This document shows, one piece after another, positions 1 through 64,000 of a stretch of DNA of 64,000 nt. Where the stretch lies: positions 613,929 to 677,928 of the forward strand of contig NZ_BBQZ01000001.1 of NCBI RefSeq assembly GCF_000974805.1, written 5' to 3'. A program made the position numbers and the translations under genes. The first letter of the stretch is position 1, and each line of letters opens with the position of its first letter. The notes below the pieces were generated by a model. The model had not been told where the DNA came from. It worked only from the letters and a program-made list of their open reading frames with translations, and did not search any database. The DNA is from Demequina salsinemoris. Its GTDB lineage: Bacteria > Actinomycetota > Actinomycetes > Actinomycetales > Demequinaceae.

Positions 1-573
1 TACCTGCGCGAGAACGTCGTCTACGGCGTGCTCGGCGAGGCCGTGGGGAAGAAGTACGACAAGCTCCTCATCACGACGTTCTTCACGATCTTCGCGTTCA
101 ACATCACGGGAACGATCCCCGGCCTCAACATCGCCTCCACGGGTCTCATCGGCGTGACCCTCGTGCTCGCGGTGATCGTCTGGGTCGTCTATCTCACCTC
201 GGGCATCATGAAGCACGGCTTCGTGGGCTACTGGAAGGTGTCGCTGTTCCCCTCGGGCGCGGCGCTGGCCGTCAAGCCGCTGATCGCGCTCGTCGACCTC
301 CTCCAGATCGTGCTGATCCGCCCGGCCACGCTGGCGCTGCGACTCACGATCAACATGATCGTCGGCCACCTGCTGCTCGCGCTGACCTACTCGGCGACCC
401 AGTACTTCTGGGTCGAGGCAGCCTCCAACTGGAACATCCTGTACGGATTCATCACCTTCTTCGGCATCTTCTTCATGACCGCATTGGAGATCTTCGTCGC
501 CGTGCTTCAGGCGTTCATCTTCGTCATGCTGTCAGCGGTGTACATCAACATGGCTGTGTCGGAGGACCACTAA
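1..573 (+). CDS. atpB: ATP synthase F0 subunit a (5' end outside window)
   Basis: The reading frame is open from base 1, so the gene starts upstream of the window and only about 190 C-terminal residues are seen. Subunit a forms the proton half-channels beside the c-ring in the membrane. Several hydrophobic helices are visible. The conserved helix containing ALRLTINMIVGH carries the essential arginine that faces the c-ring carboxylate. It is the first gene of an atpBEFHAGDC order, and atpE follows after 39 bases that contain a small hairpin. Identification is firm from both sequence and context. Confidence 0.96.
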   Translation, partial: YLRENVVYGVLGEAVGKKYDKLLITTFFTIFAFNITGTIPGLNIASTGLIGVTLVLAVIVWVVYLTSGIMKHGFVGYWKVSLFPSGAALAVKPLIALVDLLQIVLIRPATLALRLTINMIVGHLLLALTYSATQYFWVEAASNWNILYGFITFFGIFFMTALEIFVAVLQAFIFVMLSAVYINMAVSEDH

Positions 574-1406
<833 letters not shown>

Positions 1407-1409
1407 CGG

Positions 1410-2228
1410 ATGCGAGGCACGAGCGAGGCTTCACGGAAGGCGGTGCTGAAGGCCTTCGGGCCCGTGGCGAGCGCGTCCGGTGCCGACGGCATGAAGCTGG
1501 GCCGCGAGCTGTTCGTCGTGGTCGACGCGCTGGACGGCTCCGCCTCGCTGCGGCGTGCGCTCACCGACCCGGCTCGTGACGCCGACGCCAAGGCGGCGCT
1601 CGTGAAGCACCTCTTCGGTGGCCTCGACTCCCGTGTCACCGACGTGGTCGCGGACTTCGCGGCTCGCCGCTGGTCCGAGGACCTGGACCTCAGGGTCGCG
1701 GTCGAGGAGGCGGGCGTCGAGGCGATGCTCGCCGCGGCGCAGAACGCCGGCGTGATCGAGACCGTCGAGGAGGAGCTCTTCCAGGTGCAGCGCCTGCTCG
1801 AGGGCGAGCGCGACCTGCTGGTCGCGCTGTCGAACCGCTCGGTCTCGCGCGAGATCCGCCTCGAGCTGCTGGAGGGCGTCCTCAAAGGCCGTCTGAACGA
1901 GGTGACCCATGCGCTGCTTCGTCGGGCCGTCGAGAAGGTCCGCGGCCAGCGCCTGATCACCACGATCAAGTTGCTGGTGCAGGCGGCAGCGGACCGACGC
2001 GGCCGGCTGCTCGCGTCGGTGGTCTCCGCCGTCGAGCTCAGCGCCGCGCAGCGGACACGGCTCGTCACGATCCTGCAGTCCGCCTACGGGCACGAGATCC
2101 AGCTCAACGTCGCCGTCGACCCCGAGGTGCTCGGCGGCATCAAGGTTCAGGTCGGGACGGAGGTCGTGGACGGAACCGTCCTCGCCCGCCTCGACGAAGC
2201 ACGACGACGACTCGTCAGCCAGCGCTGA
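1410..2228 (+). CDS. atpH: ATP synthase F1 subunit delta
   Basis: A 272-residue delta subunit, longer than the roughly 180 residues of the E. coli protein, as is usual in Actinobacteria. The C-terminal part has the conserved segment around [33 protein letters not shown] that joins the peripheral stalk to the alpha/beta crown. It begins three bases after atpF ends, so the two are co-translated. The N-terminal half (about residues 1-90) is the part expanded in this lineage. Identification rests on the C-terminal motif, the length and the operon position. Confidence 0.95.
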
Positions 2229-2272
2229 CACGACTAACCCGCATACGACGCGGAACCGACAGGAGACAGGTC

Positions 2273-3907
2273 ATGACTGACGTGACGATCAGCCCCGAGG
2301 AGATCCGGGCTGCTCTCGACAACTACGTGAAGTCGTATGAGCCCAAGGGCGCGGTCGCCGACGAGGTCGGCACCGTCACCCTCGCGGCCGATGGCATCGC
2401 GCAGGTGGAGGGCCTCCCGGGCTGCATGGCGAACGAGCTGCTGCGCTTCGAGGACGGCACGCTCGGACTCGCGCTGAACCTCGACGTCCGCGAGATCGGT
2501 GTCGTCGTCCTCGGCGAGTTCACCGGCATCGAGGAGGGGCAGGCCGTGCAGCGCACGGGCGAGGTCCTCTCGGTCGCCGTCGGCGACGGCTACATGGGCC
2601 GCGTCGTGGACCCGCTGGGCAACCCGATCGACGGCCTGGGCGACATCGCGACCGAGGGCCGCCGTGCGCTCGAGCTGCAGGCGCCGGGCGTCATGGTCCG
2701 CAAGTCGGTCCACGAGCCGCTCCAGACCGGCCTCAAGGCCGTCGACGCGATGATCCCGATCGGCCGTGGCCAGCGTCAGCTGATCATCGGCGACCGCCAG
2801 ACCGGCAAGACCGCGATCGCGATCGACACGATTATCAACCAGAAGGCGAACTGGGAGACCGGCGACCCCACGAAGCAGGTCCGCTGCATCTACGTCGCGA
2901 TCGGTCAGAAGGGCTCGACCATCGCCTCGGTGCGTGGCGCGCTCGAGGACGCCGGCGCGCTCGAGTACACGACGATCGTCGCGGCTCCCGCCTCGGACCC
3001 TGCGGGCTTCAAGTACCTCGCGCCCTACACCGGCTCGGCCATCGGCCAGCACTGGATGTACGACGGCAAGCACGTTCTGATCGTCTTCGATGACCTGTCG
3101 AAGCAGGCGGAGGCCTACCGCGCGGTGTCGCTGCTCCTTCGTCGTCCCCCGGGCCGCGAGGCCTACCCTGGTGACGTCTTCTACCTGCACTCCCGTCTGC
3201 TGGAGCGTTGCGCGAAGCTGTCCGACGACATGGGCGCCGGCTCGATGACCGGCCTGCCCGTCATCGAGACCAAGGCGAACGACGTGTCGGCGTACATCCC
3301 GACCAACGTCATCTCCATCACCGACGGCCAGATCTTCCTCCAGTCGGACCTGTTCAACGCGAACCAGCGCCCCGCGATCGACGTCGGTATCTCGGTGTCC
3401 CGCGTCGGTGGCTCCGCGCAGGTCAAGGCCATGAAGAAGGTCTCCGGAACGCTCAAGATCGACCTGGCGCAGTACCGCTCGCTCGAGGCGTTCGCGATGT
3501 TCGCGTCCGACCTCGACGCCGCCTCGCGTCAGCAGCTCACCCGTGGTGCGCGACTCATGGAGCTGCTCAAGCAGCCCCAGTACTCGCCGTACCCCGTGGA
3601 GGAGCAGGTCGTCTCGATCTGGGCCGGCACGAAGGGCAAGCTCGACAAGATCGCGCTCGCCGACGTGCTGCGCTTCGAGCGTGAGCTGATCGACCACCTG
3701 CGTCGCAACACGTCGGTGCTCGACGACATCGCCTCCTCGGGCCAGCTGTCCGACGAGACCGAGGCCGCTCTCGCGTCCGCAGTCGACGACTACCTCTCGA
3801 CGTTCCTCGAGACCGAGGGCACCGAGCTCACCACCACCGCCTCGATCGAGGGCGGCGGCGAGGCCGGAGTCGAGCAGGAGCAGATCGTCAAGAACGGGAA
3901 GAAGTAG
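2273..3907 (+). CDS. atpA: ATP synthase F1 subunit alpha
   Basis: A 544-residue non-catalytic nucleotide-binding subunit. The P-loop GDRQTGKT is at residues 173-180. The alpha-specific stretches [12 protein letters not shown] and [14 protein letters not shown] are present, and the C-terminal tail is acidic and Glu-rich. An AGGAGA ribosome binding site precedes the ATG. Three alpha alternate with three beta subunits in the F1 head. There is no truncation or missing motif. Confidence 0.98.
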
Positions 3908-3912
3908 GGTCG

Positions 3913-6332
<2,420 letters not shown>

Positions 6333-6335
6333 CCC

Positions 6336-6608
6336 ATGGCCGCGACCATCACCGTTTTCATCGTCGCCCCGGACCAGACGCTCTGGTCCGGGGAGGCGCG
6401 GTCGGTGTCCGCTCCCACGGTGGAGGGGTACATCGGCCTCCTCCCCAGCCATGAGCCGGTGCTCGCGGTCCTGAACCCGGGCACGGTCGGCGTCGTCTCC
6501 GAGGACGGCAAGCGTGACGAGGTGGAGATCACCGGCGGCTTCCTGTCGTTCGACCAGGACGCGGTGACCATCGTCACCGATCCGCGTCCGGGCATCCCGC
6601 TCCCGTAA
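6336..6608 (+). CDS. atpC: ATP synthase F1 subunit epsilon
   Basis: A 90-residue epsilon subunit that starts three bases after atpD. The beta-sandwich motif ([18 protein letters not shown]) is clear. It lacks most of the C-terminal helical hairpin that inhibits ATP hydrolysis in E. coli epsilon (about 139 aa). This short form is common in Actinobacteria. It contacts gamma and the c-ring. Confidence 0.95.
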
Positions 6609-6613
6609 GGATC

Positions 6614-7309
6614 ATGCGGGTCGTCATCGCCCGCTGTGCCGCCCGCTACACCGGGCGGCTCAGCGCGCACCTTCCTCTCGCCACGCGGGCCATCATGGTC
6701 AAGGCGGACGGCTCGGTGCTGCTGCATTCGGACGGTGGCTCCTACAAGCCGCTCAACTGGATGAGCCCGCCGTGCACGATGCGGGAGGTCGAGCCCGAGC
6801 CCGAGGCCGTGGAGCGCGGTGTCGACCGCGTGTGGGTCGTCCAGCATCAGAAGTCGGACGACCGTCTCGAGATCGACCTTCACGAGGTCCTGTCGGACAC
6901 GGAGCACGAGCTCGGCGTCGACCCCGGGCTCGTCAAGGACGGAGTCGAGGCGCACCTTCAGGAGCTCCTCGCGGAGCAGGTCCACCTGCTGGGCGAGGGC
7001 CACACCCTCGTGCGGCGCGAGTACATGACCGCGATCGGCCCGGTGGACATCCTCGCTCGTGACTCGGCGGGCTCGGCCGTCGCCGTCGAGATCAAGCGAC
7101 GGGGCGAGATCGACGGCGTCGAGCAGCTCACGCGCTACCTCGAGCTCATGAACCGTGACCCGCTGCTCGCGCCCGTCACCGGCGTCTTCGCGGCGCAGGA
7201 GATCAAGCCTCAGGCGCGCGTGCTCGCGGAGGATCGTGGGATCCGCTGCCTGCTGCTCGACTACGAGGGCATGCGTGGGGCCGAGGACCTCTCCACGAGG
7301 CTCTTCTGA
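6614..7309 (+). CDS. nucS: Mismatch-specific endonuclease NucS/EndoMS
   Basis: A 231-residue protein of the NucS family, which in Actinobacteria and archaea cuts both strands at mismatches and replaces MutS/MutL repair. The N-terminal DNA-binding domain (about 1-110) contains [15 protein letters not shown]. The C-terminal nuclease domain has the PD-(D/E)xK residues Asp145, Glu159 and Lys161 in VDILARDS...AVEIKRRG; the spacing (14 and 2) matches the characterised family. It starts five bases after atpC with AAGGA, so it is probably co-transcribed with the ATP synthase genes. Confidence 0.95.
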
Positions 7310-7317
7310 TCCACCGC

Positions 7318-7348
7318 TTGACCCTGACGTAGCGTCAGGGTTGATGCT
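7318..7348 (+). promoter_or_regulatory. MerR-type promoter and operator
   Basis: TTGACC (7318-7323, -35) is separated by 19 bases from GATGCT (7343-7348, -10). Within the overlong spacer lies a perfect inverted repeat, ACCCTGACG (7321-7329), TAG, CGTCAGGGT (7333-7341). An elongated 19-bp spacer holding a dyad is the hallmark of promoters activated by MerR-family proteins through DNA distortion. The MFS start ATG is six bases after the -10, which implies a leaderless transcript. The cognate regulator is presumably the MerR gene downstream. Confidence 0.82.
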
Positions 7349-7354
7349 CGTCGC

Positions 7355-8644
7355 ATGAACCTCTCGACGACCGGCTATCTAGCGGCCTCCTTCCTGTCCG
7401 CGCTCGGCAACTCGGCGGCGGCGGTCGCCCTCCCTCTCGTGATCCTCACGACCACGGGCGACCCCCTGTCGACCGGCATCGTCGCGGCGGCGACCGCCGT
7501 GCCCACCATCGTGGTCGGCCTCGTCGCCGGGGTCGTCGTGGATCGCGCCAATCGGCGCGACGTGGCGGTGGTCTCCGACGTCGTCTCCGCGCTCGCCGTC
7601 GTCGCGATCCCCGTGGTCGACGGCGCGATCGGGCTGTCGCTCGGCTGGTTCATCGGGCTCGCGATCGCGGGGGCGGTCGGGGATGCCCCCGGCGCCTCCG
7701 CGCGCGAGGCCATGGCTCCCGCGATCGCCCGTGCGTCCGGCGCCGGGCTGGACCGGGTGCTCGGCTTCGTCCAGGGCGCCACGGCACTGGCCATGGTCGC
7801 CGGTCCCGCCCTCGCGGGAGGCGTGATCGCCGTCTCAGGGCCCACCGCGGTGCTGGGGGTGACGGCGGCTGCCTCGGCGCTCGCCGCGGGCGCGGGCCTC
7901 CTGGTGCCCCGGCACGCGGGGGCCGTGGACGATTCGCGGGGCGGGGACGATGCGGTAGCCAGGGACGATGCCTCGCCCCGCCTGGGCAGTGCGGACACGG
8001 CCTCGGGCGGGGGAGCGTGGGGGGCGATGCTCAGCCTGCGGGAGGGGTGGCGGGTGCTCGCGGGCAGCCCGACGCTCGCGTGGGCGACCGTCCTGTCGGC
8101 GGGCTCGGTCGCGGTGACCGGCTCGCTGCAGGGGCTCGTGCTGCCGGCCTACGCGCTCCGGATCGATCGCCCGGGTCTCGCGGGAGCGGTGCTCGCGGCG
8201 TTCGCCGGCGCGGCCATCGTCGGAGCACTCGCCTACGGGGCCCTGGCCGACGGCCGAACGCGGCGTGCGTGGTTCGTCGGGGGAGTGGCGGGGGCGCTCG
8301 TCGGCCTCGTCATCATCGCCCCGCTGAGCTCTCCGACGCTCGTGATCGCCGGCGCCGCGGTCCTGGGCCTGTCCGCGGGCCCGCTCAACTCGGCGATCGG
8401 CGCCGCCCTGGTCGACCTCACTCCCGACCGCGCGCGTGGCCGGGTGCTCGCGGTGCAGAACGCGTTCGTGCTCGCCGCGGTGCCGCTCGGCGTCCTCGGC
8501 GCCGGCCTCCTGGCAGGCAAGGCGGGGCTGAGCGCGGCGACCTGGGCCGGGGTCGCCATGTGGACAGGGATCACCCTGATCGCCGCCTTCGCGCCCGCGA
8601 TGAGAGGCCTCGACGCGGGCGGGCGGGCGCGCGAGCGCGGGTGA
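7355..8644 (+). CDS. MFS transporter, putative drug or siderophore exporter
   Basis: A 429-residue, very hydrophobic protein with about twelve transmembrane helices in two halves, joined by a polar linker (about 190-220, rich in Asp, Arg and Ser). The loop VVDRANRRDV between helices 2 and 3 matches the MFS motif A position. The overall pattern (SALGNSAAAVALPLVILTTTGDP at the start) resembles the EntS-like exporter group of Actinobacteria. It is preceded by a MerR operator and followed by a MerR gene, which supports inducible efflux of a toxic compound. The substrate cannot be read from the sequence. Confidence 0.85.
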   Translation: MNLSTTGYLAASFLSALGNSAAAVALPLVILTTTGDPLSTGIVAAATAVPTIVVGLVAGVVVDRANRRDVAVVSDVVSALAVVAIPVVDGAIGLSLGWFIGLAIAGAVGDAPGASAREAMAPAIARASGAGLDRVLGFVQGATALAMVAGPALAGGVIAVSGPTAVLGVTAAASALAAGAGLLVPRHAGAVDDSRGGDDAVARDDASPRLGSADTASGGGAWGAMLSLREGWRVLAGSPTLAWATVLSAGSVAVTGSLQGLVLPAYALRIDRPGLAGAVLAAFAGAAIVGALAYGALADGRTRRAWFVGGVAGALVGLVIIAPLSSPTLVIAGAAVLGLSAGPLNSAIGAALVDLTPDRARGRVLAVQNAFVLAAVPLGVLGAGLLAGKAGLSAATWAGVAMWTGITLIAAFAPAMRGLDAGGRARERG

Positions 8645-8690
8645 CGGGGACCGGGACGACGCCCCCGGCCCCCGCATCGTCCCTGCTGGA

Positions 8691-8696
8691 TAGACT
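8691..8696 (+). promoter_or_regulatory. -10 element for a leaderless MerR transcript
   Basis: TAGACT lies seven bases before ATG 8704. This is the spacing expected when transcription begins at the start codon, as is common in Actinobacteria. It would give the regulator its own promoter in addition to read-through from the MFS gene. No convincing -35 box was seen. Confidence 0.5.
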
Positions 8697-8703
8697 CATG
8701 CCC

Positions 8704-9459
8704 ATGCGTTCCGCCGAGGCCGCGCGGCTCGCGGGGGTGACCCCGCGGACGCTCAGGCACTATCACCAGCTCGGGATCGTGGAGGAGCCGCCGCGGGCGG
8801 CGAACGGGTATCGCGAGTACTCGATCGAGCACGTCGCGCGCGTGATCCGGGTGCGGCGGCTCGCCGACCTCGGGGTACCTCTCGAGAGCACCCCTGATCT
8901 GCTCGACGGCGACGGCGGCGCGGAGGAGGCGCTCGAGCGGCTCGATGACACGCTCGCCGAGCAGATCGCGCTTCTCGAGCGGCGCCGCGCCGAGCTCGCC
9001 GAGATCCGCTCCTCCCGCAGGGCCCCGGACCTGGAGGCGGAGATCGCGCCCTTCGTCGAGGTCCTCACCGACGGCCTCACCGAGGAGCTCGCGGCGCTCG
9101 CGACCCACGAGATGGTGCTCGGATACCAGGTCACGCCTGAGGCGCAGCGTGGTGAGTATGCGCGCGTCATGGCGCCGCTGCTCTCGCCGGCGGTTCGCGC
9201 GCGGCTGCGGGCGCTCAACGTGCGCCTGAGCGAGATCCCCGACGACGCCGAGCCGGGGGTGGTCGACGCCCTGGCCCGTGACATCGTCCGCTTCAATCTG
9301 GACGACCTCCCGCGCACGGACCTGCGCGAGCAGACGGCCTCGCAGGCGCTCGCGCTCGAGGCGGTGGACGCCTACTGGGCGGCGCGGGTGCGCCCGGTGC
9401 AACGTCGGGTGATCGCGGCCGCGGGGGCCGCGGTGGCGGAGGCGATGCGCGAGGGGTGA
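8704..9459 (+). CDS. MerR family transcriptional regulator
   Basis: A 251-residue regulator. The winged helix-turn-helix occupies residues 1-70 (MRSAEAARLAGVTPRTLRHY, then ARVIRVRRLADLGVPL). A dimerisation helix follows at about 80-110, then a helical effector domain with no cysteine pattern typical of metal sensors. That favours an organic ligand, as in TipA or BmrR-like proteins. I start at ATG 8704 because a TAGACT -10 sits seven bases upstream. ATG 8698 and GTG 8641 (overlapping the MFS stop) are in frame alternatives. It probably controls the promoter at 7318-7348. Confidence 0.9.
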   Translation: MRSAEAARLAGVTPRTLRHYHQLGIVEEPPRAANGYREYSIEHVARVIRVRRLADLGVPLESTPDLLDGDGGAEEALERLDDTLAEQIALLERRRAELAEIRSSRRAPDLEAEIAPFVEVLTDGLTEELAALATHEMVLGYQVTPEAQRGEYARVMAPLLSPAVRARLRALNVRLSEIPDDAEPGVVDALARDIVRFNLDDLPRTDLREQTASQALALEAVDAYWAARVRPVQRRVIAAAGAAVAEAMREG

Positions 9460-9490
9460 GCGGGAAACCGGTTGGCTCAGGCCCGCGGAT

Positions 9491-9509
9491 CGAAACGTTT
9501 CGGTAGAAT
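9491..9509 (+). promoter_or_regulatory. LacI-type operator and -10 of the GH1 gene
   Basis: CGAAACGTTTCG (9491-9502) is a perfect 12-bp palindrome with a central CG, the usual form of LacI/GalR family operators. It abuts TAGAAT (9504-9509), which lies seven bases before ATG 9517, so repressor binding would block a leaderless promoter. No LacI gene is adjacent. The repressor may be encoded elsewhere, or could be the LacI at 23890-24912, although that gene has a different palindrome in its own region. Confidence 0.7.
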
Positions 9510-9516
9510 CGTCGCC

Positions 9517-10965
9517 ATGACTCAGCGCTTCCCCCAGGACTTCCTGCTCGGCGCCGCCACGGCGTCCTACCAGATCGAGGGAGGCGCGGCCGAGGGCGGC
9601 CGCGGCGTCTCCATCTGGGACACGTTCTCCCACACGCCCGGCAAGGTCGTCGGCGGCGACACCGGCGACGTCGCGTGCGACCACTTCCACCGCTGGGAGA
9701 CGGACATCGACATGATGGCCGACCTCGGCCTCCAGGCGTACCGCTTCTCGATCGCGTGGCCGCGCGTCCAGCCGACCGGCACCGGCGCGTTCAACGAGGA
9801 GGGCATCGCGTTCTATCGCGGCATCGTCGACCGCCTCAAGGCCAAGGGCATCGCGCCGATGGTCACGCTCTACCACTGGGATCTCCCGCAGGCGCTCGAG
9901 GACAAGGGCGGCTGGCTCAGCCTCGACACGGTCGACGCGTTCGTCGCGTACGCGGTCCGCATGGTCGAGGAGCTCGGCGCGGACGTCGAGTTCTGGACGA
10001 CGTTCAACGAGCCGTGGGTCGCGTCCTTCGTGGGCTACGGCGCGGGCGCGCACGCCCCCGGCCACGCAGACGACGTCGAGGCGCTCACGGCCGCGCATCA
10101 CCTCAATCTCGCGCATGCCCGCGCCTACCGCGCGATGAAGGCTCTGCGTTCCGAGCTCCAGGTCGGGCTCGTCAACAACTGCCACACGCCCCGTCCCTGG
10201 GACCCGTCCAACCCGAAGGACCGGTGGGCCGCCGAGCACATCGACGCGCTCGCCAACACGATGTTCCACGAGCCGTTCATCGCCGGCACGTATCCCGCGG
10301 TGCTGAAGCCGAACACCGCGCACCTCACCGACTGGTCCTTCGTGCACGAGGGCGACCTCGACGAGATGAAGGGCGCCGTCGACTGGTTCGGCGTGAACTA
10401 CTACGCCTCGCACCTGGTGCGGCACAACCCGCACAAGGCGGCCGCGGTCTCCGACGTCGCGACGCTCGCCGACGGGCACAAGGCCGGCGCGAACTCGCCC
10501 TGGCCCGGCGACGAGGAGATCGAGTTCCTCCAGCCGCTCGGCGACCAGACCGCGATGGGCTGGAACATCGACCCCGACGCGCTGCACGCGCACCTGCTCA
10601 AGATCCATCGCGAGACGGGCAAGCCGATCTACGTGACCGAGAACGGCTCCGCCTGGGACGATGCGGTGGGCGCCGACGGCCGGGTCAGGGACGATGCGCG
10701 CATCGCCTACTTCAGGTCCCACCTGGCGGCGGTGCTCGCGGCGGTCGACGAGGGCGCGGACGTGCGCGGCTACCTCGCGTGGTCGCTCATGGACAACTTC
10801 GAGTGGGCGCAGGGCTACGACAAGCGGTTCGGGCTCGTGCATGTCGACTACGACACGCTCGTGCGCACGTGGAAGGACTCGGCGTACTGGTACCGCGAGA
10901 CGCTGCGGACGCGCGCGATCGCGCCCGCGTCCGTGGAGATCGAGGCGCCCGCGCGCACGTACTGA
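9517..10965 (+). CDS. GH1 beta-glucosidase, cytoplasmic
   Basis: A 482-residue family GH1 enzyme of normal length and with no signal peptide, so it should act on imported cellobiose or other beta-glucosides. The acid/base is Glu165 in TTFNEPW and the nucleophile is Glu375 in VTENGSA. Other family motifs are FLLGAATASYQIEGG near the N-terminus and SLMDNFEWAQGY for aglycone and glucose binding. The start is ATG 9517, seven bases after a TAGAAT -10; the open frame begins earlier at 9472. It is monocistronic with its own operator. Confidence 0.95.
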   Translation: MTQRFPQDFLLGAATASYQIEGGAAEGGRGVSIWDTFSHTPGKVVGGDTGDVACDHFHRWETDIDMMADLGLQAYRFSIAWPRVQPTGTGAFNEEGIAFYRGIVDRLKAKGIAPMVTLYHWDLPQALEDKGGWLSLDTVDAFVAYAVRMVEELGADVEFWTTFNEPWVASFVGYGAGAHAPGHADDVEALTAAHHLNLAHARAYRAMKALRSELQVGLVNNCHTPRPWDPSNPKDRWAAEHIDALANTMFHEPFIAGTYPAVLKPNTAHLTDWSFVHEGDLDEMKGAVDWFGVNYYASHLVRHNPHKAAAVSDVATLADGHKAGANSPWPGDEEIEFLQPLGDQTAMGWNIDPDALHAHLLKIHRETGKPIYVTENGSAWDDAVGADGRVRDDARIAYFRSHLAAVLAAVDEGADVRGYLAWSLMDNFEWAQGYDKRFGLVHVDYDTLVRTWKDSAYWYRETLRTRAIAPASVEIEAPARTY

Positions 10966-10983
10966 GGGGACGCGGCGCTTTCG

Positions 10984-10989
10984 TAGACT
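10984..10989 (+). promoter_or_regulatory. -10 element, leaderless
   Basis: TAGACT lies six bases before ATG 10996, which supports that start and a leaderless transcript. Confidence 0.5.
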
Positions 10990-10995
10990 GGCCGC

Positions 10996-11307
10996 ATGCC
11001 GTCCAAGCGTCGATCCTCCAAGCGCCCGTACGGACAGCCCCACGAGGAGCTGGACGTCGAGCGCCTCGCTGGATCCGTCGGCGCGAGGCGGGAGATCGGG
11101 CCAGGCGGCGAGGAGTACAAGGTCGCCGTGCCGCGACCCACGGACCGCACCTACATCTGCCCCGGCTGCGGCCAGGAGATCGACGGCGCGACGCAGCACA
11201 TCGTCGCGTGGGCGGTGGACGGGCTGTTCGGGTCGGAGGCGGCCGCGGCCGCGCGGCGCCACTGGCACACGCACTGCTGGAACACCTATGGGAGGACCCG
11301 TGGCTGA
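10996..11307 (+). CDS. Conserved actinobacterial small protein with zinc-binding motif
   Basis: A 103-residue soluble protein. The N-terminal third is basic (MPSKRRSSKRPYGQPHEELD). The central part has a CPGCGQEI motif, and the C-terminal part has HWHTHCW, so a CxxC plus HxHC set could bind one zinc ion. Similar short proteins, often vaguely named ATP/GTP-binding, are widespread in Actinobacteria; I know no demonstrated function. The following hydrolase gene starts within its last codons, so the two form an operon. Confidence 0.75.
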   Translation: MPSKRRSSKRPYGQPHEELDVERLAGSVGARREIGPGGEEYKVAVPRPTDRTYICPGCGQEIDGATQHIVAWAVDGLFGSEAAAAARRHWHTHCWNTYGRTRG

Positions 11308-12064
11308 GGCCGAGGGGGTCGCCGCGGCGGCGACCGACATGACCGAGATCCGCTCGATGACCGTGCTGCCCGCGCTCCGCGAGGAGATCGAGCTCCGCAC
11401 GGCCGACGGTCTCACCCTCGTGGGTGAGCTCGCGCTGCCGGCGTCGGGGAACGTCGCCGCGACGCTCGTCACGATGCATCCCCTGCCCACGCACGGCGGC
11501 TTCATGGACTCGCACGTCTTCCGCAAGGCCGCCTGGCGACTTCCGTATCTGTCCGACATCGCGGTGCTGCGCTTCAACACGCGCGGCACCACGTCGCCGC
11601 GAGGCCGCTCCGAGGGCGAGTTCGACGGCGGCGTCGCCGAGGCGAACGACCTGCGCGCGGCGATCGCCTACGTCCACGAGCGGGGCCTTCCGAACGTGTG
11701 GGTCGTGGGCTGGAGCTTCGGCACCGAGGTCACGCTCATGCACGGCGCGGACCAGGACATCGCGGGCGCGATCCTCCTGTCGCCGCCCCTGCACCGCGCG
11801 CAGCCCGCCGACCTCGAGCGGTGGGCAGCGTCGGGCAAGCCCGTGGCGGCGCTCGTGCCGGAGCACGACGACTTCCTGAAGCCCGACGAGGCCCGCGCGC
11901 GCTTCGCGCCGCTCACGCAGCTCGAGCTCGTCGCCGTGCCGGACGCGAAGCACCTGTGGGTAGGGGAGAGGTTCGTGAGGATCGTGCTCGACGAGATCGT
12001 CTCGCGGGTCGCGCCGGGCCGCGCGCCATTGCCGACGCATGTGCCCTCGTCCGTGGTGCAATAG
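11300..12064 (+). CDS. Alpha/beta hydrolase (serine hydrolase)
   Basis: A 254-residue alpha/beta hydrolase without signal peptide. The oxyanion segment is MHPLPTHGG, the nucleophile elbow is GWSFG, and the likely acid and histidine lie in PEHDDF and PDAKHLW. I choose GTG 11300 because GGAGG (11291-11295) lies five bases upstream; ATG 11288 would overlap that ribosome binding site. It overlaps the end of the preceding zinc-motif gene by eight bases. The substrate is unknown; sequences of this type include small esterases. Confidence 0.8.
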   Translation: MAEAEGVAAAATDMTEIRSMTVLPALREEIELRTADGLTLVGELALPASGNVAATLVTMHPLPTHGGFMDSHVFRKAAWRLPYLSDIAVLRFNTRGTTSPRGRSEGEFDGGVAEANDLRAAIAYVHERGLPNVWVVGWSFGTEVTLMHGADQDIAGAILLSPPLHRAQPADLERWAASGKPVAALVPEHDDFLKPDEARARFAPLTQLELVAVPDAKHLWVGERFVRIVLDEIVSRVAPGRAPLPTHVPSSVVQ

Positions 12065-12174
12065 AAGCGTTCGTGCTCCTCGGTGCCGCCAGGTGCCGTC
12101 TCGCTGAAGCGGTGCCGTCCAGCATCGTCCCTCTGAAGCATCGTCCATCCGCAACGCTCGTGAAGGAGGAGACC

Positions 12175-12936
12175 GTGAGCGTGATCCCCGACGGCACCCC
12201 GGTGGTGCTGCTGAACGCCTTCCCCGTCGACAGGGCACAGTGGGACCCGCTGATCGACGCCCTCGCGGACATCGACGCATTCCCCGGCGACGTCATCTCC
12301 TTCGACATGCCCGGCATCGGCGAGATGCCGATCCCCGACGACGAGCCTTCTCTCGAGCTGATCGCCGACGCCGCGGTCGCGGCGATGCGCGAGACGACGG
12401 GGCACGATGCGGCCGTCTGGATCGGGTGCTCGATGGGCGGGTACGTCGCGATGGCCGTCGCGGAGCGTCACCCTGACGCCGTCGCCGGCCTGGGGCTCAT
12501 CGCGACGCGGGCGACCGCGGACACCGAGGAGGCGCACGCGAAGCGCCTTGCGACCGCCGAGGCGGTCGAGGGAACGACCGGAGTCGACGACCCGCGTGGG
12601 ATGGCCGAGGGGCTGATCGGCACCCACGGCGACCGTCGGGAGGGACTCGTCGCGTCGATCTCGACGAATATCGCGCAGCACAGCGGGGACGGCATCGCGT
12701 GGGGTCAGAGGGCCATGGCCGCGCGGCCGGATCGCGTCGAGGTCCTCAAGGAGATCGACGGGCCCGCAGCGGTCATCGGGGGAGCGCTCGACGGCCTTGT
12801 CGGAGCGGAGGAGCTCCAGCTGATGGCGGACGCGCTCGGCGTCGAGGTCACGATGGTCGACGGCGTCGGCCACCTGGCGGCCTTCGAGGCGCCGCTCGAG
12901 GTCGCGCGGCTGCTCGCGCCGCTCACGTCTGCCTGA
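12175..12936 (+). CDS. Alpha/beta hydrolase fold protein
   Basis: A 253-residue alpha/beta hydrolase. The oxyanion segment is LLNAFPVD, the nucleophile elbow is IGCSMGGYVAM, and the catalytic histidine is in VDGVGHLAAFEAP. The start is GTG 12175, five bases after AAGGAGGA (12163-12170); the open frame extends far upstream but only as a shadow of the previous gene. The 110 bases between the two hydrolase genes contain two copies of GCATCGTCC (12122 and 12138). The C-terminal PLEVARLL segment is typical of this fold's last helix. The substrate is unknown. Confidence 0.8.
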   Translation: MSVIPDGTPVVLLNAFPVDRAQWDPLIDALADIDAFPGDVISFDMPGIGEMPIPDDEPSLELIADAAVAAMRETTGHDAAVWIGCSMGGYVAMAVAERHPDAVAGLGLIATRATADTEEAHAKRLATAEAVEGTTGVDDPRGMAEGLIGTHGDRREGLVASISTNIAQHSGDGIAWGQRAMAARPDRVEVLKEIDGPAAVIGGALDGLVGAEELQLMADALGVEVTMVDGVGHLAAFEAPLEVARLLAPLTSA

Positions 12937-13001
12937 CTCCGCTCGCGTCGACCGGGGCCCTTGCGCGTCGGCCTCGATGTGTGGGGCCGCAACCGGACGG
13001 A

Positions 13002-13018
13002 CGTCCCGGCTCGGGACG
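13002..13018. terminator. Possible weak terminator hairpin between convergent genes
   Basis: CGTCCCG (13002-13008) and CGGGACG (13012-13018) form a 7-bp stem with a three-base loop just before the convergent gene ends at 13026. There is no U-run. The location between convergent genes is the main support. Confidence 0.35.
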
Positions 13019-13025
13019 CCGCGCG

Positions 13026-13427
13026 CTACTCCTTGCCGAGCAGCCGGTCGAGCGCCACCGCGAGAGGGATCGACTCGCCGTCCCTGCCTCCGCGGCCGAG
13101 CTCGAGCGGCGGGTCGGACGGTTCCACGCGCGTGCCGCGCACGCGCTCCAGCAGCCCGCCCTGCACGGACATGACGTAGAACTCGCCGTCGGCGCCGACG
13201 GCCACCGAGCGGTCGCGCTTGAGGTACCAGCCCTCGACCTGCGTGCGGTACGTGCCGCGTCCGTCGTAGCCTCGCGCGGTGAGAGGCCCAGGCGTGAGCC
13301 CGGCCTCGCGCGCCTCGTCGATGAACCGGGCGAGCAGCGCGCGGGCCTGGGCGGCCTCGACCGCCCTGGCCCGCTCCAGGGCCGATGCGCGCAGCTGCGA
13401 GTCGTGCGGCTCGGCCCCTGTCGTCAT
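13026..13427 (-). CDS. Conserved hypothetical protein
   Basis: A 133-residue soluble protein. The N-terminal half is helical and Ala/Arg-rich (ASALERARAVEAAQARALLARFIDEA). The C-terminal half looks like a small beta-domain (GTYRTQVEGWYLKRDRSVAV, then DGEFYVMS). I do not recognise a characterised family. It begins five bases after the large coiled-coil gene ends, so the two are almost certainly co-transcribed; a role linked to that structural protein is possible but unproven. Confidence 0.65.
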   Translation of the reverse strand: MTTGAEPHDSQLRASALERARAVEAAQARALLARFIDEAREAGLTPGPLTARGYDGRGTYRTQVEGWYLKRDRSVAVGADGEFYVMSVQGGLLERVRGTRVEPSDPPLELGRGGRDGESIPLAVALDRLLGKE

Positions 13428-13432
13428 GCGGC

Positions 13433-16300
13433 TCAGGCCTCGGTGGGCTTCGAGGCGCCGGCCTCCGCGGCCGCCGCCGCGCTGAGCTTCTGCGCGGCGG
13501 CGAGGTTCGAGACGGGGTCGGACCCGAGCAGCGACCGGAGGTCGTCGAGGTAGGTCGTGATCGACTCGCGCTGGCGGTTGAGCTCCTCGACCTCCTTGGC
13601 GGCCATGGTGCGCTCGCGCTCGGAGTCGGTGACGGCCTCGGACATGATCGTCTCGGCGTGCTCGCGCGCGCCGCTGACGATCTCGTCCGCATTGTTGCGG
13701 GCGTTGGTGAGGAGCGTGCCGGCGTGGGCCTCGGCCTCGCGGCGGACCACCTCGGCGCGCTCGAGGGCGGCGGACAGCCGCTCCTCGGCCTCCGCGGCGC
13801 GCACGTTGGCCTCCTCGACCATCGCCGCGTTCTCCGCGGTGGCCTCCTCGTGGAGCTGGTTGAGGGCCTGCTCCGCCGATTCGCGACGCTGGACGATCTC
13901 GATCTGCAGGTCCTCGCGGGTGCGGCGCGCCTCCTCGCGTGCGGACTCGACGTCGGCGTGGGCGACGCTGCGCAGCTGCTGGGCCTCGGCCTTGGCCTGC
14001 TCGACCATGAGGCGTGCCTCGGCGCGTGCCGACGCCAGCGCCGCAGCGCCCTCCTCCTCGGACCGCGCCCGCAGCGTGTTGGCCTCGTTCGTCGCCGCGG
14101 TGACGACGTCGCGCGCCTGCGACTGGCCGACGGCCAGCGCCTGCTCGGCCTCCTGCTCGGCCGCATCGAGCGCGGACTGCGCGCTCGCGCGGGTCGCGGC
14201 CGCGTACTGGTCCGCCTCGGAGCGCGTCAGGCGGTCGTAGGTCTCCGCCTCCTCGCGCGTCGCCTTGGCGTCGTCGGCAGCGGTCGCCCGCAGCTCGTCC
14301 GCGTACCGGTCGGCCGCGGTGCGCTGCGCCTGCGAGTACTTGTCGGCGCCCGCACGGGTGTCGCGGCTGTACGCGTCGGCCTCGGCCGCCATCGCCTGCC
14401 CCTGGGCGTCGGCGTCGGCGCGCACCGCCTTGGCGTAGCTGTCCGCGTCGGCGCGAGCCGCGTCGGTCTCGGCCGCGAGCGCCACGCGGGTGTCGCGGAC
14501 GTAGCCGTCGGTCTCCGCACGGGTGGCGCGGCTGTAGTCGTTCGCCTCGGCGCGGAGCATCTCCCCGGCGGCCACCGCTGCCGCGCGGGTGTCGGCGCCG
14601 TAGACGTCTGCCTGCGCGCGGGTCGACTCGGAGTACTGGTCGGCCTCCGTGTGGGCGTCGCGGTTGTACGCGTCGGCCTGGAGGCGCACGGTCTCCGCGT
14701 ACTGGTCGGCCTCGACGCGGGTGTCTCGACCGTACGCGTCGGCCTGGAGCCGCGTGTTCTCCGCGTAGGCGTCCGCGTCCTTGCGCGTCTCCTTCGCGTA
14801 GCCATCAGCCTGGGAGGACACGGTCTCGGCGTACTGGTCCGCCTCGGCGCGCGTGCCGCGCGTGTAGTCGTCGGCCTGGGTCTTCGACGTCTCGAGGTAG
14901 GTGTCGGCCTCGGCGCGCTTGTCGCGCGCGTAGGCGTCCGCCTGCGACTTCACGGAGTCGGCATAGGTGTCGCCCTCGGTGCGCTTGTCGCGGACGAATG
15001 CCTCTGCCTGGGCGCGCAGCGTGCTCGCGTACGAGTCGGCCTCGGTGCGCGCGTCGCGGCTGTAGCCGTCCGCCTGGGCCCGGGTCGAGTCCGAGTAGGT
15101 GTCGGCGTCGACCGTGACGCGGTCGGCGTGCTGGTCGGCCTCGGTCCTGGTGGTCTTCGCGTAGGCGTCCGTCTCCGCGGTGACGCGGTCGGCGTGCTGG
15201 TCGGCCTCGGTCCTGGTGGTCTTCGCGTAGGCGTCCGCGGCCTCGCGTGCGGCGGCGATCTCCGCGGCCAGCACGGCGCGGTTCTCCTTGACGTAGGTGT
15301 CGGCCTCGGCGCGCACCTCCTTGCCGTACGCCTCGGCCTCGGCGCGGAGCGCGGCGATCTCGCGGCTTCCGGCCTCGCGCATCGCGGCGACGTCGGCCTC
15401 GGCCTGCGAGAGGATCCCCGCGGCCTCCTCGTTCGCGGCGCGCACCGACGCCTGTCCCTCGGCCCGCAGCGCGGCGGCCTCGTTGTCCGCGGAGTTGCGG
15501 ATGTCGGCGATCTCGGCGTCCGCGGTCGCGCGCAGCTCCGCGACCTCCGTCTCCTGACGCGTCCTGTCGGCGAGCGCCGACTCGAGGATCTGCTCGGCCT
15601 CGGCGCGCAGGCGCTCGGCCTCGGCGGCGGCGGACGCGGACGTGCTCTCGGCCTCGGCTCGCGCCGCCTCGACCATCTCGGTCGCCTCGCGCTGACTCGT
15701 CACGCGCTGCTCGGTGACCTCGCGCTCGACGGTCGCGCGAAGCGTGTGCAGCTCGCGGTCCACGGACGCCTTGCGCTCGGTCGCGTCGCTGTCCGCGGTG
15801 GCCACGATGCGCTCGGACTCCCGCTTGGCGCGCTCCGCGACCTCGGCGGCATGACGCTCCGCGGCCTCGCGGGTGGAGATCCCCTCGTTCTCGGCCTGCG
15901 TGCGGATCTCGTCGGCCTCGCGGCGGCTCTGCGCGAGGATCTCGGCGACCTCGTTGTCGGCACGGGCACGAATCTGCTGCGCGGCCACGTTTGCGCGCGC
16001 GACCGTGTCCTGCGCGTGGGTGTTCGCTCGGGCGACGACGTCCGACGACTGCTCCTCCGCGGAGCGCAGGAGCTGCTCGACGCGGGCACCGAGCCCCTTG
16101 TAGGTGGGCTGGTCCGCCTCGCGCAGGGACTTGTTCGCGTCCTCTGCGGCCTTGGCGGCCTTGGCCGCCTCGGCGCGGGCCGACTCGGCCTCCTTGCGTG
16201 CGGACGACGCCTCGTCCTCGAGCCGAGCGATGTGGGCCGCGACCGCCTCGCGGTCGAAACCGCGCATCGTGATCGGGAAGGGGAGGCTGTCCTCGGCCAT
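13433..16300 (-). CDS. DivIVA/Scy-like giant coiled-coil protein with hendecad repeats
   Basis: A 955-residue, almost wholly helical protein. The N-terminus (FPITMRGFDREAVAAHIARLEDE, split here as a DivIVA-like motif followed by helix) resembles the membrane-curvature domain of DivIVA. The rest is Ala/Glu/Arg-rich coiled coil. From about residue 350 to 690 it is built of 11-residue units with consensus A-D-x-Y-x-x-x-T-R-x-(E/Q), alternating E and Q at the last place. The start is ATG 16300, because AAGGAG lies nine bases upstream; the frame opens seven codons earlier. Scy and FilP of Streptomyces are comparable cytoskeletal scaffolds. The role in polar growth or division is inferred. Confidence 0.85.
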   Translation of the reverse strand: MAEDSLPFPITMRGFDREAVAAHIARLEDEASSARKEAESARAEAAKAAKAAEDANKSLREADQPTYKGLGARVEQLLRSAEEQSSDVVARANTHAQDTVARANVAAQQIRARADNEVAEILAQSRREADEIRTQAENEGISTREAAERHAAEVAERAKRESERIVATADSDATERKASVDRELHTLRATVEREVTEQRVTSQREATEMVEAARAEAESTSASAAAEAERLRAEAEQILESALADRTRQETEVAELRATADAEIADIRNSADNEAAALRAEGQASVRAANEEAAGILSQAEADVAAMREAGSREIAALRAEAEAYGKEVRAEADTYVKENRAVLAAEIAAAREAADAYAKTTRTEADQHADRVTAETDAYAKTTRTEADQHADRVTVDADTYSDSTRAQADGYSRDARTEADSYASTLRAQAEAFVRDKRTEGDTYADSVKSQADAYARDKRAEADTYLETSKTQADDYTRGTRAEADQYAETVSSQADGYAKETRKDADAYAENTRLQADAYGRDTRVEADQYAETVRLQADAYNRDAHTEADQYSESTRAQADVYGADTRAAAVAAGEMLRAEANDYSRATRAETDGYVRDTRVALAAETDAARADADSYAKAVRADADAQGQAMAAEADAYSRDTRAGADKYSQAQRTAADRYADELRATAADDAKATREEAETYDRLTRSEADQYAAATRASAQSALDAAEQEAEQALAVGQSQARDVVTAATNEANTLRARSEEEGAAALASARAEARLMVEQAKAEAQQLRSVAHADVESAREEARRTREDLQIEIVQRRESAEQALNQLHEEATAENAAMVEEANVRAAEAEERLSAALERAEVVRREAEAHAGTLLTNARNNADEIVSGAREHAETIMSEAVTDSERERTMAAKEVEELNRQRESITTYLDDLRSLLGSDPVSNLAAAQKLSAAAAAEAGASKPTEA
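14570..15240 (-). repeat. 33-bp coding repeat array (11-residue hendecads)
   Basis: About twenty degenerate 33-bp units encode the hendecad stretch of the coiled-coil gene. Within it, 15114-15171 and 15180-15237 are identical over 58 bp at an offset of 66 bp (two units), which shows recent duplication. Hendecad phasing predicts a nearly straight or slightly right-handed coiled coil, unlike heptads. Confidence 0.85.
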
Positions 16301-16433
16301 GCTGGGGGTCTCCTTGTACAAGGGGGTCGGGCGCTGCGCGGGGGAGCGTCAGCGGCTCCCCCCAGGGTAGTGGGGCCCCCTCAGAACTGACAAAGCGGTC
16401 AGGGCCGATGTGCCACCTCCATGCGTTGTCTCC

Positions 16434-16459
16434 TACAGTGTTGTGTGGATATTTGGAGG
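16434..16459 (+). promoter_or_regulatory. -10 element and ribosome binding site setting a TTG start
   Basis: TACAGT (16434-16439) is a plausible -10. TTGGAGGT (16453-16460) ends eight bases before TTG 16468. The strong ribosome binding site decides in favour of this TTG rather than upstream in-frame codons. No clear -35 was seen. Confidence 0.5.
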
Positions 16460-16467
16460 TCTCACCC

Positions 16468-17508
16468 TTGAAGTTGCGTACAACCGCGCTGATCGCCGGG
16501 CTTCTCGGCGTCGTCGCGCTGGTCGTCGGACTGGTCGCTCAGACGCAGCGACCAGAGTCGGCGGTCACCGTGCCTGGCAGCGTCGACACCGCCGCCGTGG
16601 TCGTCCCGGCAGACATGCTCGCCTTCGCCGACGGCGGCCGCTACGCGGTCGACGGCGAGGGCACCGTGCTGGCGTTCTCCGTGCTTCCGGTCGACCTGGA
16701 GGCCTGGGCCTCGGACAAGGTGGTCACCTACGTCGAGGGCATGCCCACCTGGGACGGCCTCACGACGACGGTGGCGGACATGGCTCCCGAGCCGTCCGCG
16801 TCCCCCTCGGCGTCGGCTGAGGCCGCGGACGATGCGACGAGCGACTCGGGCGACGAGGCGAGCGCGAGCTCCTCGGCGTCGCCGGGCACCGACGAGGTCG
16901 AGTACGAGTCTCTCCTCGAGGGGTCGAGCGATCTCTGGCGCGACTCCTGGACGGGGACCGACCGGCTCTCGGTCGGCGCCGCCGACGTGGAGACGGGGCT
17001 CGATCTCGTGTTCGTGTCCGAGGACGGCTCCCCATTGACCTCGGTGGATCTGAAGATGTCGCGAGAGGTCAACGACGGCTGGATCACCCCGCTGATCGTG
17101 TGGGGCGGGATCCTCACCGCGGTCGGCCTCCTCGCGCTGCTCCTGCTCATCTTCGACGTCCGGCCGGTCCAGGCTCGCGCAGAGGAGTGGATGGCGCATC
17201 GCCAGCGCATCGGCGCGGGCGACGAGGGGCCGAAGCCCGGCTCTCGCCGCGCACGGAGGCTCCAGGGCGCGACGATCCCCGAGGCCGAGATCGAGTCCGA
17301 GGCCTCCGAGAGCGCGACCGGCGCGGAGGACGCGGCCGCAAGCGCGGATCCTGCCGAGCCCGAGCCCGCACCCGACGAAGGGCCTTCGGAGTCCGACTTC
17401 CTTCCGCCGGAGGAGTCGCATGGCGCGACCGACCTCGCCCAGGAGGAGGGCCCGCAGGACGGTGGCACCCACGACGGCGACACCCACGACGAGGAGGAGG
17501 ACCGATGA
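16468..17508 (+). CDS. Conserved membrane protein of unknown function
   Basis: A 346-residue protein. A transmembrane helix at residues 5-24 (TTALIAGLLGVVALVVGLVA) and another near 210-235 (WITPLIVWGGILTAVGLLAL) enclose an extracytoplasmic domain with a Ser/Ala/Asp-rich linker. A long acidic, Glu/Pro-rich cytoplasmic tail follows. The start is TTG 16468 on the strength of its ribosome binding site. The stop overlaps the next ATG (ATGA), so it is coupled to the lipoprotein gene. I do not recognise a characterised family; both products likely act at the cell envelope. Confidence 0.75.
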   Translation: MKLRTTALIAGLLGVVALVVGLVAQTQRPESAVTVPGSVDTAAVVVPADMLAFADGGRYAVDGEGTVLAFSVLPVDLEAWASDKVVTYVEGMPTWDGLTTTVADMAPEPSASPSASAEAADDATSDSGDEASASSSASPGTDEVEYESLLEGSSDLWRDSWTGTDRLSVGAADVETGLDLVFVSEDGSPLTSVDLKMSREVNDGWITPLIVWGGILTAVGLLALLLLIFDVRPVQARAEEWMAHRQRIGAGDEGPKPGSRRARRLQGATIPEAEIESEASESATGAEDAAASADPAEPEPAPDEGPSESDFLPPEESHGATDLAQEEGPQDGGTHDGDTHDEEEDR

Positions 17509-18482
17509 GGCGCGCACTTGTCGCACTCGCCACCGCCGCGGCCGTGCTCGCGGTCTCAGGCTGCACCCCGGACGTCCCGGAGCCGGTGACCGCTCCCTCG
17601 GTCGAGGCCGGCGCGGCTCTCCAGGACGAGCAGGCCCAGAACGTGATCGACGCCACCTTCGAGGAGCTGGCCCAGGCCGACAAGAAGCTCGACGGCTCGT
17701 TGCTGGGCGACCGGGTGGCCGGTCAGGCCAAGCGCGCGCGCCAGGCGCAGTACAAGCTCAAGAAGGACGACAAGAAGTACGAGCTGACGGACATCCCGTC
17801 CGAGATGCAGGCCGTCTACCTGCCCGCGGCGGGCGAGTGGCCGCGCGTGATGGCCGCGGTGACGGAGCAGCCGGACGACGACCTCACGCCGCTCGTGCTC
17901 GTCTGGGTGCAGGAGTCGATCGACGACGACTACACGCTCGTGGGCTGGGCGCACATGGTCCCCGGCGCGACCCTCCCGTCGATGCCCGGATCGACGACCG
18001 GCACCTCGGTGCTCGAGCTCGACACGGACACCATCGACCCGACCCCGCAGAAGGCCTATGAGGACTACCTCAAGCTCCTGCGCTCGGGCGCGGGCTCGGA
18101 TCTCGACGACAGCTTCGCGGACGACACCTATCGCCAGCGGCTCTTCGCCGCGCGCAAGGAGCTGACGAAGACCGCGAAGGAGTCCGACGGCGAGTTCGTG
18201 GACACGATCAACCCGGACATGGACGGGACCTTCGCGATCGGCACCGCGGACGGCGGGGCCATCGTCTTCGCGCCGCTCACCGTGCGGTCGTCCATCTCCG
18301 TGAAGGACGCGACCATCATCATCGCGGACGCCGACAAGCCCCTGGTCGATGGGAAGATCAAGCGCAAGGTGACCTACACCTACGCCGATTTCATCGTCAT
18401 GTACGTGCCCGGCGCAGGCTCCGACACCCTTCCCGGTGTCGTCGCCGCCGACCACACCCTGATCAAGCTCAGCGCGAGCTGA
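17505..18482 (+). CDS. Predicted lipoprotein of unknown function
   Basis: A 325-residue secreted lipoprotein. The signal peptide ends in the lipobox VSGC with Cys20 as the lipidated residue. The mature part is a mixed alpha/beta protein with no motif I recognise; it has the segment YADFIVMYVPGAGSDTL near the end. It is translationally coupled (ATGA) to the upstream membrane protein and is followed 17 bases later by the thioredoxin-TPR gene. The three form one transcription unit that ends at the hairpin at 19454. Confidence 0.8.
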   Translation: MRRALVALATAAAVLAVSGCTPDVPEPVTAPSVEAGAALQDEQAQNVIDATFEELAQADKKLDGSLLGDRVAGQAKRARQAQYKLKKDDKKYELTDIPSEMQAVYLPAAGEWPRVMAAVTEQPDDDLTPLVLVWVQESIDDDYTLVGWAHMVPGATLPSMPGSTTGTSVLELDTDTIDPTPQKAYEDYLKLLRSGAGSDLDDSFADDTYRQRLFAARKELTKTAKESDGEFVDTINPDMDGTFAIGTADGGAIVFAPLTVRSSISVKDATIIIADADKPLVDGKIKRKVTYTYADFIVMYVPGAGSDTLPGVVAADHTLIKLSAS

Positions 18483-18499
18483 CACATGGAGGTTCCCGA

Positions 18500-19429
18500 G
18501 TGACCGACACACCCCTGCCCGACTCCGCTCTCCGCGGCGCGGTGGATCTCGCCGCGCTCGCGAAGGCCCGCGAGGCCGAGCGCGCGAGCGCACAGAGGAA
18601 GGCCTCGGGCGCGCCGACGGCGATCGCGGTGGGCGAGGCGAACCTCCAGGCGCTCGCCGAGCAGTCGATGACCGTGCCGATCGTGATCGTTTTCACGTCG
18701 TCGGCCGCGCCCGCGAGCGAGACCCTCGCGCTGGACGTCGAGCGGCTCGCGAGCGAGATGGGTGGCTTCCTGCCGGCCCGTTGCGACGTCGATGCCGAGC
18801 GTGGCATGGCGCAGGCGTTCCAGATCAACGCCGTTCCCGCGGCCATGGCGCTCATCGGCGCTCGACCCGCGCCGCTGTTCCAGGGATCGGCGTCAGAGGA
18901 GCAGCTCCGTGAGGTGCTCGGCCAGGTGCTCGAGGTCGCGGCGCAGGCCGGCATCCAGGGCCCCGGCGCCGCGGGCGCTCCCGGTGCCGCTGACGAGCCG
19001 GCCCCCGAGCCGCCGCTCCCTCCGCTCCATCAGGAGGCTTACGACGCGATCGAGCGCGGGGACATGGACGCGGCCGTGGCCGCGTATGACCAGGCGCTGA
19101 CGGAGAACCCCAAGGACGCCGACGCGAAGGCCGGCCGCGCCCAGGTGCTGCTGCTCCAGCGCACGCAGGGCGCCGACCCGCAGGCCGTGCGGGCCGCGGC
19201 CGCGGCGGCCCCCGACGACGTGGCAGCGCAGCTCGCTGTCGGGGACATCGATGTGCTGGGAGGTCAGATCGAGGACGCCTTCGCTCGACTGCTCGAGATC
19301 GGTGCGCGCGTGTACGGCGACGACCGCGATGCGGTGCGCGAGCGGCTCGTGCAGCTCTTCGACGTGGTAGGCCCCCAGGACCCGCGCGTCGTCCAGGGGC
19401 GCCGCTCGCTCGCGATGCTCCTCAACTGA
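18500..19429 (+). CDS. Thioredoxin-fold TPR protein, YbbN/CnoX-like
   Basis: A 309-residue cytoplasmic protein. Residues about 40-150 are a thioredoxin fold (IVIVFTSSAAPASETLALDV, then FQINAVPAAMALIGARPAPLFQG), but the CxxC site is replaced by a Ser/Ala/Pro segment, so it cannot be a redox thioredoxin. After a Pro/Ala linker (about 155-175), TPR-like helices follow (YDAIERGDMDAAVAAYDQAL, VAAQLAVGDIDVLGGQIEDAF). YbbN/CnoX proteins are holdases that work with chaperonins and DnaK. The GTG start has GGAGG seven bases upstream. Confidence 0.82.
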   Translation: MTDTPLPDSALRGAVDLAALAKAREAERASAQRKASGAPTAIAVGEANLQALAEQSMTVPIVIVFTSSAAPASETLALDVERLASEMGGFLPARCDVDAERGMAQAFQINAVPAAMALIGARPAPLFQGSASEEQLREVLGQVLEVAAQAGIQGPGAAGAPGAADEPAPEPPLPPLHQEAYDAIERGDMDAAVAAYDQALTENPKDADAKAGRAQVLLLQRTQGADPQAVRAAAAAAPDDVAAQLAVGDIDVLGGQIEDAFARLLEIGARVYGDDRDAVRERLVQLFDVVGPQDPRVVQGRRSLAMLLN

Positions 19430-19453
19430 CGGGACGACCTCGCCTCGAGACGT

Positions 19454-19493
19454 GGGAAGGGCCTCGCTCCAGCGATGGAGCGAGGCCCTTCCC
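19454..19493. terminator. Strong bidirectional terminator hairpin
   Basis: A perfect 17-bp inverted repeat, GGGAAGGGCCTCGCTCC (19454-19470) and its complement (19477-19493), has a six-base loop AGCGAT. It sits between the convergent ends of the thioredoxin-TPR gene and glgB, so it can serve both strands. A run of three to four bases CCC/GGG replaces the usual U-run, as often in high-GC Actinobacteria. Confidence 0.85.
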
Positions 19494-19507
19494 GTCTCAG
19501 GAGCGCG

Positions 19508-21673
<2,166 letters not shown>

Positions 21674-21820
21674 CCCTCGCCTCCCTCTCGTTGGCAAGGC
21701 GCGACCGCCTCGCGTGGCGGTGAGCGCCGCCGTCGTTGGTGGTCCCGTTCACCCGAGCGTAGGGCATCGTCCCGAGGTTGCGACAGGGGAGATGCGGCGC
21801 GTCGAAGGTGACGGGGGTCG

Positions 21821-23818
21821 TCATCGGCGCACCGCCGCGACGTGGGCCATCGCCCCTGCGGGGTCGAGGCGCACGTAGAAGTCGCGGCCCCAGGTGAAGG
21901 CCGCGCCCGACAGGACGTCGTCGACCAGGAGGCGGGCGTCGTCGTCCTGCCCGATCGCTGGCATGTCCAGGGTGACGATGCCGTCCTGGACGTTGTGCGG
22001 GTCGAAGGACACGGCGACGATGACGGTGTCGGGCTTCCCGGTCGGGGACTCGGCGGCGCTCAGGTGCCGTGAGAAGCACAGGATCTGGTCGTTGCTGGTC
22101 TTGTGGACCCTCAGGCCGCGCAGCCTGCGCAGGGCCGGGTGGGCCTTGCGGGCCGCGTTGAGCGTGGTGAGCAGCGTGGCGATGCCGTGCTCGTCCGCCC
22201 GGCCCCAGTCGCGCGGCTTGTACTCGTACTTCTCGTTGTCGATCTGCTCCTCGACGCCGGGGCGCGGGACGTTCTCCACGAACTCGTAGCCCGTGTAGAT
22301 GCCGTACGACGGTGAGGCGGTCGCCGCGAGCACCGCCCGCGCCCGGTACAGCGGCGCGCCACCGCGCTGCATGTCGGGGGTGAGGATGTCGTGGGTCGTC
22401 GGCCAGAAGTTCGGGCGCATGTAGTACGACGCCTCGCCCGAGACCTCCTCGAGGTACTCGCCCATCTCCTTGGCCGTCGGCCGCCACGTGAAGTACGTGT
22501 AGCTCTGGTGGAAGCCGACCTTCGCGAGCGTGTGCATCATCGGCGGGCGCGTGAACGCCTCTGAGAGGAACACGACCTCGGGGTGGCGCTCCGAGAAGTC
22601 CGCCATGAGCCACTCCCAGAACTCGAGCGGCTTCGTGTGCGGGTTGTCGATGCGGAACAGCGTGACACCCGCGTCCACCCACACGTCGAGCACGTCGCGG
22701 ATGGCCTCGCGCAGCCCCACCGGGTCGTTGTCGAAGAAGAGCGGGTGGATGTCCTCGTACTTCTTCGGCGGGTTCTCCGCGTAGGCGATCGTGCCGTCGG
22801 CGCGGACCTTGAACCACTCCGGGTGCTCCGCGACCCACGGGTGGTCGGGCGAGCACTGCAGCGCGACGTCGAGCGCGACCTCGAGACCCAGGTCATTCGC
22901 CTTCTTGACGAAGTTCCTGAACTGACGCATCGTCCCCAGGTCGGGGTGCACGGCGTCGTGCCCACCGTCCGCCGACCCGATCGCATACGGGCTCCCGGGG
23001 TCGCCCGGCAGCGCGGTGAGGGAGTTGTTGCGGCCCTTCCGATGCGTCGTGCCGATGGGGTGGATGGGGGTCAGGTAGACGACGTCGAAGCCCATGTCGG
23101 CGATCGCGGGAAGGCGCTTCGACGCCGTGAGGAAGGTTCCCGACCTCCACTCGCCCGTGCGCTTGTTGTGCCTCGCCCCCTCCGACCGCGGGAAGATCTC
23201 GTACCACGAGCTCACGAGCGCGCGCTCGCGCTGGACGAGGAGCGGGTACTCGGGCGATGAGGTCACGCCATCGCGCACCGGGTGGCTGCGCAGCACCTCC
23301 TTGAGGTCGTCCGTGAGGGCCGCCTCGAGAGTCCTGGTCGGGGCGAGCTCGCCTGAGACGAGCGTCTCCCTCGCGGCGACGAGCACCGCGCGCTGGCGCG
23401 CGCTGAGCGACCTGTCCCCGAGCGCGCGCTCGAGCAGCGCGACCCCGTCACCGAGCGTGAGCTCGACATCGACTCCCGCGGGGATCTTCTTGGAGGCGGT
23501 GTCCATCCATGTGCCGAACGGATCCGCCCAGCCCTCGATCCGGAAGGACCAGCGGCCCTCGACCTGGGGGAGCAGGATCGCCTCGAAGATCGCGAGGCCG
23601 TGGTTGACCTCGGTCATCGGCATGCGCGTGGTGCGACCGTTCGGCTGGGTGATGACAGCGGTCGCGGCGACCGCGTCATGTCCCTCGACGAAGACCGTCG
23701 CGCGCAGGGGGAGCGCCTCCGAGATCACCGCCTTGACCGGCCAGCGGCCCTGCTCGAGCGTGGGCTGGACATCGATCACGGGGATCCGTCCGATGGGCTT
23801 CTCACCTGGAAGGGCCAT
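21821..23818 (-). CDS. glgE: Alpha-1,4-glucan:maltose-1-phosphate maltosyltransferase
   Basis: A 665-residue GH13_3 enzyme that extends glucan with maltosyl units from maltose-1-phosphate. The N-terminal domain (GRIPVIDVQPTLEQGRWPVK) is family-specific. Active-site motifs are TLFRIDNPHTKPL (nucleophile Asp), FLSEAFTRP (acid/base Glu) and the LTPIHPIG segment. It acts with GlgB; TreS and Pep2, which make maltose-1-phosphate from trehalose, are not in the window. A TAGGTT -10 six bases upstream of the ATG implies a leaderless transcript. The preceding LacI gene reads the same way, with 71 bases between. Confidence 0.97.
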   Translation of the reverse strand: MALPGEKPIGRIPVIDVQPTLEQGRWPVKAVISEALPLRATVFVEGHDAVAATAVITQPNGRTTRMPMTEVNHGLAIFEAILLPQVEGRWSFRIEGWADPFGTWMDTASKKIPAGVDVELTLGDGVALLERALGDRSLSARQRAVLVAARETLVSGELAPTRTLEAALTDDLKEVLRSHPVRDGVTSSPEYPLLVQRERALVSSWYEIFPRSEGARHNKRTGEWRSGTFLTASKRLPAIADMGFDVVYLTPIHPIGTTHRKGRNNSLTALPGDPGSPYAIGSADGGHDAVHPDLGTMRQFRNFVKKANDLGLEVALDVALQCSPDHPWVAEHPEWFKVRADGTIAYAENPPKKYEDIHPLFFDNDPVGLREAIRDVLDVWVDAGVTLFRIDNPHTKPLEFWEWLMADFSERHPEVVFLSEAFTRPPMMHTLAKVGFHQSYTYFTWRPTAKEMGEYLEEVSGEASYYMRPNFWPTTHDILTPDMQRGGAPLYRARAVLAATASPSYGIYTGYEFVENVPRPGVEEQIDNEKYEYKPRDWGRADEHGIATLLTTLNAARKAHPALRRLRGLRVHKTSNDQILCFSRHLSAAESPTGKPDTVIVAVSFDPHNVQDGIVTLDMPAIGQDDDARLLVDDVLSGAAFTWGRDFYVRLDPAGAMAHVAAVRR

Positions 23819-23824
23819 GTCTCG

Positions 23825-23830
23825 AACCTA
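23825..23830 (-). promoter_or_regulatory. -10 element of glgE, leaderless
   Basis: On the minus strand TAGGTT is followed by six bases and then the glgE ATG. This gives glgE-glgB a promoter independent of the upstream LacI gene. Confidence 0.5.
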
Positions 23831-23889
23831 CCGTGAACGCGGGCCCGAGAGAACCTCGGAAGGTCCCGGCTCCAGGCGCGCGACGGCGT

Positions 23890-24912
23890 TCAGGCGCTCG
23901 CGCGGACGATGAGCTCGGCCGGAAGGGTGATCGACTTGCGCATGCCGCCCGCGACCACCTGCTGCAGGAGCGTGACCATCTCCTCGCTGATCTGCTCCCA
24001 CGGCTGCCGCATCGTCGTGAGCGGCGGGTCGAGGCGCTCCGCGAGGCCCGAGTCGTCGAAGCCCGCGACCGCGACGTCCTCGGGGACGCGCAGCCCCGCC
24101 CGGCGCAGCGTCACGAGGGCGCCCGCTGCCATGAGGTCGGAGGCGGCGAAGACCGCGTCGACGTCAGAGGCGCGGTCGAGGATCCTGCGCATGGCCGCGG
24201 CGCCCGACTCCTCGCTGTAGTCGCCCTCCTCGACCAGCGCGGGGTCGAACTGGTCGCCGAGCGCGTCGGCGAAGCCCTCGAGGCGATACCGCCCGCCCGG
24301 GGTGTCGTGCGGGCCGGTGATCATCGCGATGCGCTTGTGTCCCTGACGTACCAGGTATTTCGCCATCGTGCGAGCCGATCCCGCCTCGTCGACGGACACG
24401 TGGGGGATCTCTCCTCTGAACCCGAGAGGGATGCCGCATGCGACGGTCGGGATGCTCGCGGTCACGAGGGTCTCGAGCATCGGATCGGCCTCGTGCGAGG
24501 AGATCAGCAGGACCCCGTCGACGTGTCCCGCTCGCACGTACTCGGCGACGTTCGCGCGCTCGGCGTCGTTGCCCGCGACGAGCAGGACGAGCGTCGCTCC
24601 GCGCCCGGCGGTGGACTCCGCGGCGCCGCGCAGCAGGATCGAGAAGGTCGGGTCCGCGAACAGCAGGTGCTGGGGCTCGGTGAGCAGGAACGCGATCGAG
24701 TTGGCGCGGCCCGTGGCGAGCGCCTGCGCATGGCGGTTCACGGTGTAGCCCGTCTTCGCGATCGCCTGCTCGACCGCCTCGCGAGCCTCGGGGGACACCC
24801 AGCGGCCGCCGTTGAGCACGCGGCTCACGGTGCCATGCGAGACGCCGGCGACGGTCGCGACGTCGCGGATCGTCGGCTTTCGCCCGCCGTTGGGAGTGGG
24901 TGCCACGGGCAC
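23890..24912 (-). CDS. LacI family repressor, probable galactan-locus regulator
   Basis: A 340-residue LacI/GalR protein. The helix-turn-helix (TIRDVATVAGVSHGTVSRVL) and hinge (SPEAREAVEQAIAKTGYTVN) lie in the first 60 residues, followed by a periplasmic-binding-protein-like sugar domain. It is divergent from the GH42 beta-galactosidase gene, and the region between holds a perfect 20-bp palindrome. A galactooligosaccharide-responsive repressor, as GanR in Bacillus, is the simplest reading. The first GTG is 24912; a TACGCT element at 24913-24918 is six bases from a second GTG at 24906, which could be a leaderless start. Confidence 0.88.
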   Translation of the reverse strand: MPVAPTPNGGRKPTIRDVATVAGVSHGTVSRVLNGGRWVSPEAREAVEQAIAKTGYTVNRHAQALATGRANSIAFLLTEPQHLLFADPTFSILLRGAAESTAGRGATLVLLVAGNDAERANVAEYVRAGHVDGVLLISSHEADPMLETLVTASIPTVACGIPLGFRGEIPHVSVDEAGSARTMAKYLVRQGHKRIAMITGPHDTPGGRYRLEGFADALGDQFDPALVEEGDYSEESGAAAMRRILDRASDVDAVFAASDLMAAGALVTLRRAGLRVPEDVAVAGFDDSGLAERLDPPLTTMRQPWEQISEEMVTLLQQVVAGGMRKSITLPAELIVRASA

Positions 24913-24966
24913 AGCGTAACCGCCTCGTCATCCGTTTGCGACCCTGATAAGGTTTGCGAACTCAGA

Positions 24967-25046
24967 ACGGTCACAGTTGCGTCACGGGCACGTTCCTGAC
25001 TTGCGCGGCCGGGATTCGCCGAGTAAGACTGTGACCGGTCACAGTC
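24967..25046 (+). promoter_or_regulatory. Promoter and LacI operators of the galactan locus
   Basis: GACTGTGACCGGTCACAGTC (25027-25046) is a perfect 20-bp palindrome with a central CG. A related half site, AACGGTCACAGTT, is at 24967-24979. TTGCGC (25001-25006) and TAAGAC (25024-25029) are 17 bases apart and form a plausible plus-strand promoter whose -10 and start point are covered by the palindrome. Repression of the beta-galactosidase gene by the divergent LacI product follows naturally; the outer half site could add looping or autoregulation. Confidence 0.75.
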
Positions 25047-25102
25047 GTCCAGGCTGTGAGAATGCAGTGCGGAAGTACCCCCGCCCGACCCGATGGAGTG
25101 TC

Positions 25103-27127
25103 ATGGCAGACAGCAGCTGGCCGCGCGTCGACGCGATCGCGTACGGCGGCGACTACAACCCCGAGCAGTGGCCTCGCGAGGTCTGGCTCGAGGACGTGGC
25201 GCTCATGCGCGAGGCCGGCGTCAACCTCGTCAGCGTCGGGATCTTCTCCTGGGCGATGCTCGAGCCACGCGAGGGCGAGTACGACTTCGCCTGGCTCGAC
25301 GACATCATCTCCCTGCTCCACGACAACGGGATCTCCGTGGACCTCGGCACGCCGAGCGTCTCGCCCCCGGCCTGGTTCTTCCACACCTACCCCGAGGCTC
25401 GCGTCACGGACGCCCGCGGCACCGTCATGGGCTTCGGCTCGCGGGGCATGGCCTCGCACGCCGCTCCCGAGTACCGCGAGGCCGTCGCGAGGATGGCGGG
25501 CGCGCTCGCGGAGCGCTACGGCGACCATCCCGCGGTGGTCCTGTGGCACATCCACAACGAGTACGGCGTGCCCGTGGCCGAGGACTTCGGGCCGCGCGCC
25601 GTCGCATCGTGGCAGCGTTGGCTCAAGGAGCGCTACGTCGACCTGGACGGCCTCAACGCCGCGTGGGGCACCGCGTTCTGGGGTCAGCGCTACGGCGAGT
25701 GGGAGCACGTCGTCGCCCCGGCCGCGACGCCGACCATCGCGAACCCCGCGATGAAGCTCGACTGGGCCCGCTTCACCGACGACCAGCTCCGCGAGTGCTT
25801 CCTCATCGAGAAGGACGCGATCCGCGAGCACGCGTCCCAGCCCGTCACCACCAACTTCATGGCGCACCAGTCCTGGAACGTGGACCTGTGGAAGTGGGCC
25901 GAGCTCGTCGACGTCGTCTCCGACGACCACTACCTGTGGTCGCCCGACCCCGACGCGCACGTCCTCCTGTCCCTCGCCGCCGACCTCACGCGCTCCGTCG
26001 CGGGCGGGAAGCCCTGGATGCTCATGGAGCACTCCACGTCGGCCGTGAACTGGCAGGGCCGCAACATCGCGAAGCGGCCCGGCGAGATGCGCAGGAACTC
26101 GCTCGCGCACCTCGGCCGCGGAGCCGACGCGATCATGTTCTTCCAGTGGCGAGCCTCCCGCTCGGGCGCCGAGAAGTTCCACTCGGCGATGCTCCCTCAC
26201 GCCGGCACCGACTCACGCCTGTGGCGCGAGGTGGTCGAGCTCGGCGACGACCTCAAGAAGGTGGCATCCGTCAAGGGCTCGCTCGTCGAGGCCGACGTCG
26301 CCGTGCTCTACGACTGGGAGTCGATGTGGGCGCATGAGCTCGAGTGGCGGCCCTCCGACGACCTCCAGTTCAGGGAGCGCATCCGCGCGCACTACGAGCG
26401 GCTGTGGCGCGACAACGTCACCGTGGACTTCGCCCACCCGAGCCACGACCTGTCCCGCTACAAGCTCGTGGTCGCCCCGTCGTCGTACCTCATGACGGCC
26501 GAGTCCGCCGCGAACCTCACCCGTTACGTCGAGGGCGGCGGCGTCCTCCTCGTCGACGCGTTCGCGGCCGCGGTGGACGAGCACGATGCCGTGCATCCCG
26601 GCGGCTTCATGGCGCCCCTGAAGGACGCGCTCGGCGTCACGTGCGACGAGTACCTGCCGTTGCGCGAGGGCGGTTCGGCGGCGGTCGTCATGGACGACGG
26701 CACCGAGCTGCGGTTCACCGCGTGGGCAGAGGATCTCAAGCTCTCCGGCGCCGAGGTCGTCGCCACGTACGCGGGAGGTCCGGCCGACGGCGCCCCCGCG
26801 ATCACGCGGAACGCGCGGGGTGAGGGACACGCCTGGTACCTCAGCGCGATGCTGAGCACCGAGGCGCTCGCGTCCGTCTACGAGCGCGTCTACGCCGACG
26901 CCTGGGTCGAGCCCGCCGGGCTCCCCGAGGGCGTCGAGGTCGTCACCCGCCGCGGTGACGAGGAGGACTTCGTCGTGGTGCTCAACCACGGCGACCACGA
27001 GGTCCGACTGCCGATGGCCGGCACGGACATGCTCACGGGTGGCGTGCCCGTGAGCGAGGTGACGGTCGCGGGCGGCGGAGCTGCCGTCGTGCGCGTACCC
27101 CTGACGGGGCAGGGGGGTGAGGCCTGA
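25103..27127 (+). CDS. GH42 beta-galactosidase, cytoplasmic (GanA-like)
   Basis: A 674-residue family GH42 enzyme of normal length and without signal peptide. The acid/base is Glu153 in LWHIHNEYG and the nucleophile is Glu309 in LMEHSTSAVNWQ. The C-terminal trimerisation and beta domains are complete. The start is ATG 25103 with GGAG four bases upstream; the open frame begins earlier at 24977. GH42 enzymes typically release galactose from galactooligosaccharides. The neighbouring transporter and secreted GH53 endogalactanase argue for galactan rather than lactose as substrate. Confidence 0.95.
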   Translation: MADSSWPRVDAIAYGGDYNPEQWPREVWLEDVALMREAGVNLVSVGIFSWAMLEPREGEYDFAWLDDIISLLHDNGISVDLGTPSVSPPAWFFHTYPEARVTDARGTVMGFGSRGMASHAAPEYREAVARMAGALAERYGDHPAVVLWHIHNEYGVPVAEDFGPRAVASWQRWLKERYVDLDGLNAAWGTAFWGQRYGEWEHVVAPAATPTIANPAMKLDWARFTDDQLRECFLIEKDAIREHASQPVTTNFMAHQSWNVDLWKWAELVDVVSDDHYLWSPDPDAHVLLSLAADLTRSVAGGKPWMLMEHSTSAVNWQGRNIAKRPGEMRRNSLAHLGRGADAIMFFQWRASRSGAEKFHSAMLPHAGTDSRLWREVVELGDDLKKVASVKGSLVEADVAVLYDWESMWAHELEWRPSDDLQFRERIRAHYERLWRDNVTVDFAHPSHDLSRYKLVVAPSSYLMTAESAANLTRYVEGGGVLLVDAFAAAVDEHDAVHPGGFMAPLKDALGVTCDEYLPLREGGSAAVVMDDGTELRFTAWAEDLKLSGAEVVATYAGGPADGAPAITRNARGEGHAWYLSAMLSTEALASVYERVYADAWVEPAGLPEGVEVVTRRGDEEDFVVVLNHGDHEVRLPMAGTDMLTGGVPVSEVTVAGGGAAVVRVPLTGQGGEA

Positions 27128-27197
27128 CCGCACCGCCCGACGGGAATCTCGCGTGGACCAGACGCCTGAGACCGTCACCCCTCCCACCCGGACAACA

Positions 27198-27209
27198 GGG
27201 TCCGGACCC
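27198..27209 (+). promoter_or_regulatory. Palindrome upstream of the binding-protein gene
   Basis: GGGTCCGGACCC is a perfect 12-bp palindrome in the 152-base gap between the beta-galactosidase and binding-protein genes. It could be an operator or part of a processing hairpin. No promoter could be placed confidently in this gap. Confidence 0.35.
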
Positions 27210-27279
27210 GAAACGCCCATCGCAACGGCGCGATCTCCTCGGAGGCGCGACTCGGGCACACACTGGAAGGAACCAAGAC

Positions 27280-28557
27280 ATGCGTACCAAGATCGGCATC
27301 GGCGCCGCGCTCGCGACGTCCGCACTGCTCCTGACCGCCTGCAGCGGCGGCGGCGACTCCACCACGAGCGAGTCGGCGTCGTCCTCGCCATCGGCATCCG
27401 CCTCCGCGTCGGAGACCTCCGAGGCGATCGACGCCACGGGCCAGACCCTCACCATCTGGGTCGACGAGAACCGTCAGCCCGCCGTCGAGGCCGCCGCGGC
27501 GACCTTCGAGGAGGAGACCGGCGCCACCGTGGAGCTCGTCCAGAAGAACTTCGAGGACATCCGCGCGGACTTCCTCGCCCAGGTCCCCACCGGTGAGGGC
27601 CCGGACATCACCATCGGCGCCCACGACTGGCTGGGCGCGCTCATCGAGGGCGGTGTCGTGAACACCGTCGACCTCGGCGACAACGCCGACATGTTCTCGC
27701 AGGTCGCGGTCGACGCCATGACCTACGACGGTCAGCTCTACGGCATGCCGTACTCGACCGAGGCGATCGCCCTCATCCAGAACACGGACCTCGTGGGCAG
27801 CGACGCGCCGGCCACCTGGGACGACATGATCCAGATGGGTGTCGACTCCGGCGCCGACCGTCCCTTCTGCATCAACACCAACGGCGAGACCGGTGACGGC
27901 TACACGGCCTACCCGCTCCAGATGTCGTTCGGTGCACCCGTCTTCGTCCAGGAGGGCGGCTCGTACACCTCCGAGGTCGGCATGGGCGGCGACGCGGGCG
28001 ACGCGTTCGCGCAGTTCCTCTACGACAACGGCGAGAAGGGCACCGGCTACATCTCGACCACGATCGACTACGACACCAACAACCAGCTGTTCAACAGCGG
28101 TGAGTGCGCCTTCACCATCCAGGGCCCGTGGGCGCTGGGCTCGTACACCGACGTGAACTTCACCGTGAACCCGGTGCCGTCCGCCGGTGGCGAGGACGCC
28201 TCGCCGTTCGTGGGCGTCCAGGGCTTCTACGTCTCGTCGCAGTCGGAGAACGCGCTGCTCGCGAACATCTTCCTGAGCGACTACATCGCGACCCCCGACG
28301 CCATGCAGGCGCTGTACGACGCCGACCCGCGTCTGCCCGCATTCGAGGGCGTCGACACCGCCTCGGCCCCGTACCCGGACGCCATCGCCGGCTTCCAGGC
28401 CTCCGCCGAGATGGGCGTCCCGATGCCGTCGATCCCCGAGATGGGCTCCGTGTGGGACTTCTGGAACGCCGCTGAGTCGGCGATCATCAAGGGCTCCGAC
28501 CCCACGGAGACCTGGGACAAGATGATCACGGATCTCACCGCGGCCCTCGAGGGCTGA
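27280..28557 (+). CDS. Galactooligosaccharide-binding lipoprotein (GanS/MalE type)
   Basis: A 425-residue family-1 extracellular solute-binding protein. The lipobox LTAC gives lipidated Cys21, followed by a Ser/Ala-rich tether (about 22-50) and the binding domain starting at QTLTIWVDENRQPAVEAAAA. Motifs GIPYS-like GMPYSTEAIALIQN and the WDFWNAAESAI segment match maltodextrin-binding proteins. By sequence alone it could bind maltodextrins. The neighbours (GH42, GH53) suggest galactooligosaccharides, as for Bacillus GanS. Confidence 0.85.
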   Translation: MRTKIGIGAALATSALLLTACSGGGDSTTSESASSSPSASASASETSEAIDATGQTLTIWVDENRQPAVEAAAATFEEETGATVELVQKNFEDIRADFLAQVPTGEGPDITIGAHDWLGALIEGGVVNTVDLGDNADMFSQVAVDAMTYDGQLYGMPYSTEAIALIQNTDLVGSDAPATWDDMIQMGVDSGADRPFCINTNGETGDGYTAYPLQMSFGAPVFVQEGGSYTSEVGMGGDAGDAFAQFLYDNGEKGTGYISTTIDYDTNNQLFNSGECAFTIQGPWALGSYTDVNFTVNPVPSAGGEDASPFVGVQGFYVSSQSENALLANIFLSDYIATPDAMQALYDADPRLPAFEGVDTASAPYPDAIAGFQASAEMGVPMPSIPEMGSVWDFWNAAESAIIKGSDPTETWDKMITDLTAALEG

Positions 28558-28568
28558 CACACCTCAAC

Positions 28569-28602
28569 CGCGGGGTGGGGCGTGTGAGCGCCCCACCCCG
28601 CG
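28569..28602 (+). other. GC-rich intercistronic hairpin
   Basis: A perfect 14-bp stem (28569-28582 with 28589-28602) closes a six-base loop TGTGAG, between the binding-protein and first permease genes. Such structures usually allow partial termination or protect the upstream mRNA, giving more binding protein than permease. Confidence 0.75.
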
Positions 28603-28647
28603 CAGGCGGCTCGCGCCGCGCATGATGAACGTATGACAGGAGATCAG

Positions 28648-30246
28648 ATGTCCACCGAGACCGAGGCACCGGCGCCTCCATCCGAGTCGCACGCCCGCCG
28701 CTGGAGCGGCATCGGATGGGGCTTCATCGTGAAGCTCGCGCTGATGATGCTCGTCAACGCGGTCGGGCTCGCGATCATCATGGCGGCGTGGGGCATCGAG
28801 CAGTGGACCATCCTCTGGGTCTCGGTCGGGCTGCTCGTGGTCGCGAACTGGGTCTACTTCGCGAGGCGCACGCTGCCGCTCAAGTACATCTTCCCCGGGC
28901 TCGTGTTCCTGCTCGTGTTCCAGGTCTTCGTCATGGGCTACACCGCCTACGTCGCGACCACCAACTACGGTGCGGGCCACAACGTCAACATGCAGCAGGC
29001 CGTCGACGCCGCGCTCATCCAGGACGAGCGCCAGGTCGAGGGCTCGCCCAGCTACCCGCTCGCCGTCGTGCGCGACGGAGACACTCTCGGCTTCGCGGTC
29101 GCCATCGACGGCGTGGTGCAGGTCGGCACCGAGGAGCAGCCGCTCGCGCCCGTGGACGGCGCGACCGCCGACGGCTCGGGGATGCCCACCGAGGTGCCCG
29201 GCTGGGAGATCGTCTCGGTCAACGAGCTGCTCGGCGATCAGGCGTTGGCCCAGGAGGTCACCGACATCCGGGTCCCGGTCTCCGACAACGCGGACGACGG
29301 CTCGCTGCGCACCAGGAACGCCTCGACCGCATCGATCTACAAGTCGACGCTCGTGTGGGACGAGGAGGCGACGACCCTCACCAACACGGAGACCGGCGTC
29401 GTCTACACGCCCAATGAGTACGGCACGTTCGTCGGCGACGACGGCAGCAAGCTCACGGTCGGCTTCTACGTCAACATCGGTCTCGAGAACTTCACCAAGG
29501 CGGTGACCGACGAGAACTACGCCGGACCGCTCCTCAAGGTGACGGCGTGGACGTTCGCGTTCGCGTTCCTCACCGTGGCCTCGAGCTTCCTGCTCGGCCT
29601 GTTCTTCGCGCTCGTCTTCAACGACGATCGCGTCAGGGGCAAGAAGGTCCTGCGCACCCTCTTCATCCTCCCGTACGCGTTCCCCGCCTTCATGTCCGCT
29701 CTGCTGTGGCGCGGCATGCTCAACGCGGAGTTCGGCGTCGTGAACCAGTGGTTCTTCTTCGGCGCGGACATCAACTGGCTCGGTGACCCGTGGCTCGCGC
29801 GCTTCGCGGTGCTGTTCGTCAACCTGTGGCTCAGCTACCCGTACTGGTTCCTCGTGTGCACGGGCGCGCTGCAGTCGCTGCCGAGCGAGACCACCGAGGC
29901 CGCGAAGATCGACGGCGCCGGCAAGTGGCGCATGTTCCGCTCGATCACGTTCCCGCTCCTCATGGTCTCGACGGCGCCGCTCGCGATCGCCTCGTTCGCG
30001 TTCAACTTCAACAACTTCACGATCATCTACATGCTCACCAACGGCGGTCCCCGGTTCACCGACGCCTCCGTGCCGCTCGGCAGCACCGACCTGCTGATCT
30101 CGGCGATCTACCAGATCTCCGGCATCGCGGGCGGCCGTGCCGACTACGGCCTCGCCTCCGCGCTGTCCGTCGTCGTGTTCGTCGTCGTCGGCATCGTCTC
30201 CGCGATCGCCTTCCGCCAGACCAAGAAGCTCGAGGAGATCCAGTGA
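28648..30246 (+). CDS. Sugar ABC transporter permease, MalF/GanP type
   Basis: A 532-residue permease. Three N-terminal helices, a large extracytoplasmic domain (about residues 110-270) and a C-terminal set of helices follow the MalF plan. The EAA loop EAAKIDGAGKWRMFRSITFP contacts the ATPase. The start is ATG 28648, with AGGAG five bases upstream; an ATG at 28633 is in frame but has no such site. It is followed directly by the MalG-type gene. No ATPase gene is in this locus, so a shared MsmX-like ATPase elsewhere is likely. Confidence 0.92.
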   Translation: MSTETEAPAPPSESHARRWSGIGWGFIVKLALMMLVNAVGLAIIMAAWGIEQWTILWVSVGLLVVANWVYFARRTLPLKYIFPGLVFLLVFQVFVMGYTAYVATTNYGAGHNVNMQQAVDAALIQDERQVEGSPSYPLAVVRDGDTLGFAVAIDGVVQVGTEEQPLAPVDGATADGSGMPTEVPGWEIVSVNELLGDQALAQEVTDIRVPVSDNADDGSLRTRNASTASIYKSTLVWDEEATTLTNTETGVVYTPNEYGTFVGDDGSKLTVGFYVNIGLENFTKAVTDENYAGPLLKVTAWTFAFAFLTVASSFLLGLFFALVFNDDRVRGKKVLRTLFILPYAFPAFMSALLWRGMLNAEFGVVNQWFFFGADINWLGDPWLARFAVLFVNLWLSYPYWFLVCTGALQSLPSETTEAAKIDGAGKWRMFRSITFPLLMVSTAPLAIASFAFNFNNFTIIYMLTNGGPRFTDASVPLGSTDLLISAIYQISGIAGGRADYGLASALSVVVFVVVGIVSAIAFRQTKKLEEIQ

Positions 30247-31139
30247 TGACTGCTGCAGCACACGTCGTGGACGAGAAGCAGAGCACCGGTGCCCGTCGTC
30301 GCCGCTGGTGGGCCGAGGTCGGCTGGAAGTACCCCCTCGCGGCCCTGATCATCTTCTACGCCGCGTTCCCGCTCGTGTTCGTGCTGTCCGCGTCGTTCGA
30401 CCAGGGCGGCAACCTGCGTGGCACCGAGCGACTGTTCAGCTCGTTCACGCTCGACAACTACGCGGGGCTGAGCGACACGCTGTTCTGGACGTGGGTCGGC
30501 AACACCCTGGTGATCGGCTTCGCGGCGGCGATCGGCGCGGTGCTCATGGGCGCCGCCGCCGCGTACGCGTTCTCGCGCTTCCGCTTCAAGGGACGACGCA
30601 CGTCGCTCACCGGCCTTCTCATCCTGCAGATGTTCCCGCAGACGGTCGCGTTCGTCGCGGTGTTCCTCCTCCTGCTGTCGCTCGGAGAGGTCGTGCCTGC
30701 GCTGGGCATCAACTCGAAGCTCGCGCTGATCTGCGTCTACCTGGGCACCGCGCTCGGCGCGAACACGTTCCTCATGTACGGCTTCTTCAACTCGATACCG
30801 ACGGAGATGGACGAGGCCGCCAAGATCGACGGCGCGACGCACTCGCAGATCTACTGGCAGCTCATCATCCCGCTCGTGCGACCCGTCCTTGCGGTCGTGG
30901 GGCTGCTCGCCTTCATCTCCGCCTTCGGAGACTTCATCCTCGCGAAGATCGTCCTCGTCTCCAACGAGAACTGGACGCTCGCGGTGGGCATGTACCAGTG
31001 GGTCTCGGACCAGCTGACGGCACGATGGGGGATCTTCTCCGCGGGCACGGTGATCGCGGCGGTGCCCGTGCTGATCCTGTTCCTCGTGCTCCAGCGCTAC
31101 ATCGTCGGCGGCCTCACGGCAGGTTCCGTGAAGGGTTGA
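30246..31139 (+). CDS. Sugar ABC transporter permease, MalG/GanQ type
   Basis: A 297-residue permease with six predicted helices. The EAA loop is EAAKIDGATHSQIYWQLIIP. The ATG overlaps the stop of the preceding permease by one base, and GAGGAG lies eight bases upstream inside that gene; GTG 30243 is an alternative. It pairs with the MalF-type subunit to form the membrane channel. Transcription probably stops partly at the hairpin at 31147 before the GH53 gene. Confidence 0.93.
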   Translation: MTAAAHVVDEKQSTGARRRRWWAEVGWKYPLAALIIFYAAFPLVFVLSASFDQGGNLRGTERLFSSFTLDNYAGLSDTLFWTWVGNTLVIGFAAAIGAVLMGAAAAYAFSRFRFKGRRTSLTGLLILQMFPQTVAFVAVFLLLLSLGEVVPALGINSKLALICVYLGTALGANTFLMYGFFNSIPTEMDEAAKIDGATHSQIYWQLIIPLVRPVLAVVGLLAFISAFGDFILAKIVLVSNENWTLAVGMYQWVSDQLTARWGIFSAGTVIAAVPVLILFLVLQRYIVGGLTAGSVKG

Positions 31140-31146
31140 CCGCGGG

Positions 31147-31174
31147 ACCCACGGGCGGACCAGCGCCCGTGGGT
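31147..31174 (+). terminator. Hairpin between permease and GH53 genes
   Basis: ACCCACGGGCG (31147-31157) pairs perfectly with CGCCCGTGGGT (31164-31174) around loop GACCAG. It lies eight bases after the permease stop. It may terminate the transporter transcript or separate expression of the secreted enzyme. Confidence 0.65.
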
Positions 31175-31232
31175 TCGTCGGCGGGCAGGGGTGCGCGCCG
31201 GCACGATCGATGACGATCGGAAGGAACCATCC

Positions 31233-33707
31233 ATGGCACAACGACGTGCGACGGCGGCTGCTGCCGCCCTGACGCTGGCGATCGCCGGCACAGCCCTGGC
31301 GGCTACGTCCGCCGCGGGCGACAAGCCCCCGGTGAAGGCCGGGGTCACGGTACACAAGGTGGAGGGGCTGTCGTCGGACTTCATGACCGGCGTCGATGTC
31401 TCCTCCGCAGTAGCGCTCGAGGACTCCGGGGTCGTCTTCCGCGATGCTCACGGCAAGGCGCGAGACCTGTTCGACCTCCTCGCCGACTCCGGCGTGACCG
31501 ACGTGCGGGTGAGGGTCTGGAACGACCCCTACGACGCGGACGGCAACGGTTACGGGGGAGGCACCGTGGACGCCGACCGCGCGCTCGAGATCGGTGAGCG
31601 GGCGACCGCTGCGGGCATGGGCGTGGTGGTGGACTTCCACTATTCGGACTTCTGGGCGGACCCGAGCAGGCAGACCGCGCCCAAGGAATGGACCGCCTAC
31701 ACCGTCGCTCAGAAGGCCGATGCCGTCTACGCGTACACGGAGGAGACGCTCGCCGCGATGGCGGACGCCGGCGTCGACGTGACGATGGTGCAGGTGGGCA
31801 ACGAGACGAACAACGCCATCGCGGGCGTCTCGCTGTGGGCCAGCGCGGACGGCATGGCCGACGCCGCCCAGCTCTTCAACGCGGGCAGCTCCGCCGTGCG
31901 GGCCGTGTACCCGGACGCGAAGGTCGCGCTTCACTTCACCGACCCGCAGGACGACGACTACGCCGAATACGCGGCCGCGCTCAAGGCGAACGATGTCGAC
32001 TACGACGTGTTCGCATCGTCCTACTACCCCTTCTGGCATGGCACGACCGACAACCTCACGGCCGTGCTCAGCGAGATCGCGGCGGACTACGGCAAGGAGG
32101 TCATGGTCGCCGAGACCTCGTGGGCGTACACGCTCGAGGACGGGGACGGGTTCGAGAACACGATCGACCAGGCCTCCGAGGCGACGCAGTACTGGGTGAG
32201 CCAGCAGGGTCAGGCGGACGAGTATCGCGCCGTGGTCCAGGCGGTCGCCGACGTCGGCGACGCGGGCATCGGCGCCTTCTACTGGGAGCCCGCGTGGCTG
32301 CCGGTCGGGACGCCCGACGACCTTGAGGCCAACAAGGCGCTGTGGGAGGAGTTCGGCTCCGGATGGGCCACGAGCTTCGCGGCCGACTATGACGCCAACG
32401 TGGGCGAGTGGTACGGCGGCTCGTCGTGGGACAACCAGGCGCTCTTCGGCTTCGACGGCACCGCGCTCGACTCGCTCGGCATGTTCTCCTACGTGCGCAC
32501 CGGCTCGATCGCGCCGCTCGCCATCGAGGATGTCGAGAACCCGACGGTCGAGCTGACGGTGGGCGACGACATCGTCCTGCCCGACACGGTGACCGTGTCC
32601 TACAACGACGGCACCACCGAGGAGCAGACGGTCGAGTGGGACGATGTGCTCGGATGGATCTCCGGCACGGGCACCTTCCCTGTGTCCGGAGTGACATCCG
32701 ACGGGCACGCCACCACGGCGACCGTCTTCGTCTCGGCGGAGAGGCTCGTCAACGGCGACTTCGAGAACGGGGACACCTCCATCGACCCGTGGTGGGTCGA
32801 GAACTGGCCCCACACCTTCTGGCCGCAGTGGGTGAACGGGACTCAGAACGGCTTCGGTGACTGGGCGCTCAACGTCTGGGATGCGTCCGACTACACCTTC
32901 AACCTGAAGCAGGATGTCACCGGGCTTCCCGCCGGTGAGTACGTCCTGTCCGCGAAGGCGATGGGCGCGCCGGCGCTGAGCCTCCATCTGTATGCATGGA
33001 CCGAGTCGGTCTCGTCGCCCGGCGATGACTCGGCGCTGACCGACTGGCCGAACTGGGACACCATGTCGCTCACGGTCTCGGTGAAGGACGGCGAGACGCT
33101 CCATGTCGGCATCTACGGCGAAGGTGCGGCGGGCGCGTGGGGCTGGATCGATGATGTCTCGCTCGTCGAGAAGGTGGCGCCGGGCGCGGACACGACCGAC
33201 CTCGAGGCGCTGCTCGCCGACGCGGACTCGATCGACCGCAGCCTCTACGCCGACTGGTCGCTCGACGCGCTGGACCACGCGGCGGGCATCGCCCGTGTCG
33301 TGGCCGGCTCCGACGCTGCCGTGCAGGATGACGTCGACGCTGCGAGCGACATGCTGGCCGCGGCGCTCGAGTCGCTCGTGCCGGCGCCCGACGGCTCGTG
33401 CGCGATCGCGGCGAACCCGAACGGCGACGGCTTCCGGGCCGTGATCAAGGTCGCGAACCTCACGTCCGACCCGCTCGACCAGTGGACGCTGACCTGGGGT
33501 CTCGGTCCCGGTGACCAGGTCGACTCCGTCACCAACGCCGGCTTCGTCCAGGAGGGGCAGGACGTCACGGTGACGTCGCTCGAGAGGAGGTCGCCGCTTC
33601 GGCCCGGCAAGCAGGTGACGGTGACGGTTCGCGGAACGACCCCGACCGATGCGCCGACCTTCGCGGAGCCCGTTCTCAACGGGGTGGCGTGCGAGGTCGC
33701 CTCCTGA
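31233..33707 (+). CDS. Secreted multidomain GH53 endo-beta-1,4-galactanase (GanB-like)
   Basis: An 824-residue exported enzyme that would cut arabinogalactan or galactan outside the cell. A signal peptide occupies about residues 1-30. The GH53 domain (about 48-420) begins with FMTGVDVSS; the acid/base is Glu191 in QVGNETNN and the nucleophile Glu294 in VAETSW. Then come a bacterial Ig-like domain (about 428-505), a jelly-roll carbohydrate-binding-like domain (506-647, CBM61 is a candidate), a FIVAR-like helical bundle (653-720) and a CBM2-like domain with cysteines at both ends (722-824). GGAAGGAA precedes ATG 31233. Confidence 0.9.
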   Translation: MAQRRATAAAAALTLAIAGTALAATSAAGDKPPVKAGVTVHKVEGLSSDFMTGVDVSSAVALEDSGVVFRDAHGKARDLFDLLADSGVTDVRVRVWNDPYDADGNGYGGGTVDADRALEIGERATAAGMGVVVDFHYSDFWADPSRQTAPKEWTAYTVAQKADAVYAYTEETLAAMADAGVDVTMVQVGNETNNAIAGVSLWASADGMADAAQLFNAGSSAVRAVYPDAKVALHFTDPQDDDYAEYAAALKANDVDYDVFASSYYPFWHGTTDNLTAVLSEIAADYGKEVMVAETSWAYTLEDGDGFENTIDQASEATQYWVSQQGQADEYRAVVQAVADVGDAGIGAFYWEPAWLPVGTPDDLEANKALWEEFGSGWATSFAADYDANVGEWYGGSSWDNQALFGFDGTALDSLGMFSYVRTGSIAPLAIEDVENPTVELTVGDDIVLPDTVTVSYNDGTTEEQTVEWDDVLGWISGTGTFPVSGVTSDGHATTATVFVSAERLVNGDFENGDTSIDPWWVENWPHTFWPQWVNGTQNGFGDWALNVWDASDYTFNLKQDVTGLPAGEYVLSAKAMGAPALSLHLYAWTESVSSPGDDSALTDWPNWDTMSLTVSVKDGETLHVGIYGEGAAGAWGWIDDVSLVEKVAPGADTTDLEALLADADSIDRSLYADWSLDALDHAAGIARVVAGSDAAVQDDVDAASDMLAAALESLVPAPDGSCAIAANPNGDGFRAVIKVANLTSDPLDQWTLTWGLGPGDQVDSVTNAGFVQEGQDVTVTSLERRSPLRPGKQVTVTVRGTTPTDAPTFAEPVLNGVACEVAS

Positions 33708-33731
33708 GGTCCACGCTGATCGCCTGACATG

Positions 33732-33774
33732 GGAGCGCCCCCGTCGGGTCCGAGAGGACTCGCGGGGGTGCTCC
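33732..33774. terminator. Bidirectional terminator with GNRA tetraloop
   Basis: 33732-33743 pairs with 33763-33774 (12 bp, one G-U), and 33745-33751 pairs with 33756-33762, with one bulged T between. A GAGA tetraloop caps a stem of about 19 bp. It lies between the convergent GH53 and glgX genes. Confidence 0.8.
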
Positions 33775-33798
33775 TGCGTCCGTGACGAGGCGGCGCGC

Positions 33799-35955
<2,157 letters not shown>

Positions 35956-36038
35956 GCCCTCATTGTGCCTGCCGCCCCCGACACGGCGCATATGACATGA
36001 CGTACGGTGCCGCGCTCACGGCATATCCGGCCACTGTG

Positions 36039-38255
36039 CTATCTCGGGGCGTTGGCCTTGCTCAGGAGCCCCTCGATCTCATCGAGCGGGACTCCTCCCA
36101 TGCTCGAAGCCTGCCGCAGGGGGATGCTGCGCAGCACGCGCGCGGGGTTCATGCCCAGCTCATCGACGCCGTCGGGGAGGTCGGGCCACGAGAGCAGGGC
36201 CCTGAACGCCTCGGACACCGAGGGGTCATCCATGACCTCGCCCATCGTGGAGTCGAGGGTCAGCGGCACCTGCACGTCATCGCCCTGCAGCTCCACGGTC
36301 GTGCGGGCCCGGAGATCCCGGCTCGATGAGCCGAGCGCGACGTCGTAGCGGCCCGACTCGAGCACGAACCTGTCCACCCGCACGTCCCAGTACTCGAGAT
36401 CGCGGCGGTCGAGGACGATGCGCGCAGCGCGCTCCTCGCCCGCGGCGAGCTCGACCGAAGCGAAGCCTGCGAGAGCTTGCGGCACCCTGACCTGGGCCGA
36501 GTCGGGCACGGAGACGTAGGCCTGCACGACCTCGCGGCCCGCTCTGGTGCCCGTGTTCGTGACGCTCACGGAGACGATGATGGAGTCGCCGTCGATCTCG
36601 GCCGTCGCCTCGCCGTAAGCGAACGTCGTGTACGACAGGCCGTGCCCGAAGGGGAAGGCGACCTCCATGCATCGCGCGTCGTACCAGCGGTAGCCGACGA
36701 ACAGGCCCTCAGCGTAGCGGGCATGCCGATGCTCGCCCGGGAAGTCGAGGAAGGCGGGGGTGTCCTCGAGTCGGAGCGGCACCGTCTCCGTGAGCTTGCC
36801 GGACGGATTCACGGTGCCCGTCAGCACGTCCGCCACGGCAGAGGCGCCCGCCTGACCGAGCAGGCCCGCGTCCAGCACTGCCCCGGCGTGCTCGGCGACC
36901 TCGTTGAGCAGCACTGTGCCGCCGTGGTGCACGACCGCGACGACGCGAGGCTGCTCCGCCGCGACCGCGGCGAGCAGTTCGAGCTGGTCCGCGGGGAGAC
37001 CCAGGTGGTCCCGGTCGAAGCCCTCGGACTCCTGGCGCGCGTCGAGACCGACCATCACGACGGCGACGTCGGCCTCGCGAGCCTGCGCCACGGCCTCGGC
37101 TGCCAGCTCGGCGCCGTCGCGCGAGTCATCGAGGGTGAATCCCGGGGCGAACGTGACCTCGGAGTGGGGGGCGGCTCGGCGAATCTCATCGAGCGGAACG
37201 TCGAGGCGGGTGGGGTTTACATGCGAGCTCCCGCCGCCCTGGTAGCGCGGGGTGCGCGCGAACTCGCCGATGACCGCGATCCTGCCGTGGTCCGCGAGAG
37301 GCAGCAGTCCTCCTTCATTCTTGAGCAGCACGATGGCGCGTGTGGCGGCCTCTCGCGCGATCTCGTGGTGAAGGTCCACGCTGAACGTCGCGTCGGCGCG
37401 GCGTCCCTCACGCGCGCGCTGGACGAGCCTGGCCACGTGGCGCGCGGCGCGGTTCACGGACTGCTCGTCGAGACGGCCGGCCAGCGCGGCGTCGAGGGCC
37501 TTGGCGTTGGAGGCTCCTCCATCGCCGGGCATCTGGAGGTCGAGTCCGGCGACGACCGACGCGACACGGTCCTTGACCGCGCCCCAGTCCGACACGACGA
37601 CGCCGTCGTACCCCCATTCGTCGCGCAGGACGCGGGTGAGCAGGAACGGGTCATGGGAGACGGGGACGCCGTTGACGCGGTTGTAGGAGCACATGACCGT
37701 CCAGGGATCTGCGTCCTCGACCACCCTGCGGAAGGGGCGCAGGTAGACCTCGCGCATCGGGCGCGGATCGATGTCCGCGCTGACACGCATGCGGTCGTTC
37801 TCCTGGTTGTTGAGAGCGAAGTGCTTGAGGGACGCGCCGACGCCGCGGCTCTGCACGGCGCGCACCCAGGCGGTGCCGAGTGCTCCTGAGACGTGCGGGT
37901 CCTCGGAGAGGTACTCGAAGTTGCGTCCACCGAGCGGGCTTCGCCTGATGTTGACCCCGGGGCCCAGCAGCACCTGCACGTCGAGCGCCTGGCACTCCTC
38001 TGCGAGCGCCTGGCCCACGCGTTCGACCGTCTCGGGGTCCCAGGTCTGTGCTAGCGCGGCGAGCGTGGGGAAGCAGGTCGAGGGAAGGCTCGCCTCGGCT
38101 CCGAGGTGGTCCTCGGCGCCCGTCTGCCTGCGGACGCCGTGCGGGCCGTCGCTGAGGCGGATCGACTCGAGGCCGTCGACGGAGGCCGTGGTCCAGAAGC
38201 TGCTTCCGGCTCCGAGCGCGATGCGCTGCTCAAGGGGAAGATCCGCGGGATCCAT
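36039..38255 (-). CDS. GH3 beta-glucosidase-like enzyme, cytoplasmic
   Basis: A 738-residue GH3 protein with barrel, alpha/beta sandwich and a C-terminal fibronectin-like domain (FAYGEATAEIDGDSIIVSVS). The nucleophile is Asp223 in GVVVSDWGAVKDR, and substrate-binding motifs RSPLGGRNFEY and SLKHFALNNQE are present. No signal peptide is seen when translated from ATG 38255, which has GAGGA upstream; the frame opens far earlier but without support. A C-terminal extension with DSTMGEVMDDP is typical of one GH3 subgroup. It follows the first TetR gene on the same strand. The natural aglycone is unknown. Confidence 0.93.
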   Translation of the reverse strand: MDPADLPLEQRIALGAGSSFWTTASVDGLESIRLSDGPHGVRRQTGAEDHLGAEASLPSTCFPTLAALAQTWDPETVERVGQALAEECQALDVQVLLGPGVNIRRSPLGGRNFEYLSEDPHVSGALGTAWVRAVQSRGVGASLKHFALNNQENDRMRVSADIDPRPMREVYLRPFRRVVEDADPWTVMCSYNRVNGVPVSHDPFLLTRVLRDEWGYDGVVVSDWGAVKDRVASVVAGLDLQMPGDGGASNAKALDAALAGRLDEQSVNRAARHVARLVQRAREGRRADATFSVDLHHEIAREAATRAIVLLKNEGGLLPLADHGRIAVIGEFARTPRYQGGGSSHVNPTRLDVPLDEIRRAAPHSEVTFAPGFTLDDSRDGAELAAEAVAQAREADVAVVMVGLDARQESEGFDRDHLGLPADQLELLAAVAAEQPRVVAVVHHGGTVLLNEVAEHAGAVLDAGLLGQAGASAVADVLTGTVNPSGKLTETVPLRLEDTPAFLDFPGEHRHARYAEGLFVGYRWYDARCMEVAFPFGHGLSYTTFAYGEATAEIDGDSIIVSVSVTNTGTRAGREVVQAYVSVPDSAQVRVPQALAGFASVELAAGEERAARIVLDRRDLEYWDVRVDRFVLESGRYDVALGSSSRDLRARTTVELQGDDVQVPLTLDSTMGEVMDDPSVSEAFRALLSWPDLPDGVDELGMNPARVLRSIPLRQASSMGGVPLDEIEGLLSKANAPR

Positions 38256-38283
38256 GGAGTGTCCTCTCGTCGGGAACGGCGAT

Positions 38284-38322
38284 GTTCGCGAAAACCTTAT
38301 AACACTCGCGTTTAGTCGCCAA
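38284..38322 (-). promoter_or_regulatory. Candidate promoter and operator of the GH3 gene
   Basis: On the minus strand TTGGCG (38317-38322) precedes TATAAG (38296-38301) by 15 bases, or 16 if TTTGGC is used. The palindrome TTCGCGAA (38285-38292) lies just downstream of the -10, where a repressor would block initiation. The promoter separates this gene from the TetR gene upstream. Confidence 0.5.
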
Positions 38323-38350
38323 ACCATCCCCCGGAGGGACGCGGCCGGGG

Positions 38351-38929
38351 TCAGTCGTTCCGGCCGGAGACGATGGAGAAGAAGGTCCGCAGCACCGCGG
38401 TCATGTCGATCGACTCGGGGTCGTAGAGCCACTGCATCTGCAGCCCGTCGATCAGTGCGAAGATCATGATGGCCAGCTGGTCCGGGTCGAGGTCCGGTGC
38501 GATCTCGCCCGAGCGCTGGGCCTCGCGCACTCCCTTCGCAGCGAAGTCGCGCAGGAACGCATAGCGTTGGCCGAAGAACTCGTGCGAGGGGTGCGCGGAC
38601 TCGGTGGCCGCCGCGGCGAAGCTGATGAAGAGCTGCACCAGGCCGGGCTCGGCCGCGTTCCGCTCGACGGCGCCGATCACCCCGATCTCGGGGCCGATCT
38701 CCTGGGGATCCACGGAGTCCACCTCGTCTCGGCGGCGGATCACCTCGGTGAACAGCGCCTCCTTGGTGCCGAAGTAGTGCAGCAGCCCCGGCTGACTGAG
38801 CCCCACGGCCTCCGCGAGCTCCTTGACGGTCGCTCCGCTGTAGCCGTTGCGCGCGATGATCCTCAGCGCGGTGTCGAGGATCTCGGCGCGCTTGGCGATC
38901 CCCTTCGCGTAGGGGCCTCGTGCTGACAT
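38351..38929 (-). CDS. TetR family regulator 1
   Basis: A 192-residue TetR protein. The DNA-binding domain (residues 12-58) reads AEILDTALRIIARNGYSGAT and VKELAEAVGLSQPGLLHYFGT. The remaining helices form a ligand and dimer domain. A TAGCAT -10 (minus strand, 38936-38941) lies six bases before the ATG, so the gene is leaderless and separately transcribed. Its recognition helix SQPGLLHYF closely matches that of the second TetR (SQPGLLHHY), and both sit beside the same 24-bp operator type. It likely represses the GH78 gene and neighbours until a glycoside-derived ligand binds. Confidence 0.9.
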   Translation of the reverse strand: MSARGPYAKGIAKRAEILDTALRIIARNGYSGATVKELAEAVGLSQPGLLHYFGTKEALFTEVIRRRDEVDSVDPQEIGPEIGVIGAVERNAAEPGLVQLFISFAAAATESAHPSHEFFGQRYAFLRDFAAKGVREAQRSGEIAPDLDPDQLAIMIFALIDGLQMQWLYDPESIDMTAVLRTFFSIVSGRND

Positions 38930-38935
38930 GCGGCC

Positions 38936-38941
38936 ATGCTA
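38936..38941 (-). promoter_or_regulatory. -10 element of TetR 1, leaderless
   Basis: TAGCAT on the minus strand, six bases from the TetR start codon. It lies just after the terminator that ends the GH78 transcript. Confidence 0.5.
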
Positions 38942-38950
38942 GGCGAGGCG

Positions 38951-38989
38951 AGCCGCGCTTCGGGCCAACGCGCGGCCCGAAGCGCGGCT
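38951..38989 (-). terminator. Terminator after the GH78 gene
   Basis: A perfect 16-bp stem (AGCCGCGCTTCGGGCC, 38951-38966, with 38974-38989) and seven-base loop AACGCGC begin five bases after the GH78 stop. This isolates the GH78 transcript from TetR 1. Confidence 0.85.
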
Positions 38990-38993
38990 GCCT

Positions 38994-41768
38994 TCACAGC
39001 CTCGCGAGCGCCTCGTCGAGGCTTGCGACGGCGTGCGGCGGCATGCCGAACAGCACGTTGCCGATCTCGCAGCCCTCGGTCCACGCGGTACGTGCGAAGA
39101 AGCCGTGCATGTAGCCCTCCGAGAAGGCTCCGAGCTCCTGACGGATCACCTCGACGGCGCGCGGGTCGTCGATGAGCGTCGAGAGATGCGTCTTGACGGA
39201 GTACGGGCCGGAGGGGGCGGCGGGTGAGGCGTAGGGAGCCACGAACGCGTGCTCCCCGGGGCCGACCTCGACCGGTGCGGATCCGGGCAGATCGACCACC
39301 GCCGTCGTCGCGGGCGGGACCATCGCCGTGACGCGCAGCTCGCCGTCGACCAGCTCCCAGCTGACCTCCGCGCGGCCATACGGGGTGACCTGCGCCGAGC
39401 GCGCGGAGTCGATCCCCGCGATGGGCGTGGGGGCGACGCGCAGGCGAGAGCCGCCGGGCGAGGCGTAGGAGAGGCCTGCGAGCGAGCGGTGCAGCCAGTC
39501 GGCGACGGCGCCAAGCGCATAGTGGTTGAAGCTCGTCATCTCGCCCGGGTTGATCGATCCGTCGGGCAGCATCGAGTCCCAGCGCTCCCAGATCGTGGTC
39601 GCGCCCATCGAGACGGTGTAGAGCCATGAGGGGTTGTCCGTCTGGAGGAGCAGGCGGCCGGCGGCCTCCGCGTTCCCGGTCGTGGAGAGTGCCTCGAGGA
39701 TGAGCGGCGTTCCGACGAATCCCGTCGAGATCCGGTAGCCCTTGGCCCGCACGCGCTCGGCGAGGCGGTCGCCGAGGAGCTGACGCATCTCGGGGTCGGT
39801 GACCAGGTCGAAGCCGATCGCGAGGGCGTAGGCGGTCGGCGCATCGGACATCATGCGGCCTGCCGGCGTCACGTAGGTCGCACGGAAGGCCTCGGCGACC
39901 TCGTCGGCGACGATGCCGTACGACTCGGCGTCGTCGTCGTAGCCCAGGAGCGAGGCCGCCTGGGAGACGATCCGGGCGGAGCGGAACACATAGGCGCTCG
40001 CGACGATGTCGCGGGACACCTTGGCGGCACCAGGCTGATCGGACGGGGCGTCCGGATCGAGCCAGTCCCCGAACTGCATCGACCCCTCCCACAGGCGGTC
40101 CTCGCCCGCGTAGTCGATGAGTCGGTCAGCCCAGGTGCGCATCGACGCGTACTGGTCCTTGAGAACGTCCAGGTCGGCGTAGCGCTCCCAGAGCGTCCAG
40201 GGCACGACGGTCGCCGCGTCGCCCCACGCCGCCGCGGCGTGAACCTCGCCGCCGAGCGCGTTCGGCACGACGAACGGGACGAGCCCGTCGGCCGCCTCCT
40301 GCTCGAGTCGCACGTCGACGAGCCAGTCGGCCAGGAACGCGTCGACGTCGTGCAGGGTCGATGCGGTGGGGGAGAAGACCTGGATGTCACCGGTCCAGCC
40401 GAGTCGCTCGTCGCGCTGCGGGCAGTCCGTGGGGATCGACAGGAAGTTGCCGCGCATCCCCCACACGACGTTCTCGTGGAGGCGGCTGACGAGCGGATGC
40501 GAGCACTCGAACTCGGCGGTGCGCGCCATGTCGCTGTGCATGACCCGTGCGGTGAAGGACGTCGGGTCGAGCTCGCCCGGCCAGCCGGAGATCTCGGCGT
40601 AGCGGAAGCCATGGAAGGTGAAGGTCGGCTCCAGGGTCACGGGTCCGCCGGGAAGGGTGAACGTGTCGGTCTGGGTAGCGAGCCGCAGCGGGCGCATGCC
40701 CATCTCGCCGTTCTCGAGGACCTCGGCGTGACGGACCGTGATCACGGTCCCCTCGGGGCCGTCGGCCTCGATGCGGAGGCGTCCGACGAGGTTCTGCCCG
40801 AAGTCGAGCACGGTCGCGCCGGACGGGGTGGTGATGACGTCCGCGACGGCCACCTCCTGGGTGACGCGGACGGGAGGGGAGACCTTCTGCGAGACAGCGA
40901 GATCGGCGTCCTCGACCGCGACCGGCGCCCAGCCGTCGTCCGCCGCCTCGGCAAGGTTCCAGCCGGGCATCGTGCGGCGCAGGTCCACGGCCTCGCCACG
41001 GTAGAGGGAGGAGTCCGTGATCGGGCCGTCGCCTCGCGCGAGCCACTCGGGTCCTGTGGCGAGCACCTCGGAGGATCCGTCGGCGTAGCGGACGTGGAGC
41101 TGCGCGGCGTACGAGGGCTGATCGCCGTAGATCCGCTCAGGGCGACCGAAGAACCCGTACGCCTCGGTGCGCCAGGCGCCGCCGAGCTGAGCCCCGATGG
41201 CGTTCTCGCCCTCGGTGAGGAGACCGGTGACGTCATGCGTGTCGACGACGACGCGCTTGTCGTACGCGGTCCAGCCCGGCGCCATCTCGTGGTCGCCGAC
41301 GCGCGCGCCGTTGATGGAGGTCACGTGGACGCCGAGGGAGGTGACATGGAGCACCGCGTCGACCGGCGCCTCGCGGAGCGTGAAGCGGTGGCGCAGCAGC
41401 GCGGGCTGTCCCTCGCGATCGGGGGAGGCGAGACCGATGAAGGATGCCAACCACTCGCTCGGGTCAAGGAGCCCGGCGCGGACGACGAGGGGATCGCTCC
41501 AGTCGGTGACCGTGTTGTCCGAGAGGAAGGCGCGCACCTGCACCGTGCGGTGCTCGCGCGAGGCGAGGGGCGCGAAGGGCCACGGCACCCGATGGGTGGC
41601 GGCGCCGTCGACGCGCTGGACTGCGCCCGAGCCATCGCGAAGCTCGACGGAGGTCTGGGCGGCGCTGTCGGCGGAGAGCCTCCAGGTGAGATGCGGTTCG
41701 TGCGAAGTCGCGATCTCAGCGCCCTCGCGGGAGAGCTGAAGCGATGCGATGCGGTGCGGGTGGTTCAT
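38994..41768 (-). CDS. GH78 alpha-L-rhamnosidase, cytoplasmic
   Basis: A 924-residue family GH78 enzyme that removes terminal alpha-L-rhamnose from glycosides. N-terminal beta-sandwich domains (to about residue 430) precede an alpha/alpha barrel. The catalytic segment is TDCPQRDERLGWTGDIQVF, with Glu454 of DERLGW the key acid residue and Asp453 beside it. The motifs WERWDSM and NHYALGAVADWL are typical of the barrel. There is no signal peptide, so substrates must be imported. Its promoter overlaps the 24-bp TetR-type operator, and it is divergent from the first Dpp-like transporter. Confidence 0.95.
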   Translation of the reverse strand: MNHPHRIASLQLSREGAEIATSHEPHLTWRLSADSAAQTSVELRDGSGAVQRVDGAATHRVPWPFAPLASREHRTVQVRAFLSDNTVTDWSDPLVVRAGLLDPSEWLASFIGLASPDREGQPALLRHRFTLREAPVDAVLHVTSLGVHVTSINGARVGDHEMAPGWTAYDKRVVVDTHDVTGLLTEGENAIGAQLGGAWRTEAYGFFGRPERIYGDQPSYAAQLHVRYADGSSEVLATGPEWLARGDGPITDSSLYRGEAVDLRRTMPGWNLAEAADDGWAPVAVEDADLAVSQKVSPPVRVTQEVAVADVITTPSGATVLDFGQNLVGRLRIEADGPEGTVITVRHAEVLENGEMGMRPLRLATQTDTFTLPGGPVTLEPTFTFHGFRYAEISGWPGELDPTSFTARVMHSDMARTAEFECSHPLVSRLHENVVWGMRGNFLSIPTDCPQRDERLGWTGDIQVFSPTASTLHDVDAFLADWLVDVRLEQEAADGLVPFVVPNALGGEVHAAAAWGDAATVVPWTLWERYADLDVLKDQYASMRTWADRLIDYAGEDRLWEGSMQFGDWLDPDAPSDQPGAAKVSRDIVASAYVFRSARIVSQAASLLGYDDDAESYGIVADEVAEAFRATYVTPAGRMMSDAPTAYALAIGFDLVTDPEMRQLLGDRLAERVRAKGYRISTGFVGTPLILEALSTTGNAEAAGRLLLQTDNPSWLYTVSMGATTIWERWDSMLPDGSINPGEMTSFNHYALGAVADWLHRSLAGLSYASPGGSRLRVAPTPIAGIDSARSAQVTPYGRAEVSWELVDGELRVTAMVPPATTAVVDLPGSAPVEVGPGEHAFVAPYASPAAPSGPYSVKTHLSTLIDDPRAVEVIRQELGAFSEGYMHGFFARTAWTEGCEIGNVLFGMPPHAVASLDEALARL

Positions 41769-41815
41769 CGTCGTCCTCTCATGGCTGCGCGCGTCGCTGC
41801 GGCGCCTGACCGCCC

Positions 41816-41857
41816 ACGGTACGTGAGCGTGTGAAAATCTTCAACTCTGAAGATTTT
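41816..41857 (-). promoter_or_regulatory. GH78 promoter with TetR-type operator
   Basis: On the minus strand TTGAAG (41839-41844) and TACCGT (41816-41821) are 17 bases apart. The operator AAAATCTT (41834-41841), 8-bp spacer, AAGATTTT (41850-41857) covers the -35 entirely; its arms extend by two further paired bases (TCA/TGA). The same arms and spacer length recur at 48585-48608 beside the second TetR gene. Binding would exclude RNA polymerase. Confidence 0.8.
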
Positions 41858-42160
41858 GGCTCGATGCGAGGGTCGCATCCCCTCGGCCTGCGCCGCCGCG
41901 GGGAGGTTCGAGGATCGAGGCTGAACTTGTCGGCATGCGGAGATTTCTCGCCGATGGCTGATCGTGAAGGCAGTGCCCTTCGCGACATCAAGTGTCGCTT
42001 TCTGGTGGGGTTGTAGTGACATGTTGCCTGGTAGATCGGATATTGATGCGACCTGCGCGGCTAAGCACCCCTCGTTCCGCGCATCGTTGCGAAGCCGTGA
42101 CAAAAACTGAGTTGCATTCGGAATTGAAATGATTCACACTTGCGGAGCCGGCGCGACATG

Positions 42161-42180
42161 AGTGTCCGGTCGACGACACT
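42161..42180 (+). promoter_or_regulatory. Inverted repeat before the first binding-protein gene
   Basis: AGTGTC (42161-42166) and GACACT (42175-42180) are separated by eight bases and lie 27 bases before the start codon. The 8-bp spacing is the same as in the AAAATCTT operators, but the arms differ. It may be a second operator or a leader hairpin. Confidence 0.45.
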
Positions 42181-42207
42181 GAAGTCAGGAACCACAGGAG
42201 GACAAAG

Positions 42208-43794
42208 ATGTCTCACAGTGCCCGTATCCGCCGTGGCTCGGCCGCGACGGCAGGCCTGGTCGCGGGAGCGCTGCTGCTCGCGGCCTGCTCAGGATCAACC
42301 ACCGCCGACACCTCGGCCAGCTCGTCCGGGGAAGGCTCGGCCGAGGCCGCCGGCGCGGTCTCGACGCTGAAGGTCGGCCTTGACTTCGACAGTGCGACGT
42401 ACGGCTACGACCCTCACACGCTCGCCTCGGGTCTGCGGTTCTTCTACGAGGGCCTCTACGACTCGCTGTTCACCCTCGATGAGGACGGCAACATCGTCCC
42501 AGGCCTGGTGACCGACTACTCGTACTCCGAGGACGGCATGTCGATGACGCTCGACCTCGACTCCTCCGCCACGTTCACCGATGGCAGCACCCTGACTGCG
42601 GAGCTCGTCAAGGCGAACCTCGACGCCCGAGACGATGCAGAGCTCACCGCGCTGTCGCAGTTCGCCGAGGGCGGGTCCACGGAGATCACGGATGTCGTGG
42701 TCGTCGACGAGGACACCGTCACCCTGGAGTTCGCCGAGGCGCAGTCGGGCTTCGAGGGCAACCTCGTGATGCCGAGCGGCGCCATCATCGGCGCCGACGC
42801 CATCGCGGACCGTTCCCTGCTGGCCGACCAGGCCGACGGCTCGGGCCCGCTCACGATCGACGAGGCCGCGACGGTCAAGGGCACGTCCTACGTGATGGTG
42901 ACCAAGGAGGGGCGGGAGGGCGAGCTTCCCTTCGCCTCCTACGAGATGATCCCGATGCTCGACCCCCAGGCCCGCATCAACTCGCTCGCGTCGGGCGACC
43001 TCGACGTGGCCGGCATCGAGACGAGCGCCGCTGAGCAGGCAGCCTCGCTCGGAGTGGACCTCGTCCAGAACGGCGGCTCCGTGCAGGAGATGTTCGTGTT
43101 CGACAAGACGGGCGCCACCGTCGAGGCCTTCGGGGACCTGCGCGTGCGCCAGGCCCTCATGATGTCGCTCGACCGCCAGGCGATCGTGGACGCGCTCTCG
43201 CCTGGCTCGCACGCCACGGCCAACGCGCTCCCGATGGACTCGCCCGGCTACGACACGGCGATCGACGAGCAGTACGCGTACGACCCCGAGGCGGCGAAGG
43301 CGCTCCTCGAGGAGGCGGGCTACGGGGACGGCTTCGAGTTCGAGATGATCTCGAACGGCGACGTCCAGACGATCCTCGAGCTCATGCAGGCCTACTGGGC
43401 CGAGATCGGCGTCACCATGACGCTCAAGAACGCTTCCTCGACCGAGGAGATCTTCGCTGCGGTCCAGACCATGCCCCTCGGCTCGCCGACCATCACGACG
43501 TGGACCAACCCCGCGGGCTTCGTCTTCGGCGCGATGTTCGGCTTCATGAACCCGCACGGCGCGGAGAACCCCGAGCTCGAGGCCGCCGCCGGCGCGCTCG
43601 GTGCCGCCGAGACGGATGAGGACGCGGCCGCCGCTCTGCTCGCCCTCAACCACGCGATCACCGACAACGTGTGGCTCATGCCGCTCTACGAGGAGCTCGT
43701 CACCTGGGGCTACAGCTCGGACGCCGTCGCCGAGTTCGGATTCCCGGGCATCGAGTCCACGCCTCGCCTGCAGGACATCGAACCCGCAGTCTGA
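42208..43794 (+). CDS. Family-5 solute-binding lipoprotein 1 (Dpp/Opp type)
   Basis: A 528-residue extracellular binding protein of the peptide/nickel/oligosaccharide family. The lipobox LAAC gives Cys27, then a Ser/Gly tether. Family motifs include GLYDSLFTLDEDGNIVPGLV and FGDLRVRQALMMSLDRQAIV. AGGAGG (42196-42201) lies six bases before the ATG. Many proteins of this family in Actinobacteria and Thermotogae bind oligosaccharides rather than peptides; the divergent GH78 and downstream glycosidases suggest a rhamnose-containing glycoside here. The ligand is inferred. Confidence 0.88.
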   Translation: MSHSARIRRGSAATAGLVAGALLLAACSGSTTADTSASSSGEGSAEAAGAVSTLKVGLDFDSATYGYDPHTLASGLRFFYEGLYDSLFTLDEDGNIVPGLVTDYSYSEDGMSMTLDLDSSATFTDGSTLTAELVKANLDARDDAELTALSQFAEGGSTEITDVVVVDEDTVTLEFAEAQSGFEGNLVMPSGAIIGADAIADRSLLADQADGSGPLTIDEAATVKGTSYVMVTKEGREGELPFASYEMIPMLDPQARINSLASGDLDVAGIETSAAEQAASLGVDLVQNGGSVQEMFVFDKTGATVEAFGDLRVRQALMMSLDRQAIVDALSPGSHATANALPMDSPGYDTAIDEQYAYDPEAAKALLEEAGYGDGFEFEMISNGDVQTILELMQAYWAEIGVTMTLKNASSTEEIFAAVQTMPLGSPTITTWTNPAGFVFGAMFGFMNPHGAENPELEAAAGALGAAETDEDAAAALLALNHAITDNVWLMPLYEELVTWGYSSDAVAEFGFPGIESTPRLQDIEPAV

Positions 43795-43822
43795 CCATTC
43801 CTCCCTGTCCCCCAGCAACCAC

Positions 43823-43856
43823 GGCGCTGGGGTCGCTGCAAGGCGGCCCCAGCGCC
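43823..43856 (+). other. GC-rich intercistronic hairpin
   Basis: GGCGCTGGGG (43823-43832) pairs perfectly with CCCCAGCGCC (43847-43856) around a 14-base loop, between the first binding-protein and permease genes. It is placed like the hairpins at 28569 and 50238. Confidence 0.7.
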
Positions 43857-43873
43857 CGGATGGAGCACGTCCC

Positions 43874-44815
43874 ATGCTGACGTTCATCGTGAAACGGATC
43901 GGCTTCGCCGCAGTGACGCTTCTCGTCGCCTCAGGACTCGTCTTCCTGCTCATGCATCTGTCGCCCACCACGCCCGGCGTCGTGGCGCTCGGCACGGGCG
44001 GCACCCCCGAGACGATCCAGGAGTACAACGAGAGCATCGGCTGGTACGACCCGTTGTTCGTCCAGTATCTGCGGTGGCTCGCGGACCTCGTGCAGGGCGA
44101 CCTCGGAACGTCCCTGACGGACGGACGCGACATCGCGACCGACATCGGGAAGCGACTGCCGGTGACGGCCGCGGTCGCGGCCGGGGCCGTCCTCCTCAGC
44201 TCGATCGTCGGCATCGCGCTCGGCGTCACCGCCGCCGTCCGGCGCGGGATCGCCGACCGCATGGTCACCGCGATGTCAGGCATCTTCATCTCGATACCGC
44301 AGTTCTGGCTGGGCATCGTGCTCGTCTTCGTCTTCGCGGTCCAGCTCGGCCTGCTGCCCGCCTCCGGATTCACGCGCCTCGAGGATGACCCGGCCGCCTG
44401 GTTCAGGTCGCTCCTGCTGCCCGTGCTGACGCTGTCCGTCGGATCGGTCGGCTTCATCGCCCGCCAGACGCGCGCCTCGATGGTCGAGGCCCTGACCCAG
44501 GAGCACATCCGCACCCTGCGCGCGGTCGGCACCCCGACCTGGCGCATCCTCTACGTCCACGCGCTCCGCTACGCGAGCCTGCCGATCGTGGCGGGCATCT
44601 CCATCCAGTTCATCGGACTGTTCGGCGGGTCCGTCATCATCGAGCAGCTCTTCAACCTGCCCGGCGTCGGCCTCGCGATGCAGCAGGCGGTGGGCTACAC
44701 CGACGTGCCGTTCGTCCAGGCGCTCGTCGTCGTCGCGACTCTCGTGGTCGTGATCGTCAACCTGCTGCTGGAGATCTCCAACAAGCTCCTCGACCCGAAG
44801 CTGCGTGCCTCATGA
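43874..44815 (+). CDS. ABC transporter permease 1, DppB type
   Basis: A 313-residue permease with six helices. The first helix (FIVKRIGFAAVTLLVASGLVF) and the following SPTTPGVVALG region are DppB-like. The EAA-like loop is EHIRTLRAVGTPTWRILYVHAL, and the LFNLPGVGLAM segment near the end is characteristic. The start is ATG 43874; the frame opens upstream inside the binding-protein gene. The stop overlaps the next ATG (ATGA). Confidence 0.92.
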   Translation: MLTFIVKRIGFAAVTLLVASGLVFLLMHLSPTTPGVVALGTGGTPETIQEYNESIGWYDPLFVQYLRWLADLVQGDLGTSLTDGRDIATDIGKRLPVTAAVAAGAVLLSSIVGIALGVTAAVRRGIADRMVTAMSGIFISIPQFWLGIVLVFVFAVQLGLLPASGFTRLEDDPAAWFRSLLLPVLTLSVGSVGFIARQTRASMVEALTQEHIRTLRAVGTPTWRILYVHALRYASLPIVAGISIQFIGLFGGSVIIEQLFNLPGVGLAMQQAVGYTDVPFVQALVVVATLVVVIVNLLLEISNKLLDPKLRAS

Positions 44816-46794
44816 CCGCTCAGAAGACCTCCCGCCGGCCCGCCAAGCACGCGGCGCCTGGAGCGATCCGCACGATCGTCAGATCCCCGTGGGGCCTCGC
44901 GGCCGCCATCTGGATCCTCGGGCTCCTCATCGCCTCGCTCACGTCCTCCCTGTGGCTTCCCTATGACGTGCTCGAGCAGGACCTCAGCGCCATCCAGCAG
45001 GGGCCCTCCGTCGAGCACTGGCTCGGAACCGATCAGCTTGGTCGCGACATCCTCAGCCGCATCGTCCATTCCGCTGCCTCGACCATCGGTCTCGGCGCGA
45101 TCACAGCCGCGGTCGGGCTGTCCGTGGCGCTCCCCGCAGCGCTCCTCTCGGCCCGCAACGCTCGCGCCGAGACCATGGTCAACCGCGTCTCCGAGGTCAT
45201 GATGTCGATCCCCGGCATGACCGTGATCCTCGCCTTCATCGCCGTGGTCGGCACCAACATGCCGCTCGTGATGATGCTGCTCGGGCTCCTCATCTCGGCC
45301 GGCATCTACCGCATCATCCTCGGCCAGGCGAAGTCCATCCAGACGCAGCTGTTCATCGAGGCCGCCGAGGTCGACGGCCTGCGCAAGAGCTCGATCAGCT
45401 TTCGGCACGTGCTGCCCAACATGATGACCACGATCACGGTGCAGGCGATGCTCCTGCTCGCGATGGGAATCATGACCCAGGCGGGCCTGGCGTTCATCGG
45501 CTTCGGCCCGCAGCCGCCCGAGCCCACCTGGGGTGGCCTGATCCAGGACGCCTCGAAGTACCTCTACACGTTCCCCTGGATGATGGTGCCGACCGGCCTC
45601 GTGCTCGCGCTCACCGTGATCGCGTTCAACAGCCTTGGCGACCTCCTGTCGCAGGGACAGGCCTCGCCGCCTCCGCTCGTGCAGCTTCGCCAGCGGGTCT
45701 CGCGCGCTGCCAAGGCGCACCGTCGCGAGAGCCTGGCCCAGGCATCGTCCGGTGAGCGCGCGAGCGCCGCGAACGTCCTCGAGGTCCGCGACCTCGTCGT
45801 CGGTGTCGAGGACGGGCCGGACATCGTCACCGGTGCATCTCTGAGGGTCGAGCCGGGTCGTGTGATGGCGCTCGTGGGCGAGTCCGGCTGCGGAAAGTCG
45901 GTCACCTCCTTCGCGCTGCTGGGTCTGCTCGCGCCGGGACTCGAGGTGCGTGGCGGCTCCGCGACGTGGAACGGCATGAACATCGCGGCCTCGACCGACG
46001 CGGAGATGGCCACGATCCGTGGACGTGAGATCGCCTTCATCTCCCAGGAGCCGATGCGGGCCCTGGACCCCATGTTCACGATCAGCTCCCAGCTCACCCA
46101 GGTGATCCGGCGGCTGCGGGGCGTCGACAGGGCCGCCTCGAAGCGGATCGCGGCCGAGCTGCTCGAGCAGGTCGGAATCGTCGACGTGCCGCGCGTGCTG
46201 AAGTCCTACCCTCACCAGATCTCGGGAGGGATGGCCCAGCGCATCGCCATCGCGCTCGCGCTGGCCGGAGAGCCGCGCCTGATCGTCGCGGACGAGCCGA
46301 CCACAGCCCTCGACGTCACCGTCCAGGCCGAGATCCTCGGTCTGCTCAAGCACCTGGTCGACGAGACCGGGATGTCCATGGTCCTCGTGACCCACGACCT
46401 CGGCGTCGTCGCCGACATCGCCGACGACGTGTCGGTCATGTATGCGGGACAGATCGTCGAGGTCGGTTCCGCGGAGGCGGTGCTCGTCTCCCCGGAGCAC
46501 CCGTACACGATGGCGCTGCTCGCAGCGGACCCGCACCTGACGGTGGTGTCGGACGGCAGGGACCGCCTGGCATCGATCCCCGGCCAGGTGCCGACGCCCG
46601 AGGCATGGTCGACGGGCTGCCGCTTCGCGGAAAGGTGCCTCTTCGCCACCGACTCGTGCCGGAAGCCGGTCGAGCTGTCCGAGCGCGCCAAGGACGAAGG
46701 GCTGGTGAGGTGCGTCCACCGCGACGCCGTCGCCGGTCGCCAGAACGCGTGGCGTGAGCCGGCCGTGGTCGGCTCCGTCGTTGAGGAGGCATGA
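44812..46794 (+). CDS. Fused permease-ATPase 1 (DppC-DppD)
   Basis: A 660-residue fusion. Residues 1-290 are a DppC-type permease (WLGTDQLGRDILSRIV, EAAEVDGLRKSSISFRHVLP, GFGPQPPEPTWGGLIQDA). Residues 320-660 are a DppD-type ATPase with Walker A GESGCGKS (356-363), signature ISGGMAQR and Walker B LIVADEPTTALDVTV. The C-terminal oligopeptide-transporter extension has four cysteines (CRFAERCLFATDSC and a later C). Most homologues are separate genes. The linker is a short polar stretch (PPPLVQLRQRVSRAAKAHRR). Confidence 0.93.
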   Translation: MTAQKTSRRPAKHAAPGAIRTIVRSPWGLAAAIWILGLLIASLTSSLWLPYDVLEQDLSAIQQGPSVEHWLGTDQLGRDILSRIVHSAASTIGLGAITAAVGLSVALPAALLSARNARAETMVNRVSEVMMSIPGMTVILAFIAVVGTNMPLVMMLLGLLISAGIYRIILGQAKSIQTQLFIEAAEVDGLRKSSISFRHVLPNMMTTITVQAMLLLAMGIMTQAGLAFIGFGPQPPEPTWGGLIQDASKYLYTFPWMMVPTGLVLALTVIAFNSLGDLLSQGQASPPPLVQLRQRVSRAAKAHRRESLAQASSGERASAANVLEVRDLVVGVEDGPDIVTGASLRVEPGRVMALVGESGCGKSVTSFALLGLLAPGLEVRGGSATWNGMNIAASTDAEMATIRGREIAFISQEPMRALDPMFTISSQLTQVIRRLRGVDRAASKRIAAELLEQVGIVDVPRVLKSYPHQISGGMAQRIAIALALAGEPRLIVADEPTTALDVTVQAEILGLLKHLVDETGMSMVLVTHDLGVVADIADDVSVMYAGQIVEVGSAEAVLVSPEHPYTMALLAADPHLTVVSDGRDRLASIPGQVPTPEAWSTGCRFAERCLFATDSCRKPVELSERAKDEGLVRCVHRDAVAGRQNAWREPAVVGSVVEEA

Positions 46795-47795
46795 TGAGCG
46801 CCATTCCGCTGCAGGAGAACGCCGCACCCGCCCAGGCTGAGGCCGGGACCCCGATGCTCGAGGTGGAGAACCTGACCCTCCAGTACTCGCGCAAGGGTCC
46901 GGTCATCGTCGACGACGTGTCCTTCTCGGTCGCGCCCGGCGAGACCGTGGGCCTCGTGGGAGAGTCCGGCTCGGGCAAGACCACGATCGGCCGCTCCGTC
47001 CTGGGGCTGCTCGGCGCCAGGTCCGGTGCCATCCGCTTCCAGGGCGAGGACATCACGCACCTGTCGCCGCGTGCCCGGCGCAAGCTGCAGGGCGAGCTGC
47101 GTGCGGTGTTCCAGGACCCGTACTCCTCGCTCAACCCGCGTCGCACGGTCGGCGAGTCGCTCGCCGAGCCGCTCAAGGTCGCGAAGGTGCCCTCGGAGCA
47201 GATCGGTCCGAAGATCGCTGCGACGCTTGAGGCCGTGGGGCTCCCCGCGAACGCGGCGGGCCGATTCCCGCGGCAGTTCTCGGGAGGCCAGCGTCAGCGC
47301 ATCGCGATCGCGCGCGCCCTCATCACCGACCCGCAGCTCGTGGTCTGCGACGAGGCGGTGAGCGCGCTCGACCTGTCCACCCAGGCGCAGGTGCTGAACC
47401 TGCTCGCGGACCTGCGCGAGGAGCGCGGGCTGAGCTACCTGTTCATCGCGCACGACATCTCAGTGGTGGAGTTCCTGGCCCAGCGAGTCGTCGTGCTCTA
47501 CCGGGGACAGGTGATGGAGTCCGGGCCGTCGTCGGAGGTGGTGCGCAACCCGCGGCACCCGTTCACCAAGGTGTTGATCGCGGCCTCTCCCGTGCCGAAC
47601 CCGGCCACGCAGAAGGAGCGACGCGCGCAGTGGTCGAGCCTCAAGGCGGCGTCCGCGGGCGCCGCGCCGGCGGACGCGGGCGGCTGCCCGTTCGCCGCAC
47701 GGTGCCCGCTCGCGACCGACCTGTGCCGCAGCGTGCGGCCGAAGCCTCGTCGGCTAGGCGAGGCCGACGTCGCCTGTCACTTCGCGGAGGAGTGA
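46791..47795 (+). CDS. ABC transporter ATPase 1, DppF type
   Basis: A 334-residue ATPase that pairs with the fused ATPase. Walker A is GESGSGKTT, the signature FSGGQRQR, and Walker B LVVCDEAVSALDLSTQ. The C-terminal extension holds four cysteines (CPFAARCPLATDLC and CHF), as in Opp/Dpp ATPases. GAGGAGG lies just upstream; ATG 46791 overlaps the preceding stop by four bases, and ATG 46794 has better spacing to the ribosome binding site. It ends the first transporter operon, before the 27-bp repeats. Confidence 0.94.
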   Translation: MMSAIPLQENAAPAQAEAGTPMLEVENLTLQYSRKGPVIVDDVSFSVAPGETVGLVGESGSGKTTIGRSVLGLLGARSGAIRFQGEDITHLSPRARRKLQGELRAVFQDPYSSLNPRRTVGESLAEPLKVAKVPSEQIGPKIAATLEAVGLPANAAGRFPRQFSGGQRQRIAIARALITDPQLVVCDEAVSALDLSTQAQVLNLLADLREERGLSYLFIAHDISVVEFLAQRVVVLYRGQVMESGPSSEVVRNPRHPFTKVLIAASPVPNPATQKERRAQWSSLKAASAGAAPADAGGCPFAARCPLATDLCRSVRPKPRRLGEADVACHFAEE

Positions 47796-47828
47796 GCAGG
47801 GCGAAGACCTGACAACCAGGCAACGGCT

Positions 47829-47898
47829 TCCGGCGTCTCTCCTCAGGGGCGTCGGGGGAGCGGGGTCCGGCGTCTCTCCTCAGGGGCGTCGGACCCCG
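47829..47898. repeat. Two 27-bp direct repeats between convergent genes
   Basis: 47829-47855 and 47866-47892 are identical over 27 bp (starting TCCGGCGTCTCTCCTCAGGG) at an offset of 37 bp. A partial third copy, TTCCTGAGGGGCG, follows near 47911. CGGGGTCCG (47861-47869) and CGGACCCCG (47890-47898) can pair around the second copy. The position between convergent ends fits a compound terminator; the exact duplication is unusual. Confidence 0.75.
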
Positions 47899-47966
47899 GG
47901 CATCGCGCTATTCCTGAGGGGCGCTGAAACTCTTCGACGACAAAGGAATTTCTCGGGCGTTGGTGT

Positions 47967-48557
47967 TCACAGCTCCACGGTGAGGAACTGCTGCATGTGC
48001 AGGCGGGCGCCCTCGGCCATGTCGATCTCGTTGAAGCCCGACAGCCACAGCAGCTGAAGGCCCTCAGTCTGGGCGATCGAGCTGAGCGCAGCGTCACGGG
48101 GCGTCACGCCCTCCTTGAGGAGCCCGAGCTCGGCGGCCTGGGCGAAGGCCTGCTCGGTCCCCGACACCACGCGGTCGAACCGTCGCTGGAAATGCGCGTG
48201 CGCGGGGTGGTCGGGGTTCGTCGCCTCGGCAGCGATCACGGTGTAGAGCCTGATCAGGTCGCGCTTCTCGTGATTCCTGCGCGAGATCTCCACCAGTCCG
48301 CGCAGGAACTCGAGGTCCCGGCGGCCGGAGAGGATGTCGAGGGCCACCTGGTCGCGACGTTCGAAGACGGCCTCGAGCATCGCGAGCTTGCCGTCGTAGT
48401 GGTGAAGCAGGCCCGGCTGGCTCATGCCGACCTCGCGGGCGATCTCGCTCACGGTGGCGCCGGTGAAGCCGGAGCGCGAGAACACGGTGAAGGCGGCGTC
48501 GAGGATCTCCTCGCGCCGCTTCGCGCTCTTGGCGTACTCGCCTCGTTGGCCTGCCAC
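47967..48557 (-). CDS. TetR family regulator 2
   Basis: A 196-residue TetR protein. The DNA-binding domain (about 12-58) reads EEILDAAFTVFSRSGFTGAT and VSEIAREVGMSQPGLLHHYD; the C-terminal helices form the ligand domain. It is a paralogue of TetR 1. The GTG start lies six bases after TACGCT (minus strand, 48564-48569), so it is probably leaderless. The 24-bp operator lies in the divergent region and would control both this gene and the second transporter operon. Confidence 0.9.
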   Translation of the reverse strand: MAGQRGEYAKSAKRREEILDAAFTVFSRSGFTGATVSEIAREVGMSQPGLLHHYDGKLAMLEAVFERRDQVALDILSGRRDLEFLRGLVEISRRNHEKRDLIRLYTVIAAEATNPDHPAHAHFQRRFDRVVSGTEQAFAQAAELGLLKEGVTPRDAALSSIAQTEGLQLLWLSGFNEIDMAEGARLHMQQFLTVEL

Positions 48558-48563
48558 GGGAGG

Positions 48564-48620
48564 AGCGTATCAGAATCGTGATCTAAAATCTTTGCAGGTT
48601 AAGATTTTGCGTGTTAGCGT
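48564..48620 (+). promoter_or_regulatory. Divergent promoters and TetR-type operator of transporter 2
   Basis: On the plus strand TTGCAG (48592-48597) and TAGCGT (48615-48620) are exactly 17 bases apart. On the minus strand TACGCT (48564-48569) is the -10 of TetR 2. The operator AAAATCTT (48585-48592), 8-bp spacer TTGCAGGTT-region, AAGATTTT (48601-48608) overlaps the plus-strand -35 and spacer and the -35 zone of TetR 2. Both genes should be repressed together. Confidence 0.8.
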
Positions 48621-48666
48621 CATCGCAGCGTCAAAGTTGACGTCACCTGAGGAAAGGGAAGCAACG

Positions 48667-50226
48667 ATGCTCCGCACTGCCAAGTTCGGCGCCCTTGTCG
48701 GCGTCGCCGCACTCGCCCTCGCGGCCTGTTCGTCGGGAGGGACCGACGATTCGACCGCCTCATCCGACTCGTCATCGTCGGCCACCGCCGCCGAAGGTCG
48801 GGCCGAGCAGCTCACGATCGGCGCGGTCGTCGACGTCAGCACCTGGTCCGCGCAGGACGCAGCCTGGGGCAACACGGCGACCTACATGATGGCCGTCTAC
48901 GACACGCTCCTGCGGCAGAACGCCGACGGCACGATCGAGGCGGGGCTCGCGACCGACTGGTCGTACGACGACTCGATGACGGTCCTCACGCTCACCCTGC
49001 GGGACGACGTCACCTTCACGGACGGCTCGGCGCTCGACGCCGACCTCGTGGTCGAGAACCTCACCCGCTTCCAGAACGGTGCCTCGGAGAACAGCGGCAA
49101 CCTGTCCTCGATCGACTCCGTCACCGCGGTCGACGCCACGACGGTCGAGATCGCGCTGTCGGCACCGGACCCGGCGCTGCTGAGCTACCTGGCCCAGAAC
49201 TCGGGCCTGATCGAGGCCGAGTCCGCCTTCGACTCCGCGGACATCCAGACGGTCCCTGTGGGCTCCGGCCCGTACGTGCTCGACGCCGACTCGTCCACGA
49301 TCGGCTCGTCGTACACCTTCACGGCGAACGACGACTACTGGGACCCGGACAGCCAGCACTACGACACCATCGTGATCAACTACTACGCCGACGCGAACGC
49401 GCTGCTCAACGCGCTGCGTGACAGCCAGGTGGACATCGCGAACCTGAACTCGACCTCGCAGATCCCCGACGCCGAGTCCGCGGGCTACACGATCAACACC
49501 CAGACCCTGAACTGGAAGGGCCTCATCCTGGCCGACCGCTGGGGTGTCGTGGACGAGGCGCTCGCCGACGTCCGCGTGCGTCAGGCGATCAACTACGCGC
49601 TCGACCGCGAGGGGCTCCTCGCGGGCATCGAGTCCGGCTACGGCGAGGTGACGACCCAGATCTTCGGTACCGGCACCACCGCGTACGAGGAGGACCTCGA
49701 CAGCTACTACACGTACGACGTCGACAAGGCGAAGGAGCTGCTGACCGAGGCCGGCTACCCCGACGGCATCACCATCACGATGCCGCTGTCAAGCTTCGTG
49801 CCCGAGTCCGAGGCGCAGCTCATCGCGGGCAACCTGGCCGAGGCCGGGATCACGGTCAACTACGAGACCGCGGGCGAGTCCTTCATCTCCGACCTCCTCG
49901 GCGGCAAGTGGGCGGCCTTCGAGTTCGGCCTCAACCAGGAGTCCGAGTCCTGGGCCACCTACAAGCTCTCCGTCTCGGTCGACTCCGCGTGGAACATCTA
50001 CCACCAGAGCACCGACGAACTCGACGCGTTGGCCGACCGCATGCGCATGGGTGGAGAGGACGGCGACGCCGCGGCCCAGGAGATGAACGAGTACCTGGTC
50101 GAGAACGCCTGGTTCGCCCCGTTCTACCGCGTCGAGGGCGTGATCGTCACCAACGACGCCACCTCGGTCACCCTCAAGAACGGCCAGGCCGTGTCCAACC
50201 TCTGGGACATCGTCCCGACCGCCTGA
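48667..50226 (+). CDS. Family-5 solute-binding lipoprotein 2 (Dpp/Opp type)
   Basis: A 519-residue binding protein. The lipobox LAAC gives Cys21, then a Ser/Asp/Thr tether. Motifs are YDTLLRQNADGTIEAGLATD, SYTFTANDDYWDP and LADVRVRQAINYALDREGLL. The start is ATG 48667; the open frame extends upstream through the operator without support. It is only distantly similar to binding protein 1, which suggests a related but distinct ligand. It heads a seven-gene run that includes GH1, beta-PGM/GH3 and GH43, so an oligosaccharide or glycoside ligand is likely. Confidence 0.88.
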   Translation: MLRTAKFGALVGVAALALAACSSGGTDDSTASSDSSSSATAAEGRAEQLTIGAVVDVSTWSAQDAAWGNTATYMMAVYDTLLRQNADGTIEAGLATDWSYDDSMTVLTLTLRDDVTFTDGSALDADLVVENLTRFQNGASENSGNLSSIDSVTAVDATTVEIALSAPDPALLSYLAQNSGLIEAESAFDSADIQTVPVGSGPYVLDADSSTIGSSYTFTANDDYWDPDSQHYDTIVINYYADANALLNALRDSQVDIANLNSTSQIPDAESAGYTINTQTLNWKGLILADRWGVVDEALADVRVRQAINYALDREGLLAGIESGYGEVTTQIFGTGTTAYEEDLDSYYTYDVDKAKELLTEAGYPDGITITMPLSSFVPESEAQLIAGNLAEAGITVNYETAGESFISDLLGGKWAAFEFGLNQESESWATYKLSVSVDSAWNIYHQSTDELDALADRMRMGGEDGDAAAQEMNEYLVENAWFAPFYRVEGVIVTNDATSVTLKNGQAVSNLWDIVPTA

Positions 50227-50237
50227 CCCTGATCACC

Positions 50238-50270
50238 GCCGGCGGGGCGGGGAGTCCTCGCCCCGCCGGC
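50238..50270 (+). other. GC-rich intercistronic hairpin
   Basis: GCCGGCGGGGCG (50238-50249) pairs perfectly with CGCCCCGCCGGC (50259-50270) around a nine-base loop, between the second binding-protein and permease genes. It probably lowers permease expression relative to binding protein. Confidence 0.72.
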
Positions 50271-50310
50271 ACCACCACCCCGCAGCTACCCCCAAGCAAG
50301 GAGAGCCATC

Positions 50311-51252
50311 GTGCTCCGATTCATCGGAAGGCGCATCGTCACGGGAGTCGGCCTCATCGCGACGCTGGCGACTCTGACGTTCTTCCTGCTGCAGTTCGGC
50401 AGCACGGACACCGCGCGCCGCATCGCCGGACAGTCGGCCACCGAGGACGCGGTCCAGGTGGTCGAGGAGAGGCTCGGCCTCGACCAGCCCGTCCTCGTGA
50501 GGTTCTGGGACTGGGTCGTCGCGGCGCTCCACGGAGACTTCGGCCTCTCATGGTTCTCGGGCCAGGACGTGCTCGAGGCCGTGACGACGCGCATGCAGGT
50601 GACCGTCACCCTCGCCGTGGGGTCGGTCTTCCTCACCGCCATCATCGCCATCGTGCTCGGCGCGTACGCCGCCACGAGGCGCGGCTGGCCCGACCGTGCC
50701 GTGCAGATCCTCTCCGTCATCGGCCAGGCCATCCCCGGCTTCCTGGTGGCGCTGGTCCTGGTGCTCGTCTTCGCGATCCAGCTGGACTGGTTCCCCGCGA
50801 CGGGCTACACCAAGCCGTCCGACTCCGTGCCCGAGTGGCTGCTGAGCATCACGCTGCCGGTCATCGCGCTCACGATCGGCTCGATCGGCGGCGTGGCGCA
50901 GCAGGTCCGCGGCTCGATGCTCGACGCATTCGAGCGCGACTACGTCCGCACCCTGCGCAGCCGTGGGCTCGCGCATCGCAGCGTCGTCTACAAGCACGTG
51001 CTCCGCAACGCCGCGGGCCCCGCGCTCAGCATCCTGGGGCTTCAGTTCGTGATCCTCCTCGGCGGTGCCGTCATCGTCGAGACGCTCTTCTCGATCCCTG
51101 GCCTCGGCCCGCTCGCCCTGTCGAGCACGTCCAATGGCGACATCCCTGTCGTCATGGGCATCGTCGTCATCACCGGCGTGATCGTCATCATCGTCAACAC
51201 CCTCGTCGACGTCGCGCAGGCGTGGGTCAACCCGAAGGTCCGACTCTCATGA
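50311..51252 (+). CDS. ABC transporter permease 2, DppB type
   Basis: A 313-residue permease, the same length as permease 1. The first helix is RRIVTGVGLIATLATLTFFL; the EAA-like loop is RDYVRTLRSRGLAHRSVVYKHVL; LFSIPGLGPLAL is near the end. The start is GTG 50311 with AAGGAG seven bases upstream. The stop overlaps the next ATG (ATGA). Together with the fused DppC domain it forms the channel. Confidence 0.92.
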   Translation: MLRFIGRRIVTGVGLIATLATLTFFLLQFGSTDTARRIAGQSATEDAVQVVEERLGLDQPVLVRFWDWVVAALHGDFGLSWFSGQDVLEAVTTRMQVTVTLAVGSVFLTAIIAIVLGAYAATRRGWPDRAVQILSVIGQAIPGFLVALVLVLVFAIQLDWFPATGYTKPSDSVPEWLLSITLPVIALTIGSIGGVAQQVRGSMLDAFERDYVRTLRSRGLAHRSVVYKHVLRNAAGPALSILGLQFVILLGGAVIVETLFSIPGLGPLALSSTSNGDIPVVMGIVVITGVIVIIVNTLVDVAQAWVNPKVRLS

Positions 51253-53045
51253 GCTCCGCATCCGCACCCTCCGCCGCGGACACCCGTGCGCCGCGCGCGG
51301 GCCTGCTCCGGCGACTGGTCACGCACCCGCTCGGCGGGATCTCGATCGTCTTCCTGACCCTGATCGCGATCATCGCGATCATCGGCCCCTTCATCGCGCC
51401 GTTCGACCCGACCGCGACCGACCTCAAGATGATCTTCGCGGCTCCCGGCGACGGCCACCTGCTCGGCGGCGACTCCGCGGGTCGTGACATCTTCTCGCGG
51501 CTCCTCGTCGCGACGGGACTGTCGCTCGCCGGTGGTCTGCTCGTCGCCGCGGTCGGCACCATCATCGGCGTCAGCGCCGGCCTCGTCGCCGGCTACTACG
51601 GCGGCTGGATCGACACGATGGGCTCGTGGTTCACGGCCCTGACCATGTCGATCCCGTCGATCATCGTCCTCATCGCCGCGCGTTCCGTGATGGGTCCGTC
51701 CATGTGGTGGACGATGGCGATCTTCGGCGTCTTCATCTCTCCCGTGTACTACCGCGTCGTCTACAACTCGGTCAGGTCGGTTCGGGGCGAGCTCTACGTC
51801 GACGCGGCGCGCACCTCGGGTCTGGGAGACGGCCGCATCATCGGTCGCCACGTCCTCATGGCGGTGCGCGCGCCGGTCATCCTGCTCACCGCGGGCACGA
51901 TCGCCGCCGGTATCGGGATGCAGGCCGGCTTCGACTTCCTCGGACTCGGTGATCCCGAGAACCCGACATGGGGCCAGATGCTCAACGAGGGCTTCTACAA
52001 CATCACCCGCGCCGGACAGCTCGTCCTGTGGCCCGCGCTCGCGCTCGGCCTCACGATGATCTTCCTCACGCTGCTCGGCACGGCGCTTCGCGACGAGCTC
52101 GAGGGCACGTCGGACCTCAAGAAGGTCAAGGGCCAGGCGCCCTGGGCCCTCGAGTCCCCGGCGCCGGAGATCATGCGTCACGAGGACGATGCGGCCGCCG
52201 AGGTGCTCCTCGAGGTCAAGGACCTCGCGGTCGCGTACCCCGCGGGGACCGAGTGGGCCACGGTCGTCAAGGGTGCGAGCCTCGAGGTCCGCAAGGGCGA
52301 GACCCACGGCCTCATCGGGGAGTCCGGCTCGGGCAAGACCCAGACCGCCTTCTCGGTGCTCGGCCTGCTGCCCCAGGGTGGCAGGGTGATGGCCGGTTCG
52401 ATCGTCTTCGAGGGTGAGGACATCACCGGCGCGAACGACGCGATCATGAACAGGTACCGGGGCAGCAGGATCGCCTACGTCCCGCAGGAGCCGATGTCCA
52501 ACCTCGACCCCGCGTTCACGGTCGGCTCGCAGCTCACGGAGCCGCTGCGCTCGGTGCTGGGGATGTCCAAGGCTGAGGCGCGCGAGCGGGCCATCTCGCT
52601 GCTCGAGAGGGTCGGCATCCCCGACCCTCAGCGGACCTTCGACTCGTACCCGCATCAGCTCTCGGGAGGCATGGCCCAGCGTGTGCTCATCGCTGGAGCC
52701 GTCGCCTCGCACCCCGCGCTGCTCATCGCGGACGAGCCGACGACCGCCCTCGACGTCACCGTCCAGGCCGAGGTGCTCGACCTGCTGCGGGACCTGCAGG
52801 CGGAGCTCGGCATGGCGGTGCTCATCGTCACCCACAACTTCGGCGTGGTCGCCGACATCTGCGATCGCGTCTCGGTGATGCGTCGGGGCGTGATCGTCGA
52901 GAACGGCCCCACGCAGTCCGTCTTCGACGATCCTCGCCACGAGTACACGCAGGCGCTGTTCTCCGCGATCCCGACGGGGGCGCCGCGCGTGCCTCTGCCC
53001 GGGGCCGCGAACACCGGCACCCTCGGAATGGAGAAGCTGTCATGA
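51249..53045 (+). CDS. Fused permease-ATPase 2 (DppC-DppD)
   Basis: A 598-residue fusion built like the one at 44812. Residues 1-290 are a DppC-type permease (LLGGDSAGRDIFSRLLVATG, VDAARTSGLGDGRIIGRHVL, FLGLGDPENPTWGQML). Residues 315-598 are an ATPase with Walker A GESGSGKT (357-364), signature LSGGMAQR and Walker B LLIADEPTTALDVTV. Unlike the first fusion it ends soon after the ATPase core and lacks the C-terminal four-cysteine extension. The stop overlaps the next ATG. Confidence 0.93.
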   Translation: MSSASAPSAADTRAPRAGLLRRLVTHPLGGISIVFLTLIAIIAIIGPFIAPFDPTATDLKMIFAAPGDGHLLGGDSAGRDIFSRLLVATGLSLAGGLLVAAVGTIIGVSAGLVAGYYGGWIDTMGSWFTALTMSIPSIIVLIAARSVMGPSMWWTMAIFGVFISPVYYRVVYNSVRSVRGELYVDAARTSGLGDGRIIGRHVLMAVRAPVILLTAGTIAAGIGMQAGFDFLGLGDPENPTWGQMLNEGFYNITRAGQLVLWPALALGLTMIFLTLLGTALRDELEGTSDLKKVKGQAPWALESPAPEIMRHEDDAAAEVLLEVKDLAVAYPAGTEWATVVKGASLEVRKGETHGLIGESGSGKTQTAFSVLGLLPQGGRVMAGSIVFEGEDITGANDAIMNRYRGSRIAYVPQEPMSNLDPAFTVGSQLTEPLRSVLGMSKAEARERAISLLERVGIPDPQRTFDSYPHQLSGGMAQRVLIAGAVASHPALLIADEPTTALDVTVQAEVLDLLRDLQAELGMAVLIVTHNFGVVADICDRVSVMRRGVIVENGPTQSVFDDPRHEYTQALFSAIPTGAPRVPLPGAANTGTLGMEKLS

Positions 53046-53902
53046 CCGAGTCCCTGCTCAAGGTCGACGACCTCGTCGTCGAGTACCCCGGTCGCGGGAT
53101 GCGAGCCAAGCCCATCCGCGTCGTCCACGGGGTCGACTTCGACATCAAGCCCGGCGAGACCGTCGGACTGGTGGGGGAGTCCGGCTCGGGCAAGACGACG
53201 ATCGGCCGCGCGATCCTCGGACTCGCCCCGGTGGCCGGAGGCGCCATCACCTTCGACGGCGAGGACATCAGCCACCCGACGAAGAAGCGTCGCCGCGAGC
53301 TCACCCGCGACATCCAGGTGGTCTACCAGGACCCCTACTCGTCGCTCAACCCGTCGCTCACGATCGGCGACTCGCTGACGGAGCCGATGATCATCCGCAA
53401 CACGTCGAAGACGGAGGCCGCCGCGCGCGTGAAGGAGCTGCTCGACACCGTCGGGCTTCCCTCCGACGCCGCGGATCGCATGCCGCGCGAGTTCTCGGGT
53501 GGCCAGCGCCAGCGCATCGCCATCGCCCGGGCGCTCGCCCTCGACCCGAGGCTGATCATCTGCGACGAGCCCGTCTCGGCGCTCGACCTGTCCACGCAGG
53601 CCCGCGTGCTCGAGCTGTTCCTGGAGATCCAGGAGCGTACCGGCGTCGCCTACCTGTTCATCTCGCACGACCTCGCGGTCGTGCGCGAGATGTCCCACCG
53701 GGTCGCCGTCCTGTACCACGGCGAGCTCGTGGAGTGGGGGGACGGCGACACCGTCACCTCCGCCCCCGAGCACCCCTACACGCAGCGCCTGCTGCTCGCC
53801 TCGCCCGTTCCCGACCCGCTCGCTCAGGAGCAGCGCCGCGCGGACCGGCTGAGGCTCAAGGAGATCCAGGCGCAGCAGCAGGAGCAGGCCGGAGCGGCCT
53901 GA
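53042..53902 (+). CDS. ABC transporter ATPase 2, DppF type
   Basis: A 286-residue ATPase. Walker A is GESGSGKTT, the signature FSGGQRQR and Walker B LIICDEPVSALDLSTQ. It is about 50 residues shorter than ATPase 1 because the C-terminal cysteine extension is missing; the end is a charged helix (RLKEIQAQQQEQ). The ATG overlaps the preceding stop. GH1 follows after 56 bases. Confidence 0.94.
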   Translation: MTESLLKVDDLVVEYPGRGMRAKPIRVVHGVDFDIKPGETVGLVGESGSGKTTIGRAILGLAPVAGGAITFDGEDISHPTKKRRRELTRDIQVVYQDPYSSLNPSLTIGDSLTEPMIIRNTSKTEAAARVKELLDTVGLPSDAADRMPREFSGGQRQRIAIARALALDPRLIICDEPVSALDLSTQARVLELFLEIQERTGVAYLFISHDLAVVREMSHRVAVLYHGELVEWGDGDTVTSAPEHPYTQRLLLASPVPDPLAQEQRRADRLRLKEIQAQQQEQAGAA

Positions 53903-53958
53903 CCCCGCGCATCGATGTCGGCGCCGACCTGCTCGGCGCCACGGAAGGAGCACCACCC

Positions 53959-55194
53959 ATGACGAGCGCACGCCTGCCCGAGGACTTCCTGTGGGGAGTC
54001 GCGGTCTCCGGTCACCAGACCGATGGAGGCGACACCACGTCCGACACCTCGTTCCTCGAGAACGTCCAGCCGACGGTCTTCGCCGAGCCCTCGGGCACGG
54101 CGTGCGGCAGCTGGGAGCGCTGGGAGGAGGACCTGGACCTCACCGAGGCGATGGGTCTCAACGCCTACCGCTTCTCGATCGAATGGAGCCGCGTGGAGCC
54201 CGAGCAGGGCACGATCGACGAGTCCGCGCTCGACCACTACGAGGCGGTCGTCGACGGCTGCCTCGCCCGGGGCCTCGCTCCGGTCGTGACCTTCAGCCAC
54301 TTCACCTCGCCGCACTGGTTCGGGGCCCGCGGCTCGTGGCTCGCCGAGGAGGCCGCCGACGACTTCGCGCGCTTCTGCGGCGTCGTGATGGACCGCATCG
54401 GAGACCGCATCGCGGTCGCGGTGACCCTCAACGAGCCCAATCTCCAGCGCCAGCTCGCGGGGGGCTTCCTGCCTCCGCAGGCATGGGAGGGTCACAAGGC
54501 GACCCTCGAGGCCGCGTCGAAGGCCGCCGGGGTCGAGCGCTACCGCGCGGGCAACGTGCAGCGCCTCGACGAGCTCGACGCCTTCGAGGAGGGCTTCGAG
54601 AAGGCGCACCTCGCCGCGAAGGCCGCCATCAAGGCGCGCCGCGCCGATCTCCCCGTCGGATTGTCGCTCGCGGTCGCCGACGACGTCGCGCTTCCCGGCG
54701 GCGAGGCGGCTCGCGACCAGGTGCGCGAGGACTGCTACGGCCGCTGGCTGCGGCTCGTCAAGGACGACGACTTCGTCGGCGTCCAGAACTACGAGCAGCT
54801 CCTCTACGGTCCCGAGGGACGCGTGGACACGCACGCAGGCGAGCAGGAGATCGAGCCGCGCTCGCTCGGTGGCGCGGTCCGCTACTGCTACGAGGCCTCG
54901 GGCGTGCCGGTGCTCGTGAGCGAGCACGGCCTCAACACCCAGGACGACGAGGAGCGCTGTGCGTTCCTGCCCGCCGCGCTCGCGAGCCTCGACGAGGCCA
55001 TCGCGGACGGCGTGCCCGTCCTCGGATACTGCCACTGGTCCCTCTTGGACAACTACGAATGGATCTTCGCGTTCGGGCCCCGCTTCGGTCTGCATTCCGT
55101 CGACCGTGCGACCCTTGAGCGCACCCCCAAGGCCTCCGCGAGCGTGTTCGCTACCGAGGTCGCCAAGCGAGCCACCGTGGAGGTGCCGGCATGA
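53959..55194 (+). CDS. GH1 family glycosidase with altered nucleophile motif
   Basis: A 411-residue GH1 enzyme, shorter than the usual 440-480. The acid/base is Glu159 in TLNEPN. The nucleophile is Glu322, but in VSEHGLN rather than the normal (T/S)ENG. The N-terminal motif is FLWGVAVSGHQTDGG, and SLLDNYEWIFAFGPRFG closes the barrel. No signal peptide. AAGGAG lies eight bases before ATG 53959. It may be a beta-glucosidase or a divergent glycosidase for the substrate brought in by transporter 2. The stop overlaps the next start. Confidence 0.9.
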   Translation: MTSARLPEDFLWGVAVSGHQTDGGDTTSDTSFLENVQPTVFAEPSGTACGSWERWEEDLDLTEAMGLNAYRFSIEWSRVEPEQGTIDESALDHYEAVVDGCLARGLAPVVTFSHFTSPHWFGARGSWLAEEAADDFARFCGVVMDRIGDRIAVAVTLNEPNLQRQLAGGFLPPQAWEGHKATLEAASKAAGVERYRAGNVQRLDELDAFEEGFEKAHLAAKAAIKARRADLPVGLSLAVADDVALPGGEAARDQVREDCYGRWLRLVKDDDFVGVQNYEQLLYGPEGRVDTHAGEQEIEPRSLGGAVRYCYEASGVPVLVSEHGLNTQDDEERCAFLPAALASLDEAIADGVPVLGYCHWSLLDNYEWIFAFGPRFGLHSVDRATLERTPKASASVFATEVAKRATVEVPA

Positions 55195-57608
55195 ATCAGA
55201 CAGCCATCGCAGCGAAAGCCGCGCTCTTCGACCTCGACGGCGTGATCGTCGACACCGCCAAGCACCACTTCATCGCGTGGCGGGCGATGGCCGCCGGTCT
55301 GGGCTTCGAGCTCGCCGACGAGGACGAGGAGCTGCTCAAGGGCGTCGGCCGCATGGACGCGCTCCGCATCGTCTTGAGGGTAGGTGGGGTGGAGGTCTCC
55401 GAGGAGGAGGCCGTGCGCCTCGCGACCGAGAAGAACGCGCAGTACGTCGAGGCGATCTCGACGCTCGCGCCCGAGGACATGCTCCCCGGCGCGCTCGCGT
55501 TCCTGCAGGACCTCCAGCGCCGCGGCGTTCCCACGGCGCTCGGCTCCGCGAGCCGCAACGCGCCGCTGATCCTGGACCGCCTCGGCATCCGCGACCTGTT
55601 CGACGCGATCATCGACGGCTCCATCGTGACCCAGGCCAAGCCCGACCCTGCGGTGTTCCTCGCGGGAGCCGAGGCGCTCGGCGTCGACCCGGCGGACTGC
55701 GTCGTCTTCGAGGACGCGATCGCCGGCGTTCAGGCGGCTCATGGCGGCGGCATGACGGCGGTCGGCATCGGCGACCCTGCCGTGCTCGGCGAGGCTGACA
55801 CCGTCATCCCCGGACTTCACGCCGTAGGCTCGCTCGCCGAGCAGGGCATCATCTTCGTGGGGTCACCCGCAACCGGCTCCAAGGAGGAGACCATGTCCGA
55901 CACCGCTCCCGTGCGCCTCGATCAGGCGCCGTTCCACCTGGATGCCGACGCCGAGGCGTGGGTCGTCGCGACGCGCGACGCGATGTCGGTCGAGGACAAG
56001 GTCGGTCAGCTGTTCTTCCTCATGGCGAACGACCCCGCCGGCGTGGACGCCGATATCGCGGTGAGCCAGCCCGGCGGCTTCATGCGTCGTGGCGCGCCGA
56101 TCGACGAGGCCGTGAGCCTCAACCGCTACCTTCACGAGGCGAGCTCGGTGCCGCCGCTGATCGCGGGCAACCTGGAGAACGGCGCCGATGGCGCGAGCTT
56201 CATGGCCACGCAGGTCGGCACTCCGTTGCAGGCCGCCGCGACGGGCGACGACTCGTGCGCGTACCGCATGGGCGAGGTCGCCGCGGTCGAGGGACGCGCC
56301 CTGGGCGTGACGTGGGACTTCGCGCCGATCATCGACATCCAGGTCAACCCGCGCAACCCGATCGTCCTCAACCGCGCGTTCGGCTCGGACCCCGAGCGCG
56401 TGGCGCGCATGGGCGTCGAGTTCGTGAAGGGCCTGCAGGATCACGGAGTCGCCGCGTCCATCAAGCACTGGCCCGGGGACGGCGTCGACGACCGCGACCA
56501 GCACCTGGTCACGACCGTGAACACGCTGAGCGTCGAGGAGTGGGAGGAGACCTTCGGGGCCGCCTACCGCGCATCGATCGATGCGGGCGCGCTGTCGGTC
56601 ATGGCCGCGCACATCGCGCTGCCTGCCTACACCCGCGCGCTGCGCCCGGGCATCAAGGACGAGGACATCATGCCTGCGTCGCTCGCGCCGGAGCTGACCA
56701 CCGAGCTGCTGCGCGAGCACCTGGGCTTCAACGGTGTCGTCATCACCGACGCCTCGCTCATGGGCGGCATGCTCATGAAGATGCCCCGCGCCGAGCTCGT
56801 GCCCGCCGCGGTCGCGGCCGGCTGCGACATGTTCCTCTTCACCCCTGACTACGCGGTCGATCACGCGCACATGCTCGCGGGCGTGCGCGAGGGCGTAATC
56901 TCCGAGGCTCGCCTCGACCAGGCGGTTACCCGCGTCCTCGCCCTCAAGGCGGCGCTCGGCCTCCACGCGGGACAGTCTCCCGAGGAGATCGTCCCTGGCC
57001 TCGACGGCATCGACACCGCCAAGCACCGCGCCTGGTCTCGCGAGCAGGCCGACGCGGGCATCACCCTGGTCAAGGACAAGGAGGCCGGCCTCCTGCCGCT
57101 GGATGTGGAGCGTCACAAGCGCGTGCTCGTCTACTCGCTGCGGGGGCTGCTGTCCTTCACCGGTCCCGCCGAGCGCTTCACCGCGCAGCTGAACGAGCGT
57201 GGCTTCGCCGCGACGCTGTTCGAGGACGGACCTCCCGGATCGACGATGTTCAAGCGCGTGGGCGTCGACGGCGGCGTCAACGGCGCCGACCTGCTCGACA
57301 GCTACGACGCGGTGATCTACGTGGCCGACGTGCAGCCGCGCTCGAACGAGACTGTCGCGCGTATCCACTGGGCGACCTTCACTGCGGGCAACCTGCCGCG
57401 CCACCTCACCGAGCTCCCGACGCTGTTCGTGTCGCTCGGCAGCCCTTACCACCTGCAGGACGTGCCGTTCGCGCGCACCTATGTCAACGCGTACGCCGCC
57501 AACAACGAGACGGTCGATGCGGTCGTCGCCAAGCTCACGGGCGAGGACGACTTCCGTGGCGTCAGCCCCGTCGACCCGTTCATGGGATACGAGGACGCCC
57601 GCTGGTGA
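55191..57608 (+). CDS. Beta-phosphoglucomutase fused to GH3 (possible phosphorylase)
   Basis: One uninterrupted 805-residue frame. Residues 1-225 are a clear beta-PGM of the HAD family: FDLDGVIVDTAKHHFIAW with Asp14 and Asp16, LKGVGRMDAL, GSASRNAP, AKPDPAVF and VFEDAIAGVQA. Residues 235-805 are a two-domain GH3 protein with nucleophile Asp520 (VVITDASL) and an IKHWPGDG loop with Asp433-436 and His438. This Asp-His pattern resembles NagZ and the GH3 phosphorylase Nag3 rather than GH3 beta-glucosidases with a C-terminal Glu acid/base. A ribosome binding site and ATG at 55881-55895 could also give free GH3 (571 aa). Both products would be cytoplasmic. Confidence 0.88.
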   Translation: MNQTAIAAKAALFDLDGVIVDTAKHHFIAWRAMAAGLGFELADEDEELLKGVGRMDALRIVLRVGGVEVSEEEAVRLATEKNAQYVEAISTLAPEDMLPGALAFLQDLQRRGVPTALGSASRNAPLILDRLGIRDLFDAIIDGSIVTQAKPDPAVFLAGAEALGVDPADCVVFEDAIAGVQAAHGGGMTAVGIGDPAVLGEADTVIPGLHAVGSLAEQGIIFVGSPATGSKEETMSDTAPVRLDQAPFHLDADAEAWVVATRDAMSVEDKVGQLFFLMANDPAGVDADIAVSQPGGFMRRGAPIDEAVSLNRYLHEASSVPPLIAGNLENGADGASFMATQVGTPLQAAATGDDSCAYRMGEVAAVEGRALGVTWDFAPIIDIQVNPRNPIVLNRAFGSDPERVARMGVEFVKGLQDHGVAASIKHWPGDGVDDRDQHLVTTVNTLSVEEWEETFGAAYRASIDAGALSVMAAHIALPAYTRALRPGIKDEDIMPASLAPELTTELLREHLGFNGVVITDASLMGGMLMKMPRAELVPAAVAAGCDMFLFTPDYAVDHAHMLAGVREGVISEARLDQAVTRVLALKAALGLHAGQSPEEIVPGLDGIDTAKHRAWSREQADAGITLVKDKEAGLLPLDVERHKRVLVYSLRGLLSFTGPAERFTAQLNERGFAATLFEDGPPGSTMFKRVGVDGGVNGADLLDSYDAVIYVADVQPRSNETVARIHWATFTAGNLPRHLTELPTLFVSLGSPYHLQDVPFARTYVNAYAANNETVDAVVAKLTGEDDFRGVSPVDPFMGYEDARW
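55881..55895 (+). promoter_or_regulatory. Internal ribosome binding site and start for free GH3
   Basis: AAGGAGGA (55881-55888) stands four bases before ATG 55893, in frame within the fused gene. This is among the best ribosome binding sites in the window, so a separate GH3 protein is probably made. No stop codon separates it from the beta-PGM part. Confidence 0.8.
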
Positions 57609-57636
57609 TGTCAGTCCCGGGTGAGAAGGTGACGGG

Positions 57637-59112
57637 GTGAGCGCGACCCCGATACTGCCCGGATTCCACCCCGACCCGTCGATCTGCCGGGTCGGGGAGG
57701 AGTATCTGATCGCGACCTCGACGTTCGAGTACGTTCCCGGCGTCCCGATCCACCGGTCCACGGACCTCGTGACGTGGGAGCTCGTCGGGCACGTCCTGGC
57801 GGATCCCGAGGTCGTCAACGCCGCGCCCGGAGCGGCCGGCGCGAGCCAGGGCATCTTCGCCCCGACGCTGCGCCACCGCGACGGACTGCTGTGGATGACG
57901 ACCACGAGCATCCGCGACGTGGGCGCCGGCCAGCTGATCACGCACGCCGAAAGGCCCGAGGGGCCGTGGTCGGAGCCCGTGCGCGTGCCTGGCACGCTCG
58001 GCATCGATCCCGACCTCGCGTGGGACGACGACGGCGCGTGCCTGCTCACGTGGCGCGGCTTCGCGCCCCCAGGCATCCACCAGGTGCCGATCGACCCGGC
58101 GACGGGGGAGCGGCTGGGCGAGGAGGTCGTCGTCTGGCAGGGAAGCGGGCTCGCCGACACCGAGGGGCCGCACCTGATCCGGCGCGGCGACTGGTGGTAC
58201 CTGATCGTCGCCGAGGGCGGCACCCACCTGGGACACGGGGTCTCGGTCGCGCGTTCGCGCTCGCCGCGGGGTCCGTTCGAGTCCCACCCGTCCAACCCGT
58301 TCTTCACCCACAGGTCCACGGACGATGCGGTACAGGCGGTCGGGCATGCCGACCTGGTCGAGCTCGCGGACGGGTCCTGGGCGATGGTGCACCTCGGCAT
58401 CCGCCAGGCGGGCTCGCACCCGGGCTTCCACGTGCTCGGACGCGAGACCTTCCTCGCGGGCGTCGACTGGGTCGACGACTGGCCGGTCGTGGTCCAGGAC
58501 CGCTTCGAGGTTGCCGAGGCCGATCGGTCATGGTCCGACGACTTCGCAGCGACGATGCTCCACCCTCGCTGGGTCGCGCCGTCCGTGACCCCGTCGTCGT
58601 TCGCGACGCCGGGAGACGGCCTCGCGCTCGGGCATGGCCGAGGACCGAGCGAGGCCGAGCAGAGCAGCGTCCTGTGCGCCCGCATCGGCGACCGCTCCTG
58701 GGACGCGAGCGCGAGCATCGTCCAGGGAGACGCCTGCCTGTCCGTCCGCCTGGACGCGGGCCGCTGGTACGGAGTCGAGCGCGTCGGCGATGTCGCGCGG
58801 GCGCGCGCCGTGAGCGCGCCGTTCGACCAGGTGATGGGCGAGGCGGCGCTGGGTCCGGACGATGCGCTCGCGATCAGGGTGCGCGCGGCCGAGCCCAGGC
58901 TGGGCGAGAGCAGCGGACCCGACCTCGTGTCGCTCGGGCTCGCGCGTGACGGCGAGTTCGTGGAGATCGCGACGCTCGATGGGCGGTACCTCTCGACGGA
59001 GGTCGCCGGTGGGTTCACGGGCCGGATGCTCGGCCTCGAGGCGCTCGGCGCTCCCGCGCGCATCGCTCGCGTCGCCTACCGCGCGTGCGACGCGGGGAGC
59101 GCTCAGTCGTGA
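57637..59112 (+). CDS. GH43 beta-xylosidase/arabinofuranosidase-like enzyme
   Basis: A 491-residue GH43 enzyme without signal peptide. The five-bladed propeller begins with ILPGFHPDPSICRVGEEYLI (catalytic base Asp); the pKa-modulating Asp is in LGIDPDLAWDDDG and the acid Glu in LADTEGPHLIRRG. A C-terminal beta-sandwich (about 310-490) is of the kind found in beta-xylosidases. The GTG start lies 28 bases after the fusion gene. It is the last gene of the transporter 2 operon. Removal of xylose or arabinose from the imported glycoside is the likely job; specificity is not certain. Confidence 0.9.
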   Translation: MSATPILPGFHPDPSICRVGEEYLIATSTFEYVPGVPIHRSTDLVTWELVGHVLADPEVVNAAPGAAGASQGIFAPTLRHRDGLLWMTTTSIRDVGAGQLITHAERPEGPWSEPVRVPGTLGIDPDLAWDDDGACLLTWRGFAPPGIHQVPIDPATGERLGEEVVVWQGSGLADTEGPHLIRRGDWWYLIVAEGGTHLGHGVSVARSRSPRGPFESHPSNPFFTHRSTDDAVQAVGHADLVELADGSWAMVHLGIRQAGSHPGFHVLGRETFLAGVDWVDDWPVVVQDRFEVAEADRSWSDDFAATMLHPRWVAPSVTPSSFATPGDGLALGHGRGPSEAEQSSVLCARIGDRSWDASASIVQGDACLSVRLDAGRWYGVERVGDVARARAVSAPFDQVMGEAALGPDDALAIRVRAAEPRLGESSGPDLVSLGLARDGEFVEIATLDGRYLSTEVAGGFTGRMLGLEALGAPARIARVAYRACDAGSAQS

Positions 59113-59153
59113 GGTGCCCTCGGGGGCATGAAGCGGGTGGCCCGCGCCGACAG

Positions 59154-59159
59154 TAGGCT
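59154..59159 (+). promoter_or_regulatory. -10 element of etfB, leaderless
   Basis: TAGGCT lies seven bases before ATG 59167, which supports that start and marks a new transcription unit after GH43. Confidence 0.5.
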
Positions 59160-59166
59160 GGAACCC

Positions 59167-59955
59167 ATGCGCATTCTGGTGACGGTCAAGTTCACGCCGG
59201 ACCTGCAGTCGCAGCGGTCCTTCACCGACGGCTCGGTGACGCGTACCGCGGACGACGGCTCCATGAACGAGCTCGATGAGAACGCGGTCGAGGCCGCGCT
59301 GCAGCTCGTCGAGGCGGCAGGGGAGGGCGAGGTCTACGCCCTCACGGTCGGCGGTCCCGACGCGGTCGCGGCCGTCCGTAAGGCGCTCCAGCTCGGGGCG
59401 CATCACGCGATCCACGTCTCGGACGCCGAGATCGCGGGAGCCGACGTGTTCGGCACCGCCAAGGTGCTGGCCGCCGCGATCCGCAAGGTGCACGACGAGC
59501 AGCCGCTCGACCTCGTGATCACGGGCATGGCGGCCCTCGACGGCCTGACGTCGATGCTCCCCACGGCGCTCGCGGCCGACCTCGGGTGGGCGCAGCTCAC
59601 GCTCGCGTCGTCGCTGAGCGTCGCCGACGGCACGGCGACGATCGTGCGCCACATGCCCGACGCTCACGAGACGATGTCGGCCCCGCTGCCCGCCGTCGTG
59701 TCCGTGACGGATGAGGCGAACACGCCGCGCTATCCCAACTTCAAGCTCATCATGGCCGCCCGCAAGGCGCCCGTGACGCAGTGGTCGCTCGCCGATCTCG
59801 GCGTCGACGGCGCGTCCGTCGGAGCGATCGCCGCGCGCACCGAGGTGGTCGATGCGTCGGAGGTCCCCCCGCGCGAGGGACGCCAGGTCGTGACCGACAC
59901 GGGCGACGGTGGAGTCGTCCTCGCCGACTTCCTGATCGAGAGGGGCCTCGCATGA
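59167..59955 (+). CDS. etfB: Electron transfer flavoprotein beta subunit
   Basis: A 262-residue beta subunit. The N-terminus MRILVTVKFTPD and MNELDENAVEAALQL, and the AMP-binding signature region DLVITGMAALDGLTSMLPTALAADLGW, are characteristic. The C-terminal stretch contains PRYPNFKLIMAARKAPV. ETF shuttles electrons from acyl-CoA and other dehydrogenases to the respiratory chain. The stop overlaps the etfA start (ATGA). Confidence 0.95.
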   Translation: MRILVTVKFTPDLQSQRSFTDGSVTRTADDGSMNELDENAVEAALQLVEAAGEGEVYALTVGGPDAVAAVRKALQLGAHHAIHVSDAEIAGADVFGTAKVLAAAIRKVHDEQPLDLVITGMAALDGLTSMLPTALAADLGWAQLTLASSLSVADGTATIVRHMPDAHETMSAPLPAVVSVTDEANTPRYPNFKLIMAARKAPVTQWSLADLGVDGASVGAIAARTEVVDASEVPPREGRQVVTDTGDGGVVLADFLIERGLA

Positions 59956-60911
59956 GCGCCATGACGGTGGCGGTGCTCGTCGAGCACCGGGACGGACAGG
60001 TCGCGGGCCCGACGCTCGAGAACCTGACGCTGGCGCGGAGCCTCGGGCGCCCGGTCGCCGTGTGGATCGGCGAGGAGCCCGCGGACGATGCGGTCGCCTC
60101 CCTGGGTGCGCACGGCGCCGAGGAGGTCCGCTGGGTCGAGCTCGGCGGTACCGCACGTCTGCCCAAGGTGCGCTCCGCGGCGCTCGCCGCCGCGACCACC
60201 GACACCCGCATCGTCCTGCTGACGTCCACGTTCCTGAACAAGGAGCTCGCGGCCCTGCTCGCGCTCGCCACCGGTGCCGGAGTCGTCGTCGACGCCTCTG
60301 GCGCCCGGATCGTCGACGGCCGCGTCGAGACCGAGCAGACGGTCTTCGCGGCGACGTGGAACGTGACGACGCGCATCGTCGCGGAGGACGCGATCGTCGC
60401 GCTTCGTCCCAACACGACACAGGCCGTCGCGCTCGACGCGCCCGCCACGGCGGTGCTTGAGAAGGTGGCGTTCGAGGCGCCCGAGACTCCCGAGAGCCTC
60501 GTCCACGTCGACCCCGTGGAGCGCGGCGAGGGGGTCCCGCTCTCGGAGGCCCGCGTCGTCGTGTCCGGCGGCCGTGGCACCAACGGTGACTACACGCTCG
60601 TGCGTGACCTGGCGGAGGTGCTCGGCGGCGCGGTGGGCGCGACCCGCGACGCGACCGACGAGGGCTGGATCTCGCACGAGCACATGGTCGGCCAGACCGG
60701 CACCACCGTGACGCCCGCGCTGTACGTGGGATGCGGCATCTCGGGTGCGGTCCACCACCGCGGAGGCATGCAGGCCTCGGGCACGATCGTCGCCGTGAAC
60801 CTCGACCCCGACGCCCCGATCTTCGAGATCGCGGACCTCGGCATCGTGGGCGACCTCAACGACGTGCTGCCTCAGGCGATCGAGCGGCTCAGGGAGCACA
60901 AGGGCGCCTGA
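59952..60911 (+). CDS. etfA: Electron transfer flavoprotein alpha subunit
   Basis: A 319-residue alpha subunit. The FAD domain has the family signature SGGRGTNGDYTLVRDLAEVL, then GWISHEHMVGQTGTTVTPALY, GISGAVHHRGGMQASGTIVA and NLDPDAPIFEIADLGIVGDL. The ATG overlaps the etfB stop. The downstream 123 bases up to the next gene show no terminator I can define. Confidence 0.96.
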   Translation: MSAMTVAVLVEHRDGQVAGPTLENLTLARSLGRPVAVWIGEEPADDAVASLGAHGAEEVRWVELGGTARLPKVRSAALAAATTDTRIVLLTSTFLNKELAALLALATGAGVVVDASGARIVDGRVETEQTVFAATWNVTTRIVAEDAIVALRPNTTQAVALDAPATAVLEKVAFEAPETPESLVHVDPVERGEGVPLSEARVVVSGGRGTNGDYTLVRDLAEVLGGAVGATRDATDEGWISHEHMVGQTGTTVTPALYVGCGISGAVHHRGGMQASGTIVAVNLDPDAPIFEIADLGIVGDLNDVLPQAIERLREHKGA

Positions 60912-61034
60912 GCCGTCCCCGCCGCATCGGCGTACCCTGAAGAGGTGAGGACCGCGCGCGGCCTCGGACCCCGCTGAGGCTGTGCGGCAGCACCGGAGCG
61001 ATGATGGCGTCGCCCCGGGGGAGGCGAGGGTGTC

Positions 61035-61967
61035 ATGCAGAAGGAACAGGTCTACACCGACGAATGGGCCCGTTTCGGGCCATGGATCGATCCGGTCGAG
61101 ACGCCCGAGGACGTCCCCCGGCTCTTCCGCGACCATCCCCTGGACCTCGATGCGGCGAGGCTCGTGCTCAAGGTGCCTCGCGACATCGCCCATCGCGACG
61201 CGAAGCCCGGCATGGACCTCTATGACCACCTCGTCGTGGTCAACGACGACGCGGTGACCGTGCTGACCCGTCGCGGCGCGGAGGGCGGCCACGCTGACAT
61301 CACTCACGGCTACTCCGAGGACCGGATCGCGCTCGACGACCTTGTCGCGATCCACGACTCCGTGAACCTTCTGCACGGCCGGGTCGCGCTGCACGCGCGC
61401 GACGGTCAGGTCATCTCGATGCGCCACTCGGGATCGCCGCGCGGCGGCGTCGGGAGGCTCGTCGAGGAGCTGCGTCCTGAGTTCCAGGCCCGTGAGCCCG
61501 GGATGTGGGGCGCGTCGGTGCTCGAGGCGACGCGAGGGCGCGAGGTGGACCTCGCCGCCGTCGAGCAGGGCATCGCGAGCGAGCTTCAGGAGCTGCGCGC
61601 CGTGCACCGCGAGGTCAAGGCGTGGGCGTGCCACGGGCGCAGGCGGCTCTGGCCGGACGCGTCGGGCCTCGATGGTGCGGTCGTGCGCATGCGGCACGTG
61701 CTCTCGCCCGTGAGGCTGAGCGGCGGGATCCTCGCCGGGGATGACCGCGTGCTCGAGCTGCTGGGGCGCCACGCGTGGCTCATCCAGGGCACGACCCCCA
61801 CGCTGTCGTCGTCGCGGCTCACGATGCCGCTCGCGGCAGTGGACGGTGTCGAGAGCGCGCCGCATCCCCTCTATCCGGACGCGGTGAACCTGACGATCGT
61901 CGCGGGGAGGTGCAGGCTTCCCCTCGTCGTGCCTCGCGATGCGTCGATGGTGGGCCTTATCTCCTGA
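61035..61967 (+). CDS. Hypothetical protein
   Basis: A 310-residue soluble protein with no transmembrane helix or signal peptide. I do not recognise the family. The middle part (about residues 60-140, DLYDHLVVVNDDAVTVLTRR to HGRVALHARDGQVISMRH) has the alternating pattern of a small PH-like beta-barrel. A helix follows (VEQGIASELQELRAVHREVK). GGAGG and GAGGG lie within 16 bases upstream of the ATG. It is a single gene between etfA and the secreted nuclease. Confidence 0.65.
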   Translation: MQKEQVYTDEWARFGPWIDPVETPEDVPRLFRDHPLDLDAARLVLKVPRDIAHRDAKPGMDLYDHLVVVNDDAVTVLTRRGAEGGHADITHGYSEDRIALDDLVAIHDSVNLLHGRVALHARDGQVISMRHSGSPRGGVGRLVEELRPEFQAREPGMWGASVLEATRGREVDLAAVEQGIASELQELRAVHREVKAWACHGRRRLWPDASGLDGAVVRMRHVLSPVRLSGGILAGDDRVLELLGRHAWLIQGTTPTLSSSRLTMPLAAVDGVESAPHPLYPDAVNLTIVAGRCRLPLVVPRDASMVGLIS

Positions 61968-62020
61968 TCTGACCGAATTCGCCCCATCGTCAGGTTTGCT
62001 CTCTCGTAAAGGTTTTGCAG

Positions 62021-62080
62021 GAACATTTCACGCAATGTTCATTTGATCGACATCTTCGCGGCACCGCGTGACCCTAGGTT
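62021..62080 (+). promoter_or_regulatory. Upstream region of the secreted nuclease gene
   Basis: GAACATT (62021-62027) and AATGTTC (62034-62040) form a perfect inverted repeat with a six-base spacer in an AT-rich stretch. TAGGTT (62075-62080) is a possible -10 about 55 bases before the start codon. The repeat has the form of a transcription-factor site upstream of the promoter. Confidence 0.5.
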
Positions 62081-62134
62081 GTTATGCGTCCATGGAGGAC
62101 GCCAACTGCCACTCTCACGACGGGGGAACCACCC

Positions 62135-64000
62135 ATGCGTGCACGCGCATTGCTGTCCGTCGGCCTGCTGACCATGGGGGGACTGGCGGCTGTCGCCGTC
62201 CCAGCCACGGCAGCGACCGGCGACCCAATCACCGATCTGCTGATCACCGAGTATCTCGAGGGATCGAGCAGCAACAAGGGCTACGAGATCTACAACGGCA
62301 CCGCTGACAGCGTCGACCTGTCCGGCTACACCGTCGAGATGTACTCGAACGCCAACACGTCAGCGACGACGCAGGCGCTGTCGGGCACCCTCGCCTCGGG
62401 CGAGACGCTGGTCGTGCGCCACTCGAGCGAGGCCCTCGGCCTCAGCTCGCTCGGCGCCATCGCCCTCACCAGCGGCACCGCGAACTTCAACGGCAACGAC
62501 TCGATCGTGCTCAAGTACGGTACCGACGTCGTCGACTCGATGGGGCAGATCGCCGGCAACGTGTACTGGTCCTCCGCCGCGGCGAACATGACCAACATGA
62601 CGATCCACCGTGACGCCGACGTCTGCACCGGCGACACCGACCCGACCGACGAGTACGCGCTCGCGGGCTGGACCGCGACGTCGTACGACGACATCTCGGG
62701 CTTCGGCTCGCACACCACCGACTGCACCGCGGGCGCGTGGGCGCACGCGAGCGGCTCGGGTGACTCGGGCGACGGTGACGCGTCGTCCGAGGTCACCGCG
62801 ATCCACGACATCCAGGGCTCGGGAAGCGCCTCGGCGATGACCGGCCAGACGGTCACGATCGAGGGTGTGGTCGTCGGCGTCTACCCCGCGCTCAAGGGCT
62901 TCTACGTCCAGGAGGAGGACGCCGACGTCGACGCCGACACGGCGACCTCCGAGGGCATCTTCGTGTACTACGGGTCCGCGACGCTGCCCGTCGAGCTCGG
63001 CGACGCGGCGTCGGTCACCGGAACGGTGTCCGAGTACTACGACGTGACCGAGCTCGGCTCGATCTCCGACGTTACTGTCGCATCGTCCGGGAACGTCGTC
63101 TCCCCCGCCGAGGTGAGCCTCCCGCTCGACTCGACCGACGACCTCGAGCGCTACGAGGGCATGCTCGTGACGTTCCCGCAGGAGCTGTTCGTCACCGAGT
63201 ACTACAACCAGGCGCGCTACGGGCAGCTGCTGCTCAGCTCGGGCGGTCGCCTCGACCAGCCGACCACGGTCGCGATGCCGGGCACGGCCGCGAACGCGGT
63301 CCAGGCGGCGAACGACCTCAACCAGATCACCCTGGACGATGCGACCAACGCGCAGAACGTGTGGCCCATCGCGTACGGGATCGGCGGCGCGAACGCGACG
63401 TCGAGCACCTCGCTGCGCGGCGGCGACTCCGTCACCGGCCTGGTCGGAGTCATGGACTACTACTCGTCCGGCGGTGGCTACCGCGTGCGCGCGGAGGGCT
63501 CGCTGGGCGCGTCGTACGACTTCGTGTCGAACAACTCGCGTCCCACGGAGCCGGAGGATGTCGGCGGATCGCTCAAGGTCTCGGGCTTCAACGTGCTCAA
63601 CTACTTCCTCACCGTGGACAACGGCACGGACGACGTCTGCGGCGCCACCGAGGACATGGAGTGCCGCGGCGCCGACAGCGCGTCGGAGCTGTCGAAGCAG
63701 CGCGCGAAGCTGCTGCTGGCGCTCGAGGCCCTCGACGCCGACGTCATCAGCCTCGCCGAGCTTGAGAACACGCCCGGCGTGGACCCGGCGGCCGACCTCG
63801 CAGACGGCCTCAACGACCTCCTCGGCGAGGACGTCTGGGCATCGGTCGACACCGGTGTGCTCGGCACCGACGCCATCCGCGTCGGCATGATCTACCGCAC
63901 GGACGCGGTCGAGCTCGCGGGCGACTTCACGGTCATGGACTCGAGCGTCGACGCGCGCTTCGACGACGACCGCAACCGCCCCTCGCTCGCTCAGTCGTTC
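62135..64000 (+). CDS. Secreted ExeM/NucH-like nuclease (3' end outside window)
   Basis: An open frame of 622 codons that runs off the window. A signal peptide (about 1-27, ending AVPATAA) is followed by a lamin-tail domain (about 33-150, LLITEYLEGSSSNKGYEIYN), a Gly/Ser/Asp linker, an OB-fold-like domain (about 230-330, GQTVTIEGVVVGVYPALKGF) and the start of an endonuclease/exonuclease/phosphatase domain (from about 475, LKVSGFNVLNYFL) with the metal-binding Glu in VISLAELEN. Such proteins degrade extracellular DNA or phosphodiesters. GGGGGAA lies upstream of ATG 62135. Confidence 0.88.
   Translation, partial: MRARALLSVGLLTMGGLAAVAVPATAATGDPITDLLITEYLEGSSSNKGYEIYNGTADSVDLSGYTVEMYSNANTSATTQALSGTLASGETLVVRHSSEALGLSSLGAIALTSGTANFNGNDSIVLKYGTDVVDSMGQIAGNVYWSSAAANMTNMTIHRDADVCTGDTDPTDEYALAGWTATSYDDISGFGSHTTDCTAGAWAHASGSGDSGDGDASSEVTAIHDIQGSGSASAMTGQTVTIEGVVVGVYPALKGFYVQEEDADVDADTATSEGIFVYYGSATLPVELGDAASVTGTVSEYYDVTELGSISDVTVASSGNVVSPAEVSLPLDSTDDLERYEGMLVTFPQELFVTEYYNQARYGQLLLSSGGRLDQPTTVAMPGTAANAVQAANDLNQITLDDATNAQNVWPIAYGIGGANATSSTSLRGGDSVTGLVGVMDYYSSGGGYRVRAEGSLGASYDFVSNNSRPTEPEDVGGSLKVSGFNVLNYFLTVDNGTDDVCGATEDMECRGADSASELSKQRAKLLLALEALDADVISLAELENTPGVDPAADLADGLNDLLGEDVWASVDTGVLGTDAIRVGMIYRTDAVELAGDFTVMDSSVDARFDDDRNRPSLAQSF

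Follow-up and report, generated by a model that had tools for sequence, protein, structure and literature searches.

The question raised by this locus is whether a beta-phosphoglucomutase (beta-PGM) and a GH3 enzyme that share one reading frame act as a two-step enzyme. The locus lies in a window of 64,000 nucleotides of Demequina salsinemoris, that is, the whole stretch of DNA that was analysed. We consider it highly probable, judging from sequence, that the GH3 part carries out phosphorolysis of beta-glucosides and that the fused beta-PGM converts the product to glucose-6-phosphate (Glc6P). An earlier reading of the sequence alone (hereafter the sequence-only reading) had described a single frame joining a textbook beta-PGM to a two-domain GH3, and the motifs, the loop and the open frame of 805 aa were all found as it described them. 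The elements of the fused gene are as follows.

55191-57608, plus strand: fused gene, 805 aa, beta-PGM joined to a GH3 of the BglP type; in frame in 10 genomes
55215-55853, plus strand: beta-PGM domain, about residues 9-221, with catalytic D14, D16, S119, K150, E174 and D175 by alignment (TIGR01990, L. lactis beta-PGM)
55854-55943, plus strand: linker between the domains, variable in length; structure model of low confidence at residues 226-236
55881-55895, plus strand: internal Shine-Dalgarno-like AAGGAGGAG (55881-55889) and in-frame ATG (55893), a possible separate start of free GH3
55944-57605, plus strand: GH3 domains, about residues 252-805 (5VQD match, 5VQE fold)
56463-56504, plus strand: KHWPGDGVDDRDQH loop, residues 425-438, with the Asp-His acid/base dyad D436 and H438 by alignment; identical in 10 of 10 fused proteins
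56748-56750, plus strand: GH3 catalytic nucleophile D520 (TDA), by alignment

The frame starts with ATG and its translation contains zero internal stops. The sequence-only reading had proposed a search for the same fusion in related genomes, and this search found it in frame at 10 of the 12 orthologous loci of the genus (the window's own genome included), with identities of 59-93%. Sequencing error is therefore ruled out as the source of the fusion. At the remaining two loci the same two genes are separate neighbours with an ATGA overlap. The orthologues form one clade in the tree (support 100/100), the fusion is conserved, and both halves are under purifying selection (dN/dS 0.06-0.41 in the six pairs compared). 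Beyond the genus, no beta-PGM-GH3 fusion was seen among 396 genomes of the order (at most two candidates scored per genome) or among 398 genomes from the phylum to which genome G463 belongs, where only two matched at 1e-80, G463 among them. In a phylum-wide sample a GH3 match at 1e-80 was found in one of 396 genomes, which is the source genome (three candidates scored per genome, among the rows listed), and none of the best 80 of 579 confirmed GH3 stretches from other genera shares one ORF with a beta-PGM. The component parts are of known kinds, and a search of the papers available to us found no report of a beta-PGM-GH3 fusion or of genomic coupling of the two.

Beta-phosphoglucomutases are recognized by a HAD nucleophile and an acid/base Asp, a cap Arg, an S-x-S motif, a Lys and a Glu-Asp pair. 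The mutase half contains FDLDG with D14 and D16, SASRN (residues 119-123), KPDP (150-153) and FED (173-175), and D14, D16, R54, S119, S121, K150, E174 and D175 are invariant in the 10 fused proteins. It scores 214.5 bits against TIGR01990, above the curated equivalog cut-off of 189.4, and matches the beta-PGM of L. lactis at 3.7e-48; the predicted structure compares with that of the L. lactis enzyme (1LVH) at a Z of about 29. The structure model rests on an alignment of 65 sequences in unpaired rows; its pTM is 0.67. By family membership the mutase half is a predicted beta-phosphoglucomutase, with the fold, the catalytic motifs and the TIGR01990 assignment of the L. lactis enzyme, from which it differs in being joined to a GH3 and in the absence of GH65 nearby.

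Among solved structures, the best relative of the GH3 half is BglP (also BglX), a characterised, retaining GH3 beta-glucoside phosphorylase (5VQD/5VQE). In a search of PDB sequences the match covers residues 9-566 of 5VQD with E 1.5e-128 and 432.9 bits at 41% identity, and the next sequence after BglP reaches 141.9 bits, a lead of about 290 bits for BglP. The model of the GH3 half gives a Z of 43.5 over 509 residues against 5VQE, compared with 37.7 for the next GH3. BglP has the same loop, KHxPGDGxDxRDQH, and the same nucleophile region; unlike the fused protein, the solved BglP chain (573 aa) has no mutase domain. The sequence-only reading had allied the GH3 half with NagZ and Nag3 on account of the Asp-His loop. 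The dyad is indeed present, as is the barrel fold common to these enzymes, but the loop is of the BglP type, whereas NagZ-type chains carry KHFPGHG...DSH and score about 140 bits only. The score against the NCBIfam beta-N-acetylhexosaminidase model PRK05337 is 109 bits against a cut-off of 207. A NagZ affiliation is thus rejected by both the loop and the scores, and BglP rather than Nag3 is the relative to compare with.

What the Asp-His loop says about catalysis is a separate matter. PMC8950772, in the part available to us, lists both BglP and Nag3 among the retaining beta-glycoside phosphorylases; the NagZ-type GH3s LpqI and RmNag3 are hydrolases in the accessible parts of their reports, with no or little effect of phosphate (PMC6572805, PMC6987092). 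Because these two enzymes hydrolyse, the loop alone is weak evidence of phosphorolysis. They also lend weight to the view that the GH3 half simply hydrolyses its substrate, as a beta-glucosidase or beta-N-acetylglucosaminidase, and that its fusion to beta-PGM is a read-through of neighbours in a sugar operon without direct coupling. Two of the 12 orthologues are split by frame, so the junction may shift easily, and a tblastn survey of the order outside the genus found a beta-PGM at only one of 14 retrieved loci, all 14 of which carry the KHxPGDG...RDQH loop. We nevertheless regard this view as unlikely. LpqI and RmNag3 belong to the NagZ type, from which the GH3 half is well separated by score, and the surroundings of BglP-type genes at large tell against it. 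Hydrolysis would release free glucose, which a beta-PGM is not known to use.

Gene linkage was assessed at the best 80 of 579 confirmed BglP-type GH3 stretches, all from other genera. The retrieved flanks of 56 of these 80 loci contain a beta-PGM-like ORF, on the same strand as the GH3 in 56 of 56 cases and within 250 nt in 37; of the beta-PGM-like neighbours, 53 were scanned and all 53 match TIGR01990 at E <= 0.001. The other 24 of the 80 have no beta-PGM in the retrieved flanks, and the flank is incomplete at 33 of the 80. As a control, 40 loci of other GH3s were drawn from 14 of the same genomes with 6 kb flanks, two with a BglP-type GH3 nearby (both with a beta-PGM) being left out; a beta-PGM was found near 0 of the 38. 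With narrower flanks of 1.5 kb the counts are two of seven BglP-type loci versus 0 of 23 other GH3 loci. A neighbouring GH65 is ruled out as the cause of the link, since none of the same best 80 of 579 loci has a GH65 match at E 1e-6. Within the genus there are also three more divergent GH3s that share the loop and lack a beta-PGM neighbour, and at a second locus of genome G020 the beta-PGM-like neighbour has lost its catalytic motifs.

The proposal that the GH3 half makes the substrate of the joined mutase, already put forward in the sequence-only reading, is supported by the similarity to BglP, by this linkage and by the conservation of the fusion under purifying selection, and for these reasons we consider the route from beta-glucoside and phosphate through beta-glucose-1-phosphate (beta-Glc1P) to Glc6P in one protein to be well supported. 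It is very improbable that the GH3 half is instead a phosphorylase for a non-glucose sugar, such as GlcNAc or glucuronate, with a mutase half that takes another beta-sugar-1-phosphate. In favour of this alternative, the table entry for BglP in the part of PMC8950772 available to us gives both beta-GlcNAc1P and beta-Glc1P, and at five of the 14 same-order loci outside the genus, in another family, a BglP-type GH3 (41-42% identity) is fused to gluconokinase; in the one such cluster scanned there are also UxaC, an oxidoreductase of the mannitol-dehydrogenase type and an enzyme of the enolase type. Against it, the mutase half here scores as a beta-PGM equivalog and keeps R54 (aligned with R49 of L. 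lactis), S119, N123 and K150, and the PRK05337 score is low.

The genes around the fusion may bear on the identity of the glucoside.

38997-41768, minus strand: GH78 alpha-L-rhamnosidase; 8 of 11 relatives have a GH78 gene divergent to the solute-binding protein gene of the fusion operon
48667-50226, plus strand: SBP_bac_5 solute-binding component of an Opp-type ABC importer; found upstream of the pair, whether fused or overlapping, in 11 of 11 relatives
50311-51252, plus strand: ABC permease 1
51249-53045, plus strand: one 598-aa protein combining ABC permease 2 with an ATPase
53042-53902, plus strand: ABC ATPase 2
53959-55194, plus strand: GH1 glycosidase; its stop overlaps the start of the fused gene (ATGA)
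57637-59112, plus strand: GH43 glycosidase; kept in 5 of 11 relatives

The rhamnosidase, the two Opp-type importers near the fused gene, GH1 and GH43 suggest plant rhamno-glucosides as substrates. GH65 phosphorylases also yield beta-Glc1P, from alpha-glucosides and with inversion. The earlier statement that GH65 is missing holds for the window at E 1e-6 but not for the genome, which has one GH65 elsewhere (C17:147-150 kb), overlapped by its own beta-PGM-like gene. Such pairs resemble the fused protein in placing a mutase beside a phosphorylase that yields beta-Glc1P; the fused protein differs in being of the retaining beta-glucoside type and a single polypeptide.

The frame, its conservation, the family membership of both halves and the gene neighbourhood are established by computation, and we infer phosphorolysis, its substrate, a cytoplasmic location, the making of both a fused and a free product, and any channelling between the halves. 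An Opp-type importer would bring in the glucoside, which GH1, GH43 and the GH78 rhamnosidase would trim. The GH3 half would then act in the cytoplasm through a double-displacement mechanism in which phosphate is the acceptor, using Asp520 as nucleophile and Asp436-His438 as acid/base, and would release beta-Glc1P and the aglycone. The beta-PGM half would convert beta-Glc1P to Glc6P via beta-glucose-1,6-bisphosphate, so that glucose would enter glycolysis without kinase ATP.

The fusion thus points to an energy-saving route for feeding on plant glucosides, and the protein could serve in assays or in synthesis as a single-protein means of converting beta-glucosides to Glc6P. It also bears on a dispute, namely whether in living cells GH3 enzymes that use a His acid/base carry out phosphorolysis or hydrolysis. 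For one GH3 subgroup that can be delimited, the conserved fusion and the wide operon link to an enzyme that consumes beta-Glc1P provide evidence of a physiological kind, and a PGDG...DQH loop with a beta-PGM neighbour, as opposed to the PGHG...DSH of NagZ, is a sequence rule to try. A more comprehensive reading is tentative, and we would not expect all of its parts to hold together. It takes BglP-type GH3s to be true phosphorylases in the cell, which with beta-PGM would form a widespread, unrecognised beta-glucoside route, condensed here into one protein that also gives free GH3 from an internal start; plant rhamno-glucosides would be opened by GH78 in this genus, and the same GH3 type would have been fused twice to product-using enzymes, to beta-PGM for the glycone and to gluconokinase for a sugar-acid product.

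The internal start had been taken as showing that the genes were once separate. The Shine-Dalgarno-like element is present, element and start are kept in 6 of the 10 fused genes of the genus, and the two orthologues with overlapping genes fit the idea; the tree leaves the order of states either way, being compatible with one fusion and two later splits or with several fusions. Free GH3 may be made from this ribosome site in addition to the fused protein.

The fused gene encodes a protein of 805 amino acids in a single open frame from ATG to TGA at window positions 55191-57608 of the forward strand, its start overlapping the stop of the preceding GH1 gene (ATGA, 55191-55194). The Pfam domains of the protein are as follows.

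Residues 9-186 of the fused protein: HAD hydrolase domain
Residues 267-584 of the fused protein: GH3 N-terminal domain

The first half is a beta-phosphoglucomutase (beta-PGM) by the NCBIfam equivalog model (214.5 bits versus the cut-off of 189.4), and all of the beta-PGM and GH3 motifs named in the sequence-only reading were found in the protein. A structural model of the protein has a mean pLDDT of 83.7 and a pTM of 0.67, with low confidence at residues 226-236, 279-340, 374-382 and 685-694; in it, residues 7-221 match L. lactis beta-PGM with Z of ~29. No signal peptide was seen by eye at the start of the fused protein or of the GH3 half. The halves are of known kinds and their combination appears to be new: neither the fusion nor a linkage between BglP-type GH3 and beta-PGM genes was found described in the literature searched, which covered few subscription journals, and the passages seen of a paper that mentions beta-PGM, fusion and GH3 give the genes as separate. 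The predicted mechanism, in which phosphorolysis by the GH3 half feeds the mutase, is well supported and we consider it very probable.

The search for the same fusion in relatives, proposed in the sequence-only reading, found it as a stop-free frame in 10 genomes of the genus, including that of the window.

Genomes with the fused frame: G000, G004, G001, G023, G031, G006, G020, G034, G036, G063

A sequencing artefact is ruled out by the shared stop-free frame in these 10 genomes. The other nine fusions are 59-93% identical to the window protein over the whole length and 60-94% over the GH3 half. Two further genomes (G025 and G060) carry the same genes in different frames overlapping by ATGA. 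The GH3s of the 12 fused or overlapping loci form a single clade in the tree (support 100/100), in which the two unfused GH3s fall in separate branches; the state of the junction has therefore changed more than once. Among the 47 genomes of the family searched, 15 have a BglP-type GH3 at E <= 1e-60. Both halves of the fused gene look to be under purifying selection (dN/dS of 0.06-0.41 in six genome pairs), with the linker being less constrained (0.14-0.68 in the same number of pairs). The internal AGGAGGAGACCATG is retained in frame in six of the 10 fused genes and missing from four.

Among all PDB sequences, the GH3 half matches best to 5VQD/5VQE, "Beta-glucoside phosphorylase BglX" (432.9 bits, chain residues 9-566), followed by a GH3 beta-N-acetylglucosaminidase at 141.9 bits; 5VQE is also the top structural match of the predicted model (Z 43.5). 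The passages seen of PMC8950772 list 5VQD/5VQE as BglP, and give BglP and Nag3, of the retaining kind, as the only GH3 phosphorylases characterised so far; the "beta-glucoside phosphorylase" in the passage seen of PMC7178133 refers to inverting enzymes. The loop of the GH3 half is KHWPGDGVDDRDQH, in which KH, PGDG, D and RDQH are invariant across 14 aligned rows that include BglP, unlike the KHFPGHG...DSH loop of the NagZ-type sequences compared. The Asp-His loop described from sequence is present. The dyad by itself is no predictor of phosphorolysis, because LpqI and RmNag3, NagZ-type enzymes with the dyad, behave as hydrolases according to the passages seen of PMC6572805 and PMC6987092. Among the best 80 of 579 confirmed BglP-type GH3 stretches in named genomes (hereafter the far loci; entries closest to the window could be missing), the loop always contains PGDG, with variation at the Arg and DHH in two loci.

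These best 80 of 579 loci are mostly from Bacillota, with others from Actinomycetota, Chloroflexota, Vibrio and Treponema. Flanks of up to 6 kb, searched with a profile made from three sequences (E <= 1e-8), contain a beta-PGM match in 56 of the 80 far loci (below 1e-30 in 54), always on the same strand as the GH3 gene (56/56), within 250 nt of it in 37 cases and upstream in seven. All 53 neighbours long enough to scan match TIGR01990 at E <= 0.001, and none of the far loci has beta-PGM in one frame with GH3. The controls, drawn from 14 of the same genomes, were 40 further GH3 genes with 6 kb flanks (one shortened by a contig end), two of which were removed due to a BglP-type GH3 close by; beta-PGM was found in the 6 kb flanks of none of the remaining 38. 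The corresponding count for BglP-type loci with full flanks, among the best 80 of 579, is 32/47 at E < 1e-30 (34/47 at 1e-8), and the comparison of 32/47 with 0/38 yields a Fisher p of 3e-12 for loci that are phylogenetically non-independent.

GH65, an alternative source of beta-glucose-1-phosphate, has no match at 1e-6 in the window, as the sequence-only reading had stated, or in the far loci (best 80 of 579). The single GH65 gene of the source genome lies elsewhere and is overlapped by a HAD gene 40% identical to the fused mutase over mutase residues 8-193. On C20 of the source genome (~567-575 kb; L147:9785-17700), a separate beta-PGM-like gene that shares 77-78% identity with the fused mutase lies next to an SBP_bac_1 ABC importer, a GH78 gene and, by eye, a GH43-like gene; no phosphorylase was seen around it.

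The genes upstream of the fused gene encode an importer made up of an SBP_bac_5 protein, two permeases and two ATPases, of which one is joined to a permease, and then GH1; a GH43 gene follows downstream. Permease-ATPase fusions occur in both Opp-type importers of the window (44812-46791, 660 aa; 51249-53045, 598 aa), the latter fusion also in relatives. The SBP gene lies 5' of the fused or overlapping pair in 11/11 relatives, and GH1 and GH43 are at the locus in five of the 11. A GH78 alpha-rhamnosidase is found in the fetched 20 kb of eight of the 11, divergent to the SBP of the fusion operon in all eight; the window has the following gene.

38997-41768, minus strand: GH78 alpha-rhamnosidase, divergent to the SBP of the second Opp-type importer (42208-47792)

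With five GH78 matches per 3.2 Mb in the source genome, the chance of one in a 20-kb stretch is ~3% by our own arithmetic, the eight GH78 loci being related. GH78 is also near the BglP-type GH3 in 14/80 far loci (best 80 of 579) versus 1/38 controls (p 0.035). The importer, the linkage to GH78 and the apparent lack of a signal peptide lead us to favour plant rhamno-glucosides as the natural substrate, which would be stripped of rhamnose and then phosphorolysed inside the cell. Three relatives have a cytochrome P450 gene next to their fused or overlapping genes (L134:8696-9898, assigned by Pfam; L135:7215-8378 and L140:12867-14042, by tblastn), an arrangement that might suit an aglycone of phenolic or terpenoid type.

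Outside the genus, only one of the 14 fetched loci of the same order bearing the loop has beta-PGM (tblastn; two stretches cut by contig ends), and beta-PGM is absent from the loci of three further GH3s of the genus with 42-43% identity. In five of the 14 loci, from genomes of another family, an N-terminal gluconokinase is fused in frame to the GH3.

Gluconokinase-GH3 fusions: L224, L226, L227, L229, L239:8421-10670

This is a second, independent fusion of a BglP-type GH3, with a kinase of GntK/IdnK type; all four fusions scanned match TIGR01313 above the cut-off. In the single cluster analysed with Pfam, UxaC, a mannitol-dehydrogenase-type enzyme and an enolase-type enzyme are encoded as well. 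Given the gluconokinase fusions and the loci without beta-PGM, this GH3 type is probably not restricted to one sugar. In G020, one of the genomes with the fusion, L136:10135-12467 holds a second BglP-type GH3 followed by a separate beta-PGM-like gene that scores 165.6 bits, below the 189.4 cut-off, has FGVDEV as its catalytic motif and has lost the FED motif; it is perhaps a regulatory or dead mutase.
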